Part shown: positions 1 through 64,000 of the stretch, piece by piece
How positions within the stretch are numbered: position 1 is the first letter of the stretch
Layout of the letters: every line of letters begins with the position of its first letter
Source: Ailanthus altissimus
Taxonomy: Eukaryota > Streptophyta > Magnoliopsida > Sapindales > Simaroubaceae
Length of the DNA stretch: 64,000 bases
Reading direction: 5' to 3'
NCBI GenBank assembly: GCA_946807835.1
Contig: OX327697.1
Coordinates: forward strand, 6,277,001-6,341,000
Position numbers and translations under genes: made by a program
The notes under the pieces: model-generated
Database searches by the model: none
What the model was told of the DNA's origin: nothing
The model's input: the letters and a program-made list of their open reading frames with translations, nothing else

Positions 1-1340
1 TAATAATTAATGTATAGGATGTGTAGCTATCCTTAACCAGTGTTTGCCATGGATATATTTTGAATGCCAATTCTTTAGTAAGTATTAGTCATAACACTAG
101 GCTCATCGTAAGTCTTTTTTGATGGTCGAGTGATTATACTCCACTAAATGAAATACCTATATTCCTATGATACAAAAATTAAGTGGAATTCATTAAGTTC
201 AAGTTGTAATAACCATGCATGCCACTTAAGTAAATTCTTATCCTAAGTGAAACTTGTCGATGCTACTCCACAATCATATATCATTTTATTTTAGGCTATT
301 CAATGAGATGCTTTTTTCAAGTTTATCCTAATGAATCTAAGGTTTATACATAAGATTGGCCAGGTCAAATGTATGCATTAAGTACCTACAAAATGAATAA
401 TCAAGTTCATGCATTCAAAGTTAAAATATTTACAAACACATAGTTGTATTCAAGACTACAATCCTAGAAAAATGTATTTAGTTCAATATAATGAAGTTCA
501 AATAATAAAATACAAGATATAACATAATAAAACCAAGTTTAGATCAATAAATACATAAATGAAGTTTAAATGATCTTCATAAGCCTTGGTTTCAATGCTT
601 CTCTTGCAAGTGTTAGCCTTCCTTGATGATGTTGATCCTTCTCCAAATGGGTTCCCAGTGTAAATATGTATTTCTTTGAAGTAAAAGGTGTGATTTTGAC
701 ATAGAACATGCTCCCTAAATACTGAGATAAAGGTGAAATGTTATAGCTCCCATTGAAATGGGAATGCCTAATCAAGTAGCCAAGAATAATCAATTTTAAA
801 GAACCTTGCTCCAATGGAAGTGCATTTAGGAATGATAAAAACCAAAAGAGCTGCTTTATATAGTGTAGGAAATAACCGTAATATCACGACATTTCTTTTT
901 AGAACGCATGGGCATTACTACCTGTCATGTACAAACATTGCAACATTCTCATTATTGCAATGCTAGGGCTTTCTAGTCCTTCGATGTTGCCTTCCAGTAT
1001 TAAGGCATTGAAAAAGTGGCACGACTACATTGCCTTTCAACACTGGGGTGTTGAAGATCTTGAAAGCTTTCTAGATTCCTAGTTGCTTATCCTTCACCTC
1101 AACGATGTCGCGTCATAATTCCTAGAAATGCTAGAGCATTTTGTGCCTTAATACTGGGCGGTTCTGTATTTCTACGTTTTTGCCTCATTTTTGCTACTTT
1201 TCTTCCTCATTAGTCCATTCAAATTCTTGTCTTACAATTTTAACACAAGTATGCATAAATAGACCGTAATTACTCAAAAATAGCAATAATCAAAGCTAAA
1301 CTGGGAAAATAATATATATCCATTTTATGCTTATTAAGGA
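1..1340. other. AT-rich intergenic DNA, no supported gene
   Basis: I see no gene with recognisable motifs. An 82-codon minus-strand frame at 566-814 has no family signature. The stretch at about 860-1200 is slightly richer in GC and resembles, loosely, the leader sequence of the copia elements further right (repeated words like 'tgccttcca' and 'gcattactac'), so decayed retroelement DNA is likely, but I cannot assign it. Confidence 0.4.
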
Positions 1341-3475
1341 TCTGGTTTGGTAACCATGAAGGAAGATTTGGTCCTTAACCTTCTATATGTTAGACTTTAT
1401 TAGTTGGATAATATTTATTATTTTGAGGAAATTTATCATCTTATTGACAATATTTCCAACTTTAATTTTAGGTCATATTTTCTTATCTGATACTTTTCAA
1501 GTTCTAATTTGTATTCTTTTGCTAATACTTATCCTTATTTTCTTCATCATTTGTTTGGTAAAGATGGTTCATTTCTGCTTGTTGAGTATTATCTGGTTGT
1601 TAACTCAAGGTATCTACTATATTTGCATAAATAGAGTTTATTCTTATGGTGTACCAACCCTAGCATGTTCCAAGATAGTTGGGGGTTAACCAAGCTTTTC
1701 ATTCTTCAGAGAAAGCTCCTGCGAGTTTTCAAAAGTTATCCAACAAGCTATGTCATCCCAAAGTCAAGGAGTTCAATAGTTTAAAGATGATGGCATTAGA
1801 AGTAGCTGGCCATACTTGTGTAAGGAATATATTATCTGATCATAAGGCCTACTAAAAGGCTTTTTTAATTTTCTTTGTTGAGGTTTAAGGGTCCTATTAG
1901 AATATTGTTATACCTCTTGAGTTTAATATTGCTAACATGTTAAAGACGAGCTTAAATTTAATAGGCAGTGTAGCCAACAAGGGCCATATGCATTATATTG
2001 TAATGATGGATGGAATAAGTAGAATTGTTAGTTCAGAGAGGCCAACAACTCCAAGCAGTGCCAATGAACTAGTTAAGACAAATTTCATAAAGTAAGCTAT
2101 GAGTAGTAGTGGTAATCCTATAGTTCAATCTTCCTTATTCAAATATCTTATAGATAATGTAACCTTTCTTTTACTAAGCCTAGAAGAAGTCATAGGTTGT
2201 TAAGGGAGCCCTAAATAGGAACTTTTACTTCAATAAGGAAATCTCTTCTTCTAAGTAAGAGAAGGTAAAGGTAAGGTCTTCATTAGCCTCGAAGAATCTA
2301 CTAGTAAGGTTTAGGAATCTGATTTCTAACAGGGAGAGAAATGAAGCTATAAGTTTAAGGTCTAAGGTTTGTAGTTGGATTCTTTTTATAGTGTATATGC
2401 TTTTGGCAATGTTTGTTATCCTTTTAGCTATATTAATACATGTATTTTCTTATCTAGTAAAGGGATGGTGAATCTCTTGAAGTTGTATTCGAGGAGATTG
2501 CTAGATAATACAGTAAGAGGGCTAGTGCATGCTATAATAATGAAGAGCCTAGTACAGGTCGTAAGGAGTTTGAGCTGTGAGCTTATGTTGGTGCTGTGAG
2601 CTTATGTTGGTGCTGTGAGTCCTAAATCTTTTAGTGAAACTGTTGCTCAAAGCAAAGCCAACTCTCTGAAAAGAAAAGTTGTAGCTCCTACTAGCAAACA
2701 AAAAGTGAGGAAGCTTTTGATGGTTAGCCTATTAATTGTGAGAAAAAGTGATGAAGAGTCTTGTAAGCATATTGTATTTAGACTATGGCCTTCTTTTCTT
2801 CTTCTTCTATGTTTCTTATTGGTTATAAAGCTATACTTTTTTGCCACTATAAAGGATTCTCCTCTTAATGTTTTTTCCCCTAAGAGACAACATGTTTCTT
2901 CTCATGTCAAAGGTAATTTAGTTTTCTCACTTTTGTAACTTATACTTGTTGTTGGCTATGATCAACAAGGTTCTTATGGCATGTTCTCGTCCTTTTATGA
3001 TGCTTTAGGTGTCAGGGCCACCTTAATGATGGAGATTTATTAAAAGATTTCATCTCTAACTCTATTAAGAAGTTGCAGTCTCTTATTTTTAAGCCTATTA
3101 GCACTGGTATGATTATTTATTTTCTTTATTTCCATTTAAGTTATCGTGTTCGCATGGATTAATTTTACCTTTGTTGCTTTTGGAGGGAATTATTACTACT
3201 ACTACTCCAGTTTCTTCTCATACTACTATTGTTATTCATAACGTGCCCACCTAAAGATCATTTATAATTACACAATCCCTTCATTTATATTCCCTGGCTT
3301 TTTTTTTTTCACTAGTTTAATGGAGAAAATAGAAAATTTAATGGGTGTCTAGTCCCTGTTGAAGTTATGTCTTTATGGGGAACATTGGTAGAGAAAGTTC
3401 CTGGCTTCAGTAGTGGTTATGTTATGATGTTAGTCTTCCAGTGTGTTTTTATGGAGCAGATTGGTATAACGTTTT
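1341..3475 (+). pseudogene. Unassigned decayed coding-like DNA, left part
   Basis: Several short plus-strand frames (1387-1689, 2375-2599, 2615-2938) look like pieces of a broken protein gene. The 2615-2938 frame holds a lysine-rich stretch (SLKRKVV, KQKVRKL) and a Ser/Thr-rich reading follows at about 3190-3250. Frames are broken by many stops. A 21 bp tandem duplication sits at about 2577-2617. The solo LTR at 3476-5319 splits this unit, because matching target bases flank it and coding-like sequence resumes at 5320. The family is not recognised; a transposon-borne plant gene or a retroelement is possible. Confidence 0.3.
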
Positions 3476-5319
3476 TGTTAGGGTCGGTGTTTACGCGTCA
3501 TCCTTGAATGTACATATACTTGTGTATTTATACAAGTGTACATTCCCATTAAATTGCTAATACTCATTTATATGGTATTATGTAATGTAACGTTACAAAC
3601 ATTGTAGATCTAAAGGAGTTCAAATCAGATCTAAAAGAGTTTAGATAAGTGCTCATAATTAGCCACGCTGAGAGATATAAATGCTAAATGTTAGCACAAC
3701 TAAGTGTTAGCTGGTTATAATACTCAGCAGATCCAACAGTTGGAGCTTTGTTTGTAATGGGACATAGACCTGAGAATATACTAGTAACTGCATAGTTACA
3801 AGAGTTGCAATCGGGTGCCAGAAAATGCTAGTTGCGCAAGTATGTTCTCAAATAATTATCCATGATCTATTTTTACTGATGCAGGTCTGTCAGTGGATAC
3901 CTTTATATATAGATCAGCAAATGTCGTACCTATAGGGTATAGATGGTTATTCCTAGCCGACCGTGAGCTTGGAGATCGTATTGACATATAGGTATCTAGT
4001 TAGGACTGGATATGAGACAGACTCGCGAGGGCCTCCGACAGACACCCTATGTAAGCCGTCAACGGAGGGTCTTCTCAAGTTGAGTAGTATATGTGGTCCT
4101 TTGACCTGAGTGGCACGGTGGGCTTGTAAGTGATCCACCATACTTTAGTTTTACGCATATCACAAACCTTTTATAGTGTGACCGCTGGGTATGGTCCGAT
4201 GCTTATGGAGTCCAGTGTGTATAATTATGGGATTCATCAGCTCGTATAAGGAGTTAGATATCCAGACGCTTCGAGATTGTATCTCGAAAAATCTTGTGGC
4301 CACAAGTATTAATCCCGAGAAAGAGTTCCGCCAGTGTAGAACAATATGGAAAAATTGTTTGCGCATATTATTCAGTAAGATACGAGTCTGGAGATAGGAT
4401 ATGGATGAGCACTAGGGGATTTGATGGTGATAATCTATATCCCTGCACATCCAGGATATTATAACGGAAGGACTATATGTATGCGTTGTAACCTCAACTT
4501 ACATGGTTTAACATGCTATTTTGTATATCCATGACGTGTGTGTAGGACATTGCTCACGGATTCATGGAATAGTTCCATTTAACAAATTAGGTGTAGGACC
4601 TAGGGAGTCCCGCGATATAGAGTGTACTCATTGTGCACTAGGGCAGCGTGCCAGATTAAAGTTTTTAATCTAGCAATATTCAGCAATACCATAGGAATGC
4701 GTGCGTGTCTCTCATTTTGATTATTTAATTGTTAAATAATCAAATATCTCTCTTTTTATATTGTATAATATATTATTATTTATATATATATAGGGAAAGA
4801 GAAAGAGATATTTGAGAGGGTGAGGGCCAAAAGTTGGTCTAGAGAAATGGAAGAGAAAAGGAAAAGAGAAGAAGAACCGAAGGAAAAGAAAAAAAAAAGA
4901 AAAAAATGAAATAGTTTCATTTTTCTCTGTCGTGTCTTAGAAGCAATTAAGAATTGCTTCATTCTCCATTTCTTATCCTTTTGGAGAAAATGATATAAAC
5001 ACATACCCAGCTATTTTAGGGATTAAAAGTTAATCCCGGGCTGAATATCAGACTGCTGTTCTAGCTCACTGTATTGGTGACTAGAACTACACACGAGTTG
5101 GTTTCCATGTGGACTCTGATGAAATACGTGTATAACATTACACATTATGGTGAGTTCTCTAACCTTTCTAATATATTAATGCGATTAATATATTTATTTA
5201 TTGTCTTTATTACATGTTTACACGCTTCCGTCAGACTTAAATATGTATTTGATACGTATTTTAGGTAATAGATATAATTGCACATGTATACACCCACATA
5301 TATTAGATCCCACACAACA
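3476..5319 (+). mobile_element. Solo LTR A of the long-LTR copia family
   Basis: It starts TGTTAGGGTCGGTG and ends CACACAACA, and is flanked by a perfect 5 bp target duplication GTTTT (3471-3475 and 5320-5324). No interior or primer site follows, so it is a solo LTR left by LTR-LTR recombination. It shares with the other family members the opening 'gtgcttacgtgccatcc', a middle block about a bright marker 'gaccgctgggtatggtccgatgc', and the 'tcacggattcatggaatagttcc' block. At 1844 bp it is the shortest intact copy here. Short frames inside it recur as shadows in other copies and are not genes. Confidence 0.88.
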
Positions 5320-5690
5320 GTTTTATGGTATGAGCTTGGCCAAAATGAAGCAGCCATATGTAAAGGTTCTTAGAGCCTAGAAAGGCATGTGTCAAGATGC
5401 TAGCAAGGTTGGCTTTGTTATGGAAATTCTTGCCTTACATGTGGATAAGTTGGTTTATATAGCTTGTGACTTCAGAGGAGAGAAGATTCCTTTCATGCCT
5501 TGGAAACCAAGATAGCTAAAGCATATGTGACATTGGCTATATGTCAAGTAAAGCTTGATAGCTTAGAGAAGTCCAAAGCAAATCTACTCCAAGTTGGCTA
5601 TCATGTTGACATCGAAAGTATTAAGGCCACTAATGAAGTTAAAGGTCTTTTTGCTGACTTCGACCATTCAACTGATGGTTAATATCTTTT
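5320..5690 (+). pseudogene. Unassigned decayed coding-like DNA, right part
   Basis: Right-hand continuation of the unit broken by solo LTR A. The frame ending at 5682 reads KLDSLEKSKANLLQVG then a short acidic tail and a stop, which looks like the natural C-terminus of a coiled-coil-containing protein. An in-frame stop lies just upstream at about 5510. Family not recognised. Confidence 0.3.
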
Positions 5691-6261
5691 CATAGATGTC
5701 TATTATTCACTTAGGTTGTGTTTTATCTACAAACTCTTCTCTGTTACAATTTTATATCATTAGTTTGTGATTCTTTTTATGCTATTGTTAGTGCTTTTTC
5801 AATGAAATATTTTAAAAAATGAAATATAATGAAGCATACTTTTTGGATGCCTTATGTGTTTATGCATTTTGCTCAAGACAAACTAGATAGGATTTTATAA
5901 GAATTGTTTAACCTTTTTTTGTTTCTAAAACTTTATTAAGCCTAAGTTTTGATTGTATACTTTTATTGTGTGAATGATTTCTCACTTTGTTGGCTTGTAT
6001 TGCTCTTGAGTGTAGATATGATATGGTCAGAACAAGTGCCAATTTACATGTATGGCATTTGTTTTATTTCTTTTTGTGATACTTAAGCTCTATTGCTTTG
6101 TTGAGGCTTTGGTGAGTTTAAACTTGCTATTTGCATGTTAAGTTTGAAGGCCTTCACCTTGCCTATTTTGCCATCTAACTTTAGGTGGATTACGACCAAA
6201 GTGACTATGCATGATTTTGCCATTACTTTGACTTTTCCTATACTTTGTAAGGGTTATAAGT
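5691..6261. other. AT-rich DNA, nothing recognised
   Basis: No gene, RNA or repeat end was recognised here. It probably represents the 3' flank of the preceding decayed unit up to the point where the truncated LTR B begins. Confidence 0.4.
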
Positions 6262-8545
6262 AAGTAGAGATATAAATCATCACCAAAAAATCTATATGCA
6301 CTCGATCGTGAACATATTTTCATTTTAGTATTTTGGTATATAATATCTGTAAACTCCTTTATAATATTGTTTAATAATAAAGCCATATATGTCATATATT
6401 TTATCTATAATTTTATTTAAGATTTTGATATTTTATGAGAATAAATGACTATTTATATGTATTATTGTTTATTTGTAGAGTTTGGACCAAAAATAATGAA
6501 ATCTAAAGAAACTAGAGCAAAAATGTAAGTTTTTAAGAAAGTAGCAAAAACTAGGGACTAAAATGAAAAAATTCTAAAATTGTAGATTTTTGCCTTAGCG
6601 GTAGAAAGCTTTTCGCTCTAGCAGCAACTTTAGAAGCAGAATAGGAAAGACCAAAATAAACCTAGAATTAATCACAATTTTTGCCCCAGCGTCAATTAGT
6701 TTTCGCCCTAGCAAAAACCCATCGCCCCAATAATAACTAGCCACTGCTGTAGCGATAGTGGTTTAAGACGTAGCACCCCACTGATAAGGAAATTTCGCCC
6801 AATGATCAGCTTTTTCTTGAACTGACAAGAAAACCACTACAAGCTCTGGATCAAATCCTATATAAAGGTCACTCATTCCAGTTATTAGAGAACACATGAT
6901 TTAGGGCTCTTAGAATTACAACACATAGAAAAAGAGCAATTTTAGAGTGAGAAGCAAGGGGAATTCAAGAGAACAAGAGATTGTTGGCAAATATTTGGCA
7001 TATCAACCAACTGCAAATTGACGTCAATATTGATTTACTTTTGATTGTATTATGTTTATTTAATTTTTCAACCAATTTTCTTTTGTTATGATGAGCTAAT
7101 TTATTTTCTAGGGTTATTACTTGAGCTCAATATGCGTGCTTAATTGTTAGATCTTTTTAATATTTATTTGAACTTAATTCTTTATTATTCAAATTATTTA
7201 TTCTTAATGCTTCATTATATCTGATCAATATTGTAATTGAATTAGTAATACTTTGATAAACTCGAGAGAGGCACTATTGTATTTAGACTTAGATAATTTA
7301 GTGCATGATTGTAGAGTAATATTTATAAGTTCTAATTTAGGATAGAGGTATATCTAATTGGTATGTATGGTCAATAAGACTTGTTCTTAATGAATCTTGA
7401 TTTATTGCAATTACTATAAATATATAAGTATTTGATAAATTGAGATATACTTACTTGACCTTAAGAGAGGCTTGTGAATACATTATTGTCTTGACTAATA
7501 ATAAGAATTGAGGGATATAAATATTAAAAAGATTAATCTTTAGAAAACATATTGAAGGATAGTAACTAACCCTAGGCTTTCTTTATCTTGCTATCTTCTT
7601 GATTTATTTGAGTTGTGTTATTTAATTTTTTGCACTTTTATTTAGTTTATTTAATTAATTGTAATTAAAGATTTGATTTTATGAATAATTACTTGAAAGA
7701 TACAATTTTAGTATTTGGTAGAAAATAAAAATTATCCCTATGGGTTTGACATTCGACTTAAAAATCCATTTATTATTTGTTATAATAGCATATACTTACT
7801 TTTATGCTTAAAATACACACAATATTTAACCCTACAAAAAACTCTTTTCTGGAGTTTCTGTTTGTGGCTACAAGACTTCTTGAAATACAATCTCTGAGCA
7901 TTGGGATATACAACTCACTTATATAAGTTGAAGGATCCCATATCTACGCATATTAGACTTTATAAGCATCGGACTATACCTAATGATAACCAGAGATCAG
8001 ACCATAAAAGGTCTCTAACATACGTGAAATCAAATCTTAGTAGATCACTCACAAGCCCAACGTGGTGCTCACGTCAAAAGACCACGAATACTACTTAACT
8101 TGAGAAAACCCTTAATTGACGGCTCTATAGGATGTTTATTAGAGGTCCTCGTAAGTCTATTCAGTACCTAGTCCTCACTCTATACATGCATGCCTATACG
8201 AGCTTTTGCTAAGCCCATGATCTGTTAAGACTAATTATTTGTACAATTAGATATAGACACACTGATCCGAAGTATACCAATCGACTTGTGTTAGCAATTA
8301 TAGATCAGGAACGATGCTTTTAAAAACTTACTACATAATGACATTTCTTAGTACCATTTGTAACTACTTGCAAATATGTCATTATTAACTTTTTGTACTG
8401 ACCTAAACTCTTTTAGATCTACAATATCTTAAAAGAAACAAGCTTAGTACAATATAATCAATAATTAACGATTTATTGAAATGTTTATTATATAAATATT
8501 AAATAATTAATTTTTATACAAAAATTAGAATAGCACGTAAGCACT
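6262..8545 (-). mobile_element. Copia-3 3' LTR remnant (LTR B), minus strand
   Basis: Two pieces, 6262-6374 and about 7824-8545, are collinear with the reverse complement of the long-LTR copia family: compare 'gatataaatcatcacc' here with 'gatatagatcatcacc' in the complete copy at 11462-13946, and the end 'gcacgtaagcac'. The left end is truncated and the last bases (family end CCAACA on this strand) are replaced by a gypsy LTR fragment starting at 8546. A gypsy LTR is inserted at 6375-7823. Its position just below the copia RNase H remnant identifies it as the 3' LTR of copia-3. Confidence 0.7.
6375..7823 (+). mobile_element. Gypsy-type solo LTR J2 inserted in LTR B
   Basis: It is collinear with the better preserved copy at 49109-50480: 'gagaataaatgactatttatatg', a GC-rich block of AGCG-type words (6585-6800), a TATA box 'cctatataaagg' (about 6858), a long AT-rich R/U5-like part ('gcatgattgtagagtaa'), and the closing 'attatccctatgggtttgacattcgac', which is the kind of end seen in Athila/Tat LTRs. 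The element start is mutated (TAATAAAG for TGATAAGG) and the target duplication is only approximate (TTTAA-like), so ends are good to a few bases. Confidence 0.65.
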
Positions 8546-8670
8546 GATGAGTATATTTTGAATCCATAATTCATGCCTATTTATCTTAATAATTGTTTGT
8601 TTCTAAGTAATTTTAAGGGCTATTATGTGTTAAATGAAATTGGAGCAAATAAGGAAAATTCGCTACAGTA
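8546..8670 (+). mobile_element. Fragment of a TGATGAG-type gypsy LTR
   Basis: It begins TGATGAGTATATTTT, like the solo LTR at 19964 (TGATGAGCGTATTTTAT), and reaches a 'cgctacagta' word before sequence changes to copia RNase H. Only the first 125 bp or so of the LTR is left. Its insertion removed the end of copia-3's 3' LTR and the polypurine tract. Confidence 0.5.
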
Positions 8671-9215
8671 TTTTTCAAACACCTTAGGAGTTAAGGCCTT
8701 TATGAGTAGGTCCACTATATTATTCATAAATCTACTCTAGATACTATTACATCTTCTCTAGCTAAGATTTCTCTAATTATGTAGTACTTTCTCTAGTATT
8801 TCCTCTCTACATGCTTAGACATTTGGGGTGCACTTGGCTTATTGGCTTGAGCAATTGCCCCGTTGTTATCGCAAAATAATGGGATATGATCCACCAAACT
8901 TGGAACTATTTCGAGCTTTGCTACAAACTTATATATCCACACTATTTCCTTTGTAGCCGTAATGTATTCTGCCTTTGTGGTAGAATTAGCTGTGGACCCT
9001 TACTTAATACTCTTCCAACTGACTGTGGCACCATTGAGAAAAAATATATATCCAAATGTAGACTTTACATCATTTGGATCAAACTAGAAGTTTAAATCTG
9101 TGTATCCCTTCACTTGTAAGTCATTCTTTTCATAAATCAGTATCTTTTATACCTTTCAGGTATTTTAGGATATGTTTCACAGTCATCCAATAGTCGCTAC
9201 CTAAATCAGATTAAT
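8671..9215 (-). pseudogene. Copia-3 RNase H remnant
   Basis: The minus strand reads as the C-terminal RNase H part of a Ty1/copia polyprotein. Around 8840-8885 it gives IPLFCDNNGAIAQAN, the region holding a conserved Asp of copia RNase H that is followed by the Asn-Asn-Gly turn. Several frames and stops break it. It directly follows the reverse transcriptase remnant on the same strand, as expected for the copia order integrase-RT-RNase H. Confidence 0.7.
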
Positions 9216-10544
9216 ACTAGCTCGTAATACTTACAGCCATATTGATGTCAAGTCTCGTATATAACATGGCGTACATCAAGCTACCAACAGTTGATGCATA
9301 TGGTATGTTAGATATTCTAACACTTTCATCTTTCTTTTGAGGACACATCCTTCTAGAAATATGCATGTCATGTTTGAAATGTACATTAACTGTCTTACAA
9401 TTAGTAAAGTTATACATTTCAAGAATCTTTTCTATATATGAGGATTGAAAGTCTTCTATTCGTCTCTTAGCTCTATCTCTATAAAATTTTATACCCAGTA
9501 GATATAAAGCCTTTCCCAAATCTTTTGTAGAGAAGTTCTCACTCAAATATCTCTTGACTGACTGTAACTTGCCAATACCATTTTCGATAATGAGTATGTC
9601 ATCCATATATAGAATAAAAAAGACAATCATATTCCCACTGACATTTCTGTACACACACGCTTCCTTTTCATTTTTAATAAAACCAGACCCATTGATTACT
9701 TAATTAAAATAAAGTTCCAGCTTTGGGAAGCACGCTTAAGTCCATAAATAGATTTCCTCAGTTTGTACACTAGGTTAGAAGTCATTCTAGATGTAAAATC
9801 TTTAGGCTACTCCATGAATATCTCTTCCTTGAGATATCCATTCAGGAAAGCTGTCTTTACATCCATCTGTTAGATTTCAAAATCATAATATGCTACAATA
9901 TCCAACAAAATTCGAATCGACTTTAGTATGGCTACTGGTGAAAAAGTTTCCTCATAATTAATCCTAGGTCGCATAGTATAACCTTTTGCCACTAGTCTGG
10001 CTTTGAAAGTCTTTACCTTTCATTAGGCCTGCTTCTATTTGTAAACCTATTTACAACTAATAGGAACAATTTCTTTGAAAAGCTCAACCAAGTCTCAGAC
10101 TCGATTGTCATGCATAGAGTTAATTTTGGATTTAAAGACTTTTTGCCATTTTCCTGAATCGATATCCAACATCGCATTTTTATAAGTCAAAGAATACTTT
10201 TCTTCCATTAAGAAAACCTCAACGACATATTTAGGTATCATACTATATTGAACAGATGACCTTGAGATCCTTTTCGACCTATATAGATGGTGTATCAAAG
10301 GTATCTCACTTGATTAAGTCTAAAGTCCTATCATCGGTTCACAAACTTTTATATTGACTTCATTAAGTTCAGTTCTTCTACAATTCCTATGACTCATGAC
10401 AAACTGTTTCTCAAGGTAAGTGACATTACGAGTAACGAACACGTTTTGTTCATTTGGGTCATAGAACTAATCTTATATTATGTTTAGGATATCTAATAAA
10501 CCGATACTTGTACCTCTTAGGTGCAAGTTTCTCATGTTGCATAA
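9216..10544 (-). pseudogene. Copia-3 reverse transcriptase remnant
   Basis: The longest frame (9217-9654, minus) contains the catalytic YMDD box as FFILYMDDILIIENG at about 9595-9606, then the copia thumb-like segment FSTKDLGKALYLLGI and the LMYAMLYTRLDI region. Another piece at 10095-10298 encodes the RT N-terminal part in a different frame. Frames are broken between 9655 and 10544, where words for the MDVKTAFLNG region can still be made out on the minus strand (about 9800-9880). The upstream part was separated from integrase by the hAT-like element inserted at 10553. Confidence 0.85.
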
Positions 10545-10739
10545 CTTTTATATAGGAGTGGGTAATTTTGTGTTTAGGTCGGGTTAAGGAATTCCTAAAC
10601 CATACCCGAACCCGATCGAGTGCCGAAAAGTGTCATGTTTGGGCACTTTTTGGGTCAAAATGAGAATTCTTGATTTTTGTTTATTGAAATGACATTGTTT
10701 TCATTCGAGATGGGATAGGTCAGGTAGGGTTAGAAAATT

Positions 10740-11456
10740 TTGAATTAAAATTTAAAAAAATAAAAAAAAATTCAAATTCAAATTGGATTTCAATTACGTT
10801 AAATGTTATTATTTCAAATTCAATTACATTAATGTTATTATTTCAAATTTAATATGAATTTGAATTATGTGAAATATTATAATTTAATTAATTTTGAAAT
10901 TGGTTCATTCCAAATCCAATTGCGTTCAATGTTGTAATTATAAATTCAATTTCAAGTTGAAATACGTTAAATATTATAATTTCAAATATTGTTTCGATTT
11001 CAATTACGTTAAATATTATGAATTTGAATTATGTTAAATGCTATTATTTAAAATTCAATTACGTTAACTGTTATAATTTGATTAATTTTAAAATTGATTC
11101 GTTCCAAATCTAATTACATTAAATGTTATAATTATAAATCTAATTTTGAGTTAAAATACGTAAAATATTATAATTTGAAATATTATTTCGATGTTAATTA
11201 CGTTAAATATTATAGATTTGAATTACATTAAATGCTATTATTTCAAATTTAATTACGTTAAATGTTATAATTTAATAATTTTGAAATTAATTCGTTACAA
11301 ATCTAATTACGTTAAATGTAGTAATTATAAATCCAATTTTAAGTTAAAATACGTTAAATATTATAATTTAAAATATTAATTTAATATTAATTACGTTAAA
11401 TATTATGAATTTAAATTACGTTAAATATTATTATTTGATATTCAATTACATTAAAT
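10740..11456. repeat. Left tandem-repeat array of the hAT-like element
   Basis: Reiterated words 'aattacgttaaatattataattt' form a higher-order array. The marker 'aattacgttaaatattatga' (or a near match) recurs at 11002, 11196 and 11389, giving a period of 193-194 bp built of about five sub-units of 25-54 bp. The short frame 11191-11379 is only a translation of these repeats. Confidence 0.8.
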
Positions 11457-11461
11457 GTTAT

Positions 11462-13946
11462 TGTTGGGTGTTTATCATAGAGTGTGTGATTATACGAGTG
11501 TGTGCGTAATTTCAAAAAATTACTATATGCGAAGCGGAAGCATGTTACAAAATACACCCATTTTAACAAATTCAACATATATCACATATATGCATAAGTA
11601 TAACAATTATACAATTATGAACATGATGAACAACATATATCACATATATGAACAAGTATAACAATTATACAAATATAAACATGTTGAACAATATTGTATT
11701 ATAACACATAATGTAAAATACTCACCTAATAAAGGTAGCTTTACAAAATCTTCAAGTTCTTCAATAATCCATGTGAAGAGCTCACCTTGAAGTATATGTT
11801 GAACAATTCTAGTCCATAACTTTTGGTGGGATTAAGGAGCTAGAATGGTAGCTTAGTGTTTAAAATTTTCAGCACTTGTATTCAAACTCTTTTGAATACA
11901 ATTTTTGTTTCTTAAATGGAGATAGTAAATATTTTCTATACAACTCTTGTATAAATTAAAAAATCTTTAACATACAACTCTTGTATATTAATCTTAGAAA
12001 CAATTTCTACATGATAATTATTTTGAACAACTCTTTGTAAAATAATTATCTTTTTCTCCATTTACATATCATTCATTTTGGCCATCCATTAAAGAAGGAG
12101 ATGAAGAGAAGTTTGTTTATTTTTCAACACTTGAAAGAATAAAACTCAAAGAACTCTCTCTTACCTTTCAACCTTGCCATTGCCAAATTCTTCTCCCAAA
12201 ATTGAATGAATGAATTGATTCAATTGTTTTGCCAAAATTCATTTTGTTTATTCAACATTTTGATTAAACAAAATAAACAAAATGAAGTGCTCCACCAATT
12301 TTATTGTTGGTCTCCCATTTAGAATTAATTAAACCAAGCACTAGAATAATGGCCACCAAAATTAATCTTTACCTAACAATTATAATTACTTTAATTATAA
12401 TGGGTAATTAAATGGCCAACATCTAAGCCACTCATTGTATTAAAATACAATGCCATGATCTATATATATTATAATATTATCTAATAATATAATAATAATA
12501 TATGATTTAATTATTCAAAACAATTTTGAATAATTACTTTTTACCTTACTAATTTTTACTACCATGGTTAAATGGTAAAAAGGTAAAATCAAATCATGGA
12601 ACAAATTTTGTCATTTGTCAATATTCTATTAATTAACAACCCTTGTTAATTAATTAAGTGATGTACTTAACAATTAAGTCTTGACAAATGTACAATCCGA
12701 GGGATCCCTAAACAATCGTTCTCTTTTGCTGAAATTTATTGGATCGAACTATTCAATCCAATCCGCTACCCCAGTGCACAACGAGTATACTTCATATTGT
12801 GAGACTCTCTAGGTCCACACCTAATTTGTCATATAGAGCTCCTCCATACGTCCGTGAACAATGTCCCACACACACGTTACGGATATTACAAATTAGCATG
12901 TTAGACCATACAAGTTGAGGTTATAACATATTCGTATAATCCTTCCACCATTTATATCCTTGAAGAGCAGAGATATAGATCATCACCGTCAAATCTCTAT
13001 TTGCTCAACCACGAACTTATCTCCAGATTTATATTTCATAAAATAATATCCACAAACACTTTTGTGATATTGTTTATTCCTCCGGAATATCTTTTCCGAG
13101 GTTTATGCTTGCGGCCACAAGACTTTCTAAAATACAATCTCAGAGCATTAGGATATACAACCCACTCATATGAGCTGATGGATCCCATATCTACGCACAC
13201 CGAACTCCATGAGCATCGGACCATACCCAGCGACACCCAGCGGTCAGACCATGAAAGGTTTCTGACATGTGTGAAACCAAAGCATGGTGGATCACTCACA
13301 AGCCCACCGTGGCGCTCAGGTCAAAGGACCACAAATACTACTCAACTCGGAAGACCTTCCATTGACGGCTTTATGAGATGTCTATTGGATGTCTTCGTGA
13401 GTCTGTTCAATATCCAATCCTTACTGAATACCTGCATCTCTATACGAGCTTCCTACTAAGCTCATGGTTTGCTAAGACTAACCATCTGGACCATCCAGAT
13501 ATAGACATACACTAATCTATAATAATGGGTTTCACCGATAGACCCGCATCGATGAAATTAGATCAGGAACATTATGTTTGAGAACATACTTGCATAATGA
13601 CATTTCTTAGCACCATCTGCAACTCATTGCAGCTATATCATTACTAATATATTCTCAGGTCATTGTCCTATTTCAGACAAGGCTCTAACTCATTAGATTT
13701 TGCTAACTCTTAGTACCACTAACTCTTAGTGTTTATAACTATTAGCGTTGCTAACTCTTAGCCCTGGTCTAAATTCTTTTAGACTAAATCTGAACTCCTT
13801 CAGATCATACAATGTCTAAAACGTTACAAACATCTTACCATTTAATAAAAATTATATTAACGATTTTATTAGAAATAATAATTGTATAAATACAATCACT
13901 ATGTATTTATACATTATAGGATGGCACGTAAGCACAAATCCCAACA
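11462..13946 (-). mobile_element. Solo LTR C of the long-LTR copia family, inserted in the hAT-like element
   Basis: Plus-strand ends are TGTTGGGTGTTT and AAATCCCAACA, so the family orientation (TGTTGGGATTTGTGCTTACG) is on the minus strand. A perfect 5 bp target duplication GTTAT flanks it (11457-11461, 13947-13951). At 2485 bp it is the longest copy. The 152-codon frame at 13001-13459 and its antisense partner are shadows in the conserved LTR core and have relatives in the other LTR copies. Confidence 0.9.
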
Positions 13947-13951
13947 GTTAT

Positions 13952-14690
13952 AATATGATTAAATTTGAAATTGATTCATTCCAAGTCAAATTACGCTAAA
14001 AATAATAATTTCAAATTTTATTTCGATTTCAATTATGTTAAATGTTATAATTTGATTAATTTTAAATCCAATTCCAAATTCAATTACGCTAAATTTTATA
14101 ATTTTAAATCTAATTTTGAGTTCAATTATGTTAAATATTATAATTTCAAATGTAATTTATAGTTCAAATTATGTTAAATATTATAATTCTAAATCCTAGT
14201 TTAATTTCAATTACGTTAAATGTTATTATTTTAAATATAATTTTTTATTTTTAATTATATTAAATATTATAATTTCAAATCTAATTTGGAATTCAATTAC
14301 GTTAAATATTATAATTTCAAATCATATTTCGAGTTCAATTACGTTAAATATTATAATTTCAAATTCTATTTCAATTTCATGTTAAATGTTATTATTTCAA
14401 ATCTAATTTGAATTTTAATTACGTTAAATATTACAATTCTAAATCCAATTTTTAGTTTAATTACGTTAAATATTATAATTCTAAATCCAATTTCGATTTT
14501 ATGTTAAATGTTATTATTCTAAATCTAATTTTGATTTTAATTATGTTAAATATTATAATTACAAATCTTATTTCGATATTAAATACGTTAAATATTATTA
14601 TTCTAAATTCATAATTAAATTCAGTTATGTTTAATATTATCATTCTAAATTCAGCTTTGAATTTAATTAAAATTTTTAAAAAAATTAAAT
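13952..14690. repeat. Right tandem-repeat array of the hAT-like element
   Basis: Continuation of the same repeat family beyond the inserted solo LTR: units of about 42-45 bp, 'aattacgttaaatattataatttcaaat' followed by variants of 'ctaatttcgagtt'. About 15 units can be counted. It ends in the GGTTCGGG subterminal part at about 14700. Confidence 0.8.
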
Positions 14691-14882
14691 TTAAAAAAAG
14701 GTTTCGGTCATGAAATTCCTGTTTGGGTTCGGGAATTTTTTGAACCCGACCTGACCCATGCGGGACAAAACATTTTGTCCTGACCGTGTCCTAAACTCAT
14801 CCTCGTTCTTGTCCCAACCTGATATTTTGGGACAGGTCAGGGCGGGTCGGGAACATGAATAATGCCCACCCCTACTTTTACA

Positions 14883-15560
14883 TCAGCTAGACAAATCTAA
14901 ATCTTAACATATTTAAGATTTGATTTTCTCTTAGTCCATATCTTATACAGAGTAGTAGGAATGACCTTTGATAGAATTCTTTTCAACAAGTAAGCACCTG
15001 TTTCTAGAGCATAACCCCATAGATATTTTAAAAGATTGGTGAAGCTTATTGTTAATCGAATTATTTCTAATAAAGTCTGATTCCTCCTCTCCAAAATACT
15101 ATTGTGTTGAGGACTACTTAGAGGACTATATTGAACGAGAATATCATTCTCCTTCAAATAATCCATGAATTCACTACTTATGTATCATCGCTTTAATCTG
15201 ATTGAAGATATTTAATATACATTTTGATTTGTTTGTCTATATTATGTCGAAATTCTTTGACCACTTCAAAGGTTTTTGACTTGTGTCTCATCAAAAATAC
15301 ATATTCGTATCATGATAAATCATCGATACAAACAAAGAAGTATCAAGAGTCACCTATAGCACTATGATACATTAGGCCACATACATCATTATGTACTAAT
15401 TTCAATAAATTAGTGGCACGGTATCTAACACTGACAAAAGTAGATTTGGCCATCTTCCTTTGAATACAAGATTCGTGAACTAAAAAGGGTTCTATGGTAA
15501 GATCGGGTATCTTACCATACCTAACCAGAAAGGTAAGGCATCTCATGCCAATATGTTATA
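14883..15560 (-). pseudogene. Copia-3 integrase remnant
   Basis: Two minus-strand frames carry copia integrase: 15343-15546 has the zinc-finger end and core start (HESCIQRKMAKSTF, then LLKLVHNDVCG with the first catalytic Asp), and 14897-15166 has the second half of the core (SPLSSPQHNSILERRNQTLL, with the catalytic Glu in LERRN) followed by YLWGYALETGAYL. The bridge between them is frameshifted. The copia order on this strand is kept: integrase lies upstream of RT. Confidence 0.85.
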
Positions 15561-15990
15561 ATCTTATATGCTACAATTTTGTATTATTTAAAGTTCTTGA
15601 ACTATTACTTGTGTTCAACTATACATTCAAGACATTTTTTGTTGTATTTAAAATATAATGGTCATTCATCAATTGACACTCAGCTAGCAATACATTATCA
15701 TATAAACATTAGAAACTATTCCTAATGTATATATAATAAGCCTCTCTGTCTAACACAAAGAGTGATATGATTTGCGTGATAATGTTTAACACAAAATAGT
15801 AACTATACAACATAATGCTACTGCCAGAATAGAGAAGTAACTCAAAAGTCTCAACAACTTTAACGTTTAGAAAATCTCCATTTCCTTCGTGAAGCTATAG
15901 TTCTCATCTTCTTAGCTTTCTAGCTTTCCTCAAACTATATAACACATTATTTTTTAGTACCTACAGTTGGTATGTATTTAATATGCCTAC
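15561..15990 (-). pseudogene. Copia-3 protease C-terminal / pre-integrase remnant
   Basis: The minus strand read without regard to stops continues the polyprotein upstream of integrase: a VGNG-like segment followed by VETFELLLYSG and ISLFVLDREAYYI, as in the region between protease and the integrase zinc finger of copia elements. No catalytic protease Asp is seen. Upstream sequence passes directly into leader-like DNA, so gag and the protease N-terminus seem to be deleted from this copy. Confidence 0.55.
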
Positions 15991-18900
15991 CTACGGATTG
16001 ATTGGATTTATCTTATCTTATCTTATCTCCAGAAGAGGAGATGAGATATTTAGTGAAACATTTCAAATCATTAAATTAAAACTTTAGATTATGGATATAA
16101 TTAGTATATGTTTCAATTTAAAGCCTACTGCTTTACATATTTCCTTTAGTCTTTCAAATGGAATTAAAAAAGTTCAAACATTTTAAATTTTACAGTGAGA
16201 AGTAGACCCAATCAACATTCTACTCCAATCTCTAGCTTTAACAATATTGACCTTTGTAAAATCTAAAAGGTAGACAGCTTGTGTCAATTGCATCTCATTG
16301 ATCTTAAACAAACTTTATTCTCATGCTGTAACAATATTGGATAAGTGTGTTCCAGATTTACTTGTCAATAAAAAAAAAAGTTACTAATACTTCTCTCACA
16401 TTTTAGTAATATTGGAAAATAAATTCGCTTAATTTGTTAGGGTTATGCCTACGTGCCATCCCATTTTGGTGTAAATATTTGATATTTATACAGCGTATAT
16501 TTTGTTATATCGCTAATTATTTCTTAATAATATGATTCAATGCTTGTTATGCTATAGACTCTGGATTATCTGAAGGAGTTTAGATAAGGCCTAAAGGAGT
16601 TTAGATTGGTGCTAAGAGTTAGCAAATATTCCAAGAGTTGGAACATTGTCTGTAACGGAATAAAGACCTCAGAATATGCTTATAATGACATAGTTGCAAG
16701 AGTTGCAATGGGTTGCTAGGATGTGTCATTATGCAAATATGCTCTTAAATATATTATTCCTGATCTATTTCTACTAACGCAGGCCTGTTGGTAGATCCCA
16801 TTAATTCACATAGATCAGTGTATGTCTATAGCTATAGGGTATAGATGGTCGTCCCTAGCTGACCATAATATTGGTGATTGTATAGGCATATGGGTATTCA
16901 GTTAGGACTGAGTACCGAACAGACTCATGAGGACCCCAATGGACATCCTATGTTGTTATCAATGGAAGGTCCTCTCAAGTTGAGTAGTTACGTGGTCCTC
17001 TGACTTGAGCACCACAGTGGGCTTGTGAGTGATCCATCATACTTTGGTTCCACGCATGTCAGAGACCTTTTATGGTCTGACCGCTAGGTGTCGTTGGGTA
17101 TAGTCCGATGCTCATAGAGTCCGGTGTGTGAAGATATGGGAACCATCAACTCACATAGGGAGTGATATATCTAGATGCTCCAAAATAATATCTCAAACAA
17201 GTCTTATGGCCATAAGCAGTGAACCCGGGAAATAGGTTTTCACAGGGTTAAACAATATAGCAAAGAGTTTACTTATATTATTTAGTGAGATACCATTATG
17301 GAGATAGGTTTATGGATGAGAACATGAGGATTTGACGACATTGATCTATGTCATCGGACATCCAAGATATATATAATGGAAGGATTATACGTATGTGTTG
17401 TAACTTCACCTTGTATGGTTCAACGTGCTGATTTATAATATCCATGGCGTGTGTGTGGGGCATTGCTCACGGACTTATGAAATAGTTCTATTTTACGAAT
17501 TGGACGTGGACCTAGGGAGTCCCGGGATATAGAGTGTACTCGTTGTGCACTTGGGCAGAGTACTGGATTAAATTATTTAATCTAGTAATATCCACCACTA
17601 CTACGGAAATGTGTGCGTGTCTGTGTTTAAGCATTAAATATAACAATTAGTCAATAATTATTATTCACTAATTGTATAATGATGAGTGATTCATTGTGGA
17701 CCATCGGTTGAGTTTACCTAAATGTAGGATTTGGTGAGATTCATTAAGGGGTAAACTTGATAACTATTTATGATGGGTAAAATGATGATTTCACATAATG
17801 ATTATTTAATTATTGAATAATCATAATATCTCATTTAAATATATTATTATATAATACTATATTATTTAATAATATTATATATATATTCATGCATGATAGT
17901 TGTCATGCATATATATATAATATTAATTTTATTATTGTTAATTGTCCTTAGTGGCTAAATATTATTTTTTTAATATATAATATTATTATTTTATTATAAT
18001 GAGATATATATGTGTGTGTAAGCAACGGGAAAGAGTAGAAAAGAATTGCAATTGTTGCTTCTTTTCTTTTTTCTTTTTTTCCTATTTTGCTATTTAAGAG
18101 AAGAGGCAATTTGTTGCTTTATTTTCCATTTTGTTTCCTTTGAAAGAACAGGAAAGAAAATAGTCGACCATTTTAGGGGTTAATGGTTAATCCCGTGTTT
18201 GATTAAGGAGCTGCTATACTAGCTCGTTAAACCCACCAAGTTGGTGATTAGAGCTGTCTATGAGTAGGACTTTGGGCGGAATCCCAATAGACACGTGTAA
18301 AACGTTACATGTTCTAGTATTTTCTTAACTTTACTTTTGATTTATTAATTTGATTAATATATGTTTCATGTGTTGATTGTATGATTTAAATATTCCCATG
18401 CAACCAATATGTATGAGATACATATTTTATACAATGAACACTATTGCACATGCATATACCCATGTATATTTGATCCCTAACAACAATATTTGCCTCATCT
18501 CATATTTAGCTAGTATAGTCTAAATCATATTGACGAAGCTTTAGCCATATTAGGAAGGACCAATATGCCCCGTTTAACATCGTATTGACAGGACGGATCA
18601 TGCATAACACTTTCTTAAAATGAAATGCATTTTCAATCTAATTAAGAGATATTTTAAAAATATATCCGTATCTCATGAGGATATGATTCATAATCAAACA
18701 TTTGTTTCAAGCAAGTACAACTAGCCTTACCAATAGGGCTCCCATTATGGTTAACAATGCAAACAAATGACCATAATTTATATTGTAATGTTATAACAAT
18801 TATAATTTGCATAAAATAAATATCAAATGCAATTAAATTCAAAAATAGAGTGAATGGGCTGAGCGCCATGGCTTTAGACATCTAGCATCATGGCACTAAA

Positions 18901-19235
18901 GTCAGTAACTTCACCACTGCGGCTTTCTCTTTAAATGCCCCAATATGACATATTTCACCACTGTAGTGTTATCTCATACCACCTTAGTGTGAAAAAGCCA
19001 TCACCCAAGCATTCAAGACCAAGGACATGAATGCCCTAACATCATACATGCAATGCCTCAGCATCTTCATAAATTTTCATGAATGCCCTTGTGTTCCACA
19101 TACAACACCCCAGCTTTCACTTGGACACTGACTTGATTCTACACTTTTCAACACTTGAAAATGCAGTACCCATTGTTTCTGAGCATCTCATATAACATAG
19201 AACACTCTATTATACCTGAAAAAGCACACAAACAT
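15991..19235 (-). other. Copia-3 5' leader, split by solo LTR D
   Basis: Pieces 15991-16434 and 18486-19235, read on the minus strand, align by eye with the plus-strand leader of copia-1 (27609-28255 and 30240-30930). Shared words include the segment around 'cataatgggagcc', 'cctcatgagat', the segment around 'gatccgtc-tgtcaata', 'gagatgcaattga' and 'ttacaaaggtc'. A short TTATC microsatellite is at about 16011-16025. At 18850-19190 there are degenerate 'tgcc-cagc' words like those in copia-1's GC-rich leader block. No coding capacity. Confidence 0.65.
16435..18485 (+). mobile_element. Solo LTR D of the long-LTR copia family
   Basis: Starts TGTTAGGGTTATGCCTACG and ends GATCCCTAACAACA, matching ends of copies A and F. 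It interrupts the leader of copia-3, which continues on both sides. Target bases (TAATT left, ATATT right) match only partly, so the duplication has decayed or the ends are off by a base or two. Length 2051 bp. No interior or primer site follows. Confidence 0.75.
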
Positions 19236-19247
19236 GCTCTGATACCA
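19236..19247 (-). promoter_or_regulatory. Copia-3 primer binding site (tRNA-iMet)
   Basis: The minus strand reads TGGTATCAGAGC, the standard primer site of plant Ty1/copia elements, complementary to the 3' end of initiator tRNA-Met. It lies two bases inside LTR E, which fixes E as the 5' LTR and shows that the long LTR family belongs to a copia element. Confidence 0.92.
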
Positions 19248-19963
19248 TTTGTTAAGTGCTTGCATGTGAATGATGTTCATTGAATAATCAATGCATGTGA
19301 AACATATATATATGTAGCTGAATGAAAATATAATTTCCTATTCAACAAACATATATTAAATGTAAGTCTATCATATTAACAGAATTAGAAAAACTTACCC
19401 TTAGAGACTTTCGGTGAAGAATCGAATCCGGAGTCTCATACCAAAATGGATTCGTAAGCAATTCTAGACTTTGACGTCAGTGGGATTGAAGTGCTAGAAT
19501 TATAGCCTTCAAATCTTAGCAATTAGACTTATTAATCTCTCTAAAAAAGGCTAAATGTGTTTTGAGCGAAGAATAAAACAACTTTTGCTTTCTTTCTTTT
19601 TAATGGCTGAATGCACAAAACATACACACTCACTCTACAAATCAAATTTGCATTTTGCTTATATTGTTGACTCATTACTAGTGACATGTGTCCTAAAACC
19701 CAATGTAACCTTGCTGTGTGGCCACTAAGGGCCAATTATATTAAGCCATGTGGCCACTTAAGGCCAATAAAGCCAAGCCACTTGTCACACACTTTATTTA
19801 ATTAACAACAATTATTAATTAAATAACCATAACTTTAACACTTAAGCTTATGTGCTTCCCGAGAGATCCTGAAATAAATTTTACTTTTCAAAATTTTCTT
19901 TGATTAAATCATTCGATCTAATCCACTACCCCAGTATTTAACGAGTATACTTCATATTGTAAG

Positions 19964-20989
19964 TGATGAGCGTATTTTATATCTATAGTTTTAATCTTCT
20001 AAATTTGATGATTGGTCAAATTAAGTAAGAATATATATTTTTAATGGTATTTTGTAGGCTTCAAGTCGACAGAGCTATTTAGGGTGAAAAGCCGAGGAGA
20101 ACATGCAAAAATATTTGAAATGCTATAGTAACTATTATAGTAGACATGAACAGTATATGCTATAGTGGACACGAATAGTTATGCTACAGTGCCAAGCCAT
20201 GGTGCCGCAAAAACCTAGGTCGTGGCCTTGCGGCGCCAAAAAATTAAGGTCACGACAGAGAACAGTAAAAGTGAACAGTATTTATTATTTACGAGGGTAC
20301 TGTTTATGTGAATAGTCCCCCATGCAGTGCCAAAATCTGGCACCGCGGCGATAATTCGGATAGAATCTCTGTACCACAGTGTCAAAAATCGGCGTTGTAA
20401 TGCCAATCGATGTAGAAAATCCTAATTTCCCCCACTTTTGCCGTAATTTTGAAACCTTTAAAAAAAAAGCTAAAGGTTTCATTTAAAAAGGGGAAATGAG
20501 GGAGCACGAAATAGAGAGATAAATTAGGGTTTTTAGTGAGAGAAATACATTTGAGTGTTGGGTTATGAACTTGGAAGAGTGTAATCCATATATTGGTTGT
20601 GAAATGCATAGCTTTGAGTTTGTTGAGTTAGAAGACTAATAAACTTAGGGTAGTCATATAAGGGTAGCTTAATGCATGTATGTATGGCGCGTTAGATAGG
20701 GATATCAACCTAGTTGTATATGCATAGGGTCTCATTCGACACTCGGGAGAGGTAATGAAATTAATCATACACCATTGACTAATGAATGCATAAAATTGCC
20801 TTTTAATTAGCCTATAATTCAACTTAACCTTTTAATTAGCCTAGATAACATTAAGTTTCCAACACTGTAGTACTTAGCATTAATTGAGAATACCAATCCT
20901 CGTGGGATGATACTCACTCATCATTGTATTACTTGATCATGACCCATGCACTTGCGGTTTCAATTCGCGTGTGCATAATTTTGTGAACA
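19964..20989 (+). mobile_element. Gypsy-type solo LTR I
   Basis: Starts TGATGAGCGTATTTTAT and ends ATTTTGTGAACA, with a perfect 5 bp duplication GTAAG (19959-19963, 20990-20994). The end region 'cctcgtgggatgatactcactcatc' followed by 'cacttgcggtttc' is typical of Athila/Tat-type gypsy LTRs. The first half holds repeated 'gctatagt', 'gaacagt' and GC-rich 'gccgc'/'gcggcgcc' words (about 20120-20400). Several minus-strand frames at 20215-20822 are shadows. Length 1026 bp. Confidence 0.88.
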
Positions 20990-21791
20990 GTAAGACCCCC
21001 TTAAGTTCACATATGTTTTTCTTATGAAACTCTTCTGAAAGTTCGTGAACAATATCTCACACACACATTACAGATATTAAAGATTGGTGCCTTAAAATAT
21101 ACAAGTTAAGATCAACCATATACGTATAATCCCTCACCTATATCTTAGAAGAGCAGAGATATAGATCATCACCATCAAATCTCTATATGCTCGATCATAA
21201 ACTTATCTCTAAATTTGTATTTTTGTAAATAATATCCGTAAACGCCTCTATAATATTGTTTAACCTTATAAAAACTCTTTTTTGGGGTTTCTGTTTATAG
21301 CCAAATGACTTCCTAAAATACAATCTCAGAGCATCAAGATATACAACTTACCTATATGAGCTGACAGATCTCATATCTAAGCACACTGGACTCTATAAGC
21401 ATCGGACTATACCTAACGACACCCAGAGGTCAGACCTTGAAAAGTCTCTATATGCTTGGAATAAAAGTATGGTGGACTACTTATAAGCCCACTGTGGCAT
21501 TCAAGTCAAAGGACTACGAATATTACTCAACTCGAGAAGACCATTCATTGGCAGCTCTATGAGATATCTATTGGAGGTCTTTATTAGTCTATTCAATACA
21601 AAGTCCTCACTAAATACCTGCATGCCTATACAAGTTTTTGCTAAGCCTATGGTCTGTTAAGACTAATCGTCTGAATAATCTAAATATAGACATACACTGA
21701 TCCAGAAGGTGTATCGATTGACCTGTGTTGGTAACTATGAATCATTACTAATAAGATGTTTTTCGAGAAATGATATTTTTTGAGAACATAC

Positions 21792-23983
21792 TATTAGGGT
21801 TGGTGCTTACGTGCCATCTCTAAATCTACATATATTTGTATATTTATACAAGTGTACATTTATATTAAATCTCTAATACCCATTAATATGGTACCATGTA
21901 ATGTAATGTTACAGATATTGTATGATTTGAAGGTGTTCAGATCAGATCTAAAAGAGTTTAGATAAGGGCCTACAGTTAGCCATGCTGAGAGATATAAATG
22001 CTAAATGTTAGCACAACTAAGTGTTAGCTAGTTATAATACTCAGCAGATCCAAGAGTTGGAGCTTTGTCTGTAATAAGAGATAGACCTTGAAATATACCA
22101 GTAGCTGCATAGTTGCAAGAGTTGCAATCGGGTGCCAGGAAATGCTAGTTACGCAAGTATGTTCTCGAATAATTATCCCTGATCTATTTCTACCAATGCG
22201 GGTCTGTCGGTGGATACCTTTAATATATAAATCATCATATGTCATACCTATAGGGTATAGATGGTCGTTCCTAGCCGACTGTGAGCTTGGAGCTCGTATT
22301 AACATATGGGTATCCAGTTAGGACTGGATATAGGACAGACTTACGAGGGCCTCCGATAGACACCCTATATAAGCCGTCAATGGAGTGTCTTATCGAGTTG
22401 AGTAGTATACGTGGTCCTTTGACCTGAGTGCCACGGTGGGCTTGTAAGTAATCTATCATACTTAGGTTCCATGCTAGTCACAGACCTTTCATAGTGTAAC
22501 CGCTAGGTGTTCCTGGGTATGGTCCGATGCTTATAGAGTTTAGTGTGTACAGATATGGGATCCGTCAGCTCGCATAAGGAGTTGATATCCAGATGCTTTG
22601 AGATTGTATCTCGAAAAGTCTTGTGGCCATAAGCATAAATCCTTGGAAAGAGTTCCGTCAGGGTAGAACAATATGGCAAAAAAGTTTGCACATATTGTTC
22701 AGTGAGATACAATTCTAGAGATAAGACATGGATGAGCACAATGGAATTTGATGATGATAATCTATATCCCTACAAATCTAGGATATCATGACGGAAGGAC
22801 TATATGTATGCGTTGTAACCTCAGCTTGCATGGTTCAACGAGTTGATTTATATATCCGTGACGTGTGCGTGGAGCATTGCTCACGGACTCATAGAATAGT
22901 TCCATTTGACAAATCGGGCATAGACCTAGAGAGTCCTGCAATATGGACTGTACTCTTTGTGCATTGGGCAGCGTGCCGAATTAAAATGTTTAATCTAACA
23001 ATATTCAGCAATACCACAGGAATGTGTGCGTATTTGTATTTAAGTGTTAAATACAATAATTATTCAATAATTGTATAATGACGTGTGATGAATTGTTGAC
23101 CTTCAATTGAGTTTATTCAAGTGTGGGATTTAGTGGGACCACTAGGGGTAGACTTGGTAACTATTCATGAAGGACAAAATGGTCATTTCACACTATAATT
23201 ATTTAATTATTAAATAATCATAAATATCTCTTTATGATATATTATTATATTATATTATATATTAATATTGTATTTAATGGTGCCATATAGTTGGCATCCA
23301 TTAATATAATATAATATAATATTATTTATTTTATATTATTATTTAATCTTATATAATATATTAAATTATTATTTTATTATATATATATATAGAGAGAAAA
23401 AAAATGTAGTGTGTTGGTGTCGGCAAAGGAAAAAGGAAATTGAAATTGTTTCAATTTCCTTGATTTGGTCGAGAGAAACATAAAGGAAATGGAGAAGAGA
23501 AAAAGAAGAGGAACCAAAAAAGAAGAAGAAAAAGAAAGAAAACAAAAAAGGGAAAAAATGAAATTGTTTTATTTTTTTTCTATAGTTTCAATTGAAGTAA
23601 TAGTGGATTGCTTCAAATCTCAATTTCCTTGTCCTTTTAAAGAAAATGATAAAAATACACACCCGGCCATTTTGGAGTTTAAGAGTTAAACCCAATGCTG
23701 GATATAGGGCTACTATTCTAGCTCACTAACCCCACTGTGTTGGTGACTAGAATTGTCCACGAGTTGGTCTCTATGCGAACTCCGAGAAAATACGTGTATA
23801 ACGTTATACTTTGAGGTGAGTTCTCTACCCTACTAATATATTAATGTGATTAATATATTTTATTTATTGTGTTTATTATGTAATTTACGCTTTCGCCACG
23901 TTAAATATGTATATGATACGTATTTTAGGTAATAGATACAATTACACATGCATATACCTACATATATTAGATCCCCGTCAACA
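21792..23983 (+). mobile_element. Solo LTR F of the long-LTR copia family
   Basis: Starts TATTAGGGTTGGTGCTTACG (a mutated TGTTAGGG) and ends GATCCCCGTCAACA. A perfect duplication CATAC flanks it (21787-21791, 23984-23988). It lies in opposite orientation inside LTR E of the same family. Length 2192 bp. Purine-rich sequence at about 23465-23560 (gag/aag repeats) is part of the LTR, not a gene, although it opens a 74-codon frame. Confidence 0.9.
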
Positions 23984-24273
23984 CATACTGTATAATGATA
24001 TTTTTTAGCACAATTTGAAATTTTTTACAAATATGTCAATACTAATATATTCCTAGGTCTTTATCCCATTTTAGACAAGGTTCTTACTCTTTAGAAGGCT
24101 AACTTTTAGCACTGACATAAACTCTTTTAGATCAGATCTAAACCCCTTTAGATATACAATGTCTGAAAAGTAACAAGCTTAGTACCATGTAATTAATAAT
24201 TAAGGATTTATTAAAATGTTCATTGTATAAATATTAAAAAAATTAGAATGACACATATGCACTATCTCTAATA

Positions 24274-25255
24274 ATTGTCGTGTCCTAGTACTTTTTTTTT
24301 GTAGTGGGCACAAATAGCTCGACTGGTGTTATGGCTTCAGACCCGTATATAAGTGAGTACAAGGAGTAACCTATAGCTTATTACGACAAAGTTCTATAGG
24401 CCAAAAGAGAGCCATTAAGGTGCATACTCTAGTTTAAAGTATTCATGCAATATCTTGTTGAGTCTTTTTAGTAGTTCCTTATTACTGGTTTTAGCTTTGT
24501 CGTTTCCTTAGGGTGGTATGACAATTAGTGCCTGTGTATGGTGTTATATTGCTCTAAGGTCGTGTTAACCTACTTGTTGACAAATGGTGTACTTTTATTG
24601 CTATGATCGTATATGGGATGTCATAGTGGCAGATGATATTTTCTCATAAGAAGTTTGTTACGGACTCACATGCGGCATTTTTTAATTGGATAACCTCAAT
24701 TTTTTTTATAGAAATAGTATGTGGCTGTAAGTATCCAAATGTATCTCTTAATAGGTGGATGAATTGGGCTAACCAGGTCCAAGTCCCAAGTAAATAATGG
24801 TCTGGGTTTCGTCATGTCTTGCAATGTTATAAGGTGTTAATGCTACAGGTTGTTATGGTTCTAAAATGTGACATTTCTTGATGAATTCTTTAGTAGCATT
24901 CTATATGCCAGGCTATTAATAGGTAAGTTCGAGAAGGCAATAGTACAACATTTGCTTACCTTGTATTCACTATGTCCTATAATATAGGATTCATGCAACA
25001 TCTTCTATACTTCTATGAAGTCTACACATATTAAGACATCCCCTTTGAGACTTTTGTTGAAGAGGATCTCTCTCTCTACAAAATACTAATTGGTTGTCCA
25101 TTTAGTCTTGTGATAGTTTATGGATTGGTAAGCATCGTATCCTATAGAAAATAATTGATGTAGGGCATTCACCGATCTTTCATTGTTATGGTTATGAATA
25201 CTTCTATTTTAAGGACTACATCATAGCAAATTGAGTAGTTGGTTTATATATCAAC
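24274..25255 (-). pseudogene. Ty3/gypsy integrase remnant
   Basis: Minus strand, ignoring stops and frameshifts, reads as a Ty3/gypsy integrase. Near 24590-24700 it gives LKNAACESVTNF, ENIICHYDIPYTII and HHLSTSRLT-like sequence, that is, the core up to the second catalytic Asp region; about 24300-24420 gives LAYRT, GYSLYSLIYGSEAITPVEL, the end of the core. A PWPFRGW-type word and histidine/cysteine finger lie at about 24760-25100. It is too broken to act. It was present before copia-1 and copia-3 inserted on its two sides. Confidence 0.65.
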
Positions 25256-27593
25256 TGTTGGGATTTGTGCTTACGTGCCATCCTATTGTTGTATGAATAT
25301 TTTATTTTGTGATATTTATATAGTTCATTATTTGTTGAATCGCTAATTACTATTATTAAATGGTTCAATGCTTGTGACGCTACAGACATTATATGATCTA
25401 AAAGAGTCCAGATTTGGTCTAAAAAAGCTTAGATTAGTGCCAAGAGTTAGCATCACTGAAAATTATAAATGCTAAAGAGTTAGCATGTTATATTAATCAG
25501 TGAAGTCTAAAAGTTAGAATCTTATCTGTGACAGTACAAAGACCTGAGAATACATTAGTAATAACATAGTTGCAAGAGTTGCAATAGGTGCTAAGAAATA
25601 TTATTATGCAAGTCTATTATCAAATTATATGTTCCTGGTCTTAATTCACAGTTGCAGGTCTATCAGTGGAATCCTTTTACATAAACTAGTTTATACTATA
25701 TATAGATGGTCTGAATGGATGTTCTTAACTAACCATAGACTTACTGGAAGTTCGTATAACATATAGGTGTTCAGTAAGGATTGAATACTGAATAGACTTA
25801 ACGAGAACCCTAATAAACATCCTATGAAGCTGTCAATGGAAGGTTTTCTCGAGTTAAGTAGTATATGTGGTCTTTTGACCTGAGTACCACGGTGGGCTTT
25901 TAAGTGATCCATTATACTTTGATTCCACGCATGTCACAGACTTTTCACAGTGTGATCGCTGGGTATAGTCCAATGTTTATGGAGTCCGATGTGTACAGAT
26001 ATTAAATCCGTCAGCTCACATAGATGAGTTATATATATCTAGATGCTCAAAGAATGTATCTTAGAAAGTCTTATAACCATAAGCAACAAACCCAGGAAAA
26101 TAGTTTCCTACAGAGTTAAACAATATTGTAAAAGTGTTTGCATATATTATTTATTAAGATACGTGTCTGGAGATAAGTTCATGGATGAGCACATAGGAAT
26201 TTGACGGTAGTGATCTATATCCCTGCTCTTATAGGATATGATTGGCAGAAGGATTATACGTATGCGCTATGACCTTAACTTGTATAGTCTACTGCACTGA
26301 TTTGTAATATCCGTGATGTGTGCGTGGGACATCAATTTCGGACTCACAGAATAGTTCTATTTGACAAATTGAGAGTGAATTTAGAGAGTCTCGCAATATA
26401 AAGTGTACTTATTATGCACTGGGGCAGCGTGCTGGATTGAATAGTTCGATCCAAAAAATCCTAGCAGACCGGACATTTACTTCGGTTTCCCTCTGGTCGT
26501 GCACGTGTCAAGACTTAAGAGTTAAGAACATCAATTAGTTAACAATTAGTTGTTGACCAATAGGATGTTGACACATGGCACATGTGGGCCAATTATTATT
26601 TGATTTGGAAATTACCAAAATGACCTTATTTGTTGGACAAATAATATCATTATTTTATTCATTAAAATATTTATTGAATAAAATAATAATAATATATGAT
26701 ATTATTATTTAAATTAAAATCAAACAATTAATTTTTTTATTTAAATTGGCATGTGTTTCTACCATAATTTAATATGATTAAATCATTTGTTTAATATTTA
26801 TTAAATGATAAGATAAGTATAAATATGTGACATTTATTAATGGTAGGCCTTAAGATGTTGCTTAATGATGAGAAAGTGTTTTCTCATTTGGCATAGATTA
26901 AGTGTAAGTTCATTTAAATGATATTCCATTTTGTTTTATTTTAATTTGGTTTATTGTAAGATAATAATAAACAAAAATTAATGGCAAACATAATGGATGC
27001 CAATAAGTGAGAAAATGAAAGATAATAATAAACAAAACACTAATGGCAAACATAATGGTTGCCATTAGGTGAGAAAATAAAAGATAATAATAAACAAATG
27101 AAAGAGCAATTAGTTGCTCAATTAATCATAAAAAATTCGTGCAAGGGGTTAAGTGAATTGTAGAGAGAATTTTGAAAGGCTAAGTGTTAGAAATTCTCTC
27201 AAGTGTTGAGAGCAAAAACACTTCTTCCATTTTTCCTTCTATTTTTGGTCATCCATACTACAAGGTAGAAACAAGGATTCAAGAGTTGAATTCTTTGCTG
27301 AAAAAGCTGCTATTCTAGCTTCCTCAAGCCCATCGAGTTGAGGAACTAGAATTATGAACACCTCAAGGCAGGTACTCCGGTTCGACAATATACCAAAGGC
27401 TTGACAAGGTACTATTTCTTAATCTTGAAGTATTTTACATTTATGAGATAACATGTAAAGTTTACTTGTGTTTATCATTATGAAATTTGTATTCTGCTCA
27501 TCCGCTGCGCATGTATGTATGAGATACATATGCTATATTTGAATGATAGACAGAAACCCATATGCATGCACCCTAGGTTTAACATCACTCACA
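25256..27593 (+). mobile_element. Copia-1 5' LTR (LTR G)
   Basis: Starts TGTTGGGATTTGTGCTTACGT, the best preserved start of the family here, and ends near CATCACTCACA three bases before a degenerate tRNA-iMet primer site. The body is collinear with the other copies ('gaccgctgggtatagtcc', 'gtgtgcgtgggacat'). A leader and gag follow on the same strand, so it is a 5' LTR and not a solo LTR. A 61 bp segment ('gataataataaac... atggcaaacataatgg') is tandemly repeated at about 26940-27110. Confidence 0.78.
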
Positions 27594-27596
27594 AAA

Positions 27597-27608
27597 TAGT
27601 ATCATAAC
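27597..27608 (+). promoter_or_regulatory. Copia-1 primer binding site, degenerate
   Basis: TAGTATCATAAC agrees with the tRNA-iMet site TGGTATCAGAGC at 9 of 12 bases, and 'tattttgag' follows as in other copia elements. The three mismatches are consistent with decay after insertion. Confidence 0.6.
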
Positions 27609-28255
27609 TATTTTGAGTGTAAAATTGTTGTTGGTGATGTTTTGATGCTTAAAAGGTGTATTTTAAGTTGCTGAAATGTGTATACCGAAGGAGGGAGCAC
27701 TGGAGCGTCGTGGTCATAAGTGTTTAGCGTCGAGGTGTTGGAAAATTTTGTATTGCAGTGCTAGATGCTAGGAGCCCAAGCGCTAAGAAAATAGGTGCTC
27801 ATTTATAGATATTGGAATTTGTGCCGCAGCGTCAGGCGTTGAGCGCTGGGTAGCCGTGGCTAGGGCTTCTAGGCCTTGGCACTGCAGTGCCAGATGCTGG
27901 GCGCCCAAGCGCTAAGAAAATAGGCGCTCATGTATAAATAGTGGAATTTGTGCCGCAGCGTCAGGCGCTGCAGCGCCAGAAGCTAGCACCGCGGCGCCGA
28001 GGGCTATGCCTCTCCAGTGCTGCCATACGGTGGGCCCAGTACCGCGGTACCAATGACACCCACACTAATTATGTTTTAAATTATTTAAAATATTATTTTA
28101 ATCATGTAGGGGTTTATGAGATACAATGATAAGAGTTATTAGGTTGTATTATAAATTGAGATCATTTTTTCTATGATGGTAAACATAATGGGAGCCTTAC
28201 TAGTGGGAGTTAGTTGTGGTTACACAGAATTAATGTATGATTGAGAATTACCTCC

Positions 28256-30234
28256 TTATAAGCGCATTTTATATATGATATTACATCCCTATTAATTTGA
28301 TAATTGCTTATTTTGAATGTGAATAATGGCTTTTTATGTAAATTAATTTCATTTTATAGGTTTCAAGTTAATAGAACTATTTGGGATGAAAATTCAAAGA
28401 AAACAAACAAAAGACCAAAAATGCTATAGTGCAATGAACAGTGCCAGGTGAACAATGTCTGGTGTACAGTGCCGCTACAGTGCCAGCAATAGTATTTTGC
28501 GTCTTAGCGCCAGAAAGTGGCACCCAAGTGCTGAAAAGTGGCACCCAGGCATCAAAACGAGCAGAATGCTTAACGCGCAGGCGCTACCACCTGTTTTAAC
28601 CCCCTTTTTCTTGCCCTAATTTGAAACTTATAAATACTATCCTTTAGCTATTTTCTCAACTATCAAAGGGAGGCACGAAATTTGCAAAAGAGAACAAGGC
28701 TTGAGCTTAAATTTGAAGAGAAGAAATGATGTCTCCAAGGTTTCTTGAGCATCGTTGAAGACATTTAAAGGATTGAAACCTTGGAGACATTCTTAAATTC
28801 GGTTTTCTCTTTCTTTTCTTTGTATTTTCTCTTTTGTTTAAATTTTCAGCTTTGAATAATGTTTAAACAAGTTTGTATCTATGGATTTCTTGATAATCTA
28901 AGTTATGGGTTGATTTGTATGTAATTAAACTTGAATTCTAAGTCTTGATGTAGTTTTATTTATATTATGTTTAGATGATTTAGTAGATTTTCGTGTAATC
29001 CATTTATGTTTCTCTATGCTTAATGCTTCCAATTGATTGAAAAATGAATTGGTTGTTATGGATTTATGGATTGATGCTTGGGAGAGCTTGACCCATTTAT
29101 TGAATTTGGGAGAAACATAGTCTTAGGTTGTTATTGAGTTGGGAGGCTAATAACACTTAGGTAATTACCATGGTTTTCTTAAGGATTGTATGTGATGCAC
29201 ACCAAGTGTTTGATAAAATGTGTGAGAATACTTAGGGTGTGCCATTATACCTAGGATTTCATTTGACGCTCGGGGGAGGTAATGAAATTAATCATTGGGT
29301 AATCAATTTAAGGGGTTGCGTAATGCATGTATTGGTAAACAAGTTAGATAGGGATATCAACTTGAATATATGCATAGTATCTCATTCAGCACTTGGGAGT
29401 GGGAGGGAGATTAGTCTTAATCTCTTGATTAATGAATTGAATGAAATACTAAATAGGAAGAATAGAATGAAAGCAATACTCTAGGATCCCATTTGTATAG
29501 AATTCACCGTATCGCATAATTATCGTTGTTGTTAGATTATATATTTTAGGCCTTGATGGAACTCTATTGAATAATATGTGTTGATGTTGTTTTGTAATTA
29601 ATGACTATTTTGTGTTATTCATTTATGCTTTTTATATGCTTCATGCTTCTAATTGCATTAAAAAATGGATTGGATGATTTAAACATTTGGGTTATGTGCT
29701 TGGAAAAGTTTAATCCATATGTTGGTTGTAAAAAACATAGCTTTGAGTTTGTTGAGTTGGGAGACTAATGAACTTACGGTAGTCGCGTAAGGGTAGCTTA
29801 ATGCGTGTATGTATAACGGGTTAGATAGGGATATCAACTTAGTTGTATATGCATAGTATCTCATTCGGCACTCGGGAGAGGGAATGAGATTAATCATACA
29901 CCATCGACTAATGAATGCATAAAATTGGTTGTTGATCACTAATGACAAAGACAATAGGAACAATAGAGGAAAATCAAGTCCCTAGAACCCTATTGCCATA
30001 GATCTCTCATATCTCCATTTTACCAAGTATTTAGTTTTAAGCTTTCTTTAATTCAATAATTTAACTATTCGATTAGATTAGCCTAGATAAAGTTAGGTTG
30101 CCACCATCATAGTACTTAGTATTATTTTAGGACACAATCCTCATGGGAACGATATACTCACTCATCACTTTATTACTTACTCATGACCCGTGCATTTGCG
30201 GTTACAAATTCGTGTGTTTATAATTTCACAAACA
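28256..30234 (+). mobile_element. Gypsy-type solo LTR I2 inserted in the copia-1 leader
   Basis: Collinear with solo LTR I: start TTATAAGCGCATTTTATAT (a mutated TGATGAGCG), end TTCACAAACA, and a perfect duplication CCTCC (28251-28255, 30235-30239). The leader continues on both sides. It is almost twice as long as copy I because the R/U5-like part containing 'gttagatagggatatcaact' occurs twice (about 29330-29460 and 29820-29930). A TATA-like 'cttataaatac' lies at about 28627, just after a block with repeated 'cagtgcc' and 'ggcaccca' words. Confidence 0.85.
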
Positions 30235-30398
30235 CCTCCTCATGAGATGGGGATTAAGTCTTTGTGATACTAAAAAAAAAGAGTAAAAAAAAAAATCTCT
30301 TAATCAGATTGAACAATAATAGATTATGAGATAGTGTTTTATTATTGATGATCCGTCTTGTCAATATGGTGTTAGTTGGATCATATCAGTCTTTTCTA

Positions 30399-30681
30399 AG
30401 ATCGCTACAGTGTGAAAAAATTGGTCGGTGTGATTTAGACTATGCCGGTTAAATATGAATGAGGTAAATATATGCGAAAGTGTTGCTTTAGATCGCTACA
30501 GTGTGCGGGTAATATCGATAGCATATATTTGATCATTGACAAGATCTGGAATATACTTACTCTAGATCGCTACAGTGTACGGATAAAGTGTATTTAGGAT
30601 CAAGAGTAGGAGTTGCATGAGATGCAATTGATAAGAGTTGTCTACCTGTTAGGTTTACAAAGGTCTAGATCGCTACAGTGT
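30399..30681 (+). repeat. Four interspersed copies of AGATCGCTACAGTGT
   Basis: Exact copies of the 15-mer lie at 30399-30413, 30490-30504, 30564-30578 and 30667-30681, all on the same strand and 74-103 bp apart, in the leader of copia-1. Sequence between the copies is unrelated. At the matching places in the copia-3 leader a different repeated word is found (see findings). Confidence 0.9.
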
Positions 30682-30937
30682 GCAGTCCGAGTAAAATGCT
30701 AATGGGGATCCACTTCCCACTGTATAGTTTAAAATAGTTTAAACTGTCGTTATCCCGTTTTGAGAGATTAGAGGGATTATGTAAAGCAATGGGAGGACAT
30801 TTTAAATTAAAAAGTGTATAAATATTATACCCATGATTTATAATGTATTATTAGCGATTTAATAATAATTTTCGTTAATATCTCCTAATATTATTTTATT
30901 TGACTTGTGTAAGCTAGGATTACATCTTCAAATCCCT

Positions 30938-31600
30938 TGGTGTGTATACTAGATGCACACCAATCAAAGATGCCAAGAATTTCTGTGACTGGTACATGAA
31001 TCTCAGAATTATTCTGAATTCAGAAAGATTGGGATATGTTATTGACCAAACGATGCCTAGAGGTGTTTTTGAGAATGCCACTGAAGGAAGAAAAGGTGAC
31101 ATATCAGAAATGGTTGGATGACGATTTAAAAGTTAAATTGTACATCCTTACCTCAATGTCCATTGAGTTGCAGAGGGAGTATGTCTTCATGGACAATGTC
31201 AGTAGCATTATGCTCTATCTTAGAGAGCTCTTTAGTGACCGACCCCAAATTAAGAATTATAGGGTCGCTAAAGCGCTGTTTCAGGCAAAGCTCCCTGAAG
31301 GCAGTCCAGTGAGTCCTCATGTTCTCAAGATGATAGGATTAATCGAAAGGCTTGAGTTCATGGACATCTCTTTAAGTAATAGCTTGGGGAATAGTTTGAT
31401 TCTCCAGTCGCTGCTTGGGTCATTTGTACAGTTCATCACAAACTTCAATATGCAAGGAATGACCCCTACTTATACTGATCTTCACAATATGCTGAAGACA
31501 ACAGATGAGGACATGCATAAAAGAGGCTCAGCCTTCCTTATTCATGGTGCTTTATCTTCAACCCCGAAGGCTTCTAGGAAGTTCAAAGAAAAGAAGAAAA
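30938..31600 (+). pseudogene. Copia-1 gag (UBN2-type) remnant
   Basis: Frame-broken start at about 30938 reads FCDWYMNLRIILNSERLGYVID, the N-terminal part of plant Ty1/copia gag, after which a frameshift leads to an open frame from 31036. That frame continues with KWLDDDLKVKLYILTSM, LPEGSPVSPHVLKMIG and SLLGSFVQFITNFNM, in the order expected for the gag/UBN2 domain, then a lysine-rich stretch (KFKEKKKRKV). A zinc knuckle would normally follow but the sequence switches at about 31600 to a different copia gag, so the apparent 204-codon protein is a chimera. Confidence 0.8.
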
Positions 31601-31685
31601 GAAAGGTGAGGCACATAAGACAGTTTGCTCTATTCAAAGTCGCTTCATAGCTGAAATTATGTGGTGGAAAAGTTACAGAACAAGA
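31601..31685 (+). pseudogene. Copia-2 gag, left piece
   Basis: From about 31601 the plus strand reads FALFKVAS, stop, LKLCGGKVTEQ, matching the middle of gag in another copia lineage. It breaks at 31685 and resumes at 55125 with DIQETIFSTFYASNVVLQ. The frame is continuous across the target duplication CAAGA, which shows that the old Athila-like element jumped into this gag. Confidence 0.7.
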
Positions 31686-33102
31686 TGATGAAAACTTGAA
31701 ATTACATATTTAATAAGGGTTTACATCATTATTTTGTATTATTAGTGTTTTTAATCCCCCTAATTTAAGTATATTTATAATATTATACATAATTAGCTTT
31801 TAATTATTTTGTGGTAGGTTTGGTAAAATAGGTATAACTCTTTACTTAAGAATTTAATTAGAGTGATTCTTGATTCTGTGAAGAGCTGCCTCAATAGGAT
31901 AACATATTGTATTTCACAAAGCATTTGCAATTTGAGCGTTTAGAGGGTGAAAATGGCATAAACTAGAACTAATCTATAGTACAGGCTCGGTTCGAATAGT
32001 CATCAGTATTTGGCCCATAACTATAGAAATACGTATCTAATATGTATGAGACACCTTAATTTAAAAAGATAAGAGATTTATCTACAACTTTAAGTTTTTT
32101 AGTGACAGCTAATTCAAACCACATCAAGTTCAAATTGGATAATCAAGTAGGTGCATTAATAATAATCAATGCAAATTAGTTGTCACCTTTCTTGACTTTT
32201 ATCATCCATGTGGTTTCCTCTTTATTTATCTTGATTTATCCATATTTGTTTTATAAATTAGTGGCTTGTTTATGCCTAAAGTATGTAATTAGAGAGCTAA
32301 ATTTTAGTTCAAAACACTTATCTTTTTTATTATCTCTTTGTTGTATTATTTCTATTGTTTACTATTCTAAAGTCATGTTATCTCTTCTTCCATCTCTTTT
32401 CTTTTTCTTTAGTTTTATTATGTTCAAGCTAAGGCAAAAGGGTGAAACTCTTGGCAAGGTAATAAAATTTACTTAACTCTTATTCATGAATTTAATGTTT
32501 CATTCTTAAGTTATGCAAATTTATATATAACGTATTTCTTTCATTTGTAATATTAATATCCTTTCTTGTAAAGTTGTGTGTCTTGATTCATTATAAAAAT
32601 ATTTCATAGTTGGCACAATAAATTCTTGAAACCATTTACAAGATTTGGCGTAGATATCATTTTTTGTAAATTGAGAGTCTTGATATATTTTAAACAAATG
32701 TAAAGATTGACATAATAAATATTTGAACTCATTTACAAGATTTTGTGTAAAATAATTGAAAGAAAGAAATACTAGTTAACATATAAATGGTGATGAACTT
32801 TAATTATTATATCTTTCGATTGGAACTTCTTGATGTGAGAATTTTAATTGAGTTATAAAAAGAATTGAATATATTCATATTTCATATGCCAAGAGTGGAC
32901 CCCCCTAACCTTGCCTTTTATTTTAATTGATTAATTAAATTATTATTTGTAAACATCTTATACTGATTTAATTTTCTTTAAAGTATTTATAATTTGTAAT
33001 TTTAATTCTATTTTTTTGTGGATCGACCTCGTTCTCACCGAGTTATTTGTTACTTCGACAATCCTGCACTTGAGAATACACTTCTATATTCTTGATGTGT
33101 CA
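31686..33102 (+). repeat. 5' LTR of the old Athila-like element
   Basis: Starts TGATGAAAACTTGAAATTAC and ends TCTTGATGTGTCA, 1417 bp. The end part 'ggatcgacctcgttctcaccg' and the CA end match the 3' LTR (53064-55124). A TATA box cannot be fixed with certainty. The 98-codon frame 32180-32476 within it is a shadow. Its sequence is largely different from the LTR of the young inner element, although both begin TGATGAA. Confidence 0.88.
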
Positions 33103-33108
33103 AGTTTT

Positions 33109-33126
33109 TGGTGCCGTTGCCGGGGA
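33109..33126 (+). promoter_or_regulatory. Primer binding site (tRNA-Asp) of the old element
   Basis: TGGTGCCGTTGCCGGGGA differs by one base from the site of the young element and from the complement of the plant tRNA-Asp 3' end. It begins six bases after the LTR. A tRNA-Asp primer is characteristic of Athila-type gypsy elements. Confidence 0.9.
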
Positions 33127-33169
33127 AGTGAAATTAACATTTTTTTGTTTGTTTGTTTATTTTATTTTT

Positions 33170-33239
33170 ATGGAAGGCTAAGCCTCCTAACTTGCTTTAC
33201 TTTGTTTATTCTTCACTTGTTATTTTTATGGTAGGCTAA
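33170..33239 (+). repeat. Two leader copies of a 4-codon mini-ORF in the old element
   Basis: ATGGAAGGCTAAGCCTCC at 33170 and ATGGTAGGCTAAGCCTCC at 33228 each make a start-two codons-stop mini-ORF (M-E-G, M-V-G), and each can fold as a small AGGC-TAA-GCCT hairpin. They occupy the same part of the leader as the six mini-ORFs of the young element. Confidence 0.7.
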
Positions 33240-33393
33240 GCCTCCCACTCTTTATTTACTAACTTTTTATTATCCTAATCTAACTTCCAACTATTTATCT
33301 AACTTTTATTTTATTATTAGCCACTCATATTTTATTTTATTTTATCTTATTTGTAATATTTATTGTTATTGTATTTTGTTTTATTTCTTTGTA

Positions 33394-35040
33394 TGAGTGG
33401 TTTGTTTCAAGATCTTAATTCTCATCGTTTGGTGAAAGGTAATTTCGGAACTTTCTTTGATAATTTATTGGATTCTCCTTCATCTTCTCATTCTTCACTA
33501 ATTAACATCATGACCGAAAATCAAATTGAGGAACTTATAGACCTAGGAGACAATCAGTCCTAATATAATGATCATAATCGACCTAGGACACTTAGAGACT
33601 ACATGAACCGGTGCACCATCTTGCTTAATTTTCCTCTAGATGCAACACATTTTAATTTTAAGCCGAACATTATCCAACTTTTACCCATTTTTCATGGCTT
33701 AGATGCAGAGAACCCTTACCTACATCTAAGAGAATGTAAAGAAGTATGTAACATGTATAATGACCAAAATTATAGCATGAACACAATTCGACTTAAGCTT
33801 TTTCCTTTTTCTTTAAAAGATAAAGCTACATTATAGCTGCAAAACCTTAGGTGTGGATCCATTTCTTTATGGGATGAGATGCAACAACAATTTTTGAAAA
33901 AAAAATTTCTCCCATAGAACAAATTATTTCAAAAGACAAATTACCACTTTTTTTCAAAAATCAGGAGAGTCCCTTTACTAATGTTGGAAAAGATATAAAG
34001 AATTACTTAATGCCTATCCCCATTATGACTTTGAAACTTGGAGATTAGTCTTAAATTTCTACGAGGGCTTAACACCCCAAGTTAGGCAAATGGTAGAAAT
34101 GATGTGTAATGGAACATTTGAGGATAAAGACCCATAAGATGCAATAAACTATCTAGACTTACTAGTAGAAAATGCTTAAAATTGGGACACTGCTGGTACC
34201 TGTAAAGCACTTGGTAAAACTCAAACCACTATATCTAGTGGGGGTATTTATCATCTTAGGGAAGACCATGACCTTCAAGCTAAATTAGCATCCATAGCTA
34301 GAAAAGTTGAAACTTTAGAAATGAAAAAGAGTGGTTAATTAAAATATGTTCAAGAAATTGTGTGTCACATATGTGAAACCCATGATCACTCTACCAATGA
34401 TTGTCTAACTGTGCCTGTATTTAAGAAATGTCTCAATGAACAAGTCAATGTTTTAAACATGTTCAAGCGGTCAAATAATAACCCATATTCACAAAACTAC
34501 AATATTGGTTAGAGAAATCACCTGAAATGTAGTTGAGGAATGACACTCAAGCACAGGCTTCACAACTACCTTTTCAACCACACCAAAATTTTCAAAACTA
34601 TCAAGGTTATGCACTATATCTTCTACCAAATAAGAAAAATCTTGAAGATACTTTGTATGCATTCATTGAAAAGTAAGAGTCTGTTAATTCTCAAAATGCT
34701 CAAACATTTACTGATTTGAAAGATACTCTTTCTAAATTTGCATCCGCACTGAACATTCATGAGTAAGAAAAATTTTCTTCTCAACCATAACCAAACCTCA
34801 AATGACAACATAACTCAAATGCATGTAGTTCAGGAAGTCAACGCATGGATCAAGTTAAAACGATTATCACTCTCCGAAATGGTAAGATTGTTGAAAACAC
34901 ATTCCTGAACCTCATGAGAAAGATAAATCAATCTCTAAGGGTAAGAAAAGTGTTGAACCTACACCTAGTGAAGAAAACACTAAACTCTCACCTCCACCCC
35001 CATTTCCTAATGCATTATGTAATGTTAAAAAGATGAATCA
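33394..35040 (+). pseudogene. gag of the old Athila-like element, broken
   Basis: Pieces of gag in several frames: 33394-33563 (MSGLFQDLNSH, N-terminus), 33603-33836 (FNFKPNIIQLLPIFHGLDAENPY, gag domain start; LKLFPFSLKDKA) followed by a stop, then reading on to about 34150 (WRLVLNFYEGL-like, VRQMVEMMCNG). A CCHC knuckle CHICETHDHSTNDC lies at about 34361-34402. The segment 34845-35036 holds the 'ITLRNGK' motif found in the linker of the young gag. Many stops and frameshifts. Confidence 0.85.
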
Positions 35041-35738
35041 TAATTCTAAAATTTTTAAAATCTTTAACTAGGTAAAAGTTAATATTCATTTATTGGATGA
35101 TGTTAAATAAGTTTCCTTTTATGTAAAAGTTTTGAAGGCTTTGTGCACGTAAAAAGAAAAGTGAATGTGAAAAAAAAACATTTTTAGCTGAACAAGTAAG
35201 TGTCATTCTTCAGAACAATAATGCTTTGAAATATAAAGACCCTAGTTGTTCTACAATTTTATATATTATTGAAAGTAATAAAACTGAACAAGCCTCACTT
35301 AATCTTGGTGCTAGTGTGAATTTACTGCTATATTTAGTTTATCAACAACTCAATCTCAGTGAGTTAAAACTAACTTCTGTAGCTCTTTTGCTTGTCGATA
35401 GATGAATAAAAGTACCAAGAGGGATAGTGGAAGATGTTTTAGTTCAAGTTGATAAATTCATATATCTTATGGGTTTTATTTTCTTAGACACAGAATCTAT
35501 TAAAGAATATAATTCAGTACCTGTTATTTTGGGTCGTCCATTTTTAGCAATTTCTAACGCTTTGATTAATTGTAGGAATGGAGTAATGAAGCTTTTATTT
35601 GGAAACATGACACTTGAGTTCAATATTTTCAATATGTGTAAGCAACCATATGAGGGGGAGGATGAAAGTGAAGAAGCCGACATGATTGAAACGAGTGTGG
35701 AGGATGATATCAAAAAGGGAGTTCTACCGATCTCTTAA
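35041..35738 (+). pseudogene. Aspartic protease region of the old element
   Basis: Collinear with residues 575-755 of the young ORF. The active-site motif reads LNLGASVNLL, so the catalytic Asp (D633 in the young element) has become Asn. Open frame 35427-35738 continues with IVEDVLVQVDKF, VPVILGRPFLAISNALI and FGNMTLEFNIF. Stops occur upstream at about 35100-35165. Confidence 0.85.
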
Positions 35739-35740
35739 AA

Positions 35741-36990
35741 ATGTGTTTAATAAATTCATTTGAGTTAAATATACAATTAGATCCTAAAATTTCTGACATA
35801 TGTTCTTTACTTGACTGTGCACAGGTGATTGAAAATAAAAGATGGAAACCAAATTTTAAAGAATTAGGAGAAAATGAGGATAAACCGAACGAAATTTCAA
35901 AGTTGGAGTTAAAACCTCTACCTAAAGGACTGAAATATGCATTTCTTGGAAAGAAACAAACTTACCCGGTGGTAATCTCTTCTATAATCACAAGCGAACA
36001 AGAAGGTAAGTTAATTAAAGTATTGAAAATGCATAAAATACAATTAGGTAGACTTTAAAAGACATAAAATGCATTAATCCTTTGATTTTCACACATAGAA
36101 TACACCTAGAGGATGATGCCAAAACTATCCAACAACTTCAAAAGAAATTAAATTCACATATGAAAGAGGTAGTGAAAGTTGAAGTTCTCAAATTACTTGA
36201 AGTAGGAATCATCTATCCTATCTCAGATAGTAAGTGGGTAAGTCCTACTCAGGTAGTACCAAACAAATCTAGAATCACAGTCATTGAAAATGAAAAAGGT
36301 GAGTTAATACCAACTCGAGTCTCATCTAGTTGGAGGATGTGCATAGATTATAGGAAATTAAATTCGGCCACTAGAAAAGACCATTTTCCCTTACCATTCC
36401 TTGACCAAATTTTAACAAGAGTAGCAGGACATCCCTACTATTACTTTCTAGACGGATATTCTGGCTATTATCAAATTTTTATAGCACTAGAGGATAAAGA
36501 AAAGACTACATTCACATGCCTTTTTGAGACCTTTACTTTTAGAAGAATGCCCTAGTAACATTTTAAAGATGTATGTTAAGCATTTTTGGTGACATGGTTG
36601 AGTATTATTTAGAAGTTTTCATGGATGATTTAACTGTGTTTGGAAATTATTTGGATAATTGTCTTGAAAACTTAAAAAGGTCTTAAAAAGATATGAAGAA
36701 AATGGTTTTGTATTGAAATGGGAAAAATATCATTACATGGTTACTTTTGAAATTATTTTGGAATATGTAGTATCTTCTAAAGAAATTGAAGTGGATAAGG
36801 CAAAATTCAAACTCATTTTTCATTTGCCTCCATAAAAAATAGTCAGAGAAGTCCGATCATTTTTAGAACATGCTGGATTCTATAAGAGGTTTATAAAAAC
36901 TTTTAGTGCTATATCTAAACCTCTTAGTAACCTCTTAGCAAAAGATGTATCATTTGAGTAGACTCAAGTGTGTCAAAATTCATTTGAAAA
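35741..36990 (+). pseudogene. Reverse transcriptase of the old element
   Basis: Frame 35741-36058 is the protease-RT linker (ELKPLPKGLKYAFLG). Frame 36082-36555 starts the RT: SKWVSPTQVVPNKS, RMCIDYRKLNSATRKDHFPL, then FLDGYSGYYQI with a catalytic Asp, and FETFTFRRMP ending at a stop. The second catalytic box is at about 36620 as VFMDDLTVFG (MDD in place of VDD). The thumb/connection FYKRFIKTFSAISKPL is at about 36880. Multiple stops separate these pieces, so no enzyme is made. Confidence 0.9.
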
Positions 36991-37029
36991 ATTAATTAAC
37001 CTCTTAACATCTACTTCTATTATATAATC

Positions 37030-37639
37030 TCTTGACTGGTCTTTACCTTTTGAGCTCATGTGTGATGCCAGTAACTATATTATTGGTACTATATTGAGAC
37101 AAAGAAAGGAAAGTAAACCCTATGTAATTTATTACATAATCAGAACTTTAAACAGTGCAAAAATGAATTACACAACAACTGAAAAAGAACTACTTGCTGT
37201 AATATTTGCATTAGACAAATTTTGTTCTTACTTAATTGGTTCTTCAACTATTGTATTTACTGACCATACTGCTGTAAGGTACTTAATGTCAAAACAGGAA
37301 GCAAAACCAAGAATGATTCGATGGATTCTATTGCATCAAGAATTTAATATCACTATCAAGGATAAGAACGGAGTTAAAAATTTTGTTGCAGATTACTTAT
37401 CAAGACTCGCATCAGATTCATCAACAGAAATAACATCTATTAATGATTTTTTTCTTAATGAATTTTTATTTTCTATTGTTACAATGTCTTGGTATGCTAA
37501 TATTATTAATTTTCTTGTAACAGGAGAATTACCACCTCAAGGGAATGCTCAAGACAAAAATAAATTTTTAATCGAGGTAAGAAAATTTTATTGGGATGAT
37601 CTTTATCTATTCAAATATTATCATAACCAAATATTTTGA
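37030..37639 (+). pseudogene. RNase H and integrase start of the old element
   Basis: A 193-codon open frame (37058-37639). It contains gypsy RNase H: MCDASNYIIGTILRQ with the first catalytic Asp, TEKELLAVIFALDKF with the catalytic Glu, TDHTAVRYL with the third acidic residue, then DYLSRLASD, and passes into the integrase N-terminal region. The first part of the domain has a stop at about 37026. This is the best preserved part of the old pol. Confidence 0.88.
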
Positions 37640-37956
37640 AGATGTATACCCGATAACGAGGTAAGTAAACTTATTGAATTTTGTCATTCTAAAGTATATG
37701 GGGGACATTTTTCATCAAAGAAAACAGCTGTAAAATCTTGCAGTGTGGATTTTATTGGCCCACTTTATTTAACGATATACATGCATTTTATATAACATGT
37801 GAAAATTGTCAAAAATTGGGATCAATTTCAAAACGAAACATGTTGCCTTTGAACCCCATTCTTGTTATTTAAATCTTTGATTGTTGGGGGATAAATTTCA
37901 TGGGACCATTTTCGCTATCATTTGAATTTACGTATATCTTAGTCACAGTAGATTAT

Positions 37957-39512
37957 TGATGAACACATGAAAATGCATGTTGTTAAAAGATTCAATCACC
38001 ATTTAATGTCACCAATTTTAGTATTTTCTGTATTTTTAGCTTGAAATAAAGTGTTCTCCTTAAATTGTGATTAATGAATGTTATTTGGACAGGTTTAGGT
38101 AAATTGGACATAACTCTCAATGTAGAAATCGAAATGAAGAAATTCTTGAACCTGGTGCAACATGACTCAATCTTACACAAATTTGAAGAATAGTGGAAAA
38201 GCCAAATCCAACATGTTATGGGCCAAAAATTGAGATACAACAGAATCGGACTACAACTCTTACCCAGCTTGACCCAACTCACGTATTTGGACCGTATCTC
38301 CCAAAATACGTACTCAATTGGTATAATTCTTGAAGCTGTGAACTTCTGACTTAACTATCAACAACTCGTATGTTTATGGTAAAGTCCAAATCAGCCGTTA
38401 TCATGGACCAAATCGCATTGCAAGTGGGTAGAATGGTTGTTGGCCGAATTCTGGTGTAGCTTTGGAAATTTGCTCATATCTCATTGGATACTCATCCAAT
38501 TTGCATGAAATCAGTGCCTATGGAAAGAAGAGTCAAAATTCTACAACTTTCATGTCGGTCGCAGAAGCTGAATTGATCATTTACATTATCCAAAACGTGC
38601 TGCAAGTGGATACACGAGTTATTGACTTAAAATTATTGAAGATTGATGTCATCCATGACATATGTCCATTCATTGCCTATATAAGGAGACCCTTAGGACG
38701 TTTTTAATAGACAATTTTCTCTCTTCTTTTATTCTCATTAACATGTATTGTAATTTAGGCTAGAGTTCCTAGCAAGGCTAAGAGATGAACTTTTATGTGT
38801 AGTAAATCTACTTTCATGCTTTGATTCGGTGTCAAGAGCTATAAATGTTGTAAGTTTGGTTTTGATTAAACTCTTATCTATTTTATTTTCTATAATCCAG
38901 AGGTTATAATTCTCATGTCTCATATATGTTCAGTCATGCTTTTCTTATGTGATTCATGTTGATTTATAATTGTTACTGGTTATATTGTTTTATATGTTAA
39001 TCTTTTACTGCAGTATTGTCAATTTGATATATTGTCGATCTTGGATAACATGTAAGGGCAATAAATGTTTGATATTCAAGTTAATCTTTTACTGCAATAT
39101 TGTCAAAATGATATATTGTCGATCTTAGATAACTTGTATAAATAACATGATGTGTGTTAATGCTTGCAAAGAGTTTAACTAAATCAAATACATGTGTTAT
39201 CAAATGTGCTATATATTACATACCTTCCGATTGATTGTTTAGGATGTGAAACTTTCAGTTGAGTTATAAATATCGAATCAAAGTATAGAGTAGATTTATA
39301 AAGCATAATTGTGATTCTCAAAGCCTTGCTTAAATCATCATAAGACATTTTTCTCAATTCATAGACAATTCTATCTCATCCGTTTAAATCAATTAACCCT
39401 TTGCTACTGCTTTAATATTTTACTTCACTAACCTATTTTGCCAAGAGCTTCCTCGTGGGATCGACACCTCAATCTATACTGCGATAGCCGCGTTATATTT
39501 TGAGCGTAAACA
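37957..39512 (+). repeat. 5' LTR of the young element
   Basis: Begins TGATGAACACATGAAAATGC and ends TTTTGAGCGTAAACA. TATA box TATATAAG at 38678-38685, preceded by the U3 region and followed by pyrimidine-rich DNA. The U5 end 'ctcgtgggatcgacacctc' is typical of Athila/Tat LTRs. It contains an internal near-duplicate, 'gttaatcttttactgca-tattgtcaa' at about 38996 and 39082. Three short frames inside it reappear, identical or nearly so, in the 3' LTR and are not genes. Confidence 0.95.
38678..38685 (+). promoter_or_regulatory. LTR promoter TATA box
   Basis: TATATAAG in 'ttgcctatataaggagaccc', 722 bases into the LTR. This is the only strong TATA box in the LTR, and the same bases are at 47117-47124 in the 3' LTR. 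It should drive the genomic transcript from the 5' LTR. Confidence 0.7.
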
Positions 39513-39518
39513 AAAATT

Positions 39519-39536
39519 TGGCGCCGTTGCCGGGGA
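39519..39536 (+). promoter_or_regulatory. Primer binding site (tRNA-Asp) of the young element
   Basis: TGGCGCCGTTGCCGGGGA is complementary to the 3' 18 bases of plant tRNA-Asp including CCA. It starts six bases after the LTR end. Used to start minus-strand DNA synthesis; a hallmark of Athila-type elements. Confidence 0.95.
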
Positions 39537-39651
39537 AGCACACTGAGCGAAAGTCGGTTGCGATTATAAATACTAAAGTGGTAACTTTGTATATTTTCTT
39601 TTCTTTGTAAACTCTTAGTTTATTTCCTTTGTTGTAATTTATTTATTATTC

Positions 39652-40175
39652 ATGGTTGGTTCTACCACCTAATTTATTTTGTTTTCTTTAGTTAATTTGT
39701 TATATTTTATATCATCTTAATGGCTGGTTTTACCGCCTAACTTCGTTCACTTTCTTTTATTTATTTATTGCACTTTATTTTCTTTAATTTATTTATTGCA
39801 CTTTTTTTTAATGGCTGGTTTTACCGCCTAACTTTGTTCACTTTCTTTTATTTATTTATTGTACTTTATTTCTTTAGTTAATTTATTGTATTTTCTTTTT
39901 ATTTTGTGGCTGGTTCTACCGCCTAACTTAGTTCCTTTATTTCTCATTGTACTCTATTTATTTATTGCACTTTTTTTTTATTGTACTTTATTTTCATTTT
40001 CTTTAGTTAATATGTTGTATTTTCTTTTTATGGCCGGTTCTACCGCATAACCTTTTATTTATTTACTTATTGTATTTTCTTTTTATTATTTATTTATTGT
40101 ACTTTTTTTTTTCGTATTTTATAGTCTTTTGTTTAGTTATTGTATTTATATTTCATGGTTGGTCTTACCACCTAA
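39652..40175 (+). repeat. Array of six 7-codon mini-ORFs in the leader
   Basis: Six 21-base units of the form ATG GCT GGT TTT ACC GCC TAA lie at 39652, 39720, 39811, 39906, 40030 and 40155. Each reads M-(A/V)-G-(S/F/L)-T-(A/T)-stop; the fourth begins GTG. The frame and the stop are kept in all six, though the third positions and some codons vary. GG-GGT can pair with ACC-CC around TTTT, so each unit is also a possible small hairpin. Spacers are T-rich ('tttatttatttattgcac'). They lie between primer site and gag start. Confidence 0.85.
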
Positions 40176-40267
40176 CTTACTTCTATTTCTTGTTGTGTTT
40201 ATTCCACTTCTTAATTTTCCTTAAGCATTTCTTTCCTTAAAAAAAAAAAATAAAATAATTAGGATGT

Positions 40268-43243
40268 ATGCATCGACCTAGAGACAAACGAGGAAGATTT
40301 GTGAGAGAACTAGAACTAGAACTAGAACCACTCCCACAATTTGTAAGTGAAGAGAATTCACCTTCTAGTTCATCTTGTAATTCTAACACAATGAGCCAAC
40401 ACGAAGAAAACCCCGTTAGAACTCTAAAAGATTACTTGCATCCTACTCGCACAGCCACACCATCATGCATTATATTTCCACCTAACATACCACATTCGGA
40501 TTTTAAACCTGGAATGATACAACTTCTTCCCACTTTTCATGGTCTAGATAGTGAAAATCCTTATGTACATGTTAGGGAATTTGAAGAAGTAATTGCCACC
40601 TTCCATAGCCAACCTGAAGCCATAGACACTGTTAGGCTTAAATTTTTCCCTTTTTCTTTGAAAGACAAAGCAAAGAGTTGGCTATACTCTTTGAGGCCGA
40701 GGTCTATAGGAACTTGGGCAGAAATGACCCAAGCATTTTTCAATAAATACTTCCCACAACACAAAACTAATGGCCTGAAAAGACAAATTTCTTCATTCTC
40801 CCAAAAAGACAGTGAAACCTTATATCAAGCATGGGAAAGGTTTAAAGAGTTGCTAAATCTGTGCCCTCACCATGGGTATGAAAATTGGCGCTTGGTTAGT
40901 TATTTCTATGAGGGACTCACAATTAGAGAGCGCCAATTTGTTGAGATGATGTGTAATGGGGAGTTCCTTCACAAAGATCCTGAGGAAGCCATAGAATTTC
41001 TTAATGACTTAGCAGAAAAAGCCCATACATGGACTGGACCTAGCATTGCTGAAAGCACAAATAGGTCACGACCCAATGGAGTTTTCCATCTTAAGGAAGA
41101 GGATAACCTCAAAGCCCAATTAGAGGTCTTAACTAGGGAGTTAGAGGCCTTGAAATCCAAGGATAGAAGGGTCACCCACACGGTTGCTAGAGTTGAGTCA
41201 CACGATGTCTGTTTTGTCTGTAGAGGAGCAGAACACTTAGCTCAGGATTGCCCCACGTATAGTGAGATGAGAGGGATATATGAGGAACAATGTAATGCCC
41301 TAGGGATGTACAAGAAGCCTTATTCACCCTACTCTGAAACATATAATCCTAGCTGGAGAAACCACCCAAATTTCAGTTGGAAATCGGACCAACAAGCCAA
41401 CAACCAATGGAAACAAGAACAACAAGCACCCAAGTCTTATGTTGCACCTCAATATAATGCACGACCAACTAGAAATTCTTTAGAGGATACATTACAAGCA
41501 TTTATGGAGGCACAAAGTAAGACTAATCAAAAATTTGAAACAATTCTTGCACAGGTGGTGGACGAAAACAAAGAAATCAAGAGTCAAATCACAAAATTGA
41601 CCAGTGCCTTAACTGTACAAGAGAGAGGTAAGTTTCCATCTCAACCTCAATCCAATCCAAAAGGACAATTCATGGCACAAGCTTCTACTTCTGATGTTCA
41701 AAATCTCAAAGAAGTCAATGTCATTACTACTCGAAGTGGTAAGATTGTAAGTGAACCTACTCCTGAAATTAACACATCTACGAGTAGTAAAGACGCCCCC
41801 CTTGAAAAAGAGGCCACAGTGGAAAAAGAGCCCGAAAGTAAGTTTTCAATCCCAGTGCCTTTTCCTCAAGCTCTTCGACCGGTTGGGAAAAATTCAGAAA
41901 TTCAAGGTGAGATTTTGGAACATTTGAAACAAGTTAAAATTAATCTTCCCTTGTTACATTTGATTAAGCAGGTTCCAACTTATGCCAAAGTCATCAAGGA
42001 TTTATGCACTATCAAAAGAAAACACCATGTGAAGAAAACTGCATTTTTGGCAGAACAGGTAAGTGCAGTGATTGAACAAAAGACACCACCCAAGTATAAA
42101 GACCCAGGATGTCCCACAATCTCCTGCCAAATTGGGACACATGAGTTTGGTCAAGCTTTATTGGACTTAGGAGCAAGTGTAAATTTAATGCCTTATTCTA
42201 TTTACTTGCAGTTAGGACTTGGTGAGATTAAACCAACCTCTGTAGTCCTACAATTAGCTGACCGATCAATCAAGAAACCACAGGGAATAGTAGAAGATGT
42301 TTTGTTGCAAATTGATAAATTTTACTACCCTGTTGATTTTCTTGTTTTAGATACTCATTCTGTTGTTAACATGGAGTCAAAAATCCCTCTTATTTTGGGG
42401 AGACCTTTTCTTGCCACTGCTAATGCTCTTATTGATTGCAGAAATGGTCTAATGAAATTATCTTTTGGGAATATGACTCTTGAGGTGAACATTTTTCATA
42501 TTGATAAGCAATCACGAGAAGAAAACGAATGCTATCATTCATATATGATAGACACACTTGGCGCGGAGGAAGCTTATAAAAATCATGGCTCTAATTCTTT
42601 AGAAAATCTCTTTGATTTTGATATTGAAGAATTGTATTATCCTGATGAAACAACTGATATGTTTAGTATTTTTGACTCACAGGATAAAGGGATTCGATTT
42701 TGGAAACCAGGCATTGAAAAGTTGCCATGTAAGAGGGAGAAACCAAAATCATCAAAACTCGAGACACCACGTGTCATCATTGGTGACCAAGGAACACATT
42801 TCAGTTCTAGAAAACCTCATAAAGCTTATTGGGCTGTCAAAGCCCTTAACTTTGATTTGAATGCTGCAGGTCTCCAGAGAAAGTTACAATTGTCAGAAAT
42901 AGAAGAGCTACGAAATGACGCATATGACAACTCCAGAATTTACAAAGCTAAAATGAAAGTAGCTCATGATAAACAGATCTCAAGGAAACACTTTGAGCCA
43001 AATCAACGGGTCTATCTTTATGATTCTCGATTGCATTTACACCCTGGAAAGTTGAGATCTCGATGGACTGGTCCATTTATGGTAAGACATGTTTTTCCTA
43101 ATGGTGCTGTTGAAATAGAAGACCCCACTGATGGACGGACTTTCAAAGTGAATGGACAGCGGCTAAAAAGCTACGTGGAAAAGGTAAACGACTCTATGTA
43201 CCTAGGCGAGATCCCTCTTGTGGATCCTGTCTATCGTGATTGA
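40268..43243 (+). CDS. Gag-protease-integrase tail polyprotein, pol deleted in frame
   Basis: One uninterrupted 991-residue ORF. Gag domain about residues 80-260 (begins IQLLPTFHGLDSENPY), a short coiled coil at about 280-300, CCHC zinc knuckle C315-C318-H323-C328, then a Gln/Asn-rich linker. Aspartic protease about 600-755 with the active site LLDLGASVNLM (D633) and LILGRPFLATANALID. After KSSKLETPR (about 835) the reading jumps to integrase core residues VIIGDQGTHF (D840, second catalytic Asp), then at once to HKAYWAVKALNFD and the C-terminal module KLRSRWTGPF (G935-P936-F937). RT, RNase H, the integrase zinc finger, first Asp and catalytic Glu are absent. The old element shows what is missing. 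Gag and protease look functional; integration enzymes must come in trans. The start at 40268 is the first ATG after the mini-ORFs; ATGCATCGACC is preceded by an A-rich tract. Confidence 0.95.
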   Translation: MHRPRDKRGRFVRELELELEPLPQFVSEENSPSSSSCNSNTMSQHEENPVRTLKDYLHPTRTATPSCIIFPPNIPHSDFKPGMIQLLPTFHGLDSENPYVHVREFEEVIATFHSQPEAIDTVRLKFFPFSLKDKAKSWLYSLRPRSIGTWAEMTQAFFNKYFPQHKTNGLKRQISSFSQKDSETLYQAWERFKELLNLCPHHGYENWRLVSYFYEGLTIRERQFVEMMCNGEFLHKDPEEAIEFLNDLAEKAHTWTGPSIAESTNRSRPNGVFHLKEEDNLKAQLEVLTRELEALKSKDRRVTHTVARVESHDVCFVCRGAEHLAQDCPTYSEMRGIYEEQCNALGMYKKPYSPYSETYNPSWRNHPNFSWKSDQQANNQWKQEQQAPKSYVAPQYNARPTRNSLEDTLQAFMEAQSKTNQKFETILAQVVDENKEIKSQITKLTSALTVQERGKFPSQPQSNPKGQFMAQASTSDVQNLKEVNVITTRSGKIVSEPTPEINTSTSSKDAPLEKEATVEKEPESKFSIPVPFPQALRPVGKNSEIQGEILEHLKQVKINLPLLHLIKQVPTYAKVIKDLCTIKRKHHVKKTAFLAEQVSAVIEQKTPPKYKDPGCPTISCQIGTHEFGQALLDLGASVNLMPYSIYLQLGLGEIKPTSVVLQLADRSIKKPQGIVEDVLLQIDKFYYPVDFLVLDTHSVVNMESKIPLILGRPFLATANALIDCRNGLMKLSFGNMTLEVNIFHIDKQSREENECYHSYMIDTLGAEEAYKNHGSNSLENLFDFDIEELYYPDETTDMFSIFDSQDKGIRFWKPGIEKLPCKREKPKSSKLETPRVIIGDQGTHFSSRKPHKAYWAVKALNFDLNAAGLQRKLQLSEIEELRNDAYDNSRIYKAKMKVAHDKQISRKHFEPNQRVYLYDSRLHLHPGKLRSRWTGPFMVRHVFPNGAVEIEDPTDGRTFKVNGQRLKSYVEKVNDSMYLGEIPLVDPVYRD

Positions 43244-43491
43244 TCAGGTTCAATCTATTTGTACCATATTTTATATTTTGTCTATATTTTATCTTTTGAC
43301 TTTCTATTTTTGCTTTTATTTTCCTGCACATTTTATTTTACTTTATTTTCTTCTTTTTATTTTTTCTTCAGTGTGATTTTATTTCCCGGTCAAGTGGCGG
43401 ATACGGTACTCCGTGACTATTAAAGTCGGTTTCTCAGTTCCCTAAAAACTGTCCCTCAAACTGTGCATTCATCTCTTTTCTTTCTTTCAAA
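43244..43491 (+). promoter_or_regulatory. Gene junction with likely 3' splice site and conserved block
   Basis: A long pyrimidine-rich tract ends in TTTTTTCTTCAG at about 43363-43374, a good splice acceptor. It is followed at about 43395-43440 by the block AAGTGGCGGATACGGTACTC, then CGTGACTATT, AAGTCGGTTT. In the old element the same order is kept: 'tttttacttgcag' at about 48858-48870 and then 'aagtggtggataacggtaca' at about 48914. A spliced mRNA from the LTR promoter could therefore express the next genes, as proposed for env-like genes of Athila elements. Confidence 0.5.
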
Positions 43492-44040
43492 ATGGATCGC
43501 ATTCTTGCCAACCTTAAAAAACGTTTTCCTTCATTTCCTCAAAATGCTCTACTTAAGATTTACAAAGCACGGTGTGAAAGACTAAGGCTATTGATGTTGG
43601 GTAATATCCCTGTGGACCTTCGTTGGTTAATTGAAGCCAAGGTTCGGTTGTCTGGTGAGTTTGAAAATGATTTTGTTTCTCATATGCCTGGTCTTGGAAG
43701 AAGCTCTTATGCCAAAAGGCGACGAGCAAAAAGGTTACAAGTCTGTCATAAATGTGCTCGATGGAATTGTAATCGGAGTTGTCGTTCTTTAGGATTCGTA
43801 TCTATAAATCGAGAAGACAAAATTCAGTTCATTAAGGATGGACTGAGTAAGGAGTCTTTGGATGATATCCTATTGACTCTTGAGACGCATCCCTGTGGGC
43901 TCGTGCAACGTGAACTTCTCGATTTATGGAACAAATTCAAAAATGAACATCAACGGTATAGTCTCGGGAATCTGACTCTAAAAGACCCTGTTTGCCAATT
44001 TATAAGAAAATTGGATGGGAAGCCTATCCCCGACCCATAG
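43492..44040 (+). CDS. Basic cysteine-rich protein resembling carlavirus nucleic-acid-binding protein
   Basis: A 182-residue intact ORF. A basic patch at 70-81 (R70, K75-R78, K80, R81; local sequence GRSSYAKRRRAKR) is followed directly by four cysteines, C85-x2-C88-x4-C93-x3-C97, a likely zinc finger, then an amphipathic QFIKDGL segment. A GRSxYAxRRRA-type arginine-rich patch placed just before a Cys finger and followed by a QFI-x-G-like segment is, from memory, the layout of the small 3'-terminal cysteine-rich proteins of carlaviruses, which bind nucleic acid and for some members suppress RNA silencing. The finger here is shorter than I recall for those, and the C-terminal 60 residues have no match I know. 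N-terminal residues 1-60 are rich in Leu and basic residues. Position: the env-like site of Athila elements, upstream of LOG. Function in the element is unknown; nucleic-acid binding is likely from the sequence, silencing suppression is conjecture. Confidence 0.7.
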   Translation: MDRILANLKKRFPSFPQNALLKIYKARCERLRLLMLGNIPVDLRWLIEAKVRLSGEFENDFVSHMPGLGRSSYAKRRRAKRLQVCHKCARWNCNRSCRSLGFVSINREDKIQFIKDGLSKESLDDILLTLETHPCGLVQRELLDLWNKFKNEHQRYSLGNLTLKDPVCQFIRKLDGKPIPDP

Positions 44041-44355
44041 AGGGCGTTTAAGCCGTTACTGGACGTAAAACCAGAGGAAGATGTGAGCCACAATCACAAC
44101 TACTTGTAAATACATGTGTTTTAATTTCAAACTTTATTTTATGAATAGTAGGGCTACTCATGTAGATGTCTTAAATTCAAATCTTTTTGTTCAATAATGC
44201 ATGCGGGTCATTATGTTTAAATTTTTGTGTTTTATTTTTAACTTTCTTTTGACAAACTGTCGGGTTACCATAATCATTGTTGTCATTTGGCACTCTATAA
44301 ATACAACACCTCAGTTTCTTCATTTTCATATATTGAGATAAAGGTGAGAGTAGAT
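44041..44355 (+). promoter_or_regulatory. Spacer between the two extra genes with TATA box before LOG
   Basis: Non-coding 315 bp. TATAAATA (44296-44303) in 'ggcactctataaatacaac' is about 55 bases before the LOG start codon. The old element keeps 'gactctataaatacattg' (about 50981-50996) at the same place, about 70 bases before its decayed LOG start. A pyrimidine-rich likely 5' UTR ('cctcagtttcttcattttc') follows. This looks like a private promoter for LOG, independent of the LTR. Confidence 0.65.
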
Positions 44356-45003
44356 ATGGAGGAAACCCAAGTTCGACAATTTCGAAATATATGTGTATTT
44401 TGTGGATCTAGTCCTGGGGAGAGTAAAGTGTTCGTAGAAGCAGCAAACAATCTAGGAAAAACATTAGCTGCAAGAAAAATTCATTTGATTTATGGAGGAG
44501 GTAGCCTTGGGCTAATGGGGTGTGTGTCAACAGCTGCACATTTAGGAGGAAGTCAAGTTTTAGGTATTATTCCTACAGCTTTGGCCGTGGGAAACCTGAC
44601 CGGGAAAACAATAGGGGAAGAATTACAAGTCTCATCCATGCATGAACGTATAGCCAGAATGCTTTGCAATGCAGACGCTTTTATTGCTTTACCAGGTGGT
44701 TTTGGTACTTTGGAAGAAATTTTTCAAATTGTCTCTTGGGCCCAACTGAATATCCACCGAAAACCCATAGGTTTGTTGAATGTTAATAACTATTTTGATT
44801 GCTTACTTTGTTTTCTTGATCAAGCTGTGGAACAGAATTTTATTTCACATTCGGCGCGACAGATCCTGGTTTCTGCTACTGAGGCGGATGAATTGATTAA
44901 CAAATTACAGGCAGTTACCTACGAACCTGACCCAGCAATAACTCGGATCGATTGGTCAGTGGGCCTTAACAAGCGAAAATTGGATCTGACACTCCGTTTG
45001 TAA
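44356..45003 (+). CDS. LOG-like: LOG-type cytokinin riboside 5'-monophosphate phosphoribohydrolase, captured
   Basis: 215-residue ORF of the LONELY GUY family, which frees active cytokinin bases from their riboside monophosphates in the cytosol. Visible: Rossmann-like start RNICVFCGSSPG (10-21), phosphate-binding LIYGGGSLGLMG (44-55), GIIPTAL (70-76), MHER with the catalytic Arg (R98), and PGGFGTLEE (113-121) with the catalytic Glu (E121), then WAQLNIHRKPIGLLNV. Length fits plant LOGs. The residue after R98 is Ile where plant LOGs have Lys as I recall. I chose ATG 44356 (MEETQVRQF) because the ATG at 44287 lies before the TATA box. No introns, whereas plant LOG genes have several, so capture was through an mRNA. 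A decayed homologue is in the old element (51057-51708). The tail after about 195 (KRKLDLTLRL) differs from common LOGs. Confidence 0.93.
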   Translation: MEETQVRQFRNICVFCGSSPGESKVFVEAANNLGKTLAARKIHLIYGGGSLGLMGCVSTAAHLGGSQVLGIIPTALAVGNLTGKTIGEELQVSSMHERIARMLCNADAFIALPGGFGTLEEIFQIVSWAQLNIHRKPIGLLNVNNYFDCLLCFLDQAVEQNFISHSARQILVSATEADELINKLQAVTYEPDPAITRIDWSVGLNKRKLDLTLRL

Positions 45004-46380
45004 ATTTTTCTTTTTATTTATTTATTTATCAGTACCATCATTTTAGTTTATATTTGCTTAAGTGTCTCTCAGGTTTGTTTCTTTCAAATAACTGACGTTT
45101 CAGGTAATGTCTCCTATACTTTATCTCTTTCTATTTAAACATTGAGGACAATGTTTCATCTGGTTTGGGGGGAGGATAGTAGACATACGTTGCATTTTGC
45201 AAAAAAAAATAAAAAAAAATAAAAATAAAAAAAAAAAATAAAAAATTTTGTGGTCCGACATTTGATTAAAATGGCAGAGTAAAGAGTTCATTCTTGAACT
45301 CTTGAGACGCATTCTAGGTCAAATTAGAATGGCAGAGTAAGGAGTTTTAGTACTAACTTTTGAAATGCATTTTAACTAACTTTTTGTTATTTTGTTTTAT
45401 ATTTCATGCATTGTCGTTTACTGCTTGTAGTCTTGGTAATTCTTGTATAAAGGAATTTGCTTTTCTGCCTAAGTATGATTTCAGAATTGATTAGGTTGAG
45501 TCACTATTTCTATCTAGGTTACTAAAGAATGACTTCCAAAATATTTTTGAGCACAATGCTAAGCCTTGTGGTAAGATGGATGATTCAATTTATATAGCCA
45601 AGAGAATTCCCATGTTTAAGTATATATTTCTAATCTCACATATCTTTTGTGAGTAAGTGGAAAGGTTGAGAAAACAGCTTATGAACTTTCATTGATCCTT
45701 TGAATTGGTTAATTTTTGTTTAGAATGATATTATTTGAATTAAGGGATAAGTTGGTTACATTTGTGCATAATATAATTTGGTGAGAAACCTTTGTAATGC
45801 TTCCTTGTATTCTTCAAAAAAAAAAAAAAAAAAAAACACAAAAGTACCAAAAACAAGAAAAAAAAAAAAAAAAAAAAAGCAATTCAGTTTAATAAAGTCT
45901 TCATTCAATTTTAGAAGACAAATACCTTGTAAAACAGTTTTCTCACCAAGTTATAATTGTATTATTCTCACCAGCCAATTAAAGTTCTAAAGTTGACGTA
46001 TGATATGAATAATTGATTTTTAAACAAATAATTTTCCTATCTTCGGATCAATGTTAGTTTATATGTCTGTCCTTAAAATTGACTTTTTCTTGAGTGCTTA
46101 ACTGTTTTCCAACTCCATAAGAGAAGTCCTAACCTTTTAAACAGTCATACACATGTGAGGATATGGAGTTGAGGCTTTTACTTGGAGAAATTCTCAAGGC
46201 TATATCTATTGTGGTTTGTGGTTAGATGGTTATGGCTTAGTTCACACACACACAAATTATGGAAGTTGTAATTGAAAAAACCATGATAGCAACAGTGATC
46301 TCGAACTGACGTTTTGATTGAAGTGCTTAGGTAGTTTTGCATATTCTATTTACGCTTGAATTGCTAGAGACTAGCAACAA
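45004..46380 (+). other. 3' untranslated region of the young element
   Basis: About 1.4 kb without a gene. It has A-rich tracts at 45199-45246, 45816-45836 and 45858-45878. A 58 bp tandem duplication starts 'atggcagagtaa' at 45271 and 45329; the old element has a similar pair at about 51918 and 51975. Words like 'ctaggttactaaagaa', 'atggagttgaggcttttacttgg' and 'ttgaattgctag' are kept in the old element in the same order, so this long 3' region belongs to the lineage. The frame 45778-45990 is only poly-A translation. Confidence 0.8.
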
Positions 46381-46395
46381 GCTGGTTGGGGGCTG
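46381..46395 (+). promoter_or_regulatory. Polypurine tract region of the young element
   Basis: GCTGGTTGGGGGCTG just before the 3' LTR; the GGGGG run is the likely plus-strand primer. The old element has GCTGGTTGGGGGTTG at 53049-53063. The preceding 'ctagcaacaagctggttggggg' is identical in both. Confidence 0.75.
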
Positions 46396-47951
46396 TGATG
46401 AACACATGAAAATGCATGTTGTTAAAAGATTCAATCACCATTTAATGTCACCAATTTTAGTATTTTCTGTATTTTTAGCTTGAAATAAAGTGTTCTCCTT
46501 AAATTGTGATTAATGAATGTTATTTGGACAGGTTTAGGTAAATTGGACATAACTCTCAATGTAGAAATCGAAATGAAGAAATTCTTGAACCTGGTGCAAC
46601 ATGACTCAATCTTACACAAATTTGAAGAATAGTGGAAAAGCCAAATCCAACATGTTATGGGCCAAAAATTGAGATACAACAGAATCGGACTACAACTCTT
46701 ACCCAGCTTGACCCAACTCACGTATTTGGACCGTATCTCCCAAAATACGTACTCAATTGGTATAATTATTGAAGCTGTGAACTTCTGACTTAACTATCAA
46801 CAACTCGTATGTTTATGGTAAAGTCCAAATCAGCCGTTATCATGGACCAAATCGCATTGCAAGTGGGTAGAATGGTTGTTGGCCGAATTCTGGTGTAGCT
46901 TTGGAATTTTGCTCATATCTCATTGGATACTCATCCAATTTGCATGAAATCAGTGCCTATGGAAAGAAGAGTCAAAATTCTACAACTTTCATGTCGGCCG
47001 CAGAAGCTGAATTGATCATTTACATTATCCAAAACGTGCTGCAAGTGGATACACGAGTTATTGACTTAAAATTATTGAAGATTGATGTCATCCATGACAT
47101 ATGTCCATTCATTGCCTATATAAGGAGACCCTTAGGACGTTTTTAATAGACAATTTTCTCTCTTCTTTTATTCTCATTAACATGTATTGTAATTTAGGCT
47201 AGAGTTCCTAGCAAGGCTAAGAGATGAACTTTTATGTGTAGTAAATCTACTTTCATGCTTTGATTCGGTGTCAAGAGCTATAAATGTTGTAAGTTTGGTT
47301 TTGATTAAACTCTTATCTATTTTATTTTCTATAATCCAGAGGTTATAATTCTCATGTCTCATATATGTTCAGTCATGCTTTTCTTATGTGATTCATGTTG
47401 ATTTATAATTGTTACTGGTTATATTGTTTTATATGTTAATCTTTTACTGCAGTATTGTCAATTTGATATATTGTCGATCTTGGATAACATGTAAGGGCAA
47501 TAAATGTTTGATATTCAAGTTAATCTTTTACTGCAATATTGTCAAAATGATATATTGTCGATCTTAGATAACTTGTATAAATAACATGATGTGTGTTAAT
47601 GCTTGCAAAGAGTTTAACTAAATCAAATACATGTGTTATCAAATGTGCTATATATTACATACCTTCCGATTGATTGTTTGGGATGTGAAACTTTCAGTTG
47701 AGTTATAAATATCGAATCAAAGTATAGAGTAGATTTATAAAGCATAATTGTGATTCTCAAAGCCTTGCTTAAATCATCATAAGACATTTTTCTCAATTCA
47801 TAGACAATTCTATCTCATCCGTTTAAATCAATTAACCCTTTGCTACTGCTTTAATATTTTACTTCACTAACCTATTTTGCCAAGAGCTTCCTCGTGGGAT
47901 CGACACCTCAATCTATACTGCGATAGCCGCGTTATATTTTGAGCGTAAACA
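46396..47951 (+). repeat. 3' LTR of the young element
   Basis: Same length as the 5' LTR, with four differences seen. Its end AAACA is followed by the second ATTAT target copy (47952-47956), and old integrase sequence resumes at 47957. Confidence 0.95.
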
Positions 47952-48784
47952 ATTATGTCTCAAAATAGATTGAGGCTATTCTCTGTCGAAATAATGATCA
48001 TAAAACAGTTATGAAATTTTTGAAAGAAAATATCTCGAGTCAATTTGGAATCCCTTGAGCCATTATAAGCTATGGGGTAAGCATTTTTGTAATAGGCCAT
48101 TTGAAACATTAATGAAAAAAATATGGTATTACTCATAAAGTTGCCACCCCTTATCATTCTCAAACAAGTGGACAAGTTGAACTAGCAAATAAGGAGATAA
48201 AACAAATTTTGACAAAAACTGTAAACCCAAATCACAATGATTGGTCTTTAAGACTTAATGATACATTTTGGGCTTATAGAACTACTTTTAAAACTTTATT
48301 TGGTACGTCTCCTTATAGGATAGTTTATAGAAAACTCTATCACTTACTTGTGGAACTTGAGCATAAAGCCTACTGGGCCATTAAAACTTTCAATGCAAAT
48401 CTTGAATCTGTTAGACAGATATGTAAATTACAAATAAATGAACTTGAAGAATTATAAAATGATGCATATGAAAATTCAAAAATTTATAAATCTAAAATCA
48501 AAGCTTTTCATGATAAAAACATTCAAAGAAAAATATTTGATGCTGGTGATAAGATTTTGTTTTATAATTATCGACTTCACATGTTTTCTAAAAAATTAAG
48601 ATCAAGATAGAGTGGCCTTTTTATTGTGAAACATGTGTACCCTTACGGAACAATTGACATTGAAAATCTTAGAAATGGTAATTTGTTTAAGGTAAATGGG
48701 CAAAAACTCGAGTCGTTTCTAGAAAATCAAACTTTTTATGAAGATTTTGTGTCCCTGTCTAACCCTTGTTACGAGACCAATTAA

Positions 48785-49008
48785 TCTTTATTTTATATAT
48801 TTAAATATTTATATATATATATATTTATTTATTCTTCTTCTAACTTTATTTTTTTTGTTTTTACTTGCAGGTTAATTTAACATTTTTGTTAAAGTTTTAT
48901 TTTGCACCTCGATTAAGTGGTGGATAACGGTACACTGTGATATTTTAAGTCGGTTTTGTCAGTTTTCCATAATTACTGATACATTCTCTTCTTTCCCTTT
49001 CTAAAAAA
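48785..49008 (+). promoter_or_regulatory. Junction before the extra genes in the old element
   Basis: Same layout as 43244-43491: pyrimidine-rich tract and 'tttttacttgcag' acceptor, then 'aagtggtggataacggtaca' and 'aagtcggttttgtcag'. This block is better conserved than the surrounding non-coding DNA. Confidence 0.5.
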
Positions 49009-50709
49009 ATAGATAACATTCTAGTGAATTTGAAAATATGTTTTCCCTCATTGCCTCAAAATGCCTTAAAGAAATTTTACCAAACAAGATGTGAAAAATT
49101 AAGGTTATTGATAAGGGCAAATTTTTCATATATTTTCTCATGTTTTTATTATTGATATTTTATGGTTTTATGAGAATAGATGGCTATTTATGTGCATTAT
49201 TATTATTTATAGGGACTTGAACGAAATTTAAAGTACATGTCCATCGCCCCAGCGCTGAAATAGTGATCGAAATAAGAAAAACGACTTGCTTAAGTCGCGT
49301 CTAGCGCCCCAGCGCTATCAACATACCGCGCCAGCGGTGAAGCCGTTTTCATGCAGCGCCCCAGCGCCAAGATCCTACCGCTCCAGCGGTAATAGCTTTT
49401 TCACGCGTCGCTCCAGCGACAGATGCATAGCGCGCCAGCGGTAGTGCGAGTCCTAGTCCGACGAGAATTGAGATTTTCAAGCTCATATCAATCCCTATAT
49501 AAAGCCACTCGTTCCCAGCCTTCAAGAATGAATTCAAGACGACCCAAGAGCACCAAGAATATAGAGCATAAGTCTTGGAGAGCAATAGGAGCTTAATTGA
49601 AGCAACTTTAAAGAGAGATACAAGACGTTCTTCGGCATCAAGAGTTCCTAGGCAGCGCAATTAAGAGCAATTCGACGTCTATATCGGTTTGCTAATAATT
49701 GTATCATGATTTATAATTATTTTTACTGCTGTTCTCTTGTAGCCATGAGCTAACTTATTTTCTAGGGTTAATATTTGAACTCAATATGTGCGCTTAAATT
49801 GCCATATCTTTTAGTATTTAATAAACTTAGTCCTTTATTATTTAAATTATTTGTGTTTAATGCTTCAATATATCTGGCCAATATATGGTGAATGAATTGA
49901 TAATATTTTGATAAACTTGGAAGAGGAATCATAATATTTAGACCTAGGTAATTTGATGCATGATTGTAGAGTAACATTCAATGTTGCATATGCAAGTTTC
50001 AATTTAGGATAGGAATATACCTAGTTGGCATGTATGATTAATAAGACCTAATCTTAATGAATCTTAGTTTATTACAAGTACCATAGGAATATAGGTATTT
50101 GGTAAACTAAGATATACTTGCATGACCTTGGAAGAGGCTTGTGAATACATTAGTGTCTTGATCAATAATAAAGACTAAGTGAGTTAAATATTAGAGGATT
50201 AATCATTAAAAAATATATTGAGGGATAATATTAATCCTAGGTTTTCTCTACGTTGCTATCTTTAAATCTCATTGCATTGTGTTTTTGCTTTTATATTTCT
50301 TACATTCATTCTTAGATTTTTATTTTTCTGAATAATTATTAGGAAGATATAATTTTAGTAATTGGTTAAAAAGAAAAAATTATCCCTGTGGGTTCGACAT
50401 CCGACTTATTTAGTCTCTTTATTACTTGCATACGATAGTGTGTACTTATACTTAATTTATGATATAGAAATATCGCATCAGTTATTAAAGATTATGAATA
50501 TACCTGCTGATGTACGTTGGTTATTGAAGTCAAATTTCGATTGGCAGGTGAGTTTTTAGACTTATTAATTTCCTACATATCTGGCTTAGGTAAAAGCTCT
50601 TTTGCAAAAAGCGAAGGGCAAAAAGATTAAATATTTGTTACAAGTGTGCACGCATAACTTGCAACACATGTTAAAAAAAGTGGATGAGAAGCCTATCCTC
50701 GACCCATAG
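49009..50709 (+). pseudogene. Decayed cysteine-rich gene of the old element
   Basis: Homologue of the gene at 43492-44040. The start codon is ATA (49009-49011). The N-terminal part (about 34 codons) ends at 49108 where solo LTR J1 is inserted with duplication GTTAT; it resumes at 50486 with IPADVRWLL. A stop lies at about 50556, and a frameshift in the basic patch at about 50595-50615. Two Cys pairs of the finger can still be seen at about 50635-50670. The following about 60 codons are deleted, and the end (KPILDP then TAG at 50707-50709) is kept. Confidence 0.85.
49109..50480 (+). mobile_element. Gypsy-type solo LTR J1 in the decayed cysteine-rich gene
   Basis: Starts TGATAAGGGCAAATT and ends ATATCGCATCA with duplication GTTAT (49104-49108, 50481-50485). 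Same family as 6375-7823. A GC-rich block with many 'gcgccccagcgc' and 'cgctccagcg' words (49232-49450) precedes the TATA box 'cctatataaagcc' (about 49492-49504). End region 'tccctgtgggttcgacatcc' as in Athila/Tat LTRs. The frame 49349-49660 is a shadow. Length 1372 bp. Confidence 0.9.
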
Positions 50710-51056
50710 AGGATGTTTAAGCCTTTTCTAGACATAAAACCAGAGGAAAATGTGAACCATAATCACAACTACTTGTACATATATATTGTAGCTCTTATTT
50801 TTAAATGTTTTATTTTAACCTCAAACGTCTTCTCTAACAACGAACCACTCATAGTCGATTTTGAAAATGTAACCAACAACGAACCACCCATAGTCGATTT
50901 TGAAAATTTTACATTTAAAGCTTAATCTTATCCATTAACAACCAACTACCCATGTGACTAAACTTTACAATACCTTTTGACTCTATAAATACATTGCATT
51001 ATTTCTGCATCTTCATACAAACTCAAAATCATTCAAGAGAGAGGGTAAGTGTAATA
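50710..51056 (+). other. Spacer before decayed LOG with TATA box and 40 bp tandem repeat
   Basis: Homologous to 44041-44355. A unit 'aacaacgaaccactcatagtcg...' of about 39-40 bp occurs twice between about 50836 and 50911. TATAAATA at about 50984-50991 matches the young element's. Confidence 0.7.
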
Positions 51057-51708
51057 ATGGAAGGAACATCAACTCGTAAATTTATAAAAATTTGTCTTTT
51101 ATGGATACAGCCTTGAAAAAAATGGAGAGTTTATAGAAACAGCAAAAACCTTTGGTAAAGTGTTAGCTGAGTGAAAAATTCATTTAGTATATGGGGGAGG
51201 TAGTATTGGATTAATGGGATGTGTAGGAACTGTTGCACAAAATAAAGGCAGTCGAGTTTTTGGTATCATACCGAAATCTCTAGTTGTTGGGAATATTGTA
51301 GGAAAAATAATTGGGGATGAGTTATAGGTATCATCAATGCATGAACGAATGCCTTTTATGCTTCGGAATGCTGATGCCTTCATAGCTCTACCTGGAGGTT
51401 TTGAAACTTTAGAGGAAAATTCTCAAATTGTCTCATGGGCACAATTGCAAATTCACCAAAAACCAATTGATTTGTTAAATGTTGATGATTTTTATAATGA
51501 GTTATTATGTTTTCTTGATTATGCGGTAGAAAAATAGTCTGTCTCATCTGCAGCACGACGGATCCTCATTTCTGCTTCAACTATTGATCAGTTACTCAAT
51601 GAATTACAAGCTTTTATATATCTATCTGATCCAATAGTGCATAAGATAGATTGGTATACTGATGATAGTGAAAAGAAATGTAAGATAGATTTGACGCTTT
51701 ATCTGTAG
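51057..51708 (+). pseudogene. Decayed LOG gene of the old element
   Basis: Homologous over its whole length to 44356-45003, also without introns. ATG at 51057 (MEGTSTRKFIKICL). The N-terminal phosphate region has a stop near 51114 and another at about 51174; then LVYGGGSIGLMGCVGT is intact, a stop follows at 51327, and frame 51337-51537 reads [27 protein letters not shown]. The Gly of GT in PGGxGT is Glu here, and a further stop lies at 51535-51537. The C-terminus LDLTLYL-like and stop at 51706-51708 align with the young copy. Not functional. Confidence 0.9.
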
Positions 51709-53048
51709 CCTATCTAATTTTATATATTTTTAAGTATTTTATGTGACTTATTTTATTTTGTTGCAGCTTTTATTTCTAATAAAAGATGTTTCAGGTGATA
51801 TCTTATATACTCTACTCTTTTTATATTTTGATTAGAGGAGAATAGTTGATATATATTGTTAGTGTTAATTTTTTTTATTTATCACTTTGTTCTCTAATAA
51901 AAAAAATTTCATCATGGATGGTGTGAGTAAAAGGTTCATTTATACATTCTTGAGACCCATTCTAGTTCTAGAATGACAGAGTAAAGAGTACATTACTAAA
52001 CTTTTGAAACACATTCTAATTGGTTTATTTTTAATGCATTTTACATATATTTGTTTGTTGCTTAAGTTTTTGATAACTCTTGCATAAATAAGTTTATTTT
52101 ACTATCGAGGTATGATTTTAAAATTGTTTAGTTGAAATCACTTTTTCTACCTAGGTTACTAAAGAATAACTTTCGAAATTATTTCTTGAGCACAATTCTA
52201 AGCCTTTAGGTAAAATAGATGATTCAATATATATAGCCAAGAGAATTTCTATGTTTAAGTATACATATTCTTTTCTAAACTCATATATCTTTTGTGAGTG
52301 AATGGAGATGTTTGAGATAACAGCTTACAAACTTTTATTGATCTTTTAAAATGGTTAATTTTTATTTGAAATGACATTATTTAGGATGGGGAATGATTTG
52401 GTTGGTTAGCTAAAGGATGATAAAAAAAAAATTTGAAAAAGAATTATGGTGAGAAATTGCTCTTATTTTGTAATGATTCCTTATGTCTTTAAAAAAAAAC
52501 AAACACAAAAAAAAGAAGCAAAAAAAAGTATAAAAAAAAGAGAAAAGAAGTTAATTCAGTTCAATAAAGTCTTCATTAAATTTTAAAAGACAAAAGTCAT
52601 TAGGAAGCAATTTTATCACCAGACTCTCTATTCGTAAGATTCGCATAAAATAATTAAAGTCCTGAAGTTAGCATGTGGCAAGAATGGTTTGACTCTAAAC
52701 AATTGATTTTTTTAATCTTTGGATCAATGTTAGTTTGTCAGTTTGTCCTTAAATGTAACATTTTCTTGAACGATTATCTGTTTTCCAACTCCATGAGTGA
52801 AATCCTAACCTGTTAAATAGTTACTCACCTTAAGGATATGGAGTTGAGGCTTTTACTTGGAGAAACATTTTCAAGACTATATATGTTGTGGTAAAAAAGC
52901 TTTAGCTTAATTCACACACACACAATTGTGGAAGTTATGGTTAAAATAATCTTTATAAGGATTGTGATCTTTAACTGACATTTTGTTTGAAATATTTAAG
53001 TAGTGTTCAAATTTTATTTATGCTTGAATTGCTAGGGACTAGCAACAA
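51709..53048 (+). other. 3' untranslated region of the old element
   Basis: No gene. Collinear with 45004-46380: the paired 'agagtaaa-agt' duplication at about 51920-52010, A-rich tracts at about 52430 and 52490-52530, and 'ctccatgagtgaaatcctaacc' at about 52790. Confidence 0.75.
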
Positions 53049-53063
53049 GCTGGTTGGGGGTTG
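53049..53063 (+). promoter_or_regulatory. Polypurine tract region of the old element
   Basis: GCTGGTTGGGGGTTG directly before the 3' LTR start TGATGAACACTTG. Confidence 0.75.
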
Positions 53064-55124
53064 TGATGAACACTTGAAATTACAAATTTAATAAGGGTTT
53101 TACATTATCGTTTTGTATTACTAGTGTCTTTAACCCTCCTAATTTAAGTATATTTATAATATTGTATCTAATTAACTTTTAACTATTTTGTGGTAGGTTC
53201 AGTAAAATGGGCAAAACTTTTTATTTCGAACAAAAAAAAAGAAGAATTACAATAAAGGGATTTGCTCAAAGCAAGAGGAAAAGGAAATATGGTATAAAAA
53301 AAAACAAAAATTCAAGTCAGTTTAATCTCTATACGCCTCGCCTATTACCAGGTCCAACCTTTCTACTAAGCCAATGACTACCCCTTTTCCAGCGTTTTCA
53401 GCTTCACGATTTAGTATATTCCTAAAAGTGAAACTGAAATAGAGACTGACTTCTTGGTAGTTTGGTAAGCAATATCCGTCCTTGTTGGCCAAGGCAGGGC
53501 AGAGTAAGATAGTTTAAGTGGAATGTCCCAGGTAAGGTCAAAGCGATTTACAGCAAAGTCAATTTGGTACAAGCTGGGATCAGGGACTGAAGTCAGCTAA
53601 TAGGATAGATCACCAAAAAGGAATGGGCGAAAGTATTTCATATCCTCTTTTCTTTAAGGAATATTCTTTTCTCAAAGTTCTCTTTGCGAGAACGGATTAG
53701 TGAATCTTTGGCCTATAGTTTGGATGGCTCTAAGCTCAAGACTCCACACTTAGTTTGAGGTGTACATGTCTGCAAAGAGAAAAACTGTGCCAAATACAAC
53801 TTCGTCCTTATGGAAGGTCAAGCGATTTGGGATCTCGATCGATTCCTATTCGCTTAAGAATCCGATTGGAGTGATTCTTGATCCTGTAAAAAGCCGACTC
53901 AATGGGATAATATATTGTATTTCATAAGGCATTCAAAATTCGAGCGTTTAGAAGGTAAAAATGGCCTAAAACAGAATTGATCTACAGTACAGACCCAATC
54001 CGAATAGTCATCAGTATTTGGTTTATAACTATAGAAATACGTATCTAATATGTATGAGACAACTCAATTTGATAAGATAAGAGACTTATCTACAACTTTG
54101 ATATTTTAAGTGACAACTAATTCAGACCACATCAATTTTAAATTGGATAATCAAATGGGTGTATTAATAATAATCAATGCAAATTAGTTGTCACCCTTAT
54201 TAACTTTTATCATCCATGTGGTTCCCTTTTCATTTGTCTTGATTTATCCATGTTTTTCTATAAATAGGTGGCTTGTTTATGCCCTAAGCATATAATTAGA
54301 GAGCTAAATTTTAGTTCAAAACACTTATCTTTTGTATTATCTCTTTGTAGTATTATTTCTCTTATTTACTATTTTAAAGTCATGTTATCTCTTCTTCCAT
54401 CTCTTTTCTTTTTCTTTAGTTTTATTATGTCCAAGTAATTTTCTTTTTGTTGAGGTGAAAGGCTGAAACTTTTGGCAAGGTAATAAGATATACTTAACTC
54501 TTATTTATGAATTTAATATTTCATTATTAAATTATACAAATTTATATATGATATATTTATTTTGTTCGTAATATTAATACCCTTTCTTGTAAAGTGGTAT
54601 ATCTTGATTTATTATAGACAATTTTTATAGTTGGCAAAATAAATTCTTGAAACCATTTACAAGATTTGGCATAGATACTATTTCTTGTAAAGTGGGAGTC
54701 TTGATTTATTGTAGACAAATATAAAGATTGGCATAATAAATACTTGAACTCATTTACAAGATTTAGTGTATAATAATTAAAAGAAATAAATATTAGTTAA
54801 TATATAAATAGTGATGAACTTTAATTGTTATATCTTCCGATTGGATACTCCTTTGTATGAGGATTCCAATTGAGTTATAAAAGGAGTTGAATATATTCAT
54901 ATTTGATATGGCAAGAGTGGATCCTCATAACCTTAGCTTTTATTTTAATTGGTTAATTGAATTATTATTCGCAAACATCTTATACTGCTTTAATTATCTT
55001 TAAAGTATTTATAGTTTATAATTTTAATTTCATTTCCTTGTAGATCAACACCATTCTCATCGGGTTATTTATTACTTCGACAATCCTGCACTTAGGAATA
55101 AACTTCTATATTCTAGACGTGTCA
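53064..55124 (+). repeat. 3' LTR of the old element with a foreign insert
   Basis: Starts TGATGAACACTTGAAATTAC and ends TCTAGACGTGTCA, followed by the CAAGA duplication. It is 2061 bp, but without the insert at about 53222-53858 it is about 1424 bp, close to the 5' LTR (1417 bp). Confidence 0.88.
53222..53858. other. Foreign 0.64 kb insert in the 3' LTR, possibly mitochondrial
   Basis: This stretch is absent from the 5' LTR (break between 'actcttta' and 'cttaagaatttaatt' at about 31832-31840). It is clearly richer in GC than its surroundings and has no LTR-like ends. Words such as 'gaatgggcgaaagtatttcatatcctcttttctttaagg' style pyrimidine/purine alternation and 'gagaacggattagtgaatc' look like plant mitochondrial spacer DNA to me. 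No gene recognised. Filler DNA from another source is the alternative. Confidence 0.45.
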
Positions 55125-55690
55125 CAAGACATACAAGAGACGATTTTTTCTACTTTTTATGCTTCTAATGTTGTTTTACAATAACTGTATTATGAGCGTC
55201 TATTAAAAAATACTTAGAATTAATCTTATGTCTTTTACTTGTTGAATAATATAATGAGCTCTTATTAAAATAATATGAATCACGTCAACTGATTCTCATC
55301 TATTTCTAGAAGCGAATTCAAATACTCATAACAATATTGGACATGATCATGGGAGACGAAGATGGTGCAATTATCACTCTCGTGGTGGTTATAAATATCA
55401 AGAACGAAGGAACACCAAAAAGGGGTAGAAACACCAAAACAAAAACAATGGTATAGAGAATAAATACGCTATGTAATATGAAAATAATTGTTATCGATGT
55501 GATAAAAAAGGATATTGGTCATATAAATGTTGTACCCAAAATTATCTAGTAGAACTTTATGAGATATCTATCAAGGTAAAGGAAAAGAATATAGAGACAA
55601 ATCTTATTCGTGATTCAGATCCTATAGATTTTACTCATCTAGATGTCTCTTTTTTCTTTGGGGATAAAGAAGAGAACACAAATTATTAAG
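55125..55690 (+). pseudogene. Copia-2 gag, right piece with zinc knuckle
   Basis: Continues the gag at 31601-31685. After DIQETIFSTFYASNVVLQ, stops and frameshifts follow; HDHGRRRWCNYHSRGGYKYQERRN lies at about 55345-55415, then a knuckle NCYRCDKKGYWSYKCC at about 55490-55535, whose His is Tyr. The end reads DPIDFTHLDVSFFFGDKEE and a stop at about 55687. The Lys-rich and Gly/Arg-rich linker is typical of this copia lineage. Confidence 0.75.
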
Positions 55691-55814
55691 TTTTAATTAA
55701 TATCTCTATGTTAAGTCTTTTTTGTATTTTTATATAAAATATAACTTTTTGTATGAATGAAGAATTGTAACTTTTTGTAATAATTATCTTGTGTCAAACA
55801 CAAATTTTTATTTA

Positions 55815-55910
55815 ATCTAGGAAATGACTTGTAGAAATGAATTGTCTACTTTAGAGAGGAAATTTAGGGATGTTTGTTTGGCTGATAATGCAAGTACACA
55901 CATGCTTGTC
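55815..55910 (+). pseudogene. Copia-2 protease start
   Basis: Reads NELSTLERKFRDVCLADNASTHM, where DNAS stands for the D-S/T-G/A-S/T active site of copia protease. It breaks off at about 55908 into unrelated GC-rich DNA. Confidence 0.7.
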
Positions 55911-56600
55911 GCCTGGCGTTGCGGCCCTCACGTTCTGGAATGGGCGCTGCGGCGCCCGATCCTGGACGCCGTGGTGTTGGCGCCTGGTGCGCCCATCTTC
56001 ATTTTTCCTCTCCTTTCGCATCCGTCTTCGATCCTTGCATACTCTACGTACTTGGCTTGATCTCTAAATCATATCTCGATGATTTTCAATCTATTTTCTC
56101 ACATATAGTAATAGGGTTATTGAAAAAATAAATGGAAAGCATTGTTTTATTTTTATTAGGTAACAAAGATGGTGATAAACACTTGTTTAAATGACTTAAT
56201 TGTAAAGCATTTGCAATGCATTCTTTTATTGAAATTAAGATTCCGAGTTTGAATCTCATTTCTATGTAAAAAAAGAAAAAAATATATTGAGAGAAAATAA
56301 TTTCATTGCCAATATAAGACCCAATTCCTCCAAATCATTTGAAAAATCAAGTCGAAAGAAAGAGAGTGACGCAATTGGACACATTTTATTTTTCTCAACA
56401 ATCACTGTTATAGTTAAAATTTTAAAATAATTTTTTAAAAATAAATAAGATAAAATTATTTTGTAAACTAGAGAAAAAATTATAGTTTTTTTAGTTTTTA
56501 CCAAACACTGACTTGATATAGAAATAGTCGACAAATTTTGAAAATTTAAAACTACATTGTACTTATAATGTCGATGTTGATTTCTCAAAATAATTTTTTC
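55911..56600. other. GC-rich plus AT-rich insert in copia-2 protease
   Basis: The first about 90 bases (55911-56000) are GC-rich with 'gcgctgcggcgccc', 'gacgccgtgg' and 'ggcgcctggtgcgccc' words like the blocks in the gypsy LTRs; the rest is AT-rich without a gene. Frames 55824-56131 are artefacts across the junction. No clean ends or target duplication found, so the element type is open. Confidence 0.5.
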
Positions 56601-57789
56601 AGTATCTAAGAAGTCATTTAAATAATAATTTTCACCAACTTGAAGATATCATCAATTTTAAAAGATAGAGTGACGATCTTGTTAGCAAATGAAACAACGT
56701 TATATATAAATGATGCTTTATATACTGGTAGATCAACAATATCTCTATTAAGTTTTAAATATGTTCACCAAAATAGATTTCATATAAGACTTTAAGTAAG
56801 AAGAATATAGAATATCTCTGCGTTATCTCTAACATCGCAAACAAAAAATGCATACTTGAAAAGCATGTTACCTTATCATTTAGTTTTTATTATACAATCA
56901 TAAATTTGATTGAAAGCTACATAGTAATGAACCAGATGTTCATTAATAAAAAATATTTATACTATGGCATGACCACCTTAGTCATCTAGGATCAATAATA
57001 ATGCTTAAAATCATTAAAAATTCTCATGACCACCTACTAAAGGACTTGAAGATTTTGTTGCTTAATGAGAACATTTGTACCGTTTGCTCACAAAAACAAA
57101 ATTATAGCTAAATTATCTCTTTTTAATATTTGTCTAGAATTTTCATCAATTTTACAAAGGATCCAAGGAGTTATTTGCAGACCAATTCATCCATCAAGTG
57201 GACTTTTTAGCTATTTTATGGTTTTGATTGATACATTTATACAGCGGTTATTTTTTTTACTGTTTATACGAAATATTGAATTTGCTAGATTACTTGCACA
57301 AATTATTATATTAAGGCATAATTTTTGAACTACCATATTAAAACTATATGTTTAGGTAATGCTGGTAATTTTACATCTAAAACATTTAATGATTATTATA
57401 CATTAGTAAAATTTAATTTAGAACATCCTCTTTTTTCATGTCCACACATAAAATAGATTAGCATAATTCTTAATTAAACAACTCTAGGTAATTACAAGTA
57501 CTTTATTGATGTGCTCACAATTACCAATTATTGCATAAGGTCATGCTATTCTATGGTCGCAACATTAATTCATTTTAGGTCTACTGTTTATCATTAATTC
57601 TCTATTATAATTTATATTTAGTCATCAGTTGATATATCTCATTTGTATGACTTTGGTTGTATTATGGATGTACCTTTAGTGCCCCTATGACGTATTAAGA
57701 TAGACCTCAACGTTGATTGAAAATTTATGTTAGTTGTAATTCACCATCAATTTTAAGACATCTTGAAGATTTGATAGGTCATATATTTA
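56601..57789 (+). pseudogene. Copia-2 protease end and integrase, left part
   Basis: Continues the polyprotein: about 56650-56790 protease C-terminal part (LANETTLYINDALYTGRSTISLLSF by eye), IEYLCVISNI and HVTLSF at about 56800-56880, then the integrase zinc finger (WHDHLSHLG at about 56960 with the two His; VCSQK with Cys at about 57075) and core start LERIQGVICRPIHP-like at about 57160 and FSYFMVLIDTF with the Asp at about 57220. Frame 57065-57328 is the longest open piece. Later core words lie to 57780, where solo LTR H is inserted. Confidence 0.8.
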
Positions 57790-59985
57790 TGTTGGAACTG
57801 GTGCTCACGTGTCATTCCAATATTGTATGAATATTAAATGTTAATATTTATACAATAAACATTTCGAATAAAGATTGTTAATATCATATTAATATGATAT
57901 AATGCTTGTAATATTACAGACATTATTTGATCTGAAAGAGTTCAAATCTGATCTAAAGGAGTTTAGATTAGAACTAATAGTTATCAAAGCTGAGAGTTAT
58001 AAATGCTAAGACTTAGCACTGTTAATAGTTATCAGTTTATAAGAGTCAGCGAGGTCTAAAGAGTTAGAACCTTGTCTATAATGAGACAAAGACCTGAGAG
58101 TATACTTGTAATGATATAGTTGCAAAAGATTGCAATAGGAGCTAAAAAATATCATTATGTAAGTATGTCTCAAATATAATGTTCCTGATCTATGATCACC
58201 AATGCGGGTCTATCGGTGAAATCACAATATATAGATTAGTGTATGTCTATATCTGACTAGTTCAGATGGTTGTTCTTAGCTGACCATGAGCTTAGAACTT
58301 GTATAGGCATGCGGGTATCCAGTCAGGACTGGATACTGAACAGACTCATGAGGACCCCAATAGATATCCTATGAAACCGTCAAAGGAAGGTCCTCTCGAG
58401 TTGAGTAGTATTCGTGATCCTTTGACCTGAGCGCCACGGTGGTCTTGTGAGTGATCCATCATGCTTTAGTTCCACATATGTCAGAGACATTTCATGGTCT
58501 GACCGCTATGTATCGCTGGGTATGGTCCGATGCTCATGGAGTTCGGTGTGCGTAGATACGGGATCCATCAGCTTACGTAGGTAAGTTTTATATCCGATGC
58601 TCCGAGATTGTATTTCATAAAGTCTTGTGGCCACAAGCATAAACCCGGAAAAAGAGTTTCCCACAGGGTTAAACAATATAGTAAAAGTGTTTGCATATAT
58701 TGTTTATCGAGATACGAATCTAGAGATAAGATTATTGGATGAGCAAATGGGGATTTGATGGTGTTGATCTATATCCCCGCACATCCAGGATATAAATGAT
58801 GGAAGGATTATACGTATACGTTATGACCTCAACTTGTATGGTCTGACACGCTGATTTGTAATATTCGTAACATGTGCGTGGGGCATCGATTACGGATTAA
58901 TGGAATAGTTCCATTTGACAAATCGGGTGTGGACCTAGAGAGTCCCAATATGAAATGTACACTTTGAGCACTTGGGCAGTTTACCGTATTAAATTGTTCA
59001 ATACAGTATAATTCAGCAATTACTAAGGTTACGTTAACTAAAGTATCTGGTTAAATAGTGAGACCCACTTTAGGTTAACTTGGTAACCTAGTAAGGATAT
59101 AAAAGTAATTTCACTTTATGATTATTTAATTGTTAAATAATTAAAATAAATATTTATTTATTTAATTGTTAAATAAATTATTTAACCTAACTAAGGTTAA
59201 AAGTTAACCAAATGGTTAAGTTAAGTTAACCTTACTTAAAGGTTAAGTAAATGTTAACCTAACCATGGTTAAGTTAGTTAACTATGGTTAAATTAATTAA
59301 ATATTTATTAACTTAAAGGTTAAGTTAAAATAATCTAACTATGGTTAAATGTTAACTAAGGTTAGGTTAAGCCAAATGAAATGCAAATGAAATTCAAATT
59401 AGTTTGGAATTAATGCATTAGTATATAAAGTGAAATGAAATTGAAAATCATTAGGTTTTTGAAATGTTTTAGATTTTAGGTTTTGCATTTTGGGGAGCCA
59501 TTTCAATTTGAGAAATTGAAATTCTTTGTTTTGTGTTTTAAGTGTTAGAACAACAAAATAAATTAGATAAATGGTTACTAAATGTAATAACTAAAAAGAA
59601 GATTTGTTTTATTTATTCAAGAGTTGAATAAAAGGAAAAACAAATTTAATTAAGTTGAATAGTTTAACTTTGAAAAATGTTTAAGAGTTAAACACATATG
59701 CTGGATTAAGATGCTGCCATTTTAGACAATCAAACCCACTCTTGTTGATTGCTAGGATTGATCAAAGATTCATTTCATGGTGGACTTCAAGCAAAATTAA
59801 TCCAAAGGCTTTGTTGGTGATATTTCTCAATTTCTTAATTTCAGTTTAATCAAATATGTATTTTCTGTGTTCATTGTATTTAATCTTCCGCTGTGCACAT
59901 GTATGTATGAGATATGTATATTGTTTGTATGATGAACACAACCCACATGCAAACACCCTAGTTAATTTGTACAACACACCCAACA
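57790..59985 (+). mobile_element. Solo LTR H of the long-LTR copia family
   Basis: Starts TGTTGGAACTGGTGCTCACGT and ends ACAACACACCCAACA, with a perfect duplication ATTTA (57785-57789, 59986-59990). 2196 bp. The core ('ggtctgaccgctatgtatcgctgggtatggtccgatgctcatgg') is close to the other copies. The stretch 59030-59375 is a private expansion of GGTTAA/TTAACC words. Short frames at 59846-60097 cross its right end and are shadows. Confidence 0.9.
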
Positions 59986-60640
59986 ATTTACCACATGATT
60001 TGCATATTTTCATTTTTGATGAGTTAGTATTCCCATCACTAGGAGAAAGAAAAATATCTTCTGAAGTAAGGTATAAACTTTCTTGAAAAATAATCACTAT
60101 ATCTTATTTGGATCACTGTACAAATCAATAAGAAAATTAGGTGTGAAAAATTATTCATCTTCAAAGAATTGCATGTGAATTACTCGATACATTTAAAGAC
60201 ACATCAAAAGTAATCAAGTCATATATACTAGCTGTCAGTACAGTAGTTTAGGTGATTGTTCCTATAGAACAGTGTAATTAGAAGGTAATAAATTTAAATT
60301 CTCCAAATCACTAACATTAAAAGAATTAGTAGTCTATAAAGATACAGAAATCCTTGAAGAAACACAAGTCCCTTAAGAGACAAAAGTTTCAAAAGAGATG
60401 TTGGCCCTAGAAGAGGCAGAAGAATTTTAAGATAAGGAAAAGACTACAAATTATACTAACATAAGAGAAATGTGAAAACATGATGAAATAATTATCGACG
60501 ATATATTCTATTTACAGTAACTACTAAATTATGAATAAATTTTGAGCTACAAATTATTGATGAATGCAGACATGATTGAATCAAATAAAAATAAACAATT
60601 TAAGTAGAATTAATTTCTCTAGCCAAGCGAGATTGTTTGA
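59986..60640 (+). pseudogene. Copia-2 integrase end and linker
   Basis: Right part of integrase after solo LTR H: THDLHIFIFDELVFPSLG, then WKIITISYLDHCTNQ-like reading to about 60240, which is the segment after the core in this copia lineage. A Glu/Lys-rich linker follows to about 60640. Many stops. Confidence 0.7.
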
Positions 60641-61565
60641 ACTTATAGTCTAGACACTTAAAGATCTCAAACCTGTAAGATATAAATAGATGTTTGTCTA
60701 GAAGCGTAACGAAAACGAGATTGCTAGATATAAAACAAGACTCGTTGTTCAAGGTTTTTCGCAAAGACTTGATATTGATTATAATAAAACTTATTCTACT
60801 GTGTTGGACATAATTATATTTTAATTTTTGATAAGCTTGACAGTTTTAAAAAAATTGATATGGTTCTTATAGATGTAGAGACAACTTACTTATATAGGTC
60901 ATTTGACACATATATTTATATGAAAATTCTTAAATGAATAAACATGCCTAAAGTATGTAATTGCAATTTATATAAAATTAAGTTATAAAGATTTTTGTAT
61001 AGACAAAAATAATCTAGTGCATGTGCTACACCTGCTTAAGCAAATACTTGATAAAGGAAGAAAATATTAATGATCAAATATATCCATGTATATTTATAAA
61101 GAAGTCAAACTCTGGATTTGCCATTATAGTTATACATATAGATGACATAAATTTGATTGGGACTATTGAAAAGCTTTTAAAGTTGTAAAATACTTTAAAA
61201 ATTTTGAAATAAAAGATTTTAGGAGGAAAAAATAGTGTCGGTTACAGAATAAGCATAAATCAAACGGAGTTTTATCCATCATTTTATTTATATTGAAAAG
61301 ATTTTGAGAAGATTCAATATGGATAAAGTTAATTTGTTAAGTACTCTTATAGTTGTTCATTTCTTAATCCTAAAAATGATCCATTTTGTCATGAGAAAAA
61401 TAGTAAGAAAATATTTAGTTCAGAAGTACCATATCTTAATGCAATGGATGCTTTATTATATCTATCCTAATGCACTAAACCGAATATAATATTTGCAATA
61501 AACTTATTGGCAATGTTTAGTTCTGTACCAACTCAACGTTATTAGAATAATGTCAAATATAGTTG
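60641..61565 (+). pseudogene. Copia-2 reverse transcriptase, 3' end lost
   Basis: By eye: a basic start (NENEIARYKTRLVVQGFSQR at about 60710-60770), TYSTVLDII, a VLIDVETTYLYRSFDTYIYMKI segment at about 60860-60935, SGFAIIVIYIDDINLIGT with the catalytic YIDD at about 61130-61160, FEIKDF at about 61205, and the EVPYLNAMDALLYLS region at about 61420-61460. It ends at about 61565 before RNase H; no LTR follows. Confidence 0.75.
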
Positions 61566-62594
61566 AACACTTATCTAATCTCCATAAAACTTGTTAAATA
61601 AAATATATTTTTATTTATAATAATATAACAATCTCATTGCAATCTACAAAATAAAATTGTTTTGCCACAAAGTATATTGTACTTTTTTTTTCTTCGATTA
61701 AGTTTTATTTCATTAAATTTTATTAGTAAAGTTTTTAATCAAACAATATTACACCATTGTATATCATAAATTATATTTAATTTACTTAAATTTTTATCCA
61801 ATTCGGTTTTTCTTTAACAATGAAAGTACTATTAAAATAATGGAATTTAAAGGGTAGTGTTGCAAATGGCGATTTACAAGGCGCTGTGGATATTTATAAT
61901 TTTTTTTATAATGAAAATATACCTTTTTAATAACTTTTAGATATGCTAAAATATTTGAGTTCCTCTTAGTTTTTAGTTTATATATTATTATTTATAATAA
62001 TATCGAAGTATATTTCATTTTCCGTTGAATTTCCAAAGCCCATGGAGGACAATAACCAAATTCTTCGATTTCAATTTCTTGACACATGCGTGGAATTGGT
62101 CAACTGAGTGCAGCCACACAACTAGTTTATAGTCCTTCCAGCAAGCTTCTCTAACCCGTGGCTGTCGCGTGTTACCACCTTAATCATCATGTTTTTTTGA
62201 CATGTATTAGGATTTTTATACTTCATTTTTTCTTCATTCCATCGGCTTATTTCTATTTAATTTTAATTCTATGTAGTCACTGAGCCTCATTAACCAAAAA
62301 TGCAAAAAAAAAAAAAATGGAATATGATCAATGAACAACTATATAAATTATTAATCAGCAGGCCGGTGATCCATGTGAATAATTGTTACAGAAATATTTA
62401 AAAATAAAAGAATAGAAAGAACGAAAATGAACGGCTGGGTCCCAGAAGATAAAGCCATGCATAATTGATGATATCGTGTGCCTTCAAGTGAACCAGAAGC
62501 AGTATACGTGTGCATGGTTTCTGCAACTTTCCAACTGTCATTTTGAAAGTGCTCAAAGCTTGATTAATAAACAAGTACTATCGAGTAACTGCAG
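61566..62594. other. Intergenic DNA, no gene recognised
   Basis: AT-rich. From about 62030 the composition becomes more even ('ccatggaggacaataacc', 'gtgcagccacacaactag'), without the repeat words common elsewhere in the window, so this may be low-copy DNA. A G-box-like 'tatacgtgtgcatg' lies at about 62502. No frame of interest. Confidence 0.35.
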
Positions 62595-63217
62595 TGTTAG
62601 TATTTGAAAGTGTATTTTAAATAAATAAATATAAAATTAAATATTAAAATAAAAAAAAATAAGTACAAGGGGAAGTCCTTAAATTGTAAAAAGTTTGAGC
62701 ACTACGGTGCGAGGTTAAGAGTGTCGCAGCACTTAAGTTTTTAAACTGAGTGTCGCAGTATCTAATTGGGTTGATTCCCAATTTAGCCGTTTAAATTTAG
62801 AGTTGTAACTCTTCAAAGAGTCACTTATCCCTTCTAATAAATTTATCATTTTAAATAGGTGTTTTGTCTCTTAATAGAGATACTTAAACTCTATAAATAT
62901 TATAACCACATTTAAATTATGATAATTAATTTCTTTTTTTAATTATTTAATTAAAATTTTCTCTTATCAACCATTTTCATAAATACACACTTGTTGAAAG
63001 AGAATATATTTAGTGTGCAACTTTATATTCTCTCTTAAGTCATTAAATCTATACTACCTTTCAACCGAAGTGTAATTTAGTTAACATCAATTGTGAGAGA
63101 TAAAAATAGTTTAGAGATAGAAATAGTTTAAGGATATTACTATGTATGTCTTGATTTTATTATTGTTCTTATTATCTCTTTGTATTACATTTTCATACAA
63201 TACACTATTTTCCAACA
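62595..63217 (+). mobile_element. Possible short solo LTR or TRIM-like element
   Basis: The stretch begins TGTTAGTATTTG and ends TTTTCCAACA, with TATA-like 'actctataaatatt' at about 62889. A possible duplication AGTGT (62593-62597, 63218-63222) overlaps the presumed TGTT start, so either the first base is 62598 or the match is chance. A 'gagtgtcgcag' word occurs twice (about 62717 and 62749). Evidence is moderate at best. Confidence 0.35.
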
Positions 63218-63359
63218 AGTGTTCTTACCGACATATGATAAGAACTAAAAATGAAACATATTTTTGATAACTGTTTTGATCGAATGAATATATAGCTCTT
63301 GATGAAAGATTTTATTCCAGGCCTGCCTCTATCTCTCGCACATTTGTGCAGATGGAGCC

Positions 63360-63587
63360 ATGGATTGTTCAAAAAGACAAGTGAAGAAAGAAGGGAATAT
63401 CTATTTAAAGAATAAAATAAAGACAGGCAACCCCATTTGGGATTTGGATGATGTCCATATATGGCCATGGCGCTCGAAACACTGGTGGGATTTTGATGAT
63501 GAAAGGAATCTGAACCTTTTTTACAAGGGGTTAGGTGAAGTGAATATGACCCATCATTTAGCCGCTACTTCCATTGAAAGTACATAG
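63360..63587 (+). CDS. Unrecognised 75-residue ORF, possible exon
   Basis: MDCSKRQVKKEGNIYLKN start, then a tryptophan-rich acidic part (HIWPWRSKHWWDFDDE) and the tail HLAATSIEST before TAG. The base composition is more gene-like than the surroundings. 'catttgtgcag' just upstream (about 63341-63351) could be a 3' splice site, so this may be the last exon of a gene whose other exons lie elsewhere, or a piece of one. I do not recognise the family. An antisense 87-codon frame overlaps its start and is taken as a shadow. Confidence 0.35.
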   Translation: MDCSKRQVKKEGNIYLKNKIKTGNPIWDLDDVHIWPWRSKHWWDFDDERNLNLFYKGLGEVNMTHHLAATSIEST

Positions 63588-63664
63588 ATATCAGATTGTT
63601 TGAGGTATTTTTGGTGACTGAATTTCAATGGATTAGAATTTGGAAGTTAGACTTCTTTGTGCTT

Positions 63665-63720
63665 TAAGTAATTCTATTAGCAATTTTTTTTTTTATAAAA
63701 AAAAGTAATTCTATTAGCAT
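63665..63720. repeat. 17 bp direct repeat around a poly-T/poly-A stretch
   Basis: AAGTAATTCTATTAGCA occurs at about 63665 and again at about 63703, separated by a run of T, 'ata', and a run of A. The layout is that of a target duplication around a tiny tail-only insertion, or of slippage. Confidence 0.6.
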
Positions 63721-63779
63721 GGTAAGATATTTCGTTTGAAATCTTCCAAGATCCGCTACTTGGCACCTACTGAATATTG

Positions 63780-64000
63780 CAGGCCCTTTTTTTTATATGC
63801 GCATGCCATCGTCTATAGTAAAAGCGTCGCCGACATTAGCTTAGAAATCTGCCAGCAAGCATATGACTACAGTTAGGATCAACCAAGTAGCATCCCATCG
63901 CGACGCTGACAAATCGCGTTAGCCGCTCTTTTTGGACCTGCATCAAAGGTCTACGTCGATGGTCCATCAAAACAGATGTGGCCGTCGTTCGCATCGGAGG
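63780..64000. other. GC-rich edge, identity open
   Basis: From about 63820 the sequence turns GC-rich with repeated CGACGC/GCGTCGC words ('aaaagcgtcgccgacattagc', 'catcgcgacgctgac'). Such 'gcgacgc' words are common in the subterminal parts of plant CACTA-like DNA transposons, but no end is inside the window. The element, if any, continues past 64000. Confidence 0.3.

Follow-up and report, generated by a model that had tools for sequence, protein, structure and literature searches.

The window analysed, i.e. a stretch of 64,000 nucleotides of Ailanthus altissimus DNA (contig OX327697.1 of assembly GCA_946807835.1, forward strand, positions 6,277,001 to 6,341,000), contains an intact gene of the cytokinin-activating LOG family next to a gene related to the nucleic-acid-binding proteins (NABPs) of carlaviruses. 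Both are located inside a young LTR retrotransposon, which is itself inserted into an older, decayed and related element that carries remnants of the same two genes. The positions of these features are collected in Table 1.

Table 1 Positions, within the window, of the young and older elements and of the features assigned to them
Feature	Position	Strand	Basis or remark
Older decayed related element, insertion site of the young one	31686-55124	+	LTR matches
LTRs, older element	~31686-33102 and 53064-55124		~86% identical
RT remnant, older element	36160-36555		RVT_1, 6e-7
RNase H remnant, older element	37058-37639		RT_RNaseH, 3.9e-28
Target duplication ATTAT	37952-37956 and 47952-47956		Flanks young element
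Young LTR retrotransposon, non-autonomous	37957-47951	+	LTR pair, TG...CA ends, target duplication ATTAT
5' LTR, young element	37957-39512	+	
Primer-binding site TGGCGCCGTTGCCGGGG	39519-39535	+	Sequence
gag-protease ORF, fused in frame to an integrase-end-like tail	40268-43243	+	
NABP ORF, kin to cysteine-rich nucleic-acid-binding proteins of the carlavirus type	43492-44040	+	182 aa; Pfam
TATA element ACTCTATAAATACA	44292-44305	+	Upstream of LOG; common to older copy
LOG-family ORF	44356-45003	+	215 aa, intact, intronless
C-terminal LTLRL, LxLxL (EAR-like) motif	44986-45000	+	Predicted disordered tail
Polypurine tract	46384-46395	+	Sequence; adjoins 3' LTR
3' LTR, young element	46396-47951	+	
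NABP remnant, older element	49009-50665	+	Matches at 49009-49122 and 50520-50665; split by insertion
TATA element, older LOG copy	50980-50993	+	14-nt common word
LOG pseudogene, older element	51057-51708	+	59% protein identity over residues 14-215

The young element is bounded by a pair of LTRs with TG and CA ends and by a 5-bp target duplication, and possesses a primer-binding site (which we take to be of the tRNA-Asp type), a polypurine tract and a gag gene, i.e. the features by which an LTR retrotransposon is recognized. Its LTRs display 4 differences over 1556 positions which, if plant sites accumulate 1.3e-8 substitutions annually, would date the insertion to about 0.1 million years ago, or up to ~0.5 million years at slower rates. 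Pfam searches with the long gag-protease ORF returned Retrotrans_gag (6.4e-22), together with Asp_protease_2 (5.5e-4) and zf-CCHC (0.035), both below cut-off, and gave no match in this ORF with RT, RNase H or the integrase core. The tail of the ORF (residues 833-989) matches positions 48308-48772 of the older element; the term 'integrase tail' is a provisional name taken from reading the sequence, Pfam having no match there. We assign the element putatively to an Athila-like family of Ty3/gypsy and, lacking RT, it is non-autonomous. A preliminary description of this DNA had placed LOG inside a young LTR element, between the integrase tail and the polypurine tract; this placement holds, but the NABP ORF sits between the tail and LOG.

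The LOG ORF comprises 215 codons with zero internal stops. That it is an intact member of the LOG family, as originally claimed, was confirmed by its matches with PF03641 (8.7e-39, Pfam), with TIGR00730 (1.5e-50; 171.4 bits with this subfamily model against a cut-off of 96.35) and with the AtLOG3 structure 2a33 (3.9e-66), as well as by its predicted fold. The protein P0001, which is identical with the window LOG, was modelled with confidence (pLDDT 88.6, pTM 0.85), and the top match of this model in the PDB was chain B of AtLOG3 2a33, with an rmsd of 1.2 Å and 54% identity. The NCBIfam equivalog NF058542 gave the window LOG 117.2 bits against a cut-off of 300; AtLOG3 (132.4) and AtLOG8 (116.2) also fall below 300, and plant LOGs are therefore not told apart by this threshold. 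The motifs GGGSLGLMG, MHER and PGGFGTLEE are all present in the ORF, as are R98 and E121, the catalytic arginine and glutamate that correspond to R99 and E122 in CgLOG. To this extent the hallmarks listed in the preliminary description stand, but the base/prenyl pocket departs from them. AtLOG3 (At2g37210) and AtLOG8 (At5g11950), with 54 and 51% identity respectively by structural alignment, share with the window LOG the fold, the PGGxGTxxE motif and the catalytic pair; unlike these plant enzymes, the window LOG has Lys99 and Glu124 replaced, carries an LxLxL tail and is mobile.

The older element contains a related copy of LOG at the same place, and this bears out the earlier claim that the gene is copied with the element. 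The older copy is a pseudogene with three in-frame stops and an early frameshift. Downstream, both elements in the window have the same order, with NABP (broken in the older element) followed by LOG, which indicates that the arrangement belongs to the family rather than to one copy. Positions 48140-48454 of the older element, which had been read as integrase, gave no significant Pfam match. The insertion that splits the older NABP (49123-50519) is probably another repeat family, to judge from its part at 49667-50448, which is 75% identical with 7013-7798. A further insertion, at 53227-53852 within the older element's 3' LTR, has no match to the corresponding 5' LTR, is unlike its surroundings and is possibly organellar DNA. 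Elsewhere in the window, a repeat of ~1.2 kb occurs in both orientations at several places in 3476-26580 and at 57781-59028, with ~70-85% identity, and tandem-like repeats are found at 10736-11465 and 13943-14676.

The NABP ORF exceeds the Pfam gathering scores of two viral families, namely Viral_NABP (2.5e-7; 31.3 versus 23 bits) and Carla_C4 (1.5e-6; 28.5 versus 20.9 bits). Like the cysteine-rich NABPs of carlaviruses and allexiviruses, it displays these matches over a basic, cysteine-rich middle; unlike them, it is encoded by an LTR retrotransposon. A search with this protein gave 539 relatives with plant sources among them, those named including Populus, Xanthoceras, Acer and Rhamnella, and of the best 120 of the 539, Viral_NABP matched 110 and Carla_C4 104 at an E value of 0.01. 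The relative P0121, 98% identical with the window NABP, was modelled in its place; the model is weak (pTM 0.35) and a fold search with it against viral structures gave none with E < 0.001. The NABP profile likewise had no match among PDB sequences up to E 1, and our search of the open-access literature found no report of an NABP gene in a retrotransposon. Within a hand-copied subset of the relatives, four pairs of LOG and NABP proteins came from the same source and from identically sized contigs, against ~0.2 pairs expected; these contigs have 8723, 4511, 2128 and 1558 bases and their LOG rows are P0001, P0012, P0093 and P0102. NABP and LOG are thus probably linked in a further four contigs besides both window elements. 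Excerpts of one study describe viral cysteine-rich proteins as silencing suppressors, one of them being a transcription factor that induces hyperplasia (PMC12172455). The stretches around and after the NABP stop (44000-44110 and 50660-50780) are strongly conserved between the copies though mostly non-coding.

Apart from the stretch after the NABP stop, the linker that precedes LOG has diverged between the copies, save for the word ACTCTATAAATACA, which begins 64 nt before the LOG ATG in the young element (44292) and 77 nt before it in the older one (50980). A common word of 14 nt was reached in none of 500 mononucleotide shuffles, the longest being 13. Its TATA-like sequence and its retention suggest that it may serve as an internal promoter for LOG. 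In both copies a splice-donor-like sequence, GGTGAGA or GGTAAGT, lies 10-20 nt before the LOG ATG (44340-44356 and 51040-51057), and leader splicing upstream of LOG is possible.

The preliminary description had proposed to compare copies by dN/dS and to build a tree with host LOGs. Between the young and older copies of LOG, dN was 0.28 and dS 1.65 over 202 codons, giving a dN/dS of 0.17 (bootstrap 0.09-0.29, with 279 of 300 resamples finite), well off 1 and indicative of purifying selection, although dS is here near saturation and the ratio comes from one DNA pair; a separate alignment gave 0.20. For NABP in the same pair of elements the ratio was 0.24 (bootstrap 0.11-0.51, 288 of 300 finite, 87 codons). 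Saturation of dS lowers the precision of the LOG ratio, and the partly neutral decay of the older LOG copy is expected to have raised dN/dS. No related loci turned up in viral contigs when P0001, P0121 and both alignments served as queries, which leaves the two copies in the window as the basis of dN/dS. For gag and the integrase tail, synonymous sites are saturated between the two elements, and at the protein level LOG retains 59% identity, with 39-49% for the gag-protease pieces, 45% for the integrase tail and 49-64% for the NABP pieces. In the tree, built from hand-picked rows, 33 element-type LOGs were split from 28 sampled host LOGs by a branch with 100/100 support, a topology that would fit one capture of LOG. 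On the one DNA pair compared and the hosts sampled, LOG showed neither the dN/dS near 1 nor the grouping inside host LOGs that would have told against the preliminary description.

To survey the wider family we took the best 120 LOG rows of 7923 that passed (7999 candidates were scored, host and bacterial LOGs included). Reevesia and Diplodiscus are represented among these 120 by many loci and Xanthoceras by four; Populus, Paulownia, Melia, Primulina and Pterospermum also contribute, and the cluster P0118, with 327 members, is listed as well. For these rows the label 'element LOG' is a provisional one, derived from grouping and from many copies per genome; direct linkage is shown by the two window copies and, by same source and contig size, by the four LOG rows paired with NABP relatives above. 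In addition P0002, which is annotated as a chimera, contains a piece with a weak resemblance to the window gag-protease (46 columns, 43%, E 3e-4). As these protein lists consist of predicted ORFs, intact copies are over-represented in them. Two Populus proteins annotated as LOGL10, P0058 and P0074, show the altered pocket (Leu99, His124) along with an element-type LxLxL tail, and are probably retrotransposon genes. Annotation is affected, in that some such copies, e.g. the Populus 'LOGL10', are listed as host LOG genes.

One difference between the element-type and host proteins lies in the pocket. As a comparison set we used the best 120 host-type LOGs from a search with AtLOG3 and AtLOG8, which covers LOG1/3/4/8 types, probably lacks LOG5/LOG7 types and contains some metagenome proteins. 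Lys99 and Glu124 are both present in 120/120 of this set. In the window LOG they are replaced by Ile and Gln respectively, with Met95, His96 and Trp128 kept, so that the full adenine/prenyl-site set of Met, His, Lys, Glu and Trp is not found. Among the 120 listed relatives, five keep both residues, one keeps Lys99 only and 114 keep neither, Lys99 being changed to Ile, Met or Leu together with a change of Glu124 to Gln or His. The catalytic pair R98 and E121, on the other hand, is kept in 112 of the 120 and lost in eight. The full host pocket is retained in P0002, P0003, P0045, P0100 and P0102, four of which are in the tree, nearest the host side; as P0102 comes from a contig of the same size as that of an NABP relative, the two-gene cassette may predate the pocket change. 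In excerpts of the CgLOG study (PMC4979012), Lys100 is assigned to both the adenine and the prenyl site, Lys100 and Glu125 are both in the proposed prenyl site, and Glu125 is contributed by the neighbouring subunit. With this assignment, the paired loss of Lys99 and Glu124 fits a joint function across the dimer. The same excerpts state, without itemizing the mutants, that alanine replacements in the AMP site, except S19A, nearly abolished CgLOG activity, and loss of Lys99 could hence also mean weak activity. Wheat LOGs from several groups vary in their products even though the known substrate residues are conserved in them, according to part of another report (PMC11593424), which means that sequence alone cannot settle activity. 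The window LOG is probably a working enzyme.

A second difference is found at the C-terminus. P0001, like the window LOG, ends in LDLTLRL, within a tail of low model confidence (pLDDT ~44-51). An LxLxL motif in the last seven residues is present in 96 of the 120 listed relatives (102 with looser letters) and in 0/120 host-type LOGs. Divided by pocket, the motif occurs in 94 of 114 rows without the host pocket, in one of five with it (P0102) and in the one intermediate row; rows that lack it, including 20 of those 114, are mostly truncated or altered at the end. Among the forms taken by the EAR repression motif is LxLxL, as stated in excerpts of PMC9956375. The tail, or indeed the sister group of the element LOGs, could come from host proteins of the LOG5/LOG7 type.

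Steinbauerova and colleagues reportedly described in 2011 two Athila-like elements with similarity to LOGL4. The statement in the preliminary description that no retrotransposon with a LOG gene had been described proved to be wrong, since the excerpted text of PMC9289625 reports the LOG-type YgdH domain in Gypsy consensus sequences from two species of Citrus and, when no filter was applied, also from Populus trichocarpa, and describes this result as agreeing with Steinbauerova et al. 2011. Like the window element, these Citrus and Populus elements carry a LOG-family domain as an extra gene in a plant Ty3/gypsy element; the excerpts name the YgdH domain only, and an NABP partner, the pocket change, LxLxL, the TATA element and a test of selection are absent from them. 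The orchid Ty3/gypsy elements with an m6A demethylase, treated in the same excerpts, resemble the window element in having added a host-type enzyme, but the enzyme is a different one and a viral NABP partner goes unmentioned there. The portions consulted of PMC7264820 and PMC6317226 contain no passage on LOG. What is new here is the pairing of LOG with NABP, the pocket residues changed together, the motif in the tail and the TATA element common to both copies, along with the signs of selection, and not the presence of LOG in a retrotransposon.

To the interpretation that LOG is a long-maintained accessory gene of this Athila-like family, held in a selected two-gene cassette and encoding a working but retuned enzyme, we would give an even chance. 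It draws on the second LOG copy, the low dN/dS, the branch between element-type and host LOGs, the kept fold, phosphate/ribose site and catalytic pair, the joint pocket change, the LxLxL tail, the link with NABP and the TATA word common to both copies. One alternative is that the protein is a canonical cytokinin activator, converting iPRMP or tZRMP into free cytokinin as host LOG does and so promoting division of cells in which the element is active. The retained fold, Arg98/Glu121, PGGxGT, Met95, His96 and Trp128 are what such an enzyme would show, and the relatives that keep the host pocket, nearest the host side of the tree where sampled, agree with it; however, two residues invariant in the host-type set are Ile and Gln in the window LOG and are both replaced in nearly all of the listed relatives, and the excerpted CgLOG work assigns the equivalent of one of them, Lys100, to the adenine and prenyl sites (PMC4979012). 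We regard this alternative as rather unlikely. The LOG body might instead be mainly an enzymatically weak, stable nucleotide-binding dimer that presents LxLxL to TOPLESS-type corepressors, as the loss of pocket residues, the frequency of this motif among the listed relatives, its absence from the host-type set and its predicted disordered context would allow. Retention of the catalytic Arg and Glu in most relatives is hard to explain without catalysis, and we consider such a regulator quite improbable.

Two further explanations would deprive the gene of any role in the element. That LTR elements can capture genes is established in principle and the young element is itself non-autonomous, and LOG might accordingly be a functionless passenger derived from a host transcript captured by chance; against this stand the dN/dS value, the better conservation of LOG than of gag, and the occurrence of the gene both in two elements that differ in age and in numerous predicted copies, which together make a passenger very improbable. 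An assembly error or a local duplication of a host LOG seems more remote still; nothing in its favour came to light, and we give it hardly any weight, as it conflicts with the target duplication, the matched LTRs, the absence of an intron, the grouping apart from sampled host LOGs and the copy in the older element, as well as with the finding of the identical P0001 on an ENA contig of 8723 bases, the size of the contig that carries the 98% identical NABP P0121. Both the passenger and the artefact are disfavoured by the second LOG copy in the older element together with dN/dS.

Under the accessory-gene interpretation, an ancestor of the family would have captured a cellular LOG mRNA, and LOG would now be transcribed from its own TATA promoter and not only from the LTR. 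The element LOG would hydrolyse a nucleoside monophosphate but favour another base than host LOG does, its tail may bind TOPLESS-type corepressors, and NABP may act as the viral cysteine-rich proteins do, i.e. in silencing suppression or hyperplasia. Jointly, LOG and NABP might render the cell more favourable to expression of this family of elements. Without RT, the young element would have to be mobilized in trans. Supply of cytokinin by the element LOG, which the preliminary description had envisaged, is possible, and a germ-line benefit to the element is conjecture. A bolder version, which we hold only tentatively and think unlikely as a whole, is that of a host-manipulation cassette maintained in rosids and asterids, in which NABP blunts silencing and/or drives proliferation alongside a captured LOG that has been retuned to a new nucleotide and has gained a TOPLESS-binding EAR tail, with expression from an internal promoter.

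Plant retrotransposons often carry extra genes, yet few of these have a testable function. For LOG there is a well-studied assay, and with signs of selection and a defined difference in the pocket the question of its substrate is answerable in vitro. NABP connects a family of retrotransposons with a family of RNA-virus proteins that is known for silencing suppression and that in one member causes hyperplasia, and the two genes together make it testable whether transposable elements, like viruses, reprogramme the cells of their hosts. If the host-manipulation reading were true, the cassette would amount to a programme resembling virulence, but in an element that is inherited vertically.
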